DNA of 47,627 nt from Tropicimonas isoalkanivorans (GTDB lineage: Bacteria > Pseudomonadota > Alphaproteobacteria > Rhodobacterales > Rhodobacteraceae), in assembly GCF_900112335.1 (NCBI RefSeq), contig NZ_FOLG01000002.1, positions 173,173-220,799 on the forward strand, given 5' to 3'. The translations under genes and the position numbers were made by a program. This document shows positions 1 through 47,627 of the stretch, in pieces. Position 1 is the first letter of the stretch; every line of letters begins with the position of its first letter. Under the pieces are notes generated by a model. The model made no database searches, was not told the origin of the DNA, and saw only the letters and a program-made list of their open reading frames with translations.

Positions 1-43
1 GCCCGACATGGGCGGCGTACTGGCGCTCGCTCATGCCTTGCAT
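1..43 (-). CDS. Partial 5' end of a leftward gene, possibly terminase small subunit
   Basis: The reverse strand opens with an ATG at 43 (second ATG at 34) reading MQGMSERQYAAHVG before the window ends. A start of the form SERQYAAHVG resembles the N-terminal helix-turn-helix of phage terminase small subunits (Nu1-like). A terminase gene is also what one would expect downstream of a leftward early operon. Only 14 codons are visible, so the call is tentative. Confidence 0.4.
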   Translation of the reverse strand, partial: MQGMSERQYAAHVG

Positions 44-155
44 CGCCAGCCCCGATTATCATTCAAAGTCAGGTGCTTATGTCGTTGATAAGCCTCGCGG
101 ACAGAGCGAACGTCCATCCCACAAGGACGATGCAACTTACGAAGGAGCCACCACG

Positions 156-428
156 ATGACCACCCGCTTGAACCCGATCACCACCCCGCGCCACGAACTC
201 CGCGCCGAGAAGGCGCGCCGGAACAAGGAAGCCGCGCTGAACGCCTTCATCGGCAAGAAGGCCGAGATCGACGAGATGCTCGCCCGCCTGCAGGCGCTCA
301 GCGACGACCACTTCAACGCCCACCCCGACGAGGTGAACTGGGGCCATGTCGGTACCCTCGAACACTACGCCAGCCTCCTGAGACTCATCACCGACAGCGC
401 CTTTGGTGAGGGCGAACACGCCCGCTGA
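156..428 (+). CDS. Small hypothetical phage protein (90 aa)
   Basis: The ATG at 156 is preceded by a good ribosome binding site (aaggag at 142-147), so I prefer it to upstream in-frame starts. The 90-residue product is charged and mostly helical in appearance, with an Arg/Lys/Glu-rich stretch (residues 12-40) and no signal peptide or membrane segment. I do not recognise a named family. It runs rightward, opposite to the large early operon, together with the DUF3489 gene downstream, so the two probably form a small separate unit. Confidence 0.7.
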   Translation: MTTRLNPITTPRHELRAEKARRNKEAALNAFIGKKAEIDEMLARLQALSDDHFNAHPDEVNWGHVGTLEHYASLLRLITDSAFGEGEHAR

Positions 429-484
429 TCTCCGGCGCTGCCGGAACTCCTGCCGCGCGCCCTGCGCGGCTCGGGGTCGTAGAA

Positions 485-505
485 GGGTCGCGACGGTCGC
501 GACCC
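485..505. promoter_or_regulatory. Perfect 21-bp palindrome upstream of the DUF3489 gene
   Basis: Arms gggtcgcgac (485-494) and gtcgcgaccc (496-505) flank a single central base. The palindrome lies 19 bases before the ATG at 525, in the right place to act as an operator or as an mRNA hairpin next to the ribosome binding site. What binds it is unknown. Confidence 0.5.
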
Positions 506-524
506 CGAACACGGAGACGACCCC

Positions 525-1109
525 ATGACCAAGCTTTCCGACACCCAGCTCGTGATCCTCAGCGCCGCCGCGCAGCGCGAGGACCGCAACGTCCTGCCAC
601 TCCCCGGCTCGCTCCGCGGCGGCGCCGCCGCCAAGGTGGTCGGCGCGCTGCTCTCCCGTGGGCTGATTGCCGAGACGGCGACCGACAGCCGGGCCAAGAC
701 CGACGCCGCGCTCAACCGCATCTGGCGCAACGACGAGGACGGCAACGCCATCCTCCTGCACATCACCGACGCAGGCCTCGCCGCCATCGGCGTCGAGCCG
801 GAGAGCGGCGGCAGCGCGCCCACGGACGCCGACGAGGCGCCGAGCGCGGAGCCCCCGCAGGACGCTCCAGCCGGGGCCGACCCCGCGCCTAAGGCGCGCA
901 CACCGCGCACGGGCACGAAGCAGGCGAAGCTGATCGAGATGCTCCGCGCAGAGGGTGGCGCGACCATCGAAGAGATCGTCGCCGAAACGGGGTGGCAAGC
1001 TCACACCGTCAGAGGTGCCATGTCCGGCGCGCTGAAGAAGAAGCTGGGCCTGACGATCACCTCCGAGAAGGTCGAGGGACGAGGTCGCGTCTACGCCATA
1101 GGCGGCTGA
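525..1109 (+). CDS. DUF3489 domain-containing protein
   Basis: A 194-residue protein. The N-terminal half (residues 1-90) looks like a winged helix, with the pattern LSDTQLVILSAAAQR followed by LLSRGLI. A linker rich in Ala, Pro and Glu spans about 92-125. The C-terminal half (about 128-194) holds the DUF3489 signature, with KQAKLIEMLRAEGGATIEEI, a helix-turn-helix-like GWQAHTVRGAMSGALKKKLG and a terminal GRGRVYAI. DUF3489 proteins are common in alphaproteobacterial prophages and are probably DNA-binding; their role is not established. An acceptable Shine-Dalgarno (ggag at 511-514) precedes the start. The gene converges on the leftward membrane-protein gene at 1164-1388, with a hairpin between them. 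Confidence 0.85.
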   Translation: MTKLSDTQLVILSAAAQREDRNVLPLPGSLRGGAAAKVVGALLSRGLIAETATDSRAKTDAALNRIWRNDEDGNAILLHITDAGLAAIGVEPESGGSAPTDADEAPSAEPPQDAPAGADPAPKARTPRTGTKQAKLIEMLRAEGGATIEEIVAETGWQAHTVRGAMSGALKKKLGLTITSEKVEGRGRVYAIGG

Positions 1110-1135
1110 CACCTCGCGTGGCAACGAACTCCATG

Positions 1136-1159
1136 CCGCCGCCCAACGCTGGGCGGCGG
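1136..1159. terminator. Hairpin between convergent genes
   Basis: A perfect 10-bp inverted repeat (ccgccgccca / tgggcggcgg) with a 4-base loop lies between the ends of two convergent genes. A clear U-tract is lacking on either strand, so it may be a weak or Rho-assisted bidirectional terminator. Confidence 0.5.
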
Positions 1160-1163
1160 TCCT

Positions 1164-1388
1164 TCATTCCACGCTCCGTATCCGGATCGCCTCAAACAGC
1201 CGCCTTAGCAGGTAGCCACGCGCCAGCGAGACGCCGACGAAGGCGAGGCCGATGGTCAGATGCTCCGCGACACCCGTCTCGATCCCGAACCACGGGAACA
1301 CGACGATCTGCGTGGCGATGGCCAAGAAGTAGCCGACGACAACGTTCGCCGCGGCCTCAACCATCGACATGGCCCGGCTCTGCTTCAT
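1164..1388 (-). CDS. Small membrane protein, DUF7220-like
   Basis: A 74-residue protein with two hydrophobic stretches (about 8-30 and 42-58) separated by a short loop and ending in a basic segment (YLLRRLFEAIRIRSVE). It probably sits in the inner membrane. The sequence resembles the small proteins filed as DUF7220, found in early regions of rhodobacterial phages; function unknown. Its ATG (1386-1388) overlaps the stop codon of the upstream cytosine methyltransferase (ATGA), so it is the last visible gene of the leftward operon. Confidence 0.8.
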   Translation of the reverse strand: MKQSRAMSMVEAAANVVVGYFLAIATQIVVFPWFGIETGVAEHLTIGLAFVGVSLARGYLLRRLFEAIRIRSVE

Positions 1389-2368
1389 CGCAGGCTCTCC
1401 ATGAAAGCCATCACGAACTCTGCCGCAACCGGCGGCACGATCGCATTGCCGTAGCCCCGCAGGAGCCCCATGCGACCGGATATCCCATCAGCCAGCGGGA
1501 ATGTTCCGGGCTCAACGGGCCGCCATTTTCCATCCCGGCAGAGGAGCCAGTCCGGATCTCGCCAGACACCGTCCGTCGCATTGGTCCCGGCGGGGTCGGC
1601 GCCATCGACCAGTCCACCAGCTTCACCGTCCTGCGGCTCGCATCCGTGTTGCCCGCCGCGTTGTACGCTGACGTCGCGGGCGAACCCGCCATCGCCGTTG
1701 GCCAGCCCGCCAACCACACCTGCCGGCCGAGAAGCGCGTTGATCGGAACAGTCCGGCATTCGGATCCGTCCTTGTGATCCCGCGCCGAGGCTGTCGCCCA
1801 GCCCGCCCGGCTCCAGGGCCATGGCGCCGAAGAACAGGCGCTGGCGGATGTGCGGCGCGCCGATGCCCGCAGCCGGCAGATCGGCCGCCGCGACGGCGTA
1901 AGATGCCGCTTCCAGGTCAGCCGCCAGAGCGTCGAACCACGCCCACCCAGCCGGATCCTCAGCCGCTGTTCGAGCCGCGCCGCCAACGCGTCCGAGCACT
2001 GCCGTACTCGCGACCTGCTCGCCGAAAACGAACTCCGGGCGGCAGGCTGCGACGAGCCGCAGGAAGGCCGGGGCGAGATGGCGGTCATCGTCCTGTCCCT
2101 TGCGCTGCCCGGCCTGACTGAATGGCTGGCAGGGCGGCGAACCGGTCCAGACGGACATGTCCTCGGCCACGCCCGCGAGGCGCAGCGCGTAGGGCCAACC
2201 GCCGATCCCGGCGAAGAAATGACATTGGGTGAAGCCGCGCAGGTCGACGGGCTCCACGTCCAGGATTGACCGCCCGTCTACTTCGCCATCCGGCAGCAGC
2301 TTGGCCGAGATCAGCTCCCGCAGCCATGCGCATGCCGCGAGATCGGCAACGTTGTAGTAGACGGCCAT
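1385..2368 (-). CDS. DNA (cytosine-5) methyltransferase
   Basis: A 327-residue C5 methyltransferase with the family motifs in order: SAM-binding motif I FFAGIGG (51-57), catalytic motif IV SPPCQPFSQAG with Cys80, a motif VI-like FGEQV, motif VIII IRQRLFFGA, and a C-terminal GNAIVPPVAAEF. The reading frame stays open far upstream, but MAVYYNVADL at 2368 is the natural start because it overlaps the stop of the ParB-methyltransferase gene (TGATG). It methylates cytosine in DNA; in phages such enzymes usually protect the genome from host restriction. No cognate endonuclease is adjacent, so it is an orphan. Target sequence unknown. Confidence 0.93.
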   Translation of the reverse strand: MAVYYNVADLAACAWLRELISAKLLPDGEVDGRSILDVEPVDLRGFTQCHFFAGIGGWPYALRLAGVAEDMSVWTGSPPCQPFSQAGQRKGQDDDRHLAPAFLRLVAACRPEFVFGEQVASTAVLGRVGGAARTAAEDPAGWAWFDALAADLEAASYAVAAADLPAAGIGAPHIRQRLFFGAMALEPGGLGDSLGAGSQGRIRMPDCSDQRASRPAGVVGGLANGDGGFARDVSVQRGGQHGCEPQDGEAGGLVDGADPAGTNATDGVWRDPDWLLCRDGKWRPVEPGTFPLADGISGRMGLLRGYGNAIVPPVAAEFVMAFMESLR

Positions 2369-3690
2369 CAGGCTGCGGCATCGGCCTTGTCGCCCAGCCG
2401 CTCGGCCTTCACCTCGTCGAAGGTCCGGCCGTCTCCGTCGAGGATCACATCGCGCCCGGTCTCGGCCTGCCAGCGTTCGACAGCCACATCGACATAGGCC
2501 GGGCTGATCTCCATCGCGAAGACACGGCGGCCATTGGCCTCGCCCGCCATGATCTGCGACCCGGAACCCGAGAACGGCTCGTAGCAGAGCCCGCCGCGGG
2601 CGACATGCTGGCGCATCGGGATGCCGAACGCGTCGAGGGGTTTCGGCGTCGGGTGGTCGGGACGCTCGTCCTTTGCGAAGGACGGCATCTCCCAAGTCGA
2701 GGGCAGCGTCTGCTCGGCGACCTTCGGCGGGCGGTTCGGCCGGCGCCAGCCCATGAAGCAGGGCTCGTGCTTCCACAGGTAATGCGAGCGGGTCAGGACG
2801 CCGCGGTCCTTCACCCAGATGATCTGCTGGTGGACGAAGGCGCCGGCCTTTTCCCAGCAGGCCTCCAGCATCGCCTGGCGGCGAGAGGCGTGCCAGCAAT
2901 ACCAGGCGGCATCGTCGGTAATCGCCTCGGCGACCGCAGCGGCGATGAAACCGTCGTAGAGGTCCGCCCCCTGCGAACTGTCGTCCCAGGTTGTGCCGTA
3001 GGACGCCGACCAGTCCTTGTTGCGGGTCGGATGGTTCGAGCCGTCGTAGTCGACAAGATACGGCGGGTCGGTTGCGAACAGGATCGCCCGCTCACCACTC
3101 ATCAGGCGGCGCACATCCTCGTGGCTGGTCGAGTCCCCGCAGAGCAGCCGGTGGTCGCCGAGGATCCACAGATCGCCTGTGCGCGAGGCCGGGTTGCGCG
3201 GCGGCTCGGGGATGGTCACCGGAGGCACCGAGCCCCCGGCGCCACCCTCTTCTTCACCGCCCTCGTCCGGATCGAAGGCCAGCAGCTTGTCGAGCTCGCC
3301 GTCGGAGAAACCGACCAGCGACAGGTCGTAGTCGTCCGCGAGCAGGTCCTGCAGTTCGGCCGACAGCAGCGCCTCGTCCCAGGTGCCGAGTTCCGTCAGC
3401 TTGTTGTCCGCGATCCGGTAGGCCCGGCGCTGCGCCTCGGTCAGGTGGCCCAGTACGATCACCGGCGCCTCGGTCAGCCCCAGCTGCGTGGCGGCCAAGA
3501 CGCGCCCGTGGCCCGCGATCAGTTCTCCGTCCTCACCGACGAGGCACGGAACGGTCCAGCCGAACTCGGCCATGCTGGCGGCGATCTTCGCGACCTGGTC
3601 GGCGCCATGCACCTTCGCGTTCTTCGCGTAGGGCTGGAGCTTGGCCAGAGGCCAGGTTTCGATCCGCTCGGGGGCGAAGCTCAGCGTCAT
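2368..3690 (-). CDS. ParB-like N-terminus fused to site-specific DNA methyltransferase
   Basis: A 440-residue fusion. Residues 1-125 form a ParB/Srx-like domain (LQPYAKNAKVHG, then AGHGRVLAATQLG). Residues about 180-430 form an amino-methyltransferase of the beta type, with the catalytic DPPY (208-211) preceding the SAM motif EPFSGSGS (about 368-375), and TPKPLDAF between them. It probably makes N6-adenine or N4-cytosine. Such fusions are frequent in phages and may protect or mark phage DNA. The start at 3690 (MTLSFAPERIETWPL) matches the family; the frame open upstream to 4116 lies in a hairpin-rich leader and is not protein-like. It overlaps the next gene by TGATG. Confidence 0.92.
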   Translation of the reverse strand: MTLSFAPERIETWPLAKLQPYAKNAKVHGADQVAKIAASMAEFGWTVPCLVGEDGELIAGHGRVLAATQLGLTEAPVIVLGHLTEAQRRAYRIADNKLTELGTWDEALLSAELQDLLADDYDLSLVGFSDGELDKLLAFDPDEGGEEEGGAGGSVPPVTIPEPPRNPASRTGDLWILGDHRLLCGDSTSHEDVRRLMSGERAILFATDPPYLVDYDGSNHPTRNKDWSASYGTTWDDSSQGADLYDGFIAAAVAEAITDDAAWYCWHASRRQAMLEACWEKAGAFVHQQIIWVKDRGVLTRSHYLWKHEPCFMGWRRPNRPPKVAEQTLPSTWEMPSFAKDERPDHPTPKPLDAFGIPMRQHVARGGLCYEPFSGSGSQIMAGEANGRRVFAMEISPAYVDVAVERWQAETGRDVILDGDGRTFDEVKAERLGDKADAAA

Positions 3691-3963
3691 GGGCGGGTGG
3701 TGTCCGTCGTGAGGTGGATACCGGCCGGAATCCGGACTCCGGATGCCGCGCTGGACTCCACGTGGGGTCCAGCGGCATCCGGGGTATCCGGCCCGCAGGC
3801 CAGCGATTATTGGTGTTCGCGCGGGAGTCGGGTGGCTCTGGCTTCTGGGTGGCTTCCCAAAAATCCGGCCCTGTCGCTGGCGAAATATTGCGCCAAGCCC
3901 GCCAGCATACATAGTCGCCAGGAAGGAACCACGCACTTGGGCTGGGGGCGGACAGCGGCTCGC

Positions 3964-4021
3964 AAGGAAAGGATAAGCGCCTTTCCTTTCGTAACGGGTT
4001 CGCCAACGAAAGGATGTTTTT
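3964..4021 (+). terminator. Three-arm alternative hairpin with T-run (attenuator-like)
   Basis: Arm A aaggaaagg (3964-3972) pairs with cctttcctt (3980-3988). The overlapping arm tcctttcgt (3984-3992) pairs instead with acgaaagga (4006-4014), which is followed by tgttttt. The two pairings are mutually exclusive, as in antiterminator/terminator pairs read on the plus strand. No plus-strand gene lies just downstream. Confidence 0.4.
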
Positions 4022-4044
4022 GCTCGGGTCCGTCCCGCGCGCGC

Positions 4045-4087
4045 CTCTCCCGAGTATATCCGGTTTCTAACCCGGGAGAGCCGTTTT
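4045..4087 (+). terminator. Rho-independent terminator-like hairpin
   Basis: Arms ctctcccg (4045-4052) and cgggagag (4073-4080) are followed by ccgttttt on the plus strand. It is the second plus-strand terminator-like structure in tandem, and would stop rightward transcripts before they enter the convergent DUF6362 gene. Confidence 0.45.
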
Positions 4088-4137
4088 TGTCTTAGCGAAA
4101 ACTGTCCGGCGAACACTTTCCTATTGCGCCCATAGGC

Positions 4138-4566
4138 TTACGCGCCAGCGGCCAGCGCGATCACCTTGCGCTTCGACAGGCTGCGATTGAACGACCGCCT
4201 GTTGAGCGTCAGCGCGATCACCGATAGCCCGTATTGCCAGTGCTGATGCGCCGCGGAGCGTCGCAGACCGACCGCCCAGCAGATCTCCTTCCAGCGCTCG
4301 CCATGCGCTTTCATCCAGACGATCTTGCCGTCGAGCGGCTCGAGGCAGGCCGTCCAGGTGAGGGTCTCCTCCATCCGGCTGATGTCCTGCGGCGAGGGCA
4401 GCACGCGCATCGGCTTTGGCTCCTGGCCGACCTTGTCGCCGAAGCTGTGGACGATCTCGGGCCACGTGCTGAAGTATCCTTGCCGCCGCGGCTCGGGCAT
4501 CCGCTTCAGCACGAGGGCCGCCACGGCGAGCCGCTCCTCGACCATTGCCGGGGTCCAGTCCGTCAT
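4138..4566 (-). CDS. DUF6362 family protein
   Basis: A 142-residue protein with features of the DUF6362 family: N-terminal TDWTPAMVEERLAVAALVLKR, a central FSTWPEIVHSFG and PSPQDISRMEETL, then DGKIVWMKAHGERWKEICWAVG, which looks like a helix-turn-helix with an aromatic-rich recognition segment. It is probably a small DNA-binding phage protein; its function is not known. Its ATG overlaps the stop of the 65-residue gene upstream (ATGA), so the two are translationally coupled. After it the operon crosses a 447-bp structured gap before the methyltransferases. Confidence 0.85.
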   Translation of the reverse strand: MTDWTPAMVEERLAVAALVLKRMPEPRRQGYFSTWPEIVHSFGDKVGQEPKPMRVLPSPQDISRMEETLTWTACLEPLDGKIVWMKAHGERWKEICWAVGLRRSAAHQHWQYGLSVIALTLNRRSFNRSLSKRKVIALAAGA

Positions 4567-4760
4567 CGCTGCACCTCCTGTTCCGAGGGGCGCGCGCCGT
4601 AAAGACGCTCGCCGAGTTGCCGTACTAGCTCCCGCTCAGGCCAAGTAAGTCTCTGGTCGTCAAGCGAAACTGCCAGAACGCCTTGCTCTTTCCAGCCTTC
4701 GCGCTTGACCTGTTCGGGGTCGCGGCGATGGCCGCCGTAGCCCTTGGGATGCCACCTCAT
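4563..4760 (-). CDS. Small conserved-looking phage protein (65 aa)
   Basis: A 65-residue protein (MRWHPKGYGGHRRDPEQ..., ending RPSEQEVQR), basic at the N-terminus with a helical LTWPERELVRQLGERLYG segment. It is joined by ATGA overlaps on both sides: its ATG (4758-4760) overlaps the RuvC-like stop, and its stop overlaps the DUF6362 start. That tight coupling is the main evidence that it is real rather than part of a longer frame. Function unknown. Confidence 0.75.
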   Translation of the reverse strand: MRWHPKGYGGHRRDPEQVKREGWKEQGVLAVSLDDQRLTWPERELVRQLGERLYGARPSEQEVQR

Positions 4761-5293
4761 TGGACGCCTCCCTTGGTCTCCAGCGCCCAGAACAGGATGG
4801 CGATGGCATCGGCCTCGTTGTCGTCGGCCGGGCTGAATCCGCGGGCCCGGGCAGCGTCGATCATGGCATCCTTGTTCGCGTTGCCCTTGCCGGTAGCGAA
4901 GCGCTTGATCGTGCCCACCGGGACGCCCTCGTAGGGCACGCCGCGCAGCTCTGCCCACGAGGTCAGCGTCGCCATGAGCCCGCCGTAGACATGCGCGGCG
5001 TCCGTGCCAGCGTGGCGGCGGACCTCCTCGAACCAGATCGCGGCGATGGGCCCGGAGAGCCGGTCCAGCTCGGCTAGCCAGTTCGTGAAGCGCAGATACC
5101 GCATGCCGCCGCCATCGAAGCGACCGGTACGGAAGGACACCGTGCCGGAGGTGATCAGCCCATCGGCTCCGTGCAGGGCCCACCCCGTGGTGATGCCGAG
5201 ATCGAGCGCGAGCAAGGTGCGATCGGCGCGGTGCGCGACAGGCAGATCGGGGATTGCCTCGCGAGCGCTGGTGGCGAGAGTCATGTCAGCCAT
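4757..5293 (-). CDS. RuvC-like Holliday-junction resolvase family protein
   Basis: A 178-residue protein with an RNase H/RuvC fold pattern: first acidic strand LLALDLGITTGWAL (Asp near residue 29), a central IWFEEVRRHAG (Glu), and C-terminal NKDAMIDAARARGFSPADDNEADAIAIL, where the DDNEADA acids match the catalytic C-terminal Asp pair of RuvC-type enzymes. It likely resolves branched DNA during phage recombination or packaging. The start at 5293 (MADMTLATS) has a purine-rich agaggaga site upstream. The reading frame stays open upstream through the repeat region, but that part is not protein-like. Confidence 0.82.
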   Translation of the reverse strand: MADMTLATSAREAIPDLPVAHRADRTLLALDLGITTGWALHGADGLITSGTVSFRTGRFDGGGMRYLRFTNWLAELDRLSGPIAAIWFEEVRRHAGTDAAHVYGGLMATLTSWAELRGVPYEGVPVGTIKRFATGKGNANKDAMIDAARARGFSPADDNEADAIAILFWALETKGGVQ

Positions 5294-5760
5294 GGGTGGT
5301 CTCCTCTTCTGGTTGGCTGCTCGGGTGGAAGACGACGGCGGCCTGGTGCTTGGCGGTACGGGGCCGCCGTCGTCGGATCGGGTGGTTCGGGCGAGGACGG
5401 GCCACGCGCGCGAAACCCCTGGGGGTGGGCGTGGGAGAACCCGCCTGCGGCGTTCTCCCCCACCCCCGTAGGGGGTGGTTTCTCCCCCCAAACTGGAAGT
5501 CTGCATCAACCCACTGACAGAAAATGGGTTTTCCAGTTTGGATGGGTCACTTTCAGCATTTCCGGCCGAAACTGGTTGCAGCGTAGTCTTTGCGGTTCGA
5601 GCGCAATTCTGCAGGGGCAGTTTCGGAAGCGGGCCGAAACTGGCCACAACGGACGTGTGCGGGGCGGCGCGAAACGACGGCGAGGCAGTTTCGGAAAGGC
5701 CCCGCATCTGGTTCAAACTGGCCCCTGCGCAATTCTGCGCGGAGCGATATGCGGGGGCGA
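5294..5760. other. 467-bp noncoding region with hairpins and short repeats; possible replication origin
   Basis: No gene supported. It holds a perfect 13-bp inverted repeat (gacgacggcggcc, 5331-5343 / 5362-5374), an 8-bp one (5433-5440 / 5452-5459) and an 8-bp one with a 3-base loop (5460-5467 / 5471-5478), followed by seven short AAACTGG-type sites (separate entry). It lies between the primase/helicase gene and the RuvC-like gene. It probably also carries the promoter of the RuvC-like gene set. An origin of phage replication or a cluster of repressor sites would fit. Confidence 0.55.
5489..5721. repeat. Seven irregular AAACTGG/CCAGTTT sites
   Basis: Sites read caaactgg (5489-5496), ccagtttg (5533-5540), gaaactgg (5568-5575), cagtttc (5618-5624), gaaactgg (5636-5643), cagtttc (5686-5692) and caaactgg (5714-5721), in both orientations with spacing from 11 to 43 bases. 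A second repeat, gcaattctgc, flanks the last group (5602-5611 and 5729-5738). The spacing is too irregular for CRISPR. Binding sites for an initiator or repressor are likely. Confidence 0.6.
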
Positions 5761-8052
5761 TCATGGCCGCTCCCCCTCCGGATAGACCCAGACATTCGGG
5801 TTCTCGACCTCAAGGAGCGCCCCGGTCTGTGGCGATTTGTAATGGGTGGGCAGCACAGCGACGCTGGCGGGGGTGACCTCGCCGGTCGCCGGATCGACCT
5901 CCTCGCCGCCCGTGGGCATGACCATTCCCTCGACGCAGAGGTACCCGAAGCGCGAACGCGACGGCCCGAGGCCATAGGGGGCGCCGTCGCGGATGAACTT
6001 GATGGCGCCCTTGGTCGCCTGCACCGCGATCCGGTCGCGGATCGAATCCTTACCGCCCAGACCGGCCTTGTTCTCGAAGGCCTCGGCGAACTGGTTGATG
6101 GTGTAGAGCCGCCCCTCGACCGCCTCGTCGAGCAGGAGGGAAAGGATCACGTCCCGCTTGCGATCACGCTCCGCGTCGTATTTGGCGCCGACCTCCGCAC
6201 GCACCAACCTCTCGTTCATGGGATTGATCTCGGCCCATGCGCCATCCAGCTTGTCGACGAGCTTCGCTGGCAGTGCCGGCCCGTTCCGGAGCTCGATTTC
6301 CAACCGCCTCTGGGTAGAGTCCTCCTCGGGTCGGTGCAGGATCAAACCGGTGGTGTAGAAGCCCCGGAGCGCGCTGGCGCCGGATAGCGCAAGGAACGGA
6401 TCCTCCTTCACCTGGTGCTTGGAGAGCTTCTTGGTGTGGTGAACGAGGATCACGCCGCACTCGGGATTGACGTGGTCGCGCAGCACCTCGACCCGGTCCT
6501 TGAGGAAGAACATCATGGCGGCGTTGTCGTTTTCGCCACCGCCATCAGGGCCGCCATCGAAGAGGTTGCGGATCGGGTCGATGCAGAGGATGTCGAGTGG
6601 TTCGTCGGGGAACGCGGCCCTGATTGCCTCGGCCACGCGGGCGCTGCCCTCGGCATCGAGCAGCATCCGCAGTTTCGGCGTAACGATAAGGTTGTCGCGC
6701 GCGGCGGCGATCAGCTCGGGCTGGAGACCGATCTGCTGCATGCGCTCTCGCAGGTAGTGGTACTGGATCTCGGCCTGCAGATAGAAGATCCGGAGTGGCC
6801 GAGGCGGGGTGAAGCCGAGGAAGGGCACGCCCGCCGCCATGTGCACGAGCAAGGCGATCAGAAGATCGCTCTTGCCGACCTTCGGCGCGCCGCCCAGCAC
6901 CAGGAGCCCGCTTGGCGTCAGCACGCGCGGGCCGATGATGTCGTCCGGCATCGGGCTCGTGTCGTCAAGGAGCGCGCCCAGAGTGAAGGTCGGCAAGTCC
7001 GTCTGCGTGGGCGCTGCGCTGTCGAGGCGGATCAGCGGCGGCCCGTGCCGCTTGATGTGCAGCTCCCAGAGGCGGTTGGTCTCGCGCTTCAGCCGGTCGA
7101 GTGGCCAGGACGGGCGCAGCATCGCGGCGTTGTAGCCGCAGATCGCCGTCCAGCCCTCGTCCATCGACATCCGGCCCTCGTGGACCAGCCGCAGGAAATA
7201 GCCGATGGCGGCCGAGGCGCCCTCGAAGCGGGACCAGTCGTCCGTGCCGCCCTCGCGAACGGGCGTCACCAGCACGTCGTCGATTGCAGGTTTCTCGCGG
7301 GGCTCCGCCGTGGTCATGCCGACGCCTGCCATGGGCGGCATGTCGGCGACGCGCTCGGCCATTTCGGCGAGATCGACCTCGAGCTCGGTCGCCTCGCGGA
7401 TCTGCACGAGCCGGGTCAGCCCGCCCTTATGATAGACGGTGCCGGGCACGCGGATTGGCTGGTGGGCCGAGCGGAAATGGGTGTCGCCGCCGACCTTGAG
7501 CGCGATCTCGCCGCGCAGTTCGCACAGCCGGTCGAGATCCAGGCCCTCCGCGGGCTCGGTCAGCTTCCACCAGACATGGAGCTTGGTCGCGCCTTCGCGC
7601 GTGCGCCCGCCGCTCTCGACGATCAGCGTTGGCCGCCCGAGATGGTGGAGGAGATGATCGAGCTTGGCCGGGATGTCGCCGGAGTCGAGATCGACCACGA
7701 GGCTCTGCATCTGCAGGACATCCGCGGCGCGGGCCTGGCCCGTTTCCGCGACCGTGCCGGGAATGACGTAGACCGCGGCGCCCTCGCGCGATGCCCAGCC
7801 GGCGAAGGTGGCGAGCTTCTCCGGCGCCGTAGCATCCGCCTCGATCCAGATGTTGTGCGGCCGGCCGTCCTTGCCCTGACCCTTGTCGACGAAGCCACGG
7901 ACCGGGATTAGCCCCTCGGAGTAGCCGAAGACGACATCGACGAAGCAGGCGATCTGGTCCGCGTCCGGTTCGACCGCGAAGGGATCGTGCAGCGGCGCCG
8001 CGTCGTTGAAATCCCGCCAGGGATTGAAGTGGATGATGTTGTCGTCGCTCAT
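5761..8052 (-). CDS. Primase/RepA-like AAA ATPase, replication protein
   Basis: A 763-residue protein. The N-terminal third (about 20-270) resembles a RepB-like primase/polymerase domain, with VVDLDSGDIPAKLDHLL and LHVWWKL. A hexameric RecA/RepA-type ATPase follows, with Walker A GGAPKVGKSD (Lys394), Walker B LDILCIDPIRNLF and a VILVHHTKK sensor. The C-terminal part looks like a winged helix. It probably primes and unwinds phage DNA. The start MSDDNIIHF at 8052 overlaps the stop of the nuclease gene upstream (ATGA). The frame is open further upstream, but that part is antisense to the nuclease. The repeat-rich possible origin lies immediately downstream. Confidence 0.88.
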   Translation of the reverse strand: MSDDNIIHFNPWRDFNDAAPLHDPFAVEPDADQIACFVDVVFGYSEGLIPVRGFVDKGQGKDGRPHNIWIEADATAPEKLATFAGWASREGAAVYVIPGTVAETGQARAADVLQMQSLVVDLDSGDIPAKLDHLLHHLGRPTLIVESGGRTREGATKLHVWWKLTEPAEGLDLDRLCELRGEIALKVGGDTHFRSAHQPIRVPGTVYHKGGLTRLVQIREATELEVDLAEMAERVADMPPMAGVGMTTAEPREKPAIDDVLVTPVREGGTDDWSRFEGASAAIGYFLRLVHEGRMSMDEGWTAICGYNAAMLRPSWPLDRLKRETNRLWELHIKRHGPPLIRLDSAAPTQTDLPTFTLGALLDDTSPMPDDIIGPRVLTPSGLLVLGGAPKVGKSDLLIALLVHMAAGVPFLGFTPPRPLRIFYLQAEIQYHYLRERMQQIGLQPELIAAARDNLIVTPKLRMLLDAEGSARVAEAIRAAFPDEPLDILCIDPIRNLFDGGPDGGGENDNAAMMFFLKDRVEVLRDHVNPECGVILVHHTKKLSKHQVKEDPFLALSGASALRGFYTTGLILHRPEEDSTQRRLEIELRNGPALPAKLVDKLDGAWAEINPMNERLVRAEVGAKYDAERDRKRDVILSLLLDEAVEGRLYTINQFAEAFENKAGLGGKDSIRDRIAVQATKGAIKFIRDGAPYGLGPSRSRFGYLCVEGMVMPTGGEEVDPATGEVTPASVAVLPTHYKSPQTGALLEVENPNVWVYPEGERP

Positions 8053-8807
8053 GCCGGCAGGCTCCAGCAGCGCTCGGCCCATGGGCAGAACCGGCATTCG
8101 AAGAAGTCGCGGTTCTGGGCCACGCGCGGCAGCAACTCGCCCGCATCGGTGGCGCGCAGGATTCGCACGCCGCGGTCGGACATGCGCTGCGCGAGATCGG
8201 CGTCGAATGGCACGAGCTCGTGGTGCAGCTCGGCCGTGTCCTTGTTGATCGCGGTGAAGAGCGCCGGGTTGGCCGAGATGCCCGGCACCGTCGCTTCCAT
8301 GTAGGCCTGGTAGAGCGCGATCTGCGCCGCGTAGACGGGCTTGGCGACGGTCACGCCCTTGGCCACCGTCTCGCGCCAGTTCTTCGCGTTCATGGTCTTG
8401 CACTCCCAGAGCGCGGGAGTGCGCAGCCCCAGCGCCGCCGGGGCCTCGGCAACGATCCCGTCGACGTGGCCGCGGATCCGCCCGCCCGCGACGGAGAAGC
8501 CGAACTGGCCGCCGTCACGTTTCTGGGTGACCAGATCGAGCCCCGCCGTCCGCAGCCAGCGGATGGCGAGATCCTCGAGTTCATGCCCGATCGCGAAGAT
8601 CCGGAGCGACCGGCCGGAGAAGTCGTGGCCTTCGTCCTTCGGTGCGCCCGCAAACTCGAACTGCAGCGCGCGCTCGCAGGCATGGCCGAGCCGGGACGCG
8701 CCGAGATAGTCGCGCGGCGGAGTTGCCGCGCGCTCTGCCTCGAGCGCGGCATCCACGGCGGCGTTGATGCGCTCCGCGATGCCAGGGCGGTGGTTGTAGT
8801 CCAGCAT
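8049..8807 (-). CDS. PD-(D/E)XK nuclease, Cas4/RecB-like with probable Fe-S cluster
   Basis: A 252-residue exonuclease-type protein. Catalytic residues are visible as GHVDGIV (Asp116) and LWECKT (Glu135, Lys137). Four cysteines, Cys44 in GHACERAL and the C-terminal Cys238, Cys241 and Cys247 (CRFCPWAERC), match the 4Fe-4S arrangement of Cas4 and AddB-type nucleases. It likely resects phage DNA ends for recombination. It sits directly upstream of the primase/ATPase (ATGA overlap) and meets the DUF6511 gene at 8807. No cas1 or CRISPR array is nearby, so this is a phage recombination enzyme rather than an adaptation gene. Confidence 0.88.
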   Translation of the reverse strand: MLDYNHRPGIAERINAAVDAALEAERAATPPRDYLGASRLGHACERALQFEFAGAPKDEGHDFSGRSLRIFAIGHELEDLAIRWLRTAGLDLVTQKRDGGQFGFSVAGGRIRGHVDGIVAEAPAALGLRTPALWECKTMNAKNWRETVAKGVTVAKPVYAAQIALYQAYMEATVPGISANPALFTAINKDTAELHHELVPFDADLAQRMSDRGVRILRATDAGELLPRVAQNRDFFECRFCPWAERCWSLPA

Positions 8808-9241
8808 CAGAACGGGATCCCCGACTCGGCGGCGATCTCCGCCATCTCCGCGCGGAACGCCTCGACGGTTGTGACGATCAGCCGGTGCATGTCATTCTGA
8901 GTCAGCTGCCCCAGCGGTCGGTCCCAGCCGATGCGCTCCATCTCGGGGGCGAGCGCGCGCATCACGGCGGGCAGCGCCTGGGTTTCTTCTTCGGTGAAAT
9001 CGACCATGCTCAGTCCTCTCTTCGCTTTTCGGGTGAAGGCCGTCTGGCAGCCCATGGAGCAGAACCAGCGGCGGGTTTGGGTGCGGGTTGGGCGCGTCCG
9101 GTGGGGATCGAACCAGCCGAAGCCGCGGGTGCGCGCGGTGCAGACGGCGCAGAGGAGCGGGCGCGGATGCCAGAGGCGATCAATGCCCGGTCGATCCGGA
9201 GCCGCTTTGGGCGGGGATGGGACTTGCGCGACATGGCTCAC
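8807..9241 (-). CDS. DUF6511-like zinc-finger protein
   Basis: A 144-residue protein if started at the GTG at 9241, which overlaps the stop of the upstream helicase (GTGA). This start brings in a two-pair zinc-finger pattern (CAVC, then CSMGC) ahead of the conserved acidic C-terminal region MVDFTEEETQALP. A shorter 66-residue product from the internal ATG at 9007 would lose the finger. The layout resembles DUF6511 phage proteins; function unknown, perhaps an accessory factor for the helicase before it or the nuclease after it. Confidence 0.75.
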   Translation of the reverse strand: MSHVAQVPSPPKAAPDRPGIDRLWHPRPLLCAVCTARTRGFGWFDPHRTRPTRTQTRRWFCSMGCQTAFTRKAKRGLSMVDFTEEETQALPAVMRALAPEMERIGWDRPLGQLTQNDMHRLIVTTVEAFRAEMAEIAAESGIPF

Positions 9242-10905
9242 GCCGCCCTCCGCTCGGGCGCGGCCGACATCACGAGCCGGCGAATGTCGCGCCGGTTGAA
9301 CTGGAAGGTGATCAGCGCCGACGCCCGGTAGCGGGTGAGCCCGTAATCCTGCCGCTGCTCGGGCGAGAGGTATTGCAGCTGCTTCTCGGTCGGCGTCTGC
9401 GTCAGCCAGCGCTTCGACTTGAAGGCGCTCTCGTCGCTCTCGTGTTCGTTCAGCCAATCGTCGGCCTGCGCCAGACAGACGGTACGCTCGCCCACGCCGA
9501 GGAGGCGCGTCCGCTCATTCTTGCCACCGCCTACGGCATGCCAGCGCCCCTCGAGGTAGAACACGCCGCCCCAGGCGTTGAACCCGCTCGCCATGAGCGC
9601 GGACTCGTCGTCGAACAGGTCCTCCCAGGCGAAGCTGGAGCGCTTGAGGAGGTCGATCTCGGACATGACCACGCTGTCGAGCGGCGGTACCCCGTCGCGG
9701 AGGAACTCGAATCCGCAGATCGGGCATTGGCGGGCAGCGAGCGGGACCGTCGCCTCGCATTCCGGGCAGGTCTTCGTCGGCGCGTCGCACGGTGTGGGAT
9801 CGCGCCCGTCGAGATCGACGTCCTGCTCGAGCGTGCCGTGGGTCAGGCTCGAGATCCCGAAATCCAGAACGATGCAGTCGGTCTTGACGATGCCCGGATG
9901 CTCGGCGGGATCGACCGTGCGCAGGCCGCGCCCGACCATCTGGATCATGGTGGACTTGCAGGAGCTGGGGCGCAACAGCACCACGCAGGAGGTCGGCGGG
10001 TGGTCCCAACCCTCGGTCAGCACCGCCACGTTGACGACGACGTGGATCTCGCCAGCGGCATAGGCTGCGAGGATCCGACGGCGCGTCTCGGAGCCGAGAT
10101 CGCCGTGGATGACGCCGGCGGGGATCCCGTCACTGTTGAATGCCTCGGCGACGTTTTCCGCGTGGGCGACTGTCGAGCAGAAGACCACGGTCTGCCGGTC
10201 GCCGGCCTTCTCGCGCCAGTGCCGGATGACCTCGGCCGTGATCGGCGCGCGGTTCATGATCTCTGCCACCGCGCCCATGTCGTAGTCGGACGCGGTCTTG
10301 CGCACGGCACGAAGTTTCTCCTGCACGCCCACATCGATCACGAAGGTGCGCGGGGCTACGAGGTGACCAGAGGCGATCAGCTCGGCCAGCGTGACCTGGT
10401 CGCCGACGTTGTCGAAGACAGCGCGCAGCCCTTTCCGGTCGCCGCGGTTGGGCGTCGCCGTGACGCCGAAGATGCGCGCTTCGGGATTGGCATCGCGCAC
10501 CCGGTCGATGATCCGACGATAGCTGTCGGCCACCGCGTGATGCGCCTCGTCGATCACCAGCAGATCGAGCGTGGGCATCGCCTTCAGGCTCGACGAGCGC
10601 GACAGCGTCGGCGCCATGGCAAAGGTGACCTGGCCGGCCCACGACTTCGAGCCGGCATCCACCACGGACGTGGTCACCTCCGGATTGACCCGGGCGAACT
10701 TCGCGCGGTTCTGGCCGGTCAGCTCGTCGCGATGGGCGAGAACGCAGGCCTTGGCCTCCGTCTCCTCCACCAGCTTGCCGGTGACCGCGGAGAGCATGAT
10801 GGTCTTGCCCGCGCCCGTGGGCGCGACACCGAGCGTGTTGCCGTGCTTCGAGAGCGCAGCGAGGCTGCGCTCCACAAAGACTTTCTGGCGGGGACGAAGC
10901 CGCAT
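9238..10905 (-). CDS. DEAD/DEAH-box (SF2) helicase with zinc-ribbon
   Basis: A 555-residue superfamily 2 helicase: motif I APTGAGKT (28-35), motif II IDEAH (118-122), motif III GVTATP, and motif VI IQMVGRGLRTV. Between the helicase core and a C-terminal accessory region lies a zinc ribbon, CPEC...CPICG. It resembles phage helicases that pair with Sak4-type ATPases, and probably remodels replication or recombination intermediates. I chose MRLRPRQKVF at 10905 because gagggg precedes it and the frame upstream reads as antisense. It follows the DUF669-like gene by 10 bases. Confidence 0.9.
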   Translation of the reverse strand: MRLRPRQKVFVERSLAALSKHGNTLGVAPTGAGKTIMLSAVTGKLVEETEAKACVLAHRDELTGQNRAKFARVNPEVTTSVVDAGSKSWAGQVTFAMAPTLSRSSSLKAMPTLDLLVIDEAHHAVADSYRRIIDRVRDANPEARIFGVTATPNRGDRKGLRAVFDNVGDQVTLAELIASGHLVAPRTFVIDVGVQEKLRAVRKTASDYDMGAVAEIMNRAPITAEVIRHWREKAGDRQTVVFCSTVAHAENVAEAFNSDGIPAGVIHGDLGSETRRRILAAYAAGEIHVVVNVAVLTEGWDHPPTSCVVLLRPSSCKSTMIQMVGRGLRTVDPAEHPGIVKTDCIVLDFGISSLTHGTLEQDVDLDGRDPTPCDAPTKTCPECEATVPLAARQCPICGFEFLRDGVPPLDSVVMSEIDLLKRSSFAWEDLFDDESALMASGFNAWGGVFYLEGRWHAVGGGKNERTRLLGVGERTVCLAQADDWLNEHESDESAFKSKRWLTQTPTEKQLQYLSPEQRQDYGLTRYRASALITFQFNRRDIRRLVMSAAPERRAA

Positions 10906-10915
10906 CGGACGCCCC

Positions 10916-11518
10916 TCACTGCGCCCAAGCCGGACGCCCCGGCGCCGCCGGAGCAGTCGGCTGCGATGCCGCCGCCGGCTGCGGCGCGGGCTGCGATGGC
11001 GGCTGGTAGCCATGGCCGGCCGTGCCCATGACCTGCGCGTAGTCGCGATGGTCTGGCGTGACCGCGGCACGGATCTCGTTCTTGTCCTCGCCCATCGCAT
11101 CGGAGCCGATGTCGATGCGCGCGACGAACTCCAGCCCGTCGAGGTCGGCGAAGCCGTTGATCCGACGTGCGGCCTGCGCCTCGGGCGAGGTGTCCTTGTC
11201 CGAGATCCCGCGCGCCGAGTTGAGCATGCCGCGGACGAGGCTGCGGCCCATGTTGGCCCAGTCCGGCCCCTTGGGGCTGTGCAGCCCGATCAGCGTGAAG
11301 ATCTTGCGCCGGGCATAGGGGCCCTCGAGCACGGTGAACTCGCCGTTGAGATACACCGCACCGGTGGAGCCGCGGGTGGCATAGCCCCCGGTCCAGCCCT
11401 GCGACGGGTCGTCGAAGCCGCCGGGGCGGATGGTCAGGCGCACCTTGGCGAGCGTCCCCTTGGGGATGAGGTTCGTGTTGGACTGCGCGTCGTTGAAATC
11501 GTTCCAGAGACCGGTCAT
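10916..11518 (-). CDS. DUF669-like putative ssDNA-binding protein
   Basis: A 200-residue protein starting MTGLWNDFNDAQSNTNLIPKG. The core (about 1-165) is beta-rich with a GGYATRGSTGAVYLNGEFTV segment. The tail (from about 172) is low-complexity Pro/Ala/Gln ending GRPAWAQ, reminiscent of the flexible tails of single-stranded DNA-binding proteins. Its place between the Sak4-like ATPase and the helicase is where many siphophages carry DUF669, which is thought to bind ssDNA. The family call is by position and general pattern, not a clear motif. Confidence 0.65.
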   Translation of the reverse strand: MTGLWNDFNDAQSNTNLIPKGTLAKVRLTIRPGGFDDPSQGWTGGYATRGSTGAVYLNGEFTVLEGPYARRKIFTLIGLHSPKGPDWANMGRSLVRGMLNSARGISDKDTSPEAQAARRINGFADLDGLEFVARIDIGSDAMGEDKNEIRAAVTPDHRDYAQVMGTAGHGYQPPSQPAPQPAAASQPTAPAAPGRPAWAQ

Positions 11519-11532
11519 GGCGTGGGGTCCTT

Positions 11533-12411
11533 TCAGTTGGTGGGATCGGATTGAGGGGTCGCGGCGGGCGCCGGGATGCGCGGCGCGTCGGTGACGAGCG
11601 GGCGCGCATCGATCGGCAGCGGTTGGCGGATCTTCTCGATGAGCCGGCCGAGATGCGGCGGCTCGAGCAGGTCGAGGCGTCCGGAGCGGTCCTTGGCCGG
11701 ATAGCCCCAGCGGTTCTGCGTGTGGCAGACGAAGACCCGCTGCGGCACGCCATTGTCGTCGGGCAGCGAAGTGAGCGTCAGCACCTCGTCGACGATGCCC
11801 GGCAGTTCCAGCCCGGTCTTGGACCCATCGATCTGCGGGACGAAGACCTTGCGATTGAAGTCGTCGACCTTCTCGTCGAGGATCCCGACGAAGATCACGT
11901 TCTTGGCGCGCGTGTGCTGGAGATGCGTGAGCCAGGCGATCATCTCGCGGCCATGCAGCCCGTAGGCCCCACGGACGTCCGGCTTGCCGGTCTTGTCCGA
12001 ATGCGCCTCCGGCTGGCCCTTGCACCACTGGAAGCAGAGCCGCCCCGCGACGGTGATCGAGTCGATGAAGACCGTGTCGTACTTCTCCAGCACCTGCGGA
12101 TCGCCGTACTTCTGGCAGATTGCCTGGTAGTGGTCCTCGCTGTAGGGCTGGTCCTTGCGCAGCGCCGGGTTCGGACCGCCAATGAACACAGCGAAGTCGC
12201 GACATTCCCGCCAGGTGCGCGGGCGGATCGTGTCGATCGCCAGCCCCTCAATGGCGAGATCGCCGGCCTCGAGGTCGAAAAACAGCGAGGTGGTCGAATT
12301 GAGTGTGCGCAGAAGCGTGGTCTTGCCGATGCCCGGAGGTCCAAAGATGGCGGCCTTCACGCCGCGCACCTCGGCCAGCCGCTCGTCGGCGGTGATGATC
12401 GGGAGGCTCAT
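11533..12411 (-). CDS. Sak4-like RecA-type ATPase (AAA_24)
   Basis: A 292-residue single-domain ATPase with Walker A FGPPGIGKTT (23-32) and Walker B YDTVFIDSITV. It has the compact arrangement of phage Sak4/AAA_24 proteins, which promote single-strand annealing or strand exchange with an SSB partner. The C-terminus is Pro/Ala-rich. The ATG at 12411 overlaps the preceding stop (ATGA). Gene order (ATPase, SSB-like, helicase, nuclease) supports a phage recombination module. Confidence 0.87.
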   Translation of the reverse strand: MSLPIITADERLAEVRGVKAAIFGPPGIGKTTLLRTLNSTTSLFFDLEAGDLAIEGLAIDTIRPRTWRECRDFAVFIGGPNPALRKDQPYSEDHYQAICQKYGDPQVLEKYDTVFIDSITVAGRLCFQWCKGQPEAHSDKTGKPDVRGAYGLHGREMIAWLTHLQHTRAKNVIFVGILDEKVDDFNRKVFVPQIDGSKTGLELPGIVDEVLTLTSLPDDNGVPQRVFVCHTQNRWGYPAKDRSGRLDLLEPPHLGRLIEKIRQPLPIDARPLVTDAPRIPAPAATPQSDPTN

Positions 12412-12896
12412 GCGTCGCCTCCCTGCGGCCGGATCTCGACCTTCAACGCGCCGGTCTTCACGGTGCGCGCGGGCTCGAAGCCCTGGCGGATCGCATCGGG
12501 CCAGGCCGCGTATTTGCGCTCGGGCACCTTGAAGGCGATGTCGACATACTCGGCCGGATCGTCCCCGACGGCGCGGATCCGCTCGACCATCGCAGCCAGC
12601 TGGGACTGGTCCCACTCGACGCGTTTCGGCAGATCCGCGACCACGGTGAAATCGCCGTCGTCGAAGCGGACCGTGCCGGTATCCTTGGCCTGCGCCTGCC
12701 GCTCCTCGGCGGCGCGGGTGGCGTAGCGGACGGTCAGTGCGGCATCGAGCCGGGTCTTCGCAGCCGTGTCGCGTTTCAGGCGCTCGTCGATCTCGCGCTG
12801 TAGGATGGCCAGCAGTTCGACGGGCAGCGCGGCGATCTCCTGCGGGCTGAGGCCCGGCAGGTCATCGGGCGTGGGTGTGTTCTCTGGATAGGGCAT
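12408..12896 (-). CDS. Hypothetical early phage protein (162 aa)
   Basis: A 162-residue acidic protein with a helical N-terminal half (LPVELLAILQREIDERLKR) rich in Ala, Arg and Glu, likely coiled-coil, and a more ordered C-terminal half. No catalytic motif is recognised. It is coupled by ATGA to the Sak4-like ATPase, so it may work with it. Confidence 0.75.
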   Translation of the reverse strand: MPYPENTPTPDDLPGLSPQEIAALPVELLAILQREIDERLKRDTAAKTRLDAALTVRYATRAAEERQAQAKDTGTVRFDDGDFTVVADLPKRVEWDQSQLAAMVERIRAVGDDPAEYVDIAFKVPERKYAAWPDAIRQGFEPARTVKTGALKVEIRPQGGDA

Positions 12897-12923
12897 TGGG
12901 GTCTCCGGGATGGGGGATGGGGA

Positions 12924-13286
12924 TCAGGCGGCCTCGAGCAGGCGCATCGAGAGCGCCGCGCCGGACGGGCCGGGCTTCGGACGGGCGACAGCGATGTAGG
13001 CGAAGGCGTCGGGGCCGAGCCGCGACTGCACGAGGTGGACGAGGTTCTGCTCGGCCGCGCGCCGGGCAGCAGCCGCCACCAGTTGCAGCGTACGTTGGCG
13101 ATCCGCCGGCAGCTTCGAGATGACCGACGTGGCATCGACGGCGAGGAACCCGCGGTGATAGACCAGCGCCTCGCCGGGTTCGGCCTGCGCGATCCAGGCG
13201 GCGAGCCCGATCTCGTCGAGTGTCGGCCCGTTTACGCCGTGCAGCGGCACGACCTCGGCCTCGGTGATGGGCGACAGGTGTCCCAT
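12924..13286 (-). CDS. Hypothetical early phage protein (120 aa)
   Basis: A 120-residue protein with a compact globular look: GLAAWIAQAEPGEALVYHRG followed by a helical stretch ending MRLLEAA. No known family recognised. Its ATG overlaps the stop of the upstream regulator gene (TGATG), making it the second gene of the leftward early operon. Confidence 0.75.
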   Translation of the reverse strand: MGHLSPITEAEVVPLHGVNGPTLDEIGLAAWIAQAEPGEALVYHRGFLAVDATSVISKLPADRQRTLQLVAAAARRAAEQNLVHLVQSRLGPDAFAYIAVARPKPGPSGAALSMRLLEAA

Positions 13287-13498
13287 CAGGCCGCCCCTGC
13301 GCGCGGCTGGGTGTCCATGGTGTGCTGGAGCTGGTCGCGCTCGAAGGCGACGATGTCCTCGAGGCGGTAGACGACCCGTCCGCCGATCTTCATGTAGGCC
13401 GGGCCTTCACCCGCCCACCGCCAGCGCTCCAGCGTGCGATGCGAGATCGTCCAGCGCCGGGCGAGTTCCTTCTGGTTCAGGCAATGCTTCTGCTGCAT
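13286..13498 (-). CDS. Excisionase/MerR-like helix-turn-helix protein
   Basis: A 70-residue DNA-binding protein with the excisionase-type HTH (CLNQKELARRWTISHRTLER) and wing (YMKIGGRVVYRLEDIVAFE). It is the first gene of the leftward early operon. Over a 50-residue core it differs from the 68-residue protein at 21854-22060 at only five positions, so the window carries two near-identical regulators about 8 kb apart in opposite orientation. It may control the early operon or act as an excision factor. The ribosome binding site lies in a hairpin (13503-13532). Confidence 0.88.
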   Translation of the reverse strand: MQQKHCLNQKELARRWTISHRTLERWRWAGEGPAYMKIGGRVVYRLEDIVAFERDQLQHTMDTQPRAGAA

Positions 13499-13502
13499 CG
13501 GC

Positions 13503-13532
13503 TCTCTCCGTTTGCGTGTGCTTCGGAGAGAG
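13503..13532 (-). promoter_or_regulatory. Hairpin covering the ribosome binding site of the first early gene
   Basis: The 9-bp inverted repeat ctctctccg (13503-13511) / cggagagag (13524-13532) overlaps the Shine-Dalgarno of the regulator that starts at 13498. In the leftward mRNA the ggagag would be paired, which could reduce translation. It could also be a protein-binding site. A smaller repeat, atccc-gctat-gggat (13541-13555), lies just upstream. Confidence 0.45.
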
Positions 13533-13623
13533 ATTGCGAAATCCCGCTATGGGATGTCGTCAGGATCGCAGGGGGATGCGGAGGGGGATGGATATGGCCT
13601 TGCAGGACAGGCTTGGGTGGCTC

Positions 13624-13657
13624 GCTGGGGGATCGTCACCCCCCTCCATCCCCCAGC
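13624..13657. terminator. Hairpin downstream of the divergent regulator gene
   Basis: A perfect 10-bp inverted repeat (gctgggggat / atcccccagc) with a 14-base loop lies in the 211-bp gap between the end of the leftward gene at 13710 and the early-operon start at 13498. It may terminate the regulator transcript. There is no clear U-tract. Confidence 0.4.
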
Positions 13658-13709
13658 CGATCCCACACCGAGCGCGATCAGGAACCGCGCATGGGGGATG
13701 GCAGGCGAG

Positions 13710-14393
13710 TCAGTCGATGTTGAGACGGTAGCCGCCGCGGCGGTCGGAACGGATCAGCTGCCGCCAGTCCTTCTGCGATTTGAAGACGTCGGCCATGCGC
13801 AGGCTCTTCGAACCGGCCGAGGACAGGATGGCCTTGCCGCTCTGCAAGGGCTCGCCCCGCTGTGCGGCCTCGTGCAGGGCGCGGACGACCTGAGCCTGGA
13901 TCGGGCCGAGCCGGAAGCGGTAGCCGTTGCAGCGCACCTCCTGGTAATCGGCCGAGGCGATGAAGGTGCTCTCCTCCATCGCCGAGCCGCCGGAGGAGAA
14001 TCCGGACTGGAGCTCGAAACGATCGCGTTCCTCGCGCCGTAGCAGCAGATCGCCGATCATCACGAAGACCGGCTTGGCTTCGCCGTAGAGCGACGCATAG
14101 TCCGCGCGTGGCGTACGAAACTCGCTGACATGGAGCTCGCCGCAGCGGAACAGCTGGAAGACATCGCAGGCGTGCAGGTCGAGCAGCCCGCTGAAGGGCT
14201 TCTGCTCCCACGGCACGCGGAACCGCTCGCCGTCCTGGCCCTCCTCGTAGTCGCCGAATTCGACCGGCTCGCCGAAGACGCGGACCGACAGCCGGAGCTT
14301 GTCGTTCTCGGCAAGATAGACGAGGTCCGTCTCGGAGATCCGCCAGCGCTCGAGCACTTCGGGAAGCGTGAAATACAGCTTGTCGATGTGCAC
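13710..14393 (-). CDS. Putative DNA-binding regulator of the immunity region
   Basis: A 227-residue protein from a GTG at 14393 with ggagggg just upstream. The N-terminus (YFTLPEVLERWRISETDLVY) looks like an excisionase/MerR-type helix-turn-helix, and the C-terminus (from about 160, LGPIQAQVVRALHEAAQRG, ending YRLNID) like a winged helix. No enzyme motif is visible. It is transcribed divergently from the CI-like repressor across a roughly 110-bp AT-richer region, the position of a Cro or early activator. I infer a regulatory role; the exact family is not recognised. Confidence 0.7.
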   Translation of the reverse strand: MHIDKLYFTLPEVLERWRISETDLVYLAENDKLRLSVRVFGEPVEFGDYEEGQDGERFRVPWEQKPFSGLLDLHACDVFQLFRCGELHVSEFRTPRADYASLYGEAKPVFVMIGDLLLRREERDRFELQSGFSSGGSAMEESTFIASADYQEVRCNGYRFRLGPIQAQVVRALHEAAQRGEPLQSGKAILSSAGSKSLRMADVFKSQKDWRQLIRSDRRGGYRLNID

Positions 14394-14400
14394 GCGCCCC

Positions 14401-14478
14401 TCCGATTCCCATGTCCGATGTTTACCTTATGTTCTTATTCACTTGACGAGCTCCGATCAATCCGATTTTATCCTATTT
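14401..14478. promoter_or_regulatory. Divergent promoter/operator region of the immunity switch
   Basis: For the repressor, ttgacg (14443-14448) and ttttat (14466-14471) are 17 bases apart, a plausible sigma-70-type promoter. The hexamer tccgat occurs four times (14401, 14414, 14452, 14461), two of them flanking the promoter spacer, so it may be an operator half-site. The leftward gene's promoter must also lie here. Confidence 0.5.
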
Positions 14479-14501
14479 CATCCACAGATGGGTGGGGAAA
14501 C

Positions 14502-15179
14502 ATGAACGAGCATCACACGCTTGCTGACCGTCTCAGGGCCCGTGCCAACCAGCTCGGCCTCAGCCCCGCCCACGTCGCCGAGATGGCCGGCGTGAACCGA
14601 TCCTTCGTCTACGACATCCTGCGCGGACGATCATCCCGTCCTGGCATCGACCGGCTGGCAGAGGTCGCCCGCGTGCTGAAGGTCGACCGCGACTGGCTGA
14701 TCCACGGGATCGGCGATGTCGAGGGCACGCCGCCCTTCATCGAGAACCCGGACGAAGCCTTCGTCTCGATCGCGCATGCGAGCCCGCGCCCCTCGATGGG
14801 CGGCGGCGCTGTTGTCGAGGAGCATGAGGATCCCGCCGGCCGCGCCTACCACTTCCGCCGGTCCTGGATCCGCCACAGCCTGAAGGCCAGCCCGTCCCAG
14901 CTGCGGATCATGCATGTGGAAGGCGACAGCATGGCGCCCACGCTGCTCGACGGCGACACGGTGCTTGTCGACATGGCGCGCCGCGCGCCGAACCCGCCCG
15001 GCATCTTCGTGCTGGACGACGGTATGGGGCTGGTGGCCAAGCGGCTCGAGCACATCCCGAACAGCGACCCGCCGGCGGTCCGAGTCATCTCGGACAACGG
15101 CTTCTACAGCCCCTACGAGCGAACGGCCGACGAGATCCACATCGTCGGCCGCATCCGTTGGTTCGCACGGGAGATCTGA
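14502..15179 (+). CDS. CI-like repressor with S24 peptidase domain
   Basis: A 225-residue phage repressor. Residues 5-65 form an XRE-type helix-turn-helix (LSPAHVAEMAGVNRSFVYDI). Residues about 110-220 form a LexA/CI S24 peptidase-like domain with Ser143 in GDSMAPTL and Lys180 in GLVAKRLE, the usual catalytic pair, so RecA-stimulated self-cleavage is possible. No clear Ala-Gly cleavage site is obvious in the linker. The ATG at 14502 has a gggga site upstream; longer frames read into the divergent gene. It probably keeps the early operon silent in the lysogen. Confidence 0.92.
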   Translation: MNEHHTLADRLRARANQLGLSPAHVAEMAGVNRSFVYDILRGRSSRPGIDRLAEVARVLKVDRDWLIHGIGDVEGTPPFIENPDEAFVSIAHASPRPSMGGGAVVEEHEDPAGRAYHFRRSWIRHSLKASPSQLRIMHVEGDSMAPTLLDGDTVLVDMARRAPNPPGIFVLDDGMGLVAKRLEHIPNSDPPAVRVISDNGFYSPYERTADEIHIVGRIRWFAREI

Positions 15180-15180
15180 G

Positions 15181-15837
15181 GTGAACGCGTTCCGGGAGGT
15201 AGACGATGCCGATCCGGCGCTTGCGTTCTCGCCGATGGTGCGCGCGATCGAAAAGACCTTCGTGTGGATCGACGAGAACGGCGGCATCCCTCTGACGCCA
15301 TCCAAGGCTTTCAAGCGCGTGTTCGTGCACTGGGCCGCGGCCGAGTTCGAATGGCCCGGCCACACCGAGGCCGAACTCTTCGCCGTCAACAAGGTGCTGA
15401 ACGAGCCCGACTTCGCCCCGCTCACGGTTCTGCACGACCTGATGATCGCGATGAAGCTCGGCCGGCACTACAAGGGAGAGTTCCGACTGACCAAGGCAGG
15501 CGAGGCGCTGGTAAGCCATCCCGGTCGGATCTTCGGCAACTGGGACGTGTTCCTGAACGTGCTGAACGTTGAGACCGAGGACGGCGCTACCGGCGCCCGC
15601 CTCCGCCGCGTGCTCTTCGGAGAACCCGAGAAGGAGCCGTTGCCGCGCTACGACGGGGTGATGGGGCAACTCTACATCCAGGTGCTGAGACCGCTGTGTT
15701 GGGCGGGGCTGCTGCAGCAGGGGCGTGGCACAGCCAGCTATCGCTTCGAGGAAACGGTGTTCATGAAGACGCCGCTGTGGCGAGCGGCGATCCGGCTGGA
15801 GACGGACCAGAGGGTCAGGCGGGCACAGCGGCACTGA
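15181..15837 (+). CDS. Hypothetical phage protein next to the repressor (218 aa)
   Basis: A 218-residue protein starting at a GTG two bases after the repressor stop, so the two are probably co-transcribed. Features include GIPLTPSKAFKRVFVHWAA, LKLGRHYKGEFRLTKAGEAL and an aromatic-rich middle. The pattern resembles uncharacterised proteins seen in proteobacterial prophages and plasmids. The C-terminus is strongly basic. No catalytic motif recognised. Confidence 0.75.
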   Translation: MNAFREVDDADPALAFSPMVRAIEKTFVWIDENGGIPLTPSKAFKRVFVHWAAAEFEWPGHTEAELFAVNKVLNEPDFAPLTVLHDLMIAMKLGRHYKGEFRLTKAGEALVSHPGRIFGNWDVFLNVLNVETEDGATGARLRRVLFGEPEKEPLPRYDGVMGQLYIQVLRPLCWAGLLQQGRGTASYRFEETVFMKTPLWRAAIRLETDQRVRRAQRH

Positions 15838-15884
15838 TCCTGCCTACTTGTGCTCGAAGCGCGCCATGCAGGAGGTTTCTGACC

Positions 15885-15974
15885 ATGGTGAACGGCCCTG
15901 GAGAGCGGATTCGCGTTGTGCGACAGGGGAGAGTCATGCGATACAGAGCGAAAAGCGGCGGGCAGAGATGGTAG
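15885..15974 (+). CDS. Possible 29-aa leader peptide
   Basis: An ATG at 15885 follows a strong aggagg (15870-15875) and opens a 29-codon basic peptide (MVNGPGERIRVVRQGRVMRY...) whose stop lies just past the ATG of the next gene at 15968. The next gene's own ribosome binding site is poor, so translation of this short frame may feed it. It could also be chance. Confidence 0.35.
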   Translation: MVNGPGERIRVVRQGRVMRYRAKSGGQRW

Positions 15975-16666
15975 CGACGATAGACTTTAAGAACCCGACT
16001 ATGGTGATCGTTGGCCATTGGAACTCTGCGATTCTGAATGAACCGGGCTGGATTGCGAAACACTTGCTTGACGTGCCCGACGGACAGCAAGTGGATCTCC
16101 AAGCAATAGTTGTCGGCAACCAAGTTGGACCGTCCCATGTGGCGCCCGAGAAGCAAATTTGGCTGTTTGATCAATACGGTATATGCTGTTCCGGCCAACG
16201 ACTGGAAATGTACACTCGTGATCTCGACAATTTGGAGCCGCTCTATTTGGCGACGTCAAAGATCTCGCAGAAACTCCCGCACACACCGGTGCGTGCGATC
16301 GGCATCAACTTCAACGTGAAGATTAATGGCGACTTTGCCGCAATCACAGCGCTTTTAGAGACAAACGAGAGTTTTGACCTCTTGGGCACGATAAGGTCTA
16401 CGGAACGTACGGATTCGATAGAGATTGGTAACGAAAATCTGATAGAGATTGATGGCTTTGGTCGGGTTCAGACGACTTTAAATTTGACGAGGAAATCTGA
16501 TTTTGCTCAGGTTGAGATAAATTTCAATTATCACTCACCGGTGCAAGGCATTGAATTCTTGGATGGTTTTGTTGGCAAAGACCCCATTGCACACTGGCGA
16601 AGTCGTGCGATGACAATCCTCAGTGACTGCTACGATCTGACTGAAGTTGCGTCAGAATACTTTTAA
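15968..16666 (+). CDS. Unknown protein of the low-GC cassette (232 aa)
   Basis: A 232-residue protein with no family I recognise. It has a beta-rich look (TMVIVGHWNSAIL; VQTTLNLTRKSDF) and no signal peptide or membrane segment. GC is far below the phage genes: 45% in 16381-16440 against 70% in 15601-15660. The ATG at 15968 is chosen because the frame upstream is unlike the rest of the protein. It opens a set of foreign-looking genes between the repressor and recombinase operons, a usual site for lysogenic-conversion or superinfection-exclusion genes. Confidence 0.7.
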   Translation: MVATIDFKNPTMVIVGHWNSAILNEPGWIAKHLLDVPDGQQVDLQAIVVGNQVGPSHVAPEKQIWLFDQYGICCSGQRLEMYTRDLDNLEPLYLATSKISQKLPHTPVRAIGINFNVKINGDFAAITALLETNESFDLLGTIRSTERTDSIEIGNENLIEIDGFGRVQTTLNLTRKSDFAQVEINFNYHSPVQGIEFLDGFVGKDPIAHWRSRAMTILSDCYDLTEVASEYF

Positions 16667-16681
16667 GGGAGGAAACGGAAA

Positions 16682-16885
16682 ATGGCAGAAAAAGAAGTGT
16701 CGGCAACATCAGGTCGGTTCAGTGGACCGACTGCAAACACCGGAGCGCAAAAGGTCGAAGCTAGCACCTGGACTTCCCGCTCCGTCTCAATCACCGTCTC
16801 TGCCTCTAGCAGAGGCGAGCGGCTCGTGTCCTTAAATGACCGCCTTCGGGGCAGCACAAGCAGAAGCACCGCCACCTCAGAATAG
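16682..16885 (+). CDS. Small Ser/Thr-rich protein (67 aa)
   Basis: A 67-residue protein preceded by an excellent gggagg site 15 bases after the previous stop. About a third of its residues are Ser or Thr (TSRSVSITVSASSRGER), with Arg but almost no hydrophobic core, so it is probably disordered. No family recognised. Position suggests it belongs with its neighbours on either side. Confidence 0.6.
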   Translation: MAEKEVSATSGRFSGPTANTGAQKVEASTWTSRSVSITVSASSRGERLVSLNDRLRGSTSRSTATSE

Positions 16886-16893
16886 GTGTAACC

Positions 16894-17799
16894 TTGGATT
16901 TTGTTTTCAAGGATGTATCCAGACTTGATACGTCTGGTCTATCACAAGGCGATGTTATCGCGAAAACCGATGCCGTAATTGATAGAATTGGTCAGGCGCA
17001 CCAGTACTACGCTGATGCACCTGACTATACTCATTTTATGGTCCTCACTCAGAGCTGTGACCTTGTGAGGAGGCAGGGCAACTTCAAAGCGCCCTATATA
17101 ACAATTGCAGCGGCCAAGCCCTTTAGGGGAACTATTGGAGAGTTTTTTGACCAGAAATCGAAGGTGGTTAAGGGTGCGGAATTCTCATTTCATTCCTCTA
17201 GCCTTGTAGGGAAGGCAAAGCAGCTCATTGAGCGGCATGTCAATAATACAGAGCCAGAGTTTTTCTTCCTCCCGAAGTCAGGGCACCCAAACATCCCTGA
17301 GGATCTTGTAGTTTTTCTTCGCCTGTCTGTAGCGCTGCGCAAGGAGCACTATGATGCACTAGCGGAAGCAAAGATTGCGGAGTTGGCTGACGTTTTCCAG
17401 GCTAAGCTTGGATGGCTTAAGGGGAATATTTACTCTCGCGTGGCCACCCCAGATTTTGAGGATCGGGGCTTGAACGCTGCTGAGATTAAGTCGGGGTTTT
17501 ACGAGCAGTATATTCCGAAGGACACGACGGTATGGCTTTCCGCTCTGCAGGCCGAGCTTCTGCGAAAGATAGTTAATGAGAGGCGAAAGGAAATCGAAAG
17601 GGACCTTTCATCAGAAGAGGTGCTGGAGATAATTGAAAGTGAGATCCCAGAGGATATTCAAATAATAGCAAATAACATAGTTGAACGCCTCAAAAAGAAT
17701 AAGCTTCTTGAGGGAGATCATGAAGCCGAGAAGAAATTTGCTCGAGTAATTTCGAACGAGCCATCGCTCAAGTCACTTGTTAAGTCCCTCGGAGGATAG
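16894..17799 (+). CDS. Unknown protein with TQSCDL motif (301 aa)
   Basis: A 301-residue protein of low GC (33% in 17641-17700). An early FMVLTQSCDLVRRQGNF segment contains the (S/T)Q(S/T)CDL motif seen in various uncharacterised proteins. The C-terminal third is highly charged and helical (RRKEIERDLSSEEVLEIIE), likely coiled-coil. The only available start near the beginning is TTG at 16894, 8 bases after the preceding stop, so the true N-terminus is uncertain. It may be the effector of the small cassette, but nothing in the sequence proves a function. Confidence 0.65.
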   Translation: MDFVFKDVSRLDTSGLSQGDVIAKTDAVIDRIGQAHQYYADAPDYTHFMVLTQSCDLVRRQGNFKAPYITIAAAKPFRGTIGEFFDQKSKVVKGAEFSFHSSSLVGKAKQLIERHVNNTEPEFFFLPKSGHPNIPEDLVVFLRLSVALRKEHYDALAEAKIAELADVFQAKLGWLKGNIYSRVATPDFEDRGLNAAEIKSGFYEQYIPKDTTVWLSALQAELLRKIVNERRKEIERDLSSEEVLEIIESEIPEDIQIIANNIVERLKKNKLLEGDHEAEKKFARVISNEPSLKSLVKSLGG

Positions 17800-17962
17800 G
17801 TCAGCCGACAGCCGGTTGGGGTGTACGACATCATAAACCCTCAAGAAACAACCATACGACCCCCTCGATTTCGCCCTACTACGCCAATTCGTTTTTTGAA
17901 CTTGAACTGGAAAGCCTTGACCAGCGAACACGGAGCAAACCGCCTCAGGAGGTTCGCTCCCC

Positions 17963-18181
17963 ATGCCCGACGACATCACCTTCGCACCACCCGCCGAGAC
18001 GCTCTCCACCGATGAGCGGCTGACGGAACTGGCCGCCATCCTCGCCAGCGCCGTCGCGCACACCAACCCACCGAAAACGAACGAGAATTCTCCGCTCGAC
18101 GGAGGCAGTTCGCTGGACATTCTCGCCCTCAGACGCCGTCGTCGGAGACAGGTTCGCAACCGAGTTGGAGACGACACATGA
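17963..18181 (+). CDS. Small protein leading the recombinase operon (72 aa)
   Basis: A 72-residue protein with a strong aggagg (17947-17952) before its ATG and a very basic end (ALRRRRRRQVRNRVGDD). It overlaps the DUF2924 gene by ATGA. The arrangement (small protein, DUF2924, serine recombinase, small HTH protein) looks like one module. No specific function known. Confidence 0.75.
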   Translation: MPDDITFAPPAETLSTDERLTELAAILASAVAHTNPPKTNENSPLDGGSSLDILALRRRRRRQVRNRVGDDT

Positions 18182-18675
18182 GGAAGAACACAAGGAAATC
18201 AGGCGCGAAGGCCGCGCCTGCGCACCAGGCGGAGAGGATCGACGTCCTGGCCGAACTGGCGGCGCTGAAGGCGATGACGGTGCCCGAGTTGCAGGAGAAG
18301 TGGCAGGCCATCTTCGGGGAGCGCGCGCCGAACGCCAGCCGTGGCAACCTCGAGCTTCGGCTCGGCTACCGCATCCAGGAACTGGCGCATGGCGGGATGC
18401 GCCGCGAGACGCGCCGCACGCTCGATGCGCTGGCCGACGAGGTCATGAGCGGCAAGCTCGGCGGCATGGTTGCGGACCCGCGCAAGCCAGCGCCCGGCAC
18501 GAAGCTGGTCCGCGAGTGGGGCGGCGAAGAGCACATGGTCACCGTTCTGGCGGACGGCTTCGAATGGCAGGGCCGGGGCTTCAGGTCGCTCTCTGCCGCC
18601 GTCCGCGCGATCACCGGCGCACACTGGAATGGCTGGCGCTTCTTCGGGCTCGACCAGACCGGAGGCGCCCGATGA
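18178..18675 (+). CDS. DUF2924 domain-containing protein
   Basis: A 165-residue protein with DUF2924 features: LAALKAMTVPELQEKWQAIF, then SRGNLELRLGYRIQELAHGG, and a C-terminal GFEWQGRGFRSLSAAVRAI followed by HWNGWRFFGL. The C-terminal half resembles small DNA-binding folds of the RAMA type. DUF2924 genes are typically found beside serine recombinases in alphaproteobacteria, as here (ATGA overlap with the recombinase), so it likely assists integration or excision. Confidence 0.9.
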   Translation: MRKNTRKSGAKAAPAHQAERIDVLAELAALKAMTVPELQEKWQAIFGERAPNASRGNLELRLGYRIQELAHGGMRRETRRTLDALADEVMSGKLGGMVADPRKPAPGTKLVREWGGEEHMVTVLADGFEWQGRGFRSLSAAVRAITGAHWNGWRFFGLDQTGGAR

Positions 18676-19997
18676 CCCGAAAGAGCCAGACCGAACCGGC
18701 GCGCCGCCTGCGTTGCGCCATCTACACCCGTAAGTCGAGCGAGGAAGGGCTCGACATGGAGTTCAACAGCCTCGACGCGCAGCGGGAGGCCTGCGAGGCC
18801 TACATCGCCAGCCAGCGAGCCGAGGGGTGGGCCTGCCTGCGCGAGCGGTATGACGACGGCGGCTTCTCGGGCGGCACGCTGGACCGCCCAGCGCTGAAGC
18901 AGCTGATTACCGATGTCGAGGACGGGCTGGTCGACGTGGTCGTGGTCTACAAGATCGATCGTCTGAGCCGCGCGCTGATGGATTTCTCGAAGCTCGTCGA
19001 GATCTTCGACCGCCACGGCGTGACCTTCGTCTCCGTCACCCAGTCCTTCAACACGACCACGTCCATGGGCCGGCTGACGCTGAACATCCTGCTCAGCTTC
19101 GCCCAGTTCGAGCGCGAGGTCATCGGCGAGCGGATCCGCGACAAGGTCGCTGCCTCGAAGAAGAAAGGCATGTGGATGGGTGGCTACGTGCCGCTCGGCT
19201 ACGACGTGGTCGACCGCAAGCTGATCTTGAACGAGGCCGAGGCCGCGCAGGTCCGGACCATGTTCGAACTCTTCGCGCAGTCCGATTCCACCGCTGCGGT
19301 GATCCGGGAGCTGGACGCCCGCGGAATCCGGTCCAAGCGTGGCCGGCCCATCGACCGCGGGGCGCTCTACAAGCTGCTGCACAACCGCATCTACCGCGGC
19401 GAGATCACCCACAAGGACGAGACCTATCCCGGCATGCACGAGCCAATCATCGATTCGGAGTTGTGGGACGCCGCCCATGCCGTGCTGGCCGGCAACCGGA
19501 ACCAGCGGGCCGGACGCACCCGGAGCACCGAGCCGGCGCTGCTGCGCGGGCTGATCTTCACCGAGACCGGGGTCGCAATGACCCCGCACCACACCAAGAA
19601 GGGCAACAGGCGGTACTGTTACTACGTCTCGATGGACGTGATCCAGAAGCGGCCGACGGCCGAGCTGCGCGGGCCTCAGCGGCTGCCAGCGGCCATGGTG
19701 GAGGAAGCGGTCATCGGCGAGATCCGGAGGCTGCTGCGTACGCCGGAGATCATCGCGCGCACCGCGCGGGCCCTGAAGAGGGAGCGGCCCGACCTCGACG
19801 AGGGCACCGTGACCGCGGCGCTCACGCAATTCGACGATCTGTGGAAGGCGCTGATCCCCGCCGAGCAGGCCCGCGTCGTCCAACTGCTCGTGGCCCGCGT
19901 GACGGTGGGCGAAAACGGCCTCGACATCGACCTGCGCCATGACGGGCTCGGCGCGCTGGCGAGCCTGATGACGCCCGCGCGAGAGGACGCCGCCTGA
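18672..19997 (+). CDS. Large serine recombinase (phage integrase)
   Basis: A 441-residue serine recombinase. The resolvase domain (about 14-160) carries YTRKS with the nucleophile Ser22, YKIDRLSRAL, and FAQFEREVIGERIRDK. The recombinase domain follows (about 180-280, with RGALYKLLHNRIYRGE). The zinc-ribbon region is recognisable as LLRGLIFTETG but lacks cysteines, and the coiled-coil region is short, so it is smaller than many integrases of this class. It probably integrates and excises this phage. Its start overlaps the DUF2924 stop. Attachment sites cannot be identified from the window. Confidence 0.93.
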   Translation: MTRKSQTEPARRLRCAIYTRKSSEEGLDMEFNSLDAQREACEAYIASQRAEGWACLRERYDDGGFSGGTLDRPALKQLITDVEDGLVDVVVVYKIDRLSRALMDFSKLVEIFDRHGVTFVSVTQSFNTTTSMGRLTLNILLSFAQFEREVIGERIRDKVAASKKKGMWMGGYVPLGYDVVDRKLILNEAEAAQVRTMFELFAQSDSTAAVIRELDARGIRSKRGRPIDRGALYKLLHNRIYRGEITHKDETYPGMHEPIIDSELWDAAHAVLAGNRNQRAGRTRSTEPALLRGLIFTETGVAMTPHHTKKGNRRYCYYVSMDVIQKRPTAELRGPQRLPAAMVEEAVIGEIRRLLRTPEIIARTARALKRERPDLDEGTVTAALTQFDDLWKALIPAEQARVVQLLVARVTVGENGLDIDLRHDGLGALASLMTPAREDAA

Positions 19998-20380
19998 TGC
20001 CTGCGAACGACACAATCCGCGTTCATATCCCGCTCACGGTCCGCAAACGCGGCGGTCGCCCGCGTATCCTGCCGCCGAAGGACATCGAGACGTCGAACCC
20101 GCCGCCGGGTCAGGATCCCCGCGTGCTCCGCGCCATCGGCAGGGCATGGGCATGGCGGAAGCGGATGGAGCGCGGCGAGGTCACGACCATCGCCGATCTC
20201 GCCGCCGAGGAGGGACTTTCGGACCGCTATGTCAGCCGGCTTCTTCGCCTTGCATGGCTAGCGCCAGAAGTCCTCGAGCGGCTGGTCGTGCGCCGCGAAC
20301 CCTGTGCGATCAGCCTCTACGACCTCTGCTTCGTGGCATCGCTGCCATGGGACGAGCAACCAGGGCGGGTGTTAGGCTGA
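19997..20380 (+). CDS. Small HTH protein partnering the recombinase (127 aa)
   Basis: A 127-residue protein overlapping the recombinase stop (TGATG). The middle (TIADLAAEEGLSDRYVSRLL) is a clear ParB/KorB-like helix-turn-helix. The C-terminus (PWDEQPGRVLG) is short. It ends 3 bases from the end of the convergent DUF3883 gene. Likely a DNA-binding accessory factor of the integration module, perhaps a directionality factor, which is inference from position. Confidence 0.82.
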   Translation: MPANDTIRVHIPLTVRKRGGRPRILPPKDIETSNPPPGQDPRVLRAIGRAWAWRKRMERGEVTTIADLAAEEGLSDRYVSRLLRLAWLAPEVLERLVVRREPCAISLYDLCFVASLPWDEQPGRVLG

Positions 20381-20383
20381 CGG

Positions 20384-21220
20384 TCAGTGAAAGCTGGCCT
20401 GAAATGACGTCGCCGTCAGCGAGACATGCGCATCGAGCGGCGGGTACAGCTCGAACGCCCGCGGTTCGCGCGAGAAATTCCACATCCGGAACAGGCACCA
20501 CTCCGCGCGCCGTTCGTCGGCAACGGCTAGCTCGTTTCGCGTGATGTGGAAGGGCGTTCGTTCCCAGCCGTTCGTCGTCTTCACCTCGATCAGCCGCGGG
20601 CGGCCATCAGGCGCATAGCTGGCGATGTCATAGCCCGCCCCGTCGCCGTCCTCCTCCGAGACCCAGCGGACCTTGCGCGCCAGGTCGTCCCGACCGGCGG
20701 CCCTCAGGGTGGCATGCTCATGTGCCAGGACGCGCTCCTCGCCCGCGCGGCCGAGGGCGCGATTGCGCTCGTCCCGGCCCGGGACGTCGAACTTTCTGGC
20801 GATGTGCAACATCTGGTCCAGCTCTTGTGGCGGAGGCTGGTTGGATAAGGTGGGCGGAGGGCCGATCCAGATCTGCACCGCCTCGCGCATGCCGGTCGCA
20901 GGGTACATGCCTGGCAACCGGCCGAGCCAGTCCGGGTGCAGCGCCAGCCACCGCGCCACCGCATCGACCAGCGTCATCTGGAAATTGAAGGCGGGCTTGT
21001 AGCCGGGGATCCAGTCCTCGCCGAGGCCCTTGAGAACCGCGCTGATGTTCTGGTGCTTGAACTCGACCGATCCCTCAGACCGGTCGTTCAGAAGCGGCAG
21101 GAGCGCCCGGCGATGCTCGGCTTTGCTGTAGCGGCGCCCGGTGATGTCGTCGGCCAGCATCGCGAAATAGTCCGCGACGATCAGGTCGTTTTCTTCATCG
21201 GTCCAGGGGCCACTCGCCAT
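20384..21220 (-). CDS. Stand-alone DUF3883 nuclease-like protein
   Basis: A 278-residue protein. The N-terminal part (1-150) is unrecognised, beginning GPWTDEENDLIVADYF. The C-terminal DUF3883 domain shows the PD-(D/E)XK-like set GRAGEERV (Glu161), GYDIAS (Asp198) and LIEVKTT (Glu212, Lys214). The helicase at 25177-28686 ends in the same type of domain. DUF3883 proteins are common in defence islands and restriction-related operons. It is the only leftward gene between the recombinase operon and the defence operon, so it probably has its own promoter in the 633-bp gap upstream. Confidence 0.85.
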   Translation of the reverse strand: MASGPWTDEENDLIVADYFAMLADDITGRRYSKAEHRRALLPLLNDRSEGSVEFKHQNISAVLKGLGEDWIPGYKPAFNFQMTLVDAVARWLALHPDWLGRLPGMYPATGMREAVQIWIGPPPTLSNQPPPQELDQMLHIARKFDVPGRDERNRALGRAGEERVLAHEHATLRAAGRDDLARKVRWVSEEDGDGAGYDIASYAPDGRPRLIEVKTTNGWERTPFHITRNELAVADERRAEWCLFRMWNFSREPRAFELYPPLDAHVSLTATSFQASFH

Positions 21221-21853
21221 GCTGCCAGGCTAGAGGCGCGATGTGCGTTTGTCATCAATGCCTTCGCTGAGCCGGCGCCGAGTGATCCGCCACCGCTACG
21301 CGTCGTTCTGCCAGCGCAACTATTGGATACGCCTCCTGCATGTTCGGTCTCTGTTTCGCTCGATAGCGATGGAAACAAGGCGCGCAGTTTTGGCGGCGTT
21401 GAGAGTCAGGCCATTGCAAAGGCGAGGAAATTTCCGACCGAACCGCAATCGGCGCGGTTCGCCCGACCAGAGACGAGAGGCCATTCAGAGACGGAAATCG
21501 CTGCGCACGCGCGTCTCAGCGGTTCGCACCCAACCGGCAAACGCCTTTGAAAACAGGAGAAAAACGCCACTCCAAGAACGGCCCGAACGCGTTCGAAAGG
21601 GTGATAGTGGCGGAGGGAAAGCGATACGCAAAAACTCCGCTCAGCGGGCAGGTTCAGATCCCGACTACTTGCCACGTTTCTCTGGGAATAGCGTCCGATA
21701 CGATTACTTTCTCTCCCTCTCGCCGGGTGCGTTCACGGCTCTGCGCTAGCCGCGGCGCCTTTGCGCAGGGCACCTCAAGACACTGACTTGCCTCTCTTTT
21801 TCTTTCACGCCTTCGTCCTTCTGCAGCCGCTGTGAGTTGCGAAGAAGGAGACG
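21221..21853. other. 633-bp gap without a supported gene
   Basis: The frames open here overlap each other and none has both a credible ribosome binding site and protein-like composition. It should hold the promoters of the divergent genes on either side. I see no tRNA, no long inverted repeat and no clear attachment site. A gttcagatccc stretch (21652-21662) looks like a tRNA T-loop but has no tRNA around it. Confidence 0.6.
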
Positions 21854-22060
21854 ATGATGAAACCAACTTGCTTGAACCAGAAAGAACTGGCGGAACGCTG
21901 GACCATTTCGCACCGCACCCTGGAGCGGTGGCGGTGGGCCGGCGAAGGACCTGTGTACATGAAGATCGGAGGTCGCGTCGTCTACCGCATCGCCGATATC
22001 GAGGCCTTCGAACGCGACGTACTGAACGCCACTTCGGATCAGGGCGCCCCGGCCTACTGA
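21854..22060 (+). CDS. Excisionase/MerR-like helix-turn-helix protein (second copy)
   Basis: A 68-residue protein with the HTH KELAERWTISHRTLERWRWA and wing KIGGRVVYRIADIEAFERD. A good gaaggag site precedes it. Its core differs at five of 50 positions from the protein at 13286-13498. It precedes the defence operon on the same strand, separated by 156 bases, so it could be an excision factor for the recombinase or a regulator of the accessory region. Confidence 0.85.
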   Translation: MMKPTCLNQKELAERWTISHRTLERWRWAGEGPVYMKIGGRVVYRIADIEAFERDVLNATSDQGAPAY

Positions 22061-22175
22061 CACCGATCTTATCCTCCCAACCCTCGGTGTCGCTCCAAAG
22101 CTCTGATTTGCGACGCATTTCGATTGCGCCACATCCCGGGCTCGGCTAGCCTCGGCTAAAGCCCAGAAAGTGGGC

Positions 22176-22194
22176 GCGCATAGTTAAGATGCGC
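22176..22194. promoter_or_regulatory. Inverted repeat, probable operator of the WYL regulator
   Basis: The perfect repeat gcgcat-agttaag-atgcgc lies 22 bases before the ATG of the WYL-domain regulator. Flanking gggc (22172-22175) and gccc (22198-22201) extend the dyad. The central taagat could serve as a -10 element. BrxR/CapW-type regulators bind inverted repeats in their own promoters, so autoregulation is likely. Confidence 0.5.
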
Positions 22195-22216
22195 ACTGCC
22201 CGAGCCGGGGAACGCA

Positions 22217-23104
22217 ATGGAAAACGACAGGTCGGAACTTCGCTGGGGCGTCGAGCAACGCCTTGAGTTCATAGAGTTCCGCCTGTTCTGGGAGGGACAT
22301 GTGAACCGCAGCGATCTGATGGACCAGTTCGGGGTATCGGTGAACCAGGCGTCCACCGACCTGAACCGCTACATCGGCTTCGCACCGGACAACATGGTCT
22401 ACGACAAGAGCGCGCGGACCTATGTCCGCGGCTCGGACTTCAAGGCGCAGTTCCTCGAGCCCGATGCGAGCCGCTACCTCGCGCAGCTGCGGTCACTCTC
22501 TGACGGGATCCTCGACCGGGAGGACTCCTGGATAGCCAATCTCCCGCCCTACGCGTCCGCCCCGACGCCAGTACGTGGCGTCAACCCGGTGACGCTCCGC
22601 TCGATCGTTGGTGCCATACGCCGGTCAGAGGCGGTCGAGGTGAAGTACCAGTCACTGTCCAACCCGGAGCCGCGCTGGCGGTGGATCGCGCCCCACGCAA
22701 TCGCGTTCGACGGCTTCCGCTGGCACACGCGAGCGTTCTGTCTGACTGACGAATGCTTCAAAGACTTCCTGTTGTCCCGGATGCTGAAGATTCGAGGTGC
22801 ACGAGAGACCGAAGCCTCGGCCGCCGACGACAACGAGTGGCACTCCGATGTCACGCTGGAGATTGCCCCCCACCCCGACCTCTCGGATACACAAGCAAAG
22901 GTCATTGCGCTCGATTACGGCATGCGAAGCGGCAAGGCGCAGATTAAGGTCCGACGCGCGCTTCTCTACTACGCGCTCAAGCGGCTTGGCCTCGACACAG
23001 ATCCTGCGGCGAGGGCGCCTCAGGATCAGCAGATCGTCCTAACCAATCGCGAAGAGATCATCGGTGGTTCGCGAAGAAGCCGTAGTCAGGAGACTACGGC
23101 ATGA
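22217..23104 (+). CDS. WYL-domain transcriptional regulator, BrxR/CapW-like
   Basis: A 295-residue protein with a winged helix at the N-terminus (about 1-90; LRWGVEQRLEFIEFRLFWEG, then DLMDQFGVSVNQASTDLNRY), a WYL ligand-binding domain (about 125-200; RWIAPHAIAFDGFRWHTRAF) and a C-terminal dimerisation region. Length and layout match BrxR/CapW regulators, which sit at the head of BREX, CBASS and other defence operons, repress them and respond to a nucleic-acid-like signal. It starts the defence operon here and overlaps a short frame at its stop (ATGA). Confidence 0.88.
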   Translation: MENDRSELRWGVEQRLEFIEFRLFWEGHVNRSDLMDQFGVSVNQASTDLNRYIGFAPDNMVYDKSARTYVRGSDFKAQFLEPDASRYLAQLRSLSDGILDREDSWIANLPPYASAPTPVRGVNPVTLRSIVGAIRRSEAVEVKYQSLSNPEPRWRWIAPHAIAFDGFRWHTRAFCLTDECFKDFLLSRMLKIRGARETEASAADDNEWHSDVTLEIAPHPDLSDTQAKVIALDYGMRSGKAQIKVRRALLYYALKRLGLDTDPAARAPQDQQIVLTNREEIIGGSRRSRSQETTA

Positions 23105-23178
23105 TCGAGCTATTCAATCACTTCGGCGCCATTGGCCATAAACTGACAGGTTCTTTCAAGGAGCGTGACTTTGGGTAA
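23101..23178 (+). CDS. Possible 25-aa coupling peptide
   Basis: An ATG overlapping the regulator's stop (ATGA) opens a 25-codon frame (MIELFNHFGAIGHKLTG...). It carries the aaggag site of the next gene and stops 8 bases past that gene's TTG start. Ribosomes leaving the regulator could use it to reach the DUF262 gene. It may not make a functional peptide. Confidence 0.35.
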   Translation: MIELFNHFGAIGHKLTGSFKERDFG

Positions 23179-25093
23179 GCAAGCTGCATTCAAGACAAAC
23201 CCGGTCAGCCTCGAAGAGCTTCTGCGCCAGAGCGGGAGCGGCAAGATCCAGTTGCCGGACTTCCAGCGTAGCTGGGTTTGGGACGAGGAACGTATCAAAG
23301 GGCTGATCGCCTCGATCTCGCAGGCGTTTCCAGTCGGCGCCTTGATGACGCTCGAGGTCAAGGCTGGCGCAGCGGATACCTTCGCGCGTCGTCCCATTCA
23401 GGGCGCAGATGTGGCAGTTGGAGACGGTGCGCCGGATCAGCTCTTGCTTGACGGCCAGCAGCGCATGACCTCGCTGTACCAAACCTGCCTTCGCCGCGAG
23501 GTGGTGCAGACGGTGACGCCTCGCCTCAAGCTCGTTAAGCGGTGGTTCTACATCGACATTCGAAAGGCGATGAACCCAGCGGAGGACCGCGAAAACGCAA
23601 TCATCTCTGTGCCGGAGGATCGGCGGATCAAATCGGACTTCGACCGGAAGATCGACCTAGATCTCTCTACACCGGAGCTCGAATACATGAACCTCATGTT
23701 CCCGCTGAACCAGGTGTTTGACTGGGACGAATGGCAGGACGGCTTCAACGAGTACTGGCTCGAGAACGATCCGGAGACCCGCAAACTGTTCAAGCCTTTC
23801 AAAGATGAGGTTCTTCAGAACTTCAAGTCCTACCAGCTGCCCGTGATCGCGCTGAGCCCGGAAACCTCGCACGAGGCAGTTTGTCTAGTCTTTGAAAAGG
23901 TGAACACTGGCGGCAAGCCGCTTGACGCATTCGAGCTTGTCACAGCGATGTATGCGGCTCGTGGCCACCGTCTTCGCGACGACTGGCTCGGCGCTGACGG
24001 GCAGCCGGGGCTACAAACAAGGCTTCAGCTCTACGGCCGCGCCGCGGAGCAAAAGTTTGGTGTGCTCGAGAAGGTGGCTGCGACCGATGTGCTTCAGGCC
24101 ATCGCCCTGCTGCACGGAGTTGAGAAGCGCGCAGACGAGATCGCGGCCGGACGCAAGGAGTCCGAGCTCTCCGCCGTTCGCGCCACCCGTCAGTCGTTGC
24201 TCGATCTGCCGCTCGAGGCCTATCTGAAACACCGCGCCGCAATTGAGGAAGGGTTCAAGACGGCGGCACGCTTCCTCCGCCAGAACTATATCTATCGCGT
24301 CCTCGACTTGCCCTACCAAGGCCAGCTTGTCCCCTTCGCCGCGATCCTTGCATTAATTGGGCCCAAATTCGACCACGCGGCAGTGCGTGATCAACTTGCC
24401 CGATGGTTCTGGTGCGGGATCTTCGGAGAGCTTTACGGTTCCGCGATAGAATCCCGGTTCGCAAAGGACGTGCTTGAGGTTCCTGCCTGGCTCGACGGAG
24501 GGCCCGAGCCGAGCACGATTACAGACGGACACTTCCGTCCGGAGCGACTCCGTACGCTGCGCACCCGGCTTTCGGCCGCTTACAAGGGCATCCACGCTCT
24601 AATGATGGCCGAAGGTGCGCGGGACCTTCGCTCCGGCCAGCACTTCAAGGACACGGTGTTCTTCGACGAGTACGTCGATATTCACCACATTTTCCCGCAG
24701 GACTGGTGCAAGAAGCAGAAGATCGAGCCCAAGGTATTCGATACCGTCGTCAACAAGACACCGCTGAGCTACAAGACGAACCGCATCCTCGGTGGCGTTG
24801 CGCCTTCGGTATACCTAGAACGACTAGAGACGGGCGCAAAGGATACGCCGCCGATCGCACGAGATGCGCTCGACGAGTATCTGGCCTCGCACGCGATGGA
24901 CCCTGACCTCCTGCGTGCGGATGATTTCACAGGCTTCATGGCGGATCGCGAAGACCGTCTGCTCGCCATGATCTCACGTGCCACCGGTCACACAATCACC
25001 CGCTATGACGCCGCGCCCGAGGAGGGCGAGGATGTTCTGCAGGACGACGAAGGCTTCGATCTGCCCGACCCGGACGCAGAGGAGGCCGCCTGA
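23171..25093 (+). CDS. GmrSD-like DUF262/DUF1524 protein (type IV restriction-like)
   Basis: A 640-residue single-chain protein. The N-terminal DUF262 domain has LPDFQRSWVWDEERI (28-42) and LDGQQRMTSL (93-102), the NTP-handling motif of GmrS and ParB-like folds. The C-terminal DUF1524 domain is an HNH-type nuclease with VDIHHIFP (His505, His506) and later NKTPLSYKTNRILGG. GmrSD and BrxU enzymes of this design cut modified phage DNA using NTP. I prefer the TTG at 23171, seven bases after aaggag, over the GTG at 23165, which is too close. The C-terminus is very acidic. It is the first enzyme of the defence operon. Confidence 0.88.
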   Translation: MGKQAAFKTNPVSLEELLRQSGSGKIQLPDFQRSWVWDEERIKGLIASISQAFPVGALMTLEVKAGAADTFARRPIQGADVAVGDGAPDQLLLDGQQRMTSLYQTCLRREVVQTVTPRLKLVKRWFYIDIRKAMNPAEDRENAIISVPEDRRIKSDFDRKIDLDLSTPELEYMNLMFPLNQVFDWDEWQDGFNEYWLENDPETRKLFKPFKDEVLQNFKSYQLPVIALSPETSHEAVCLVFEKVNTGGKPLDAFELVTAMYAARGHRLRDDWLGADGQPGLQTRLQLYGRAAEQKFGVLEKVAATDVLQAIALLHGVEKRADEIAAGRKESELSAVRATRQSLLDLPLEAYLKHRAAIEEGFKTAARFLRQNYIYRVLDLPYQGQLVPFAAILALIGPKFDHAAVRDQLARWFWCGIFGELYGSAIESRFAKDVLEVPAWLDGGPEPSTITDGHFRPERLRTLRTRLSAAYKGIHALMMAEGARDLRSGQHFKDTVFFDEYVDIHHIFPQDWCKKQKIEPKVFDTVVNKTPLSYKTNRILGGVAPSVYLERLETGAKDTPPIARDALDEYLASHAMDPDLLRADDFTGFMADREDRLLAMISRATGHTITRYDAAPEEGEDVLQDDEGFDLPDPDAEEAA

Positions 25094-25180
25094 ATGGATG
25101 CCATCCACAAAGGCGCTGAACTTCACGACGCGTGGCCTGCAGCCAAGCCGGCTATTGGGCATATTGAGGACAGGCCATGA
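25094..25180 (+). CDS. Possible 28-aa frame between defence genes
   Basis: An ATG directly after the DUF262 stop opens a 28-codon frame (MDAIHKGAELHDAWPAAKP...) that ends in a four-base overlap with the helicase start (ATGA). It bridges the only gap between these two genes, so it may couple their translation or be a remnant. No family recognised. Confidence 0.3.
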   Translation: MDAIHKGAELHDAWPAAKPAIGHIEDRP

Positions 25181-28100
25181 CGAAGCTGGAGGACATTAGA
25201 AATGGGGCCTCAGTTGCAGGCCTCGTTCCGAACCAAACGGTCGAAGCGATCTCGGTGGAATGGATTGGAGATCAGGCGATCAATGTCGTGTACCGAGCAT
25301 CGAACGGCTCTGTCGCGGAAACGACGCTCTACCGCGATGACGAGCACCGGCTCGGGATTGAAAGCCGTGGACGGAAATGGTCGTTCGACGCTGATGGTGC
25401 TCTGCTCCGCTTGGTGACAGAGGCAAACCGCATCAAGCTCGCTCATTTCTTCGACCCCTACCTGGCGATTCACACCAGCCTTGTGGATCCATTGCCGCAC
25501 CAAATTTCGGCGGTGTACGGCGAAATGATCCCGCGTCAGCCGCTCAGGTTCCTGCTTGCGGACGATCCCGGCGCGGGAAAAACGATCATGGCCGGCCTTT
25601 TGATCAAGGAGTTGATCGCCCGCAGTGATCTCGAGCGCTGCCTCGTGGTGGCACCGGGCAGTCTTGTTGAGCAATGGCAAGATGAACTTGGCGAGAAGTT
25701 CGGACTGGAGTTCGACATCCTGACCCGGGACATGATCGAGAGCTCGAGATCAGGGAACCCGTTCAACGACAACAACCGCCTTATCGCACGCCTCGACGTG
25801 CTGTCGCGTAACGATGAGCTTCAGGAGAAGCTGACAGCGTCTACCGAGTGGGACCTGATTATCGCCGACGAGGCCCACCGCATGTCGGCGACCTATTTCG
25901 GCAACGAGGTCAAGTATACCAAGCGCTACCAGCTCGGTCAGCAGTTGAGCCGAGCTTGCCGGCACTTCCTGCTGATGTCGGCAACGCCACACAACGGCAA
26001 AGAAAAAGACTTCCAACTGTTCATGGCCCTGCTGGATGGAGATCGCTTCGAGGGTCGCTTCCGTGACGGCGTGCACGTCGCTGACGTCGAGGACATGATG
26101 CGGCGCCTTACGAAGGAGGAGCTTCTCCGCTTCGACGGCCGGCCGCTATTTCCCGAGCGGCGTGCCTATACCGTTAAGTACGAACTCTCCCCTCAAGAGG
26201 CCGAACTTTACACGGCTGTCACCGAATATGTTCGGAACGAAATGAACCGCGTGCAGCGCTTCGCTGAGGACGATGGCAAGAAACGGAACAATGTGGGCTT
26301 TGCGCTGCAGATCTTGCAGCGCCGTCTCGCATCCAGCCCGGCAGCCATCTACCAGTCCCTGAAGCGGCGTCGCGAGCGGCTGGAGAATGAGCTCTCTGAG
26401 GCGAAGCTGGCCACAAGAAGCACCCCATCGTCCTTGAGCAAAACGTCTATCAGCGACGAGATGCTGAGAAACCTCGATGAGTACGGCCAGGACGAAATCG
26501 ATGATCTTGAGGAACTGATCTCCACCGGGGCCACCACGGCAGAAACCGTGGAGCAACTGGAACTGGAAGTTCAGACCCTCAAAGGACTTGAGAGCATGGC
26601 ACTCGAAGTCCTTCGCTCAGGCAAGGACACGAAATGGCAGCAGCTCGATCGGATTCTCGATGACGATTTGATGCTCGATCCGGACGGCTATCGACGCAAG
26701 CTGATCATCTTCACGGAGCCCAAAGACACCCTCGAATACCTACGTGAAAAGGTCGTTGCACGGCTCGGAAGGCCCGATGCGGTGGACGTCATTCACGGTG
26801 GCGTATCCCGTGAAGAAAGGCGGAAGGTCGTAGAGCGGTTCATGCAGGATCGCGATCTCCTGGTGTTGATCGCAAACGATGCGGCCGGCGAAGGCGTGAA
26901 CCTTCAGCGCGGCCATCTCATGGTAAACTATGATCTGCCGTGGAATCCCAACAAGATCGAACAGCGGTTTGGACGCATCCACCGGATCGGGCAGACGGAA
27001 GTCTGCCATCTGTGGAATCTCGTGGCGAAAGACACCCGAGAGGGCGAAGTTTATGCTCGGCTTCTGGAAAAGCTGGAGGCCGCCCGCGAAGCTCTCGGCG
27101 GCCGTGTGTATGACGTGCTCGGGGAGCTCTTCGAAGAGCGGGCGCTAAAGGACCTTCTCTTCGAGGCAATTCAATATGGCGAGCAGGACGAGGTGAAGGC
27201 GCGCCTCTTCCAGACAGTGGATGGCGCGGTCGACCAAAGCCACCTCCTCCACCTGTTACAGAAACGGCAACTCACCAGCGACACCATGCCGGAGGCGCGG
27301 GTTCAGGAGTTGCGGCTCGAGATGGAGCGAGCCGAAGCTCAGCGCCTGCAACCCCATCACATCCAGAGCTTCTTCGTCGAGGCATTCAAGCGGCTCGGCG
27401 GCCAGATCAAGCGCCGGGAAGAAGGACGGTGGGAAATCACCCATGTTCCGCTCAGCGTGCGGGAGCGTGACCGCCAAATCGGCTCAGGTGCGCCGCTTCA
27501 GAAGAAGTACGAGCGCATCTGCTTCGAAAAGGGCAAGATCAACCAGCAGCCTGTCGCGGCCTTCGTCTACCCCGGGCACCCGCTGCTCGAGGCTGTCATC
27601 AGCCTGGTGCGCGAGGAGAACGATCACCTGATGAAACAAGGGGCTGTCCTGGTCGATGACACCGACGACGGCACCGACGTCTCCGCCCTGTTCCTGCTCG
27701 AACACAGCGTGCAAGACGGCCGCCCGACCAGCTCCGGCAACGCCAACGTGATTTCGCAGAAGCTGCAGTTCGCGGCGATCGACGAGGCAGGCAACGTGAC
27801 CAACGCCGGGATCGCGCCCCACCTCAACTTGCGGCCCGCAACACCGGAGGAAATCGGCGGTGTCGAGGATGTCCTGAACGCCGACTGGCTGCGGGGCGAT
27901 CTCGAGAAGAAGGTCGTTCAGTTCGCCACCGTCGAACTCGCGCAAGGTCACGTTGCGGAAGTACGCGGGCGCCGGCTACCCGAGATCGACAAGGTCGAGC
28001 AGGAGGTGAAGGCCCGCCTCAAGAAAGAGATCAACTACTGGGACTCGCGCGCGTTCGAACTGAAGGAACAAGAGAAGGCCGGCAAGAAGACCCGCCTCAA

Positions 28101-28686
28101 CTGGCAGAACGCGCAGCGTCGCGCGGAAGATCTGGCGGAGCGCCTAAAGCGTCGCCTGGAGCTGATCGACCAGGAGCGTTTCATCTCGGCCCAGCCTCCC
28201 CGCGTGCGCGGCGGGATGGTTGTGTTGCCCCGCGGCCTCCTGCGCGAGCGCATGCCAGCCGAGATGGCCGATGTGGGGTCGGGCTTCTCGGAGGATCCGG
28301 TCGCCCGCCGCGAGATCGAGCTGAAGGCGATGGAGGCGGTCATGGCCGTCGAGCGCGAACTCGGGAACCGGCCGGAGGACGTGTCGGCCCAGAAGGTCGG
28401 CTATGACATCGCGTCCTACGATCCGAACGTCGACCACATGCGCTTCATCGAGGTTAAGGGACGGATCGACGGCGCGGACACGGTGATGATCACCCGGCAG
28501 GAGGTCATCACCTCGCTCCACGAGCCCGAGAAGTTCATCCTCGCCATTGTCCAGGTCGGCGACGGCTACGTGCATGCGCCCCGCTATCTCCGCGGCGCGC
28601 TGGACACGCGAGAGCCGCCTTTCGACCAGAACGCCATTCAATTCAACATCAATCGCCTGCTTGAGCGGGCAAAGGCACCTGCATGA
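25177..28686 (+). CDS. SNF2-type helicase with C-terminal DUF3883 domain
   Basis: A 1169-residue superfamily 2 ATPase of the SNF2/RapA kind: motif I DDPGAGKT (129-136), motif II ADEAH (230-234), motif III LMSATPHNGK (about 266-275), and motif VI QRFGRIHRIGQ (from about 596). A long helical middle follows. The C-terminus is a DUF3883 nuclease-like domain with GYDIAS (Asp1077) and FIEVKGR (Glu1092, Lys1094). DISARM class 1 uses an SNF2 helicase (DrmD) with a methyltransferase; this protein is comparable but I cannot assign it to that family. It probably translocates on DNA to recognise or destroy foreign DNA. ATGA overlap with the ASCH gene. Confidence 0.88.
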   Translation: MTKLEDIRNGASVAGLVPNQTVEAISVEWIGDQAINVVYRASNGSVAETTLYRDDEHRLGIESRGRKWSFDADGALLRLVTEANRIKLAHFFDPYLAIHTSLVDPLPHQISAVYGEMIPRQPLRFLLADDPGAGKTIMAGLLIKELIARSDLERCLVVAPGSLVEQWQDELGEKFGLEFDILTRDMIESSRSGNPFNDNNRLIARLDVLSRNDELQEKLTASTEWDLIIADEAHRMSATYFGNEVKYTKRYQLGQQLSRACRHFLLMSATPHNGKEKDFQLFMALLDGDRFEGRFRDGVHVADVEDMMRRLTKEELLRFDGRPLFPERRAYTVKYELSPQEAELYTAVTEYVRNEMNRVQRFAEDDGKKRNNVGFALQILQRRLASSPAAIYQSLKRRRERLENELSEAKLATRSTPSSLSKTSISDEMLRNLDEYGQDEIDDLEELISTGATTAETVEQLELEVQTLKGLESMALEVLRSGKDTKWQQLDRILDDDLMLDPDGYRRKLIIFTEPKDTLEYLREKVVARLGRPDAVDVIHGGVSREERRKVVERFMQDRDLLVLIANDAAGEGVNLQRGHLMVNYDLPWNPNKIEQRFGRIHRIGQTEVCHLWNLVAKDTREGEVYARLLEKLEAAREALGGRVYDVLGELFEERALKDLLFEAIQYGEQDEVKARLFQTVDGAVDQSHLLHLLQKRQLTSDTMPEARVQELRLEMERAEAQRLQPHHIQSFFVEAFKRLGGQIKRREEGRWEITHVPLSVRERDRQIGSGAPLQKKYERICFEKGKINQQPVAAFVYPGHPLLEAVISLVREENDHLMKQGAVLVDDTDDGTDVSALFLLEHSVQDGRPTSSGNANVISQKLQFAAIDEAGNVTNAGIAPHLNLRPATPEEIGGVEDVLNADWLRGDLEKKVVQFATVELAQGHVAEVRGRRLPEIDKVEQEVKARLKKEINYWDSRAFELKEQEKAGKKTRLNWQNAQRRAEDLAERLKRRLELIDQERFISAQPPRVRGGMVVLPRGLLRERMPAEMADVGSGFSEDPVARREIELKAMEAVMAVERELGNRPEDVSAQKVGYDIASYDPNVDHMRFIEVKGRIDGADTVMITRQEVITSLHEPEKFILAIVQVGDGYVHAPRYLRGALDTREPPFDQNAIQFNINRLLERAKAPA

Positions 28687-29090
28687 ATATCGAAAAAGCT
28701 CTCATCGTTGACGAACCTTGGATCAGCAAGATCTTGAGCGGCGCCAAGACTTGGGAAATGAGGAGCACATCAGCCAAGCAGCGGGGCTGGATTGGCCTGA
28801 TCAAGAAAGGCAGCGGCCACGTCGTTGGTGTCGCGAAGATGACTGGAGTCGACGGCCCGCTCTCTGATCAGAAGATGATCGATAACTCCGACAAGCATCA
28901 CATTCCTTCCGACATATTTCTCGCAGGGAAATTTTCGAAGCACAGATACGCCTGGATCATGTCCGGTGCGGTTCGTCTGAGACGGCCCGTTCCCTACCGG
29001 CACAAAAGCGGTGCGGTTATCTGGGTCGCGCTCGATCAGAACGTCTCGGATGCCTTGGCGCAAGACGAAGCCGTAAAGGCCCTAGCATGA
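28683..29090 (+). CDS. ASCH-domain protein
   Basis: A 135-residue protein with the ASCH/PUA-like start ALIVDEPWISKILSGAKTWE, then MRS and RGWIGLIKKGSG, and a beta-rich remainder. ASCH and related EVE domains bind RNA or modified bases, and some ASCH proteins act on nucleosides. Packed by ATGA overlaps between the helicase and the methyltransferase, it may read the modification or a nucleic-acid signal for the system. That role is inference. Confidence 0.82.
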   Translation: MNIEKALIVDEPWISKILSGAKTWEMRSTSAKQRGWIGLIKKGSGHVVGVAKMTGVDGPLSDQKMIDNSDKHHIPSDIFLAGKFSKHRYAWIMSGAVRLRRPVPYRHKSGAVIWVALDQNVSDALAQDEAVKALA

Positions 29091-31906
29091 CCACCCCCTA
29101 CAAGAAGAAACTCATCGAAGTTGCCATTCCGCTCGAGGCGATCAATGCGGCGTCGGCGCGGGAGAAGTCGATCCGGCATGGGCATCCCTCGACGCTGCAT
29201 CTGTGGTGGGCGCGGCGGCCGTTGGCGGCGTGTCGGGCGGTGCTGTTCGCGCAGCTGGTGGACGACCCATCAAGCCATCCGGACAAGTTCCCGACCGAGG
29301 AGGTCTTGGAGGCCGAGCGCAAACGGCTGTTCCAGATCATCGAGGACCTGGTGAAGTGGGAGAACTCGACCAACGAGGAGGTGCTGGAGCGCGCGCGGGC
29401 AGAGATCCGCGCCAGCTGCGGCGGCGAGCTGCCCCCGGTTTATGACCCGTTCTCGGGCGGCGGGTCGATCCCGCTGGAGGCGCAGCGGCTGGGGCTGCCC
29501 GCCTATGGGTCCGACCTGAACCCGGTGGCGGTGATGATCGGCAAGGCGATGATCGAGATCCCGCCGAAGTTCAAGGACATGGAACCGATCCATCCGGGCG
29601 GGAAGGAGCGCAACCACTACCGCAACGCCGAAGGGCTCGCGGAGGACGTGAAATACTACGGCGAGTGGATGCGCGAGAAGGCGTGGGAGCGCATCGGGCA
29701 TCTCTATCCGCAGGTGGACCTGCCGAGCGAGTATGGCGGCGGCAAGGCGACTGTGATCGCCTGGATTTGGGCGCGGACGGTGCCGAGCCCGGACCCCGCT
29801 TTTTCGGATGTGCAGGTGCCGATTGCGTCGAGCTTTCTACTGAGCTCGAAGTCCGGAAAAGAAGCTTGGATTGAGCCGCTCGTGGATCGGCAAAGTAAGA
29901 CAATCAGATACCGCATACGGCAAGGCGGCACGAAGGCAGAGATCGAGAAAGCCAAAAGCGGCGTGAAGCTGGGCCAGGCAACATTTCGATGCCTAATGTC
30001 AGAGGCTCCAATCTCTGGCCAGTACGTCGACAAGATGGCCGACAAAGGCAAGATGGGCACTACGCTGATCGCGGTTGTCGCAGAGGTAAAGCGAAACAGA
30101 ATATTTCTTGAGCCAACTTCTGTTGACGTGCCACTCATGCGGAAGCAAGTCGGCGACTACCTCGAGGGTAGCGATCTCGACGTGCTGGAAGTTCCATGCC
30201 GGGGGACATTTGCCAGCAACGCTCAAGGACGCTACTACGGTTTCAAGACCTTCAGGGATTATTTCACCGATCGGCAATTGGTCGCACTGTCAACTTTCTC
30301 GGAACTCGCCTCAGAGGTCCAAGAGAAAATTCTGCGCGACGCTCAAGCCAGCCGTTTGGCTGATGACAATGCGAGCCTCCGATCTGGAGGAACTGGGGCC
30401 TTGGCATATGCTCAGGCCATAGCAGTTTACCTAAGCTTTGGAGTCAGCCGACTTTCTGATATTCAAAACTCCCTTTGCAGATGGGAGTCCTCGAAGACCC
30501 AGGTTCGAAACCTATTTGGCCGACAGGCGATCCCAATGATGTGGGATTTTGGTGAGAACAATGTGTTTGGTGATGCGGCCGGTGACTTCAGGACCAGCCT
30601 TGGAACAATCGTCAAAGTGATCGAACGATTTGCTCCGGCAAAGTCGGGCACGATGAAGAATTCTGACGCTCAGACGGTTGAGTATCCAGACGGCGTCGTG
30701 ATTTCCACAGACCCACCATATTACGATAATATTGAGTACGCAGACCTCTCAGATTTCTTTTATGTCTGGTTGCGGAAGGCGCTCAGGCATATTGAGCCCG
30801 AAGTGTTGAGTGTTCTATCCACGCCTAAGTCTGAAGAGCTTGTAGCTACGCGATATAGGCACGGCAGCCAAGAAGCTGCCGAATCCTTCTTTCTCGAAGG
30901 CATGCGCAAGGCTGTAACGAACATGGCGGCGCACTCGTCAACTGACTTTCCAGCGACGATCTATTATGCATTCAAGCAAAGCGAGATTGACAAGGAGGGC
31001 ATCAGTTCCACTGGGTGGGCAACCTTCCTGCAGGCGGTGGTTGAAGCCGGGTATGCGGTGGTCGGCACTTGGCCTATGCGGACTGAAATGGCCAACCGCA
31101 TGGTAGCCTCTGGCACAAATGCTCTCGCGAACTCAGTCGTCCTCGTCTGCCGAAAGAAGGTCGCTACGGCTGACACCATCACTCGCGCAGAGTTCATCCG
31201 AGCCTTGAAACGCGAACTCCCGCCAGCCATCGCCGAGCTTCAGGCCGCCAACGTCTCCCCCGCCGACATGCCGCAATCGGCCATCGGCCCCGGCATGGGT
31301 GTCTTCTCGCGCTACAAGGCTGTGCTGGAGGCCGACGACAGCCCGATGACGGTCAAGACCGCGCTGCAGCTGATCAATGCCGAGCTCGACGAGTTCCTGA
31401 ATGACCTGCATGGCGAGTTCGACGCCGACACCCGCTTTGCCGCGACCTGGTTCGAGCAGCACGGCACCGACAAAGGCGACTACGGCGCGGCCGACAACCT
31501 CGCCCGCGCGCGGGGCATCTCGGTCGAGAGCGTGAAGCATGCCGGGATCGTCGACAGCTCGGCCGGCAAGGTCCGCATCCTCAAGCGCGCAGAACTGGAC
31601 CCGGACTGGGATCCGGCCGAGGACGATCACCTTACGATCTGGGAATGCTGCCAGCACCTGATCCGCGTGCTGGAGAACGACGGCGAATACGCCGCGGCCC
31701 TGCTGCTGAAGAAGCTGGGCCCGGACCGTGCCGAGATGGTCAAGGACCTCGCCTATTACCTCTACGACGTCTGCTCGAACAAGCGGCAGGACGCGAAGGA
31801 GGCGACCTCCTACAACGGGCTGATCGCGGTGTGGACGGACCTGACGCGGCTCGCCGCGACGATCCGGATCGAAGATGTGAACCGCCAGACGGCGATGGAT
31901 ATTTGA
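29087..31906 (+). CDS. DUF1156 DNA methyltransferase
   Basis: A 939-residue methyltransferase. The N-terminal DUF1156 part (about 1-110) has the conserved HPSTLHLWWARRPLAACRA. SAM motif I is DPFSGGGSIPLEA (from Asp120) and the catalytic motif is DPPYYDN (from Asp542), consistent with N6-adenine or N4-cytosine methylation. GC is 73% in 29461-29520, 43% in 30421-30480, 42% in 30721-30780 and 72% in 31501-31560. The central part, with the presumed target-recognition region and DPPY, therefore appears to come from another source. It likely marks self DNA for the operon's nucleases. Confidence 0.9.
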   Translation: MTTPYKKKLIEVAIPLEAINAASAREKSIRHGHPSTLHLWWARRPLAACRAVLFAQLVDDPSSHPDKFPTEEVLEAERKRLFQIIEDLVKWENSTNEEVLERARAEIRASCGGELPPVYDPFSGGGSIPLEAQRLGLPAYGSDLNPVAVMIGKAMIEIPPKFKDMEPIHPGGKERNHYRNAEGLAEDVKYYGEWMREKAWERIGHLYPQVDLPSEYGGGKATVIAWIWARTVPSPDPAFSDVQVPIASSFLLSSKSGKEAWIEPLVDRQSKTIRYRIRQGGTKAEIEKAKSGVKLGQATFRCLMSEAPISGQYVDKMADKGKMGTTLIAVVAEVKRNRIFLEPTSVDVPLMRKQVGDYLEGSDLDVLEVPCRGTFASNAQGRYYGFKTFRDYFTDRQLVALSTFSELASEVQEKILRDAQASRLADDNASLRSGGTGALAYAQAIAVYLSFGVSRLSDIQNSLCRWESSKTQVRNLFGRQAIPMMWDFGENNVFGDAAGDFRTSLGTIVKVIERFAPAKSGTMKNSDAQTVEYPDGVVISTDPPYYDNIEYADLSDFFYVWLRKALRHIEPEVLSVLSTPKSEELVATRYRHGSQEAAESFFLEGMRKAVTNMAAHSSTDFPATIYYAFKQSEIDKEGISSTGWATFLQAVVEAGYAVVGTWPMRTEMANRMVASGTNALANSVVLVCRKKVATADTITRAEFIRALKRELPPAIAELQAANVSPADMPQSAIGPGMGVFSRYKAVLEADDSPMTVKTALQLINAELDEFLNDLHGEFDADTRFAATWFEQHGTDKGDYGAADNLARARGISVESVKHAGIVDSSAGKVRILKRAELDPDWDPAEDDHLTIWECCQHLIRVLENDGEYAAALLLKKLGPDRAEMVKDLAYYLYDVCSNKRQDAKEATSYNGLIAVWTDLTRLAATIRIEDVNRQTAMDI

Positions 31907-31919
31907 GGGCAGTTTTCAG

Positions 31920-35249
<3,330 letters not shown>

Positions 35250-35270
35250 AGCCGCCGCTGCCCGATACAT

Positions 35271-35321
35271 TCACCCCACCTCCGCCCCCCAGAACGACGT
35301 CTGGTCAGCGGCGAAGTAGCC
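35271..35321 (-). pseudogene. Displaced 3' end of a DUF2793 tail gene
   Basis: Read leftward, this 51-bp stretch encodes GYFAADQTSFWGAEVG and a stop. The intact tail gene ends GYFAADQTSFWGAKIG (38381-38431). The two DNA stretches agree at 43 of 51 positions. Upstream of Gly the similarity ends abruptly. Both copies have the same orientation and bracket the HelD-like helicase gene, so this looks like the old end of a tail gene left behind when the helicase cassette arrived. Confidence 0.8.
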
Positions 35322-35354
35322 ACGCGCGATCAATGAGCGATAAGGCCGAAGTTA

Positions 35355-38294
35355 TTGGAGAGACTTCAACGACGTATTCTTATCGGTTTCTTGGCTGATC
35401 CGTTCGGTCGGTTTCCTCGTGCAATGGAACTGGACGGCGACAGTCTTCGGATCATAAGCCGCGGCCGAGTTGCTTCGATATCGCTGCAATCGATAGCCAG
35501 TGCGCCTTCTCTCCGAAAGGGAATGCTTGGAACCGCACTGACCGTCCGTTCAGACAGAGCTGAATATCTGACGTTGAAGGGGGCGAACCATCAAGCTGCC
35601 CATCAATTTTCAGAACGGATCAAAGAAGCGTGGTCTCGCTTCAATCTCGCGGCCCTCGAGAAAGAAGCGGCTCACCTGGACAGAATCCGCGCTGAGGTCA
35701 TGTTGCTGGCGGCGCCGCTCCGATATCCCGCCGCTTGTCAGATCGCGCCCCTCCTGGATGACGCCCGAGCACTGGATGCTTCGCTGCTGTCGAAGCTGAA
35801 TGCCGAAGCCATCGGCCCCGAGGCCGTCGAGCGCATTGCGCCCGTCCGAAAATTCGCAGCTGAGCCGCGCGCGTTGCGGGCGAATGGCATAGCCGTATTC
35901 GTCGCCTCTGAACTGGACCGCTGGAAGGAGTTTTTCGACACGATTGAAAGCAAGCCGCTGACGCCGGAGCAGCGCCTCTCGGTTGTTGTCGATGAGGACG
36001 CGACGCTCGTCCTCGCTGGGGCGGGCTCGGGAAAGACCAGCGTCATCACCGCCAAGGCTGCCTACCTCGTCACGGCTGGCATCCGCCAGCCAGAAGAAAT
36101 CCTGCTTCTGGCCTTCGCGAAGAATGCGGCGGAGGAGATGTCGGAACGGGTCGAGGCACGATCCGGCGTGCCCATCGTCGCGCGAACCTTCCATGCGATT
36201 GCCTACGACATCATCGGCATCGTGGAAGGGTCGAAGCCCGCCTTGGCCGAACATGCCACCGACGACATGGCCTTCACCAACCTGATCAAGCAGATCCTGA
36301 AGGACCTGGTCCACCAGCTGTCAGCGGTGTCGCGGGCGATCATCCAATTCTTCGCGCATTTCCTGGTCGAACCGAAGACTGAATGGGACTTCCAGACCAA
36401 GCACGACTTCTACACCCATCTGGAAACCCAGGACCTGCGCACGCTGCAGGGCGAAAGGGTCAAGAGCTACGAAGAGCTACAGATCGCCAATTGGCTGTAT
36501 GAGAACGGCGTCGAATACGAGTACGAGCCGGTCTACGAACACAAGATCGCCGAAACCGGAAGACGCGACTACCAGCCGGACTTCCGCCTCATCGAGAGCG
36601 GCATCTACATTGAGCATTTCGGGGTGCGGCGCCAGAAGATGGCCGACGGAAGCGAACGGCTGATCACCGCGCCCTTCGTGGACCGCGACGAATACCTTGC
36701 TGGCATGGACTGGAAGCGGCAGGTCCACGCCGAGCATGACACCACTCTGATCGAGACCTACAGCTATGAGCGGCAGGAAGGGCGTCTGCTGACCGGGCTT
36801 GCCGAAAAGCTGGCGCCGCATGTCACCCTGAAACCCCGACCGGTCGACACGATCTATGACCGGATCGTCGAGTTAAAGCAGGTCGATGACTTCTCGAAGC
36901 TGCTCGGAACCTTTCTGCGCAAGTTCAAGAGCGGCGGTTACAGCTTGCAGGACTGCGAGACCAAATCCGAACAGATGAAGCTGGGCAAGCGCGCCCGAGC
37001 GTTCCTCGACGTCTTCGCGCCGGTTTTCGAAGAATACCAGAAGCGCCTCGGTGGCCGGATCGACTTCGAGGACATGATCCTGCGCGCCGCCCACTATGCT
37101 GAAACCGGCCGCTACAAGAGTCCGTTCCGCCACATCTTGGTCGACGAGTTCCAGGACATCTCTCAAAGCCGAGCCCGGTTGGTGAAGGCGCTGAAGGCTC
37201 AGCATCCGGATGTGCGCGTCTTCGCCGTTGGTGACGACTGGCAGTCGATCTTCCGCTTCGCAGGGTCCGATATCCATCTGATGCGTCATTTTGGGCGAGA
37301 GTTCGGCGGCAGCTTCGATGGTGAGGCTAGCGTGCACCGGACTGTCGATCTCGGGCGCACCTTCCGGTCGGTCGATCAGATCGCCTTCGCCGCCCGAACC
37401 TTCGTTCTGCGGAACCCCGCCCAGATCGACAAGAAGATCGTCCCGGCGGGGACCGCGACCGAACCGGCAATCAGGGTCGTGACCGTGTCAAAGGGCGAAG
37501 ATGAGGTAAAACTAAACGAGGTCCTTGCCTCCCTGTCCGCTGCCGTGCCGCCGGAAGATAAACCAGCGACGGTTCTGCTCCTTGGCCGCTACCGCTTCAT
37601 CGAACCAGACATGCCGGATCTTCGGCGCCGTTTTCGGCGTCTGAAGATCAGCTTCAAGACCATCCATGCCTCCAAGGGGCTTGAAGCCGACCACGTCATC
37701 CTGCTGAACGCCGACAGTGGGCGCACGGGGTTCCCGTCAGAGATCGTCGATGACCCCCTCCTGTCTCTGGTATCGCCGGAAGAGGAGGCATTCCAGAACG
37801 CCGAGGAGCGGCGCGTGATGTATGTCGCGATGACCCGAGCCCGCCACACGCTGACAATACTCGCCTCGAATGCAAGGCCGTCGTCCTTCGTGACCGAGCT
37901 TCGCAAAGACCCCGCCTACGGGATCTCGACAGCACCCGGAGCTGAACCCGAAGCGCACGCCTGCGGAGAATGCGGTGGCCGATTGCTGGGCGTGACAGGA
38001 AAGGATGGACGCATCTGGTATCGATGCGAGCACGTTCAGCACTGCGGAAACCTACTGCCCACCTGCGCTTCCTGTGGCACAGCCCTGCCGCGCCACGTAG
38101 ATGGAACCTCCGAGGTTCGATGTGGTTGCGGCGCCAGCTATCCTACCTGCCCGGAATGCGAAGATGGCTGGCTAGTCGAACGCAGCGGTCCATACGGACG
38201 TTTCCTCGGTTGCGTTCGATATCCGTCGTGTGTCGGTAAGGCACAGATATCTTCGTCACGGCGGAATGCACCGTCAGCGAGGACAGGTCGTTAG
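35355..38294 (+). CDS. HelD-like UvrD/Rep helicase with nuclease-like insert and zinc-finger tail
   Basis: A 979-residue SF1 helicase. The N-terminus resembles the helicase IV (HelD) N-terminal domain. Motif I is LAGAGSGKT (to Thr228), motif II is DEFQD (597-601), and VMYVAMTRAR is near the end of the core. Between motifs lies an insert of the PD-(D/E)XK type, with YQPDFRL (Asp409) and IYIEHFG (Glu420); the usual Lys is replaced. The last 110 residues carry several Cys pairs (CGECGG, CASCG, CPECE), like topoisomerase zinc fingers. The TTG start is uncertain: an ATG at 35333 reads MSDKAEVIGETS in another frame and would need a one-base shift to join. Confidence 0.85.
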   Translation: MERLQRRILIGFLADPFGRFPRAMELDGDSLRIISRGRVASISLQSIASAPSLRKGMLGTALTVRSDRAEYLTLKGANHQAAHQFSERIKEAWSRFNLAALEKEAAHLDRIRAEVMLLAAPLRYPAACQIAPLLDDARALDASLLSKLNAEAIGPEAVERIAPVRKFAAEPRALRANGIAVFVASELDRWKEFFDTIESKPLTPEQRLSVVVDEDATLVLAGAGSGKTSVITAKAAYLVTAGIRQPEEILLLAFAKNAAEEMSERVEARSGVPIVARTFHAIAYDIIGIVEGSKPALAEHATDDMAFTNLIKQILKDLVHQLSAVSRAIIQFFAHFLVEPKTEWDFQTKHDFYTHLETQDLRTLQGERVKSYEELQIANWLYENGVEYEYEPVYEHKIAETGRRDYQPDFRLIESGIYIEHFGVRRQKMADGSERLITAPFVDRDEYLAGMDWKRQVHAEHDTTLIETYSYERQEGRLLTGLAEKLAPHVTLKPRPVDTIYDRIVELKQVDDFSKLLGTFLRKFKSGGYSLQDCETKSEQMKLGKRARAFLDVFAPVFEEYQKRLGGRIDFEDMILRAAHYAETGRYKSPFRHILVDEFQDISQSRARLVKALKAQHPDVRVFAVGDDWQSIFRFAGSDIHLMRHFGREFGGSFDGEASVHRTVDLGRTFRSVDQIAFAARTFVLRNPAQIDKKIVPAGTATEPAIRVVTVSKGEDEVKLNEVLASLSAAVPPEDKPATVLLLGRYRFIEPDMPDLRRRFRRLKISFKTIHASKGLEADHVILLNADSGRTGFPSEIVDDPLLSLVSPEEEAFQNAEERRVMYVAMTRARHTLTILASNARPSSFVTELRKDPAYGISTAPGAEPEAHACGECGGRLLGVTGKDGRIWYRCEHVQHCGNLLPTCASCGTALPRHVDGTSEVRCGCGASYPTCPECEDGWLVERSGPYGRFLGCVRYPSCVGKAQISSSRRNAPSARTGR

Positions 38295-38380
38295 AAGTCC
38301 GCCGCCGCCTGGCAAAATTCGTGCTCCGGCATCCGTACAGGGCCGTCCTCTGGGTGTTGTGGGGCCATGGCGCGCCGCAC

Positions 38381-39457
38381 TCAGCCAATCTTCGCGCCCC
38401 AGAAGGACGTCTGGTCTGCGGCGAAATAGCCATCCGCGGCGCGAAAGTTGCCTTGCAGCTCCACGGTGTCACCGGCGGTAAGCGACACCATCGTCTGAAG
38501 CCAGAGCGCCGTCGCCTCCGAGACATGCGCGCCGCTGATCTCGCCCCGCGAGCCGCGGATCTCGGTCGTGCCGTTCAGGACGAGCCGCCCGCTCATCCGC
38601 GCCGACGTGCTGGCGTTGACCTTGTAAAGCAGCGTCGCGCCGAAGAGGTAGGTACCGTCCGCGGGCGCCACGAAGCGGTTGTTGGCTGCATCGAAGGCGC
38701 TCTGGTCGTTGTAGTCGGTGTTGTTGATCGCGATTTTCGTCCAGGTCCCGACGCCCACGTAGTTGTCGTAGTTGGTGTACGCCATGAACCGCGGCAGCCG
38801 CGGCTGGTCGACGATGCCGGTGGCGTTGTCGACGCTCAGCCCGTCGAAGAAGGTACTGCCGTCGGCCGAGACGGCGAGCCGGAACCTGTCCGAGCCGAAC
38901 AGCCCGACCAGCGCCTTGGTCACGAAGCCGGTCTGGAGGGTCAGCCCGAGATCGCCGCCTGCCGCCTCCTTGTTCATGGTGTAGAAGAGATCGCCGGTCC
39001 CGCCCTCGGCCACGGTCCTAGCGGTCCAGAGCGCGGCGTTCAGCTTTGCCGAGAACGGGTTCGACGCATCTGCCGTCGTCCCCAGCCCAAGAAGCGCAAG
39101 GTTCTGCAGCACGTCCGGCGTTGTCCCGATCCAGCCAGACCCGTCGTAGACGAGCAGCAGGCCCTCGTCCTCGACCCACGCCCGCCATCCGGTGCGAGGA
39201 GGCAGGCGCAGCCAGGCACCATCCGTGAACAGAGCCACGTTTAGATCCCAGCCAGCCCAGTCGCCGGTCGCGCCCGAGCCGACGATGTAGCGGTCGCCAT
39301 CGGCGGGAGAAGCCGGCGGCGCGGTCAAATCCCGGTCTAGAACGGAGAGCTGGACGAGCCCGTCTAGGATCCGCAGCGCCTCGTTGTGAGTGACATGCTT
39401 CTGGGCCTGCGCCGCGAGGATGTAGGGCAGCAGGAGATGGGTCGTGGCGTCGGACAT
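38381..39457 (-). CDS. DUF2793 phage tail protein with C1q/TNF-like C-terminal domain
   Basis: A 358-residue protein. Residues 1-110 are DUF2793 (LLLPYILAAQAQKHVTHNEA, then PADGDRYIVG), found at the end of many rhodobacterial tail modules. The middle is a linker, and the C-terminal 130 residues (FVAPADGTYLFGATLLYKVN; GDTVELQGNF) resemble a C1q/TNF-type jelly roll, a common trimeric receptor-binding head. It is probably the tail-tip or fibre protein that contacts the host. It is the last gene of the leftward tail operon. Its final 17 codons are duplicated at 35271-35321. Confidence 0.87.
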   Translation of the reverse strand: MSDATTHLLLPYILAAQAQKHVTHNEALRILDGLVQLSVLDRDLTAPPASPADGDRYIVGSGATGDWAGWDLNVALFTDGAWLRLPPRTGWRAWVEDEGLLLVYDGSGWIGTTPDVLQNLALLGLGTTADASNPFSAKLNAALWTARTVAEGGTGDLFYTMNKEAAGGDLGLTLQTGFVTKALVGLFGSDRFRLAVSADGSTFFDGLSVDNATGIVDQPRLPRFMAYTNYDNYVGVGTWTKIAINNTDYNDQSAFDAANNRFVAPADGTYLFGATLLYKVNASTSARMSGRLVLNGTTEIRGSRGEISGAHVSEATALWLQTMVSLTAGDTVELQGNFRAADGYFAADQTSFWGAKIG

Positions 39458-39466
39458 GGGATGGCC

Positions 39467-42400
39467 TCAGAACGTGAGGGTGACGGTTTTCGGCGCGCCC
39501 CGCGCGACGAGGGCGGAGAGCTGGAAGATGCGGATGTCGAGCGTGTCGCCGGGCCCGAGCGGCGTGCCCCAATCGGCGGTCTGCTGGGCGACGGTGTAGA
39601 CGGCGCTGGTGGTGGCCGTGCTCAGGACGCGCTTCACGGTCGCGCCGTCGAGGATCTCGACCTCGTAGGCTTCGAGCTCTTCTCCGAGCGGGACCTCGAG
39701 CCCGCCCCAGTTGTCGGCCGCGAGCGCACGGGACCGGCGCGTCCAGCGGATGGTCAGATCACCGGGCGTGCGCGGCTTGCGCCATGGCTGCTGGACATGG
39801 GCGACCGAGAACGGCCGCACCCCCACGCCCTGAGGCGTGAAGGATTGCGCGACATAGGTCTCGTCGCTGACCGAACGGCTGGCCGGGCCGATGCGCCAGT
39901 TCCACGGGATCCCAAGGTTGGCCTCGGCGATCGGCAGCGTTGCGAGGCTGTCGTCGAGCACCACCACCCGCGCGCCAGCGGGCGTCGGATTGCCCATGGC
40001 TCCCTCGGTGCCGCGCTGGCCGCGCAGGAGACGTGTCAGCCGATACCTGCCGGGGGCGAGCAGCTCGGCCGCGCCCGCCTGGACGATTTCCCAGACGCCG
40101 GGCGCGCTCTCGATGGCCAGCGCGTTAGCCCCGCCGAAGAGCGTCAGGTCCGTTATGCTTTCCAGCGTGCCTGTCAGCAGATCGACGACCAGAGCATTGC
40201 CGAGATCGAAGCGCGACGTCGGCCCCGCGTAGAAGTCCGAGACCAGTGTGCCGATCCGGGCGCGACTGCCGAACGTGGTCAGCAGCTCGAAGCCATCGGT
40301 CGAAGGGCTGCGGAACACCGCCATCTCGCCCGGCCACGGCACTGCATGCGCCGCCGCGAAGGGCCGATGCGCGGGCTGGTCCTCGGTCAGCTGCGGCAGG
40401 TCGAGCAGCACTGCCTCGGGCGCGCCGAAGACGACGGGCTGCGAGAGCGCCGAGGGCCGCGGGGCGCCGGGCGGCAAGTCGTAGGCCTCCCTGTCCTGGC
40501 GAACAGCTTCGATGCCGCGCGCGTCCGCGTCGGCGATGGAGACGAGCCGCAGTGGGAAAGCGCGGCCGTCATGGGCGAACGACACGACATCTGCCGGGTC
40601 GAGCGCCAGCCGCGACGGTGGCAGTCGGAAGACCGCGCTCTCGCGGCCGGTCCAGGCTTCCATCAGCGCGCGGCGGCAGCGGCGTTCGGCCTCCTCCGGC
40701 GGGACCGCCATCGGGAAGCTCTCCGAGGCGATCCGGGTCGTGTCGACGGTGATGCGCCGCGCTTCCACCTGCGCGGCCTCGTAATCCTCGTCGGCGCGGG
40801 CGACCTGCCACTTCAGGGCCTGCGGCAGCTCGGTCTCCTGGCCGCGGGTCAGTTCGAGGACATCGCCCTCGCGGGCGGCGACCAGATCGTCCGGCGTGAC
40901 GCTCGCCACCGCTGCCCGGCCGCGCATGACGAAGCGGATCATGCCCTCAGTCTCAACGGCGTCGAAGCCGAAGTGGCGCGCGAGCGTGCTGATGGACGCA
41001 CGCGGGCTCTCCTGCGCGCCGATGGCGTAGCCCTCGACCGCGCCCCAGAGTCCGGTGACGTCGATCCGGGATTCGGGCAGGCCCGCGCGCAGGCAGAGGT
41101 GGCGGACGAGAGCGGCGAGCGACACTGCGCCGAGCCGGCCGGTCAGCCAGTGACCGAGCCGCCAGTTGGCGCCGTCCGTCCAGACATCGGTCAGCGCCGG
41201 GAAGAACGGATAGGGTCGCGCGTCCCAGGTCCAGGCGGCGCATTCGGGCACATGCACCATGCGGCCGCCATAGACCGAGGACACCGGGTTGTTCGCGGCC
41301 TCGCCCCAGAAGAGATACGTCGCCTCGAGATAGGCGCGCTGGATGGCGTCGTCCCGCCAGCCGCGGGAGAAGTACGGCACGAAGCTCTCGGAGGATTTCG
41401 GGTCGAAGAAGACATTGGGCTGGTTCGTGCCGCGGTCGATGGCTGGGCAGCCAAGCTCGGTGAACCAGATCGGCTTGGATTCCGGCACCCACGCGGTCGG
41501 CGTCCCGCTCTCCACCCCGCCCGGGCGGTTGTAGTGCGCGTTCGACCACCAGGCGCGCAGATCCTTGTAGCGGAAGACCCACGGCTTGCCCGCCGCCCCA
41601 TCGGTGATCGGTGTGCGCACCTGCGCCGATCGGTCGGCGGCGCTGGCGTAGAACCAGTCGAAGCCTTCGCCGCCTGCGATGTTCGCCTGCAGGTAAGCCC
41701 GGCCGTAGATGGCAGGCCAACCCTCGGCCGCGTCGAGATGCTCGAACCCGTCGCGCCAGTCCGACAGCGGCATGTAGTTGTCTATGCCGACGAAATCGAC
41801 GTTGCTGTCCGCCCATAGCGGATCGAGGTGGAAGAACACGTCACCGGTGCCGTCGCCCGGCTGGTGGCCGAAGTATTCCGACCAGTCCGCTGCATAGCTG
41901 ATGTCCGTGCCGGGCCCGAGGATCGACCGCACGTCGCCCGCCAGATCGCGGAAGGCCTGCACCGCCGAATAGGCGCTGGCGCCCGAGCGGATCGTGGTCA
42001 GCCCGCGCATCTCCGTGCCGATGAGGAATGCATCGACCCCGCCCGCCGCCGCACAGAGATGGGCGTAGTGCAGCACCATGCGGCGCAGACCCCAATCGCC
42101 CGCCGCGCCGGTCCAGGAGACGGTCTGGCCGGAGATCGCGAAGTCAGACGGGCTGGCGCTGCCGAAGAAGTCCGCGACCTGACTTGCAGCCGTGGCGGTC
42201 TTGTCGACACTGCCGGCGTAACCCGCGGCGGGCGAACAGGTGATGCGGCCGCGCCAGGGGAACGCCGGCTGACCAGCCTCGGCGGCGTTGTCGCTGTACG
42301 GGTTCGGAAGCGTGCTGCCGGGCGGCACGTCCATCAGGATGAAGGGATAGAAGGTCACGCGCAGCCCGCGGGCCTTCATCTCCTTGATCGCCTGCACCAC

Positions 42401-43435
42401 CGCGAAGTCGGACGGCGTGCCGCCATAGACCGGCCGATCCTGATCGTCGCGGCTGACGAGATGGGCGGCAGACCGATCCACGCCGTTCACCGACCAGGTC
42501 TGCGGGCTGGTGGTCTTGGCCGACACCTCCACCCCCGGACGGATGGTGCACTCGCCTGCGCGCAAGTCGTTTCCGAACCAGGCGACGACGAGGCTCACAC
42601 TTTCCACCTTCGGCGCCATGGCCTGCAGCCGGTCAATCGCCACAACCATGTCGGCGGTGTCCGAGAGCGCGTTCTGGTTCTCCGGCACCTGCGCCCCGCC
42701 GCTGCCCTTGCGGATGCCCTGCGTCGCGTAGGTGAACTCGCCCGAGGCCGGAATCATGGTGACGGCCTGCGTCAGCCCTTCGGCTGTGTCGGTATCCGCG
42801 AGCGGGCGGAACACCTCGAAGGAGAGCTGCGGCAGGCGGTTGCCATAGTTCCCGAGCGGCAGCTCCTCGAAGACCACATAGGCTGTGCCGCGATAAGCCG
42901 GGGTGTTCGCCGCACCCATCTTGGCGGCGATGAACGGGTCCGCGGTCTGGCTCTCGTCGCCCGGATACCAGCGCCAGGTGATCCCGGCCGTGTCGAGGAG
43001 TTTCCCGTCTGCCCAGATGCGCCCGATGCCGGTGATCGGTCCCTCGCAGAGCGCCACGGCGAAGCTCGCGTAGTAGAGATACTCGGTCGTCTTGACCTTG
43101 CCGCCGCCTCCGCCGCCCTTGCCGCCGCCCTGCGTGGTGGTCTTGGTCTCCTCGCGGAAGTCGGTCGCCCAGATCACGTTGCCGCCCATGCGCATGCGGC
43201 CGTAGACGCGCGGGATGACGGCGCCTTCCGTCGAGGCGGTGATCCGGAGGCTGTCGAGCCGCGGACCTTCGATCCGCTGCGTGGGCGCGAGCGAGGACAC
43301 AATCCAGCTGTCGACCACCGAACCGATGGTGGAGCCCACAAAGCCGCCGATGGTCGCGGCGCTGACGCCGAGGATGGCCCCGCCGATCGAGCTGCCAATG
43401 GCGGCGCCGGCCGCGCCGAGAACAAGCGTTGCCAT
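39467..43435 (-). CDS. Host-specificity / baseplate multidomain protein (GTA gp15-like)
   Basis: A 1322-residue protein. The N-terminus has a hydrophobic, Gly/Ala-rich start (VLGAAGAAIGSSIGGAILG) and a hub-like region (VIPRVYGRMRMGGNVIWATD; SFAVALCEGPITGIGRIW). A TIM-barrel glycoside-hydrolase-like domain lies about residues 440-760 (DFVGIDNYMPLSDWRDG; IWFTELGCPAIDRGTNQPN). Further tail domains follow (LPQALKWQVARADEDYEAAQ), ending in a fibronectin-like segment (PGDLTIRWTRRSRAL). It matches the giant gp15 of the Rhodobacter gene transfer agent, the central baseplate protein that also digests or binds surface glycans. Adjacent genes are gp12-gp14 homologues. Confidence 0.92.
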   Translation of the reverse strand: MATLVLGAAGAAIGSSIGGAILGVSAATIGGFVGSTIGSVVDSWIVSSLAPTQRIEGPRLDSLRITASTEGAVIPRVYGRMRMGGNVIWATDFREETKTTTQGGGKGGGGGGKVKTTEYLYYASFAVALCEGPITGIGRIWADGKLLDTAGITWRWYPGDESQTADPFIAAKMGAANTPAYRGTAYVVFEELPLGNYGNRLPQLSFEVFRPLADTDTAEGLTQAVTMIPASGEFTYATQGIRKGSGGAQVPENQNALSDTADMVVAIDRLQAMAPKVESVSLVVAWFGNDLRAGECTIRPGVEVSAKTTSPQTWSVNGVDRSAAHLVSRDDQDRPVYGGTPSDFAVVQAIKEMKARGLRVTFYPFILMDVPPGSTLPNPYSDNAAEAGQPAFPWRGRITCSPAAGYAGSVDKTATAASQVADFFGSASPSDFAISGQTVSWTGAAGDWGLRRMVLHYAHLCAAAGGVDAFLIGTEMRGLTTIRSGASAYSAVQAFRDLAGDVRSILGPGTDISYAADWSEYFGHQPGDGTGDVFFHLDPLWADSNVDFVGIDNYMPLSDWRDGFEHLDAAEGWPAIYGRAYLQANIAGGEGFDWFYASAADRSAQVRTPITDGAAGKPWVFRYKDLRAWWSNAHYNRPGGVESGTPTAWVPESKPIWFTELGCPAIDRGTNQPNVFFDPKSSESFVPYFSRGWRDDAIQRAYLEATYLFWGEAANNPVSSVYGGRMVHVPECAAWTWDARPYPFFPALTDVWTDGANWRLGHWLTGRLGAVSLAALVRHLCLRAGLPESRIDVTGLWGAVEGYAIGAQESPRASISTLARHFGFDAVETEGMIRFVMRGRAAVASVTPDDLVAAREGDVLELTRGQETELPQALKWQVARADEDYEAAQVEARRITVDTTRIASESFPMAVPPEEAERRCRRALMEAWTGRESAVFRLPPSRLALDPADVVSFAHDGRAFPLRLVSIADADARGIEAVRQDREAYDLPPGAPRPSALSQPVVFGAPEAVLLDLPQLTEDQPAHRPFAAAHAVPWPGEMAVFRSPSTDGFELLTTFGSRARIGTLVSDFYAGPTSRFDLGNALVVDLLTGTLESITDLTLFGGANALAIESAPGVWEIVQAGAAELLAPGRYRLTRLLRGQRGTEGAMGNPTPAGARVVVLDDSLATLPIAEANLGIPWNWRIGPASRSVSDETYVAQSFTPQGVGVRPFSVAHVQQPWRKPRTPGDLTIRWTRRSRALAADNWGGLEVPLGEELEAYEVEILDGATVKRVLSTATTSAVYTVAQQTADWGTPLGPGDTLDIRIFQLSALVARGAPKTVTLTF

Positions 43436-43444
43436 GTCGGGGCC

Positions 43445-43939
43445 TCAGCGTTGCGGGAACAGGAAGGCGAAGGCGATGCGCCGCCGCCAGGATTGGGTTA
43501 GCGGCTCCTCGATCACGCCCAGCCGCTCGTAGGCGTGGAGGAAAGTGTTTGGACCCGTCAGGATGCCGACATGCTTGGCGATGGCGCGAGGCATCATGCG
43601 GAACAGCACCAGCGCGCCGGGCCTGGACTCGGCGGGCGCCACCTCGATCATCATTGCACGCGCGCCTTCCGCCAGCAATTCGCGCGGCCCGGTCTCGCCC
43701 CAGTCGCGGCTATAGGGCGGGATCGGAAACGGCTCGAGGCCGACCACCTCGCGCCAGACCCCGCGCGCCAGCCCGAGGCAGTCGCAGCCGACACTCTTGA
43801 GGCTTGCCTGGTCGTGGTAGGGCGTGCCGACCCACGCGCGCGCCGCGGCGATGACCCTGTCTGGATCGGCGGTGGCTCTCGTGCATCGCGAAGCGATGCG
43901 CTGCCACCCGTCGTTTCCATTGGAAACGACGTTGGTCAC
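43445..43939 (-). CDS. NlpC/P60 tail peptidase (GTA gp14-like)
   Basis: A 164-residue cell-wall peptidase with the catalytic Cys54 in GCDCLGLARG and a His in AKHVGILTG. It helps the tail cross the peptidoglycan. The GTG start overlaps the stop of the DUF2163 gene (GTGA). The first roughly 28 residues (VSNGNDGWQRIASRCTRA) are unlike the family, which normally begins close to DRVIAAARAWVGTPY. That extension is encoded by two palindromes (43883-43931), as if a small repeat had been inserted. Confidence 0.9.
   Translation of the reverse strand: MTNVVSNGNDGWQRIASRCTRATADPDRVIAAARAWVGTPYHDQASLKSVGCDCLGLARGVWREVVGLEPFPIPPYSRDWGETGPRELLAEGARAMMIEVAPAESRPGALVLFRMMPRAIAKHVGILTGPNTFLHAYERLGVIEEPLTQSWRRRIAFAFLFPQR
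43883..43931. repeat. Two adjacent palindromes at the start of the NlpC/P60 gene
   Basis: A 7-bp inverted repeat (gcatcgc-gaa-gcgatgc, 43883-43899) is followed after 9 bases by an 11-bp one with a single central base (cgtcgtttcca-t-tggaaacgacg, 43909-43931). Both lie in the first codons of the peptidase gene, in an extension not expected in the family. It resembles a REP/palindromic mini-element inserted in frame. Confidence 0.6.
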
Positions 43940-44820
43940 AGAACACCACCGTCGTGGCCGCCATCCTTGGTTGCATAGCGCAGGATCGTGTCCTGGCCCG
44001 GGATATGCGGGAAACCGCGGAAGTTGGCTGTGTTGGCAAACTTCGCGCCGCAGGTCTCGATGCGCTTGTCGCAGCCAGCGCGGATGGCGAAAGCGTCGCC
44101 GTCGGCGATGGACCGCACCGGCGCCTCAAGCAGGGAGAGGATCGCGACGCCATCCGTCACGTCATGGCCCAGCACCTCAGCCCGACGCCCCGCGTTCGCG
44201 CCGCTGGTCCATTCGATGGTGCCGAAGGTGAACCAGGCCGCCTCGAAGCCGGAGAGTCCGGAGGCGGTGAACGCGCGGTCCCGCAGGAGGTCGACCACCG
44301 CGCCCGCGCCCGTGAAGGTGGGGTCCTCCAGATCGACTCCGCAGCGCGCATCGCCGAGCGCGGCATCGCAGCTCGCCTGGAAGGTTCGCCCGACCGTCTG
44401 GGCCAACACATGCGCGAGCGAGCGGACCTCGGCGACGAAGGCCAGGCGCCCGCGCCGGATCTGGCCGATGGCGCCGCGTCGCATCAGCACGCGTTGGCTC
44501 GTATCGGACCAGTTCACCCGCCAGACTTCGACCTCGGCGTTGTCCCAGCGGCCATCGAGGATGTCGGTCTCGGTGATCCGGTCCGAGGTCAGCACCCCCT
44601 CGGCGTCCTGCGCATCGACCGACAGGTCCGATCCTGAGCGGACCTCGGACGCCGTGAGCCCGCTCTCGGGCTCGAAGTCTGTGCCGTCGAAGCTCAGCGT
44701 CCGGTCATGGTCGGTGAAGCCAAAGGTGACGCCGTCAGCGCGGGTGATCCGCCAGCACCAGGCGAGCGTCGTCGTGGCCTCGTCGAGATGCGCCTGCAGG
44801 GCGGGCGACAGGGGTTTCAT
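43936..44820 (-). CDS. DUF2163 tail protein (GTA gp13-like)
   Basis: A 294-residue protein with DUF2163 features: MKPLSPALQAHLDEATTTLA, FGFTDHDRTLSFDG, and a cysteine-bearing C-terminal region (CDKRIETCGAKFANTANFRG, then PGQD). The homologous GTA gp13 is a distal tail component that binds an iron-sulfur cluster. The N-terminal ATG overlaps the stop of the Rz1-like gene (ATGA). Unlike in the gene transfer agent, a lysis cassette separates it from the DUF2460 gene. Confidence 0.9.
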   Translation of the reverse strand: MKPLSPALQAHLDEATTTLAWCWRITRADGVTFGFTDHDRTLSFDGTDFEPESGLTASEVRSGSDLSVDAQDAEGVLTSDRITETDILDGRWDNAEVEVWRVNWSDTSQRVLMRRGAIGQIRRGRLAFVAEVRSLAHVLAQTVGRTFQASCDAALGDARCGVDLEDPTFTGAGAVVDLLRDRAFTASGLSGFEAAWFTFGTIEWTSGANAGRRAEVLGHDVTDGVAILSLLEAPVRSIADGDAFAIRAGCDKRIETCGAKFANTANFRGFPHIPGQDTILRYATKDGGHDGGVL

Positions 44821-45059
44821 CGGCAGCTTCCCGTCATGCGGTCGTCGAGATCGGCGATCCAGTCGGCCCAGTCCGGCGGCACGGCGCCGACCGTTTCGGC
44901 GGGTGGTCGGGCCAGCCGCGCCTCGGCGTAGGAGGCGCAGCCGGCGTCACCACCGCCCATCGTTGCGGCGCAGCCGGTCAACAGGATCGCCAGACCCGCG
45001 GCCGTCGCGAACCGCGTCGCGTCCGCGCTCCAAGCGCTTGTTCTTGTCTTCCGTCGCAT
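44817..45059 (-). CDS. Rz1-like outer-membrane spanin lipoprotein
   Basis: An 80-residue protein with a basic start, a hydrophobic stretch and a lipobox ILLTGC (about residues 25-30), then a Pro-containing tail. This is the form of an o-spanin lipoprotein. It overlaps the Rz-like gene by 113 bases in a different frame, the usual nested Rz/Rz1 layout. The first 15 residues may be longer than needed. Confidence 0.72.
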   Translation of the reverse strand: MRRKTRTSAWSADATRFATAAGLAILLTGCAATMGGGDAGCASYAEARLARPPAETVGAVPPDWADWIADLDDRMTGSCR

Positions 45060-45177
45060 CGCGTTCTGCCTCCCGTTTGCCCGCGCGCTTCCCCTCCGCG
45101 CGGCCCCAGAGTCGGCCGAGCACCACGCCCCCGACCGCGCCCAAGGCCGCGACCAGCCAGATCAGAAGATCAGCCAT
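44947..45177 (-). CDS. Rz-like inner-membrane spanin
   Basis: A 76-residue protein with one N-terminal membrane segment (LLIWLVAALGAVGGVVLG) followed by a highly charged, helical tail (KRAGKREAERDATEDKNKR). This is the topology of an i-spanin. It starts by overlap with the small membrane gene upstream (ATGGCTGA) and overlaps the Rz1-like gene downstream. It probably fuses inner and outer membranes at lysis. Confidence 0.72.
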   Translation of the reverse strand: MADLLIWLVAALGAVGGVVLGRLWGRAEGKRAGKREAERDATEDKNKRLERGRDAVRDGRGSGDPVDRLRRNDGRW

Positions 45178-45271
45178 CGTCCCGCTCCCCGCGTGCGGCG
45201 GCCACGCAGAGGGCGACGACGAAGACGCCGAGGCAGCCGCCCACGAGCAGACCTGCGAGGAACTCAAGCAT
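45170..45271 (-). CDS. Very small membrane protein, DUF3789-like (33 aa)
   Basis: A 33-residue protein, MLEFLAGLLVGGCLGVFVVA... with a single hydrophobic helix and charged end (ARGERDDG). The start FLAGLLVGG resembles the tiny DUF3789 proteins. It overlaps neighbours on both sides (ATGCTTGA upstream, ATGGCTGA downstream), which supports it as a gene of the lysis cassette. Confidence 0.6.
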   Translation of the reverse strand: MLEFLAGLLVGGCLGVFVVALCVAAARGERDDG

Positions 45272-45494
45272 CGCTGCGGAACCCGCGCTCGATCCGGTCG
45301 CGCAGGCCGATCAGGCCGAGACCGAGGAACATCAGCCCCGCTGGCGAGGCATCGCCAGAGCCGGCGAGCAGCGCGACGAGCCGGGACAGTTCCCCGAACG
45401 GCCCGGTGGCGGGCAGCGCGAGGGAGGCGATGCCGGTGAGCATGGCGAGAAGTCCCGCCCACCAGGTGAGCGAGTTGGGTCGGACGTAGCGCAT
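45264..45494 (-). CDS. Small two-helix membrane protein of the lysis cassette (76 aa)
   Basis: A 76-residue protein with two hydrophobic segments (TWWAGLLAMLTGIASLAL and AGLMFLGLGLIGL) and a basic C-terminus (RDRIERGFRSDA). This is holin- or antiholin-like by topology and place next to the lysozyme, but no family is recognised. It overlaps the next small gene by 8 bases. Confidence 0.7.
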   Translation of the reverse strand: MRYVRPNSLTWWAGLLAMLTGIASLALPATGPFGELSRLVALLAGSGDASPAGLMFLGLGLIGLRDRIERGFRSDA

Positions 45495-45498
45495 GGGA

Positions 45499-46158
45499 TC
45501 AGGCCCTCCGGATCAGGGTGGAGAAGAAGGCGGCCAGCCGGGCAAGCCAGCCAGTCGGCGTGTCGGGTGCAGGATCGAGGACCGGCGGCCTCGGCAGCGG
45601 CGAGCGCCGCAGCAGCGCCAGCGCCTCATCTTCGGTCAGGCGACGGATCGGCCGTGAGAAGTCGACGCGGCCCGTGCGGTCCACAGACCAGACCGGGATC
45701 GTGCCGCCGGGATAGCGGCCATGGCGGAACAGGTCACGCTCAGCCTCCCGGCGGGGAATGATCGAGGCCGGTCTCCGCCAGTTCAGAAACGCGTCGGCGG
45801 CTGCAACGCGATTGCCGTCGTTGAGGTGTCGGGTTAGCGCGGCCTTGGCGATCCCGCCGGTGTTGTAGTGGAAGCTGACCAACGCATCGAACTCGTGCGG
45901 CGCCAATGGCTCCTTCACGGCACGCAGGACGGCGGTCTCGTAGCGCGCAAGATCGGCGCGGAACACCCGGAACGCCTCGCGGATCCCGGCGTCGAGATCG
46001 GCGGGCATGCCGCGCGGCATGGTGGCGGGATCGGGCGAGCCAGCCGCGGCCGTGTGGCCGATGCCGAAGGTCCAGACCTGTTTCACATCGAGATAGGGTC
46101 CGGGCACGAGTCCTTCGTGCCGGACGAGGGCCAGCAGGCCCCGGTCGGTCATGTGCAT
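45499..46158 (-). CDS. Endolysin, GH24 (T4-lysozyme-type) muramidase
   Basis: A 219-residue lysozyme. The catalytic triad Glu15 (RHEG), Asp24 and Thr30 keeps the exact T4 spacing of 8 and 5 residues. FDALVSFHYNTGG is the second family signature. The C-terminal part (about 165-219) is an extension with a hydrophobic end (WLARLAAFFSTLIRRA), which may associate with the membrane. No N-terminal signal sequence, so it needs the holin. It sits among holin and spanin genes. Confidence 0.9.
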   Translation of the reverse strand: MHMTDRGLLALVRHEGLVPGPYLDVKQVWTFGIGHTAAAGSPDPATMPRGMPADLDAGIREAFRVFRADLARYETAVLRAVKEPLAPHEFDALVSFHYNTGGIAKAALTRHLNDGNRVAAADAFLNWRRPASIIPRREAERDLFRHGRYPGGTIPVWSVDRTGRVDFSRPIRRLTEDEALALLRRSPLPRPPVLDPAPDTPTGWLARLAAFFSTLIRRA

Positions 46159-46162
46159 GGGA

Positions 46163-46294
46163 TTACCGGAGTAGCGAGAGGGTCAGGATCAGCGCCGCGA
46201 CAGCGAGGCCGATGCGCAGGCGATGGGCGAAGGCCTGCCGGGGGTCGGCCGGGTCGCAGCGGAGGGAGCGCGCGAGGCGGATGAGATCATTCAT
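46163..46294 (-). CDS. Tiny membrane protein (43 aa)
   Basis: A 43-residue protein (MNDLIRLARSLRCDPADPRQ...) with one C-terminal membrane helix (RIGLAVAALILTLSLLR). Its start overlaps the holin stop (ATGAATGA) and it ends 4 bases before the lysozyme start. The packing supports it as real. Function unknown, probably part of the lysis set. Confidence 0.65.
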   Translation of the reverse strand: MNDLIRLARSLRCDPADPRQAFAHRLRIGLAVAALILTLSLLR

Positions 46295-46637
46295 CGCCGT
46301 TGCCTTCGTTGGCGCGACGCAGGCGGGCGAGCAGCATCTCGATGAAGGCCGGCCCGAAGACGCCGACGAGATAGGCGGCCGACCCGGCAGCGCCGCCAGC
46401 GGGGATCGTCTCAGGCGGCAGGCCGAGCCAGGCGGTAATCACGGCCATCGACAGGCTGCCCATTCCTGCGGCGATCAGACCACCGAGCAGGATGTGCCGC
46501 AGCGCGTCGCGCAGGTGCATCTTCGTGGTCAGCGCGTTGGTCGCGCCGCCGAGCGCGCCCCAGGCGGCGAGGATCACGGCGGTCGAGGCCGCGAGCTCGC
46601 GCAGCACGGCTGCGACGAAGCTGCCGGTGTCGTTCAT
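46287..46637 (-). CDS. Phage holin
   Basis: A 116-residue protein with three hydrophobic segments (about 16-34, 50-70, 82-100) and a charged C-terminus (RLRRANEGNGDE). Similar prophage proteins are annotated as holins of the LydA-like type. It stands between the DUF2460 tail gene (ATGA overlap) and the lysozyme, so it probably makes the hole that releases the endolysin. Confidence 0.78.
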   Translation of the reverse strand: MNDTGSFVAAVLRELAASTAVILAAWGALGGATNALTTKMHLRDALRHILLGGLIAAGMGSLSMAVITAWLGLPPETIPAGGAAGSAAYLVGVFGPAFIEMLLARLRRANEGNGDE

Positions 46638-47260
46638 CGCCGGATCTCCAGAAGCGGAATGGTGGTGATCGAGCCGAGCCGCTCGAGGTCGAGCGTCACG
46701 TCGAGCGCGTCTGTGTCGAAACGGACCGGCACGTCGAACTCGAAGCCCGCGGTGATCGCGACGCCCGCGGCCGGCGCGGTGTCGAAGGTCACGACGCCGG
46801 TGGTCGTATCGACCGTCCAGCCCGACATCTGCTCGACCCCGCCGAGCGCGACGCGCACGCTGCCCGCCACCGGCTTGGCGATGGCGCGTGTCCAGGATTG
46901 CGCACCCGAGGAGTAGCGCTTGACCAGCTGGAAGGCGGTCGTCGCGCCATCGCCGGTGCCGATCGACTGGTCGGCGGGCGATGGCGTGCCCGAAGGCAGG
47001 CAGGACTTGTGGTCGCCCCAGTCCTTGAACCGGAAGCCATGGAGCCGGCCGTTCCGCGCCTCGAAGAAGGCGACGACCTCCGCCAGATCGTCGGCGCGGC
47101 GGATGCCGTAGGCGACGTCGTAGCGGCGGCGCGAATTTGCCCAGCTGGCGTTCCTCTCCTCGTCGCCCGAGGCGAGTTCGACGATCTGCGTGCGCCGTTC
47201 CGGCCCGCCGCGCGCGCCGCGGCTGATATTGTCGGGAAACCGGACCTCATGGAACGCCAT
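46634..47260 (-). CDS. DUF2460 tail protein (GTA gp12-like)
   Basis: A 208-residue protein with the DUF2460 signature: FHEVRFPDNISRGARGGPE, then NSRRRYDVAYGIR, FFEARNGRLHGFRFKDWGDH and AGFEFDVPVRFDTD. In the gene transfer agent gp12 is the distal tail protein. The ATG at 47260 overlaps the tape-measure stop (TGATG); a GTG at 47263 is also possible. Confidence 0.92.
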   Translation of the reverse strand: MAFHEVRFPDNISRGARGGPERRTQIVELASGDEERNASWANSRRRYDVAYGIRRADDLAEVVAFFEARNGRLHGFRFKDWGDHKSCLPSGTPSPADQSIGTGDGATTAFQLVKRYSSGAQSWTRAIAKPVAGSVRVALGGVEQMSGWTVDTTTGVVTFDTAPAAGVAITAGFEFDVPVRFDTDALDVTLDLERLGSITTIPLLEIRR

Positions 47261-47627
47261 CACATGCCCCTCCGCCCGAGCGAGACGGCGCGGGCGATGT
47301 CGGCAGCGACCTGCGTCCTCGACTGCCGGTAACTCTCGGCATCGCGGGCCATGATGGTGATGTTGACCCCGCCACCCGTGCCGTAGGCCTGCGCCTCGCG
47401 CCGCGACAGCACGCGCTCGCCCCGCTGCAGGATCGCGGGCACCTCGTCATGGCGTAGGCCCGCCATGCCGCCGGAATGCATCCGGGGCGCAGCGGCAAAA
47501 GCCATGGCCGGGACCATCCGCGAGTGTCCGGCCGATCCGACCATCCCGCCCGCATGCAGGACGTTGGCGAAAATGCCGCCCGCCCCAGAGAACACGCCGG
47601 AGAGCGCATTGGCGATCGGCCCGAGGA
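47260..47627 (-). CDS. Tail tape measure protein, C-terminal part
   Basis: The frame is open to the right edge of the window, and only the last roughly 122 residues are present. The end has the features of rhodobacterial tape-measure proteins: LGPIANALSGVFSGAGG, HAGGMVG, MHSGGMAGLRHDEVPAILQR, GERVLSRREAQ and an NITIMARDAESYRQS segment. The full protein sets tail length and would extend beyond the window. Confidence 0.88.
   Translation of the reverse strand, partial: LGPIANALSGVFSGAGGIFANVLHAGGMVGSAGHSRMVPAMAFAAAPRMHSGGMAGLRHDEVPAILQRGERVLSRREAQAYGTGGGVNITIMARDAESYRQSRTQVAADIARAVSLGRRGM

What the first reader, a model, noticed from the sequence alone, without database searches (positions are those of the whole stretch)
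22217..38294. Seven-gene plus-strand defence operon of mixed BREX/DISARM-like parts
Seen: a BrxR/CapW-like WYL regulator, a single-chain GmrSD-like enzyme, an SNF2 helicase with a DUF3883 nuclease-like end, an ASCH protein, a DUF1156 methyltransferase, a HEPN-DUF499 ATPase and a HelD-like helicase, all on one strand with mostly four-base overlaps. Known: DISARM class 1 pairs an SNF2 helicase with a methyltransferase, BREX has BrxR regulators and may carry the GmrSD-type BrxU. Here no PglZ, BrxL, DrmA, DrmB or DrmC is seen. My recollection is that DUF499, DUF1156 and such helicases recur together. Whether this full combination has been described I cannot check. Inference: a modification-dependent anti-phage system combining self-marking, a translocating nuclease, type IV restriction and possible RNA cleavage.
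Basis: partly seen in the sequence, partly recalled or inferred. Interest (0 to 1): 0.87.

Follow-up and report, generated by a model that had tools for sequence, protein, structure and literature searches.

The report
Prophage-borne Hma phage-defence operon
This looks like a known kind of bacterial anti-phage system (Hma, a DNA-marking and DNA-cutting machine) with two extra genes tucked in, sitting inside virus DNA in a bacterial genome; the seventh gene looks like a later, separate addition.

Summary
All seven genes are present, but they are not an undescribed BREX/DISARM mixture. Genes 3, 5 and 6 match HmaA, HmaB and HmaC over nearly the whole profiles: the Hma system, also called Type-1 BR, in its HEPN-fused form. 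Catalytic motifs are intact. Gene 1 is a CapW/BrxR homologue. GmrSD and ASCH are accessories in slots that vary between Hma loci: 64 of 77 carry cargo between hmaA and hmaB. Gene 7, helicase-IV-like, appears to be a later insertion: a 61-bp remnant of a phage tail-gene end separates it from hmaC, and in Maliponia aquimaris hmaC lies 43 bp from that tail gene with no helicase between. The operon is prophage cargo beside an att-like site at a tRNA-Ser 3' end. Other prophages of this genome carry type I or type III R-M-like genes beside the same recombinase. In 34 selected genomes, 19 of 56 related recombinases have a DNA methyltransferase within 10 kb downstream on the same strand (0 of 56 upstream; 0.3 expected). 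New member of a known kind; the phage-borne operon slot is the more interesting part. Nothing was tested at the bench.

The parts
21522..21616 (.). att-like site: 95-bp exact copy of C20:220810-220904, which there runs into the 3' end of a tRNA-Ser(TGA)
   Evidence: AGTGGCGGAGG at its end also seen in L004, L109 and L119
21854..22060 (+). small AlpA-like gene (name by eye; no PHROGs match) that precedes the operon; homologue in L038 and L056
22140..22216 (+). putative promoter/operator region of the WYL gene, with AAGT-N10-AGTT
   Evidence: binding untested
22217..23104 (+). CapW/BrxR-family WYL regulator
   Evidence: Pfam WYL; phmmer to solved CapW 9c5g 5.1e-66 and BrxR 7t8k 4.2e-45
23165..25093 (+). 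GmrSD-like protein: GmrSD_N, motif DGQQR at residue 96 and HHIFP at 507
   Evidence: same position in L009, L038, L056
25177..28686 (+). HmaA: SNF2 helicase with C-terminal DUF3883 nuclease-like domain (D1077, E1092, K1094)
   Evidence: (1593 bits)
28683..29090 (+). ASCH protein, cargo of the hmaA-hmaB slot, 4-base overlaps on both sides
29087..31906 (+). HmaB: DUF1156 DNA methyltransferase (DPFSGGGS at 120, DPPYYDN at 542)
   Evidence: (1210.6 bits)
31920..35249 (+). HmaC: N-terminal Swt1-like HEPN (R93/H98) + DUF499 AAA+ ATPase
   Evidence: (954 bits)
35268..35328 (-). remnant of the 3' end of a DUF2793 phage tail gene (82% to 38378-38438)
35355..38294 (+). DNA-helicase-IV-like UvrD protein with Zn ribbon; separate later insertion, not counted as part of the system
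   Evidence: absent at this junction in L038; 0 of 80 loci with a homologue above 60 bits
38381..39457 (-). intact DUF2793 phage tail-type gene bounding the cargo
18178..20380 (+). large serine recombinase (18672-19997 by the crude gene caller) with two small neighbours (18178-18675, 19997-20380)

Best explanation
Shown by sequence: a complete HmaA-HmaB-HmaC core with intact motifs, a CapW/BrxR-type first gene, a GmrSD gene before hmaA, an ASCH gene overlapping hmaA and hmaB by four bases each, and a helicase gene that entered later. Inferred working: HmaB methylates host DNA (probably adenine); HmaC, a BrxC/ORC-like AAA+ ATPase, assembles on unmarked DNA and licenses HmaA to translocate and cut it; the HEPN domain is a backup RNase used when the DNA arm is blocked. 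Less supported inference: GmrSD attacks phages with modified bases, ASCH reads a modified base, the WYL protein keeps the operon low until infection, and the prophage profits by excluding competing phages.
For: Full-length PADLOC matches: HmaA 1593, HmaB 1210.6, HmaC 954 bits. Motifs conserved in all non-gapped rows: helicase GAGKT and DEAH 77 of 77; nuclease D1077/E1092/K1094 73 of 73; HEPN R and H 77 of 77; ATPase K251, D362, E363 78 of 78. CapW/BrxR homology; WYL upstream of hmaA in 39 of 69 loci that show 1.2 kb upstream; ATAGTT in 27 of 40 upstream regions against 0.88 simulated. Cargo in the hmaA-hmaB slot in 64 of 77 loci. Prophage genes on both sides without a gap in the window.
Against: No activity was measured. 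PMC8565338 calls HmaB a predicted m5C methyltransferase, whereas PADLOC and PMC12839542 say adenine. WYL is absent upstream in 30 of 69 loci, and a generic palindrome score barely beat shuffles (7.58 against 7.11). No Pfam C-terminal GmrSD domain was matched. ASCH is in only 6 of 77 other loci, so its link to Hma is loose. The exact combination GmrSD-before-hmaA plus ASCH is in 0 of 80 other loci. Both contig ends are scaffold gaps, so the prophage may be incomplete.
Confidence: 0.8

Rival explanations
1. One integrated seven-gene system, including the helicase-IV-like protein, whose parts all act together.
For: All seven genes lie on one strand with gaps of 105 nt or less.
Against: Tail-gene scar between hmaC and the helicase; hmaC lies 43 bp from the tail gene without helicase in L038; 0 of 80 loci have the helicase above 60 bits, 70 of them showing at least 3 kb beyond hmaC.
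Confidence: 0.06
2. A DISARM or BREX system with lost parts.
For: HmaA cross-matches DrmD (408.9 bits) and BrxH (317.4 bits) models; the BR systems are proposed kin of Type-3 BREX (PMC12839542).
Against: DrmD equivalog score 383.5 is below its cut-off of 610; HmaA model scores 1593; no PglZ, BrxL or DrmB match in the seven proteins (capped tables for the helicases).
Confidence: 0.03
3. Decayed or silent cargo in a broken prophage.
For: Both contig ends are scaffold gaps and the window shows no recognised head genes beside the tail genes (I did not search for every head gene); a tail-gene scar shows past rearrangement.
Against: The six ORFs from WYL to hmaC are open, with conserved motifs.
Confidence: 0.08

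Closest known systems
Hma system (PADLOC; PMC8565338) = HEPN-fused Type-1 BR system (PMC12839542)
   Same: HmaA, HmaB, HmaC content, nuclease-fused SNF2 helicase, DUF1156 methyltransferase, HEPN-DUF499 ATPase
   Different: Carries WYL, GmrSD and ASCH in addition and lies in prophage DNA
Hma-embedded candidates (HEC; Payne et al. 2024 preprint, known only through citing papers)
   Same: Extra defence-type genes placed between or beside Hma genes; the GmrSD protein has partial matches to HEC-05 and PDC-M55C models
   Different: ASCH has no PADLOC match; GmrSD stands before hmaA here
EVE-associated COG1743-DUF499-SNF2 operons of archaea (PMC7641849, passages)
   Same: A small PUA/ASCH-superfamily protein next to the same three genes
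   Different: Archaeal EVE there; an ASCH protein inside the operon here
CapW/BrxR regulators (PMC9122588, PMC9122601; passages)
   Same: Sequence family and first-gene position
   Different: The word Hma does not occur in either text, nor DUF499 in PMC9122601; operator here is only a motif
DISARM DrmD / BREX BrxH helicases
   Same: SNF2-type helicase
   Different: Below the DrmD equivalog cut-off; the other DISARM/BREX parts were not found among the seven

Membership tests
Hma | HmaA helicase, HmaB methyltransferase and HmaC ATPase adjacent | tested here: met
   1593, 1210.6 and 954 bits over nearly whole profiles; order A-(ASCH)-B-C
Type-1 BR (PMC12839542) | C-terminal PD-(D/E)XK-type nuclease on the helicase | tested here: met
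   NOV_C 2.9e-20; D..ExK residues kept in 73 of 73 non-gapped rows (residue assignment mine)
Type-1 BR (PMC12839542) | N-terminal TUDOR domain of the helicase; RRM-like C-terminus of DUF499 | not tested
   no structure was predicted
Type-2 / Type-3 BR | DUF3780 gene (Type 2) or PglZ gene (Type 3) | tested here: not met
   no such Pfam match in the seven proteins nor in the 20 other window ORFs scanned; not every ORF of the window was scanned
BREX | PglZ and BrxC/BrxL set | tested here: not met
   seven proteins
DISARM | DrmA, DrmB, DrmC with DrmD or DrmMI | tested here: not met
   DrmD 383.5 bits against cut-off 610; no DrmB/DrmC match shown for the seven proteins
GmrSD / type IV | N-terminal DUF262 and C-terminal HNH in one chain, modified-DNA cleavage | tested here: inconclusive
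   GmrSD_N 1e-27; HNH only as motif HHIFP (motif recalled); no activity test
CapW/BrxR | wHTH-WYL-WCX protein that binds a palindrome in its own promoter | tested here: inconclusive
   homology met; operator-like motif; binding not testable here
Anti-phage function | protection against phage | not testable with these tools
   needs bench work

The most novel reading that the evidence does not exclude
In this phage group the DNA around the attachment site (recombinase - cargo - att - cargo - DUF2793 tail gene) is an exchange slot for whole R-M-type operons, so a polylysogen collects a battery of different systems: here Hma, a type I set, a second type I-like set, a type III-like pair and, beside another prophage, a DISARM/Druantia-like operon under the same kind of WYL regulator. 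Phages may swap complete methylating defence operons by recombination, leaving tail-gene end scars.
Probability: 0.5. Interest if true: 0.58.

Novelty: new member of a known kind. Interest (0 to 1): 0.36.

Why it matters
It places the locus in the Hma / Type-1 BR kind instead of a new BREX-DISARM hybrid and takes the helicase off the parts list. It offers three testable points: CapW/BrxR-type control of many Hma operons, a cargo slot between hmaA and hmaB with freely changing occupants, and a phage attachment-end hot spot for complete R-M-type operons, which would help explain how lysogens gather many restriction systems.

Tried and rejected
DISARM/BREX membership: rejected. Helicase as a member: rejected. 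Host gene transfer agent as the neighbour of the operon: disfavoured, since the tail gene beside it is one of six copies at 76-100% identity in this genome while a seventh copy is only 47% identical (that the seventh is the GTA was not tested). Generic palindrome search upstream of the WYL genes: little above shuffles; the motif was seen by eye in the listing and then counted on the same 40 sequences, so that count is not an independent test. Slot clustering from raw six-frame ORFs was spoilt by out-of-frame ORFs and was redone. Circular contig: no exact overlap of the window's ends. A second copy of the DNA right of the att-like site: none found, so tandem prophages and an excised circle cannot be told apart. 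Papers: searches were seen as listings with starts of abstracts; (Hma with BrxR) listed 2 papers and (prophage recombinase/R-M hot spot) 9; I did not open the papers, so no claim is made that these points are unpublished. Liu et al. 2024 (PMC11232893) is not held and is known only as cited in PMC12839542. The Payne et al. 2024 preprint was not seen.

Selections and dropped rows: the 80 loci are the best 80 of 289, lean to close relatives and include near-duplicates (for example L018/L019, L014/L017, L021/L058). L020, L065 and L081 were left out of the slot count. Slot cargo is a crude ORF call (60 aa or more) and some short ones (L036, L040, L051) may be spurious. In one search I kept 42 of 81 PF02384 rows (31 bits or more, less one fragment), 106 of 145 PF01555 rows (best by E-value) and 2 of 3 PF06634 rows; reading the dropped rows by eye adds none to the same-strand counts at 10 kb but would add four to 'upstream, opposite strand' and one to 'downstream, opposite strand'. 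The 56 recombinase sites are the rows above about 525 bits, one of them partial (G032:C27). Stretches fetched but not analysed: L162-L171, most of L088-L107, L123-L161. No structure prediction was run.
Full report
Observation. The seven ORFs exist at the stated places. Pfam gives WYL, GmrSD_N, SNF2/Helicase_C + NOV_C, ASCH, DUF1156, HEPN_Swt1 + DUF499, and a UvrD-type helicase with a Topo Zn ribbon. Two of six junctions are four-base overlaps (28683-28686 and 29087-29090); the others are gaps of 60, 83, 13 and 105 nt. All seven are open, with G+C 0.55-0.62, lower than most of the window.

Identity of the core. Against PADLOC the third, fifth and sixth proteins score 1593 bits (HmaA, residues 1-1168), 1210.6 (HmaB, 6-937) and 954 (HmaC, 166-1104). 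The DISARM DrmD equivalog model gives 383.5 bits against a cut-off of 610. Hma was named in PMC8565338 (passages). Similar operons were noted before as HEPN-DUF499 systems with an SNF2-DUF3883 helicase (PMC3710099, passages) and next to EVE proteins in archaea (PMC7641849, passages). PMC12839542 renames them BREX-related (BR) systems; Type 1 often has the HEPN-fused ATPase, in 1370 of 2446 taxa (passages; sections 29, 33 and part 1 of section 35). The core is therefore known in kind.

Conservation. A scan of genome contigs with HmaB gave 289 relatives, of which the best 80 were kept. On alignments of these with the window, HmaA Walker A (GAGKT) and DEAH are invariant in 77 of 77 rows; the nuclease D1077, E1092 and K1094 are kept in 73 of 73 non-gapped rows (4 gapped); HEPN R93 and H98 in 77 of 77 non-gapped HmaC rows (2 gapped); FGGGKTH and D362/E363 in 78 of 78 non-gapped rows (1 gapped). 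For HmaB 22-24 of 81 rows are gapped at the motifs because only the best stretch was aligned; the others keep DPF at 120-122 and DPPY at 542-545. This supports working enzymes; it does not prove activity. Which base HmaB methylates is open: PMC8565338 says m5C, PADLOC and PMC12839542 say adenine.

Accessory genes. Between hmaA and hmaB 13 of 77 loci have no cargo (the two genes abut or overlap within 10 bases), and 64 of 77 carry at least one plus-strand ORF by a crude call. Occupants fall into many families: a protein of about 1,000-1,500 aa in 18 loci (the one tested is TmtA-like), ASCH proteins in 6 loci, many singletons, among them one PDC-S21 match. The window's ASCH is 81-85% identical to three of the six and 45-51% to the other three, which are longer; it is related to solved proteins 1wk2 and 2dp9. 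Close GmrSD relatives (above 1300 bits) stand before hmaA in 3 of 80 loci (L009, L038, L056); weaker ones (63-88 bits) lie in the A-B slot of L037 and L042 and beyond hmaC in L016. None of the 80 loci has both GmrSD before hmaA and ASCH. Extra defence genes embedded in Hma loci are a described phenomenon (HEC), known to me through citing papers (passages).

Regulator. The first protein is a CapW/BrxR homologue (9c5g 5.1e-66, 7t8k 4.2e-45). A WYL gene precedes hmaA in 39 of 69 loci that show at least 1.2 kb upstream, and is absent in 30; 8 further loci were too short upstream (2 of them still show it) and 3 lack a usable hmaA. In 40 upstream regions (38 Hma loci, the window, and L119, which belongs to another operon) ATAGTT occurs in 27 against a mean of 0.88 in first-order simulations, AACTAT or ATAGTT in 34 against 2.17, and AANT-N10-AGT[TA] in 7, the window among them, against 0.28. 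The motif was chosen after looking at the same sequences, and some are near-duplicates. A generic palindrome score hardly exceeded shuffles (7.58 against 7.11). Autorepression is inferred.

Gene 7. A 61-bp stretch at 35268-35328 repeats, at 82% identity, the 3' end of the tail-type gene DUF2793 whose intact copy ends at 38381. In L038 (Maliponia aquimaris) the order is AlpA-like, WYL, GmrSD, hmaA, a 107-aa gene, hmaB, hmaC, and after 43 bp DUF2793 and the same tail genes; no helicase lies between. None of the 80 loci has a homologue above 60 bits; 70 of them show at least 3 kb beyond hmaC. I conclude that the helicase came in later. 'HelD-like' fits E. coli helicase IV (NCBIfam PRK11054, 426.5 bits, below its cut-off of 543) more than the RNA-polymerase factor HelD (35.3 bits).

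Prophage setting. Left of the operon are a serine recombinase with a phage-integrase match (phrog_95), an S24/CI-type repressor and phage early-type genes; right of it DUF2793, a GTA-TIM tail gene and an endolysin. The tail gene has five further copies at 76-88% identity in this genome and one at 47%. The window has no N and is bounded on both sides by runs of 10 N. At 21522-21616 lies a 95-bp exact copy of C20:220810-220904, which runs into the 3' end of a tRNA-Ser(TGA). The end AGTGGCGGAGG is also present beyond the cargo of two sibling recombinases (L004, L109) and before the C29 WYL operon (L119). The window thus seems to contain an att site between recombinase and operon, as in tandem prophages or an excised circle; the scaffold gaps prevent a choice, and a second copy of the DNA to its right was not found. 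That the exact 95 bases reflect assembly k-mer overlap is possible. Six of the 80 Hma loci (L016, L026, L038, L047, L049, L052) have matches to this prophage's recombinase, tail or early genes nearby; L056 shares the DUF3883 and AlpA-like neighbours; L048, L062 and L063 match only the repressor.

Other cargo. In the same genome the recombinase is followed by a type III methyltransferase (594 bits) and a weakly matching restriction-type protein (L109), by HsdR, HsdM and HsdS-type proteins (L004), and on C34 by a second type I-like set (N6_Mtase 334 bits; the other two genes by weak similarity). A fifth recombinase (C20:33839) has no methyltransferase match downstream. On C29 a WYL gene with DruE-like, DpdE-like and DrmMI-like proteins stands on the DUF2793 side of a prophage; no recombinase was found between. 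In 34 genomes chosen for a strong recombinase match (64 of 198 family genomes had one at E 1e-60) 19 of 56 recombinases have a DNA methyltransferase domain (PF02384, PF01555 or PF06634) within 10 kb downstream on the same strand, against 3 of 56 on the opposite strand, 0 of 56 upstream same strand, 1 of 56 upstream opposite strand, and 0.3 expected from uniform density. Four of the 19 are in the window's own genome, the window included. Sites near contig ends were not removed; 37 of 56 sites show no such domain; other defence families were not counted.

Mechanism. Shown: gene content, motifs, boundaries. Inferred from published family models: DNA marking by HmaB, AAA+-licensed translocation and cutting by HmaA, a HEPN backup RNase. 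Inferred with less support: ASCH as reader of a modified base, GmrSD as a second layer against modified phages, WYL derepression on infection, benefit to the prophage. The motif names DGQQR, HHIFP and DPPY are recalled as family motifs.

Verdict. New member of a known kind, interest 0.36. The boldest reading that the evidence leaves open is a phage attachment-end slot for exchanging whole R-M-type operons (probability 0.5).

Noticed in passing
56 recombinase sites in 34 family genomes: DNA methyltransferase domains within 10 kb downstream on the same strand at 19 of 56 sites, 0 of 56 upstream: a possible hot spot for R-M-type operons.
   Followed up: partly
L111:384-12633 with L119:19584-20000 (contig C29 of the host genome): A WYL gene followed by DruE-like, DpdE-like and DrmMI-like proteins beside another prophage: a DISARM/Druantia-like composite that may deserve its own look.
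   Followed up: partly
L108:10107-10598: A second, partial DUF2793 copy about 9 kb from the intact one in a sibling prophage, perhaps another recombination scar.
   Followed up: no
window 20384-21220 (-): Stand-alone DUF3883/NOV_C gene between recombinase and the att-like site; relatives beside Hma in L016 and L056.
   Followed up: partly
window 15848-17799: Low-G+C stretch (about 49%) with two ORFs without Pfam matches, between repressor and recombinase.
   Followed up: no
L018, L023, L045 and 15 other loci, hmaA-hmaB slot: A protein of about 1,000-1,500 aa fills the slot in 18 loci; the one tested (L023) is TmtA-like.
   Followed up: partly
window 35355-38294, about residues 330-540 of the protein: A stretch inserted in the UvrD core has, by eye, a PD-(D/E)XK-like look (QPDF at 407); untested.
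   Followed up: no
window ends, C20:173163-173172 and 220800-220809: The window is exactly one contig between two 10-N scaffold gaps, so its neighbours in the scaffold may not be true neighbours.
   Followed up: yes
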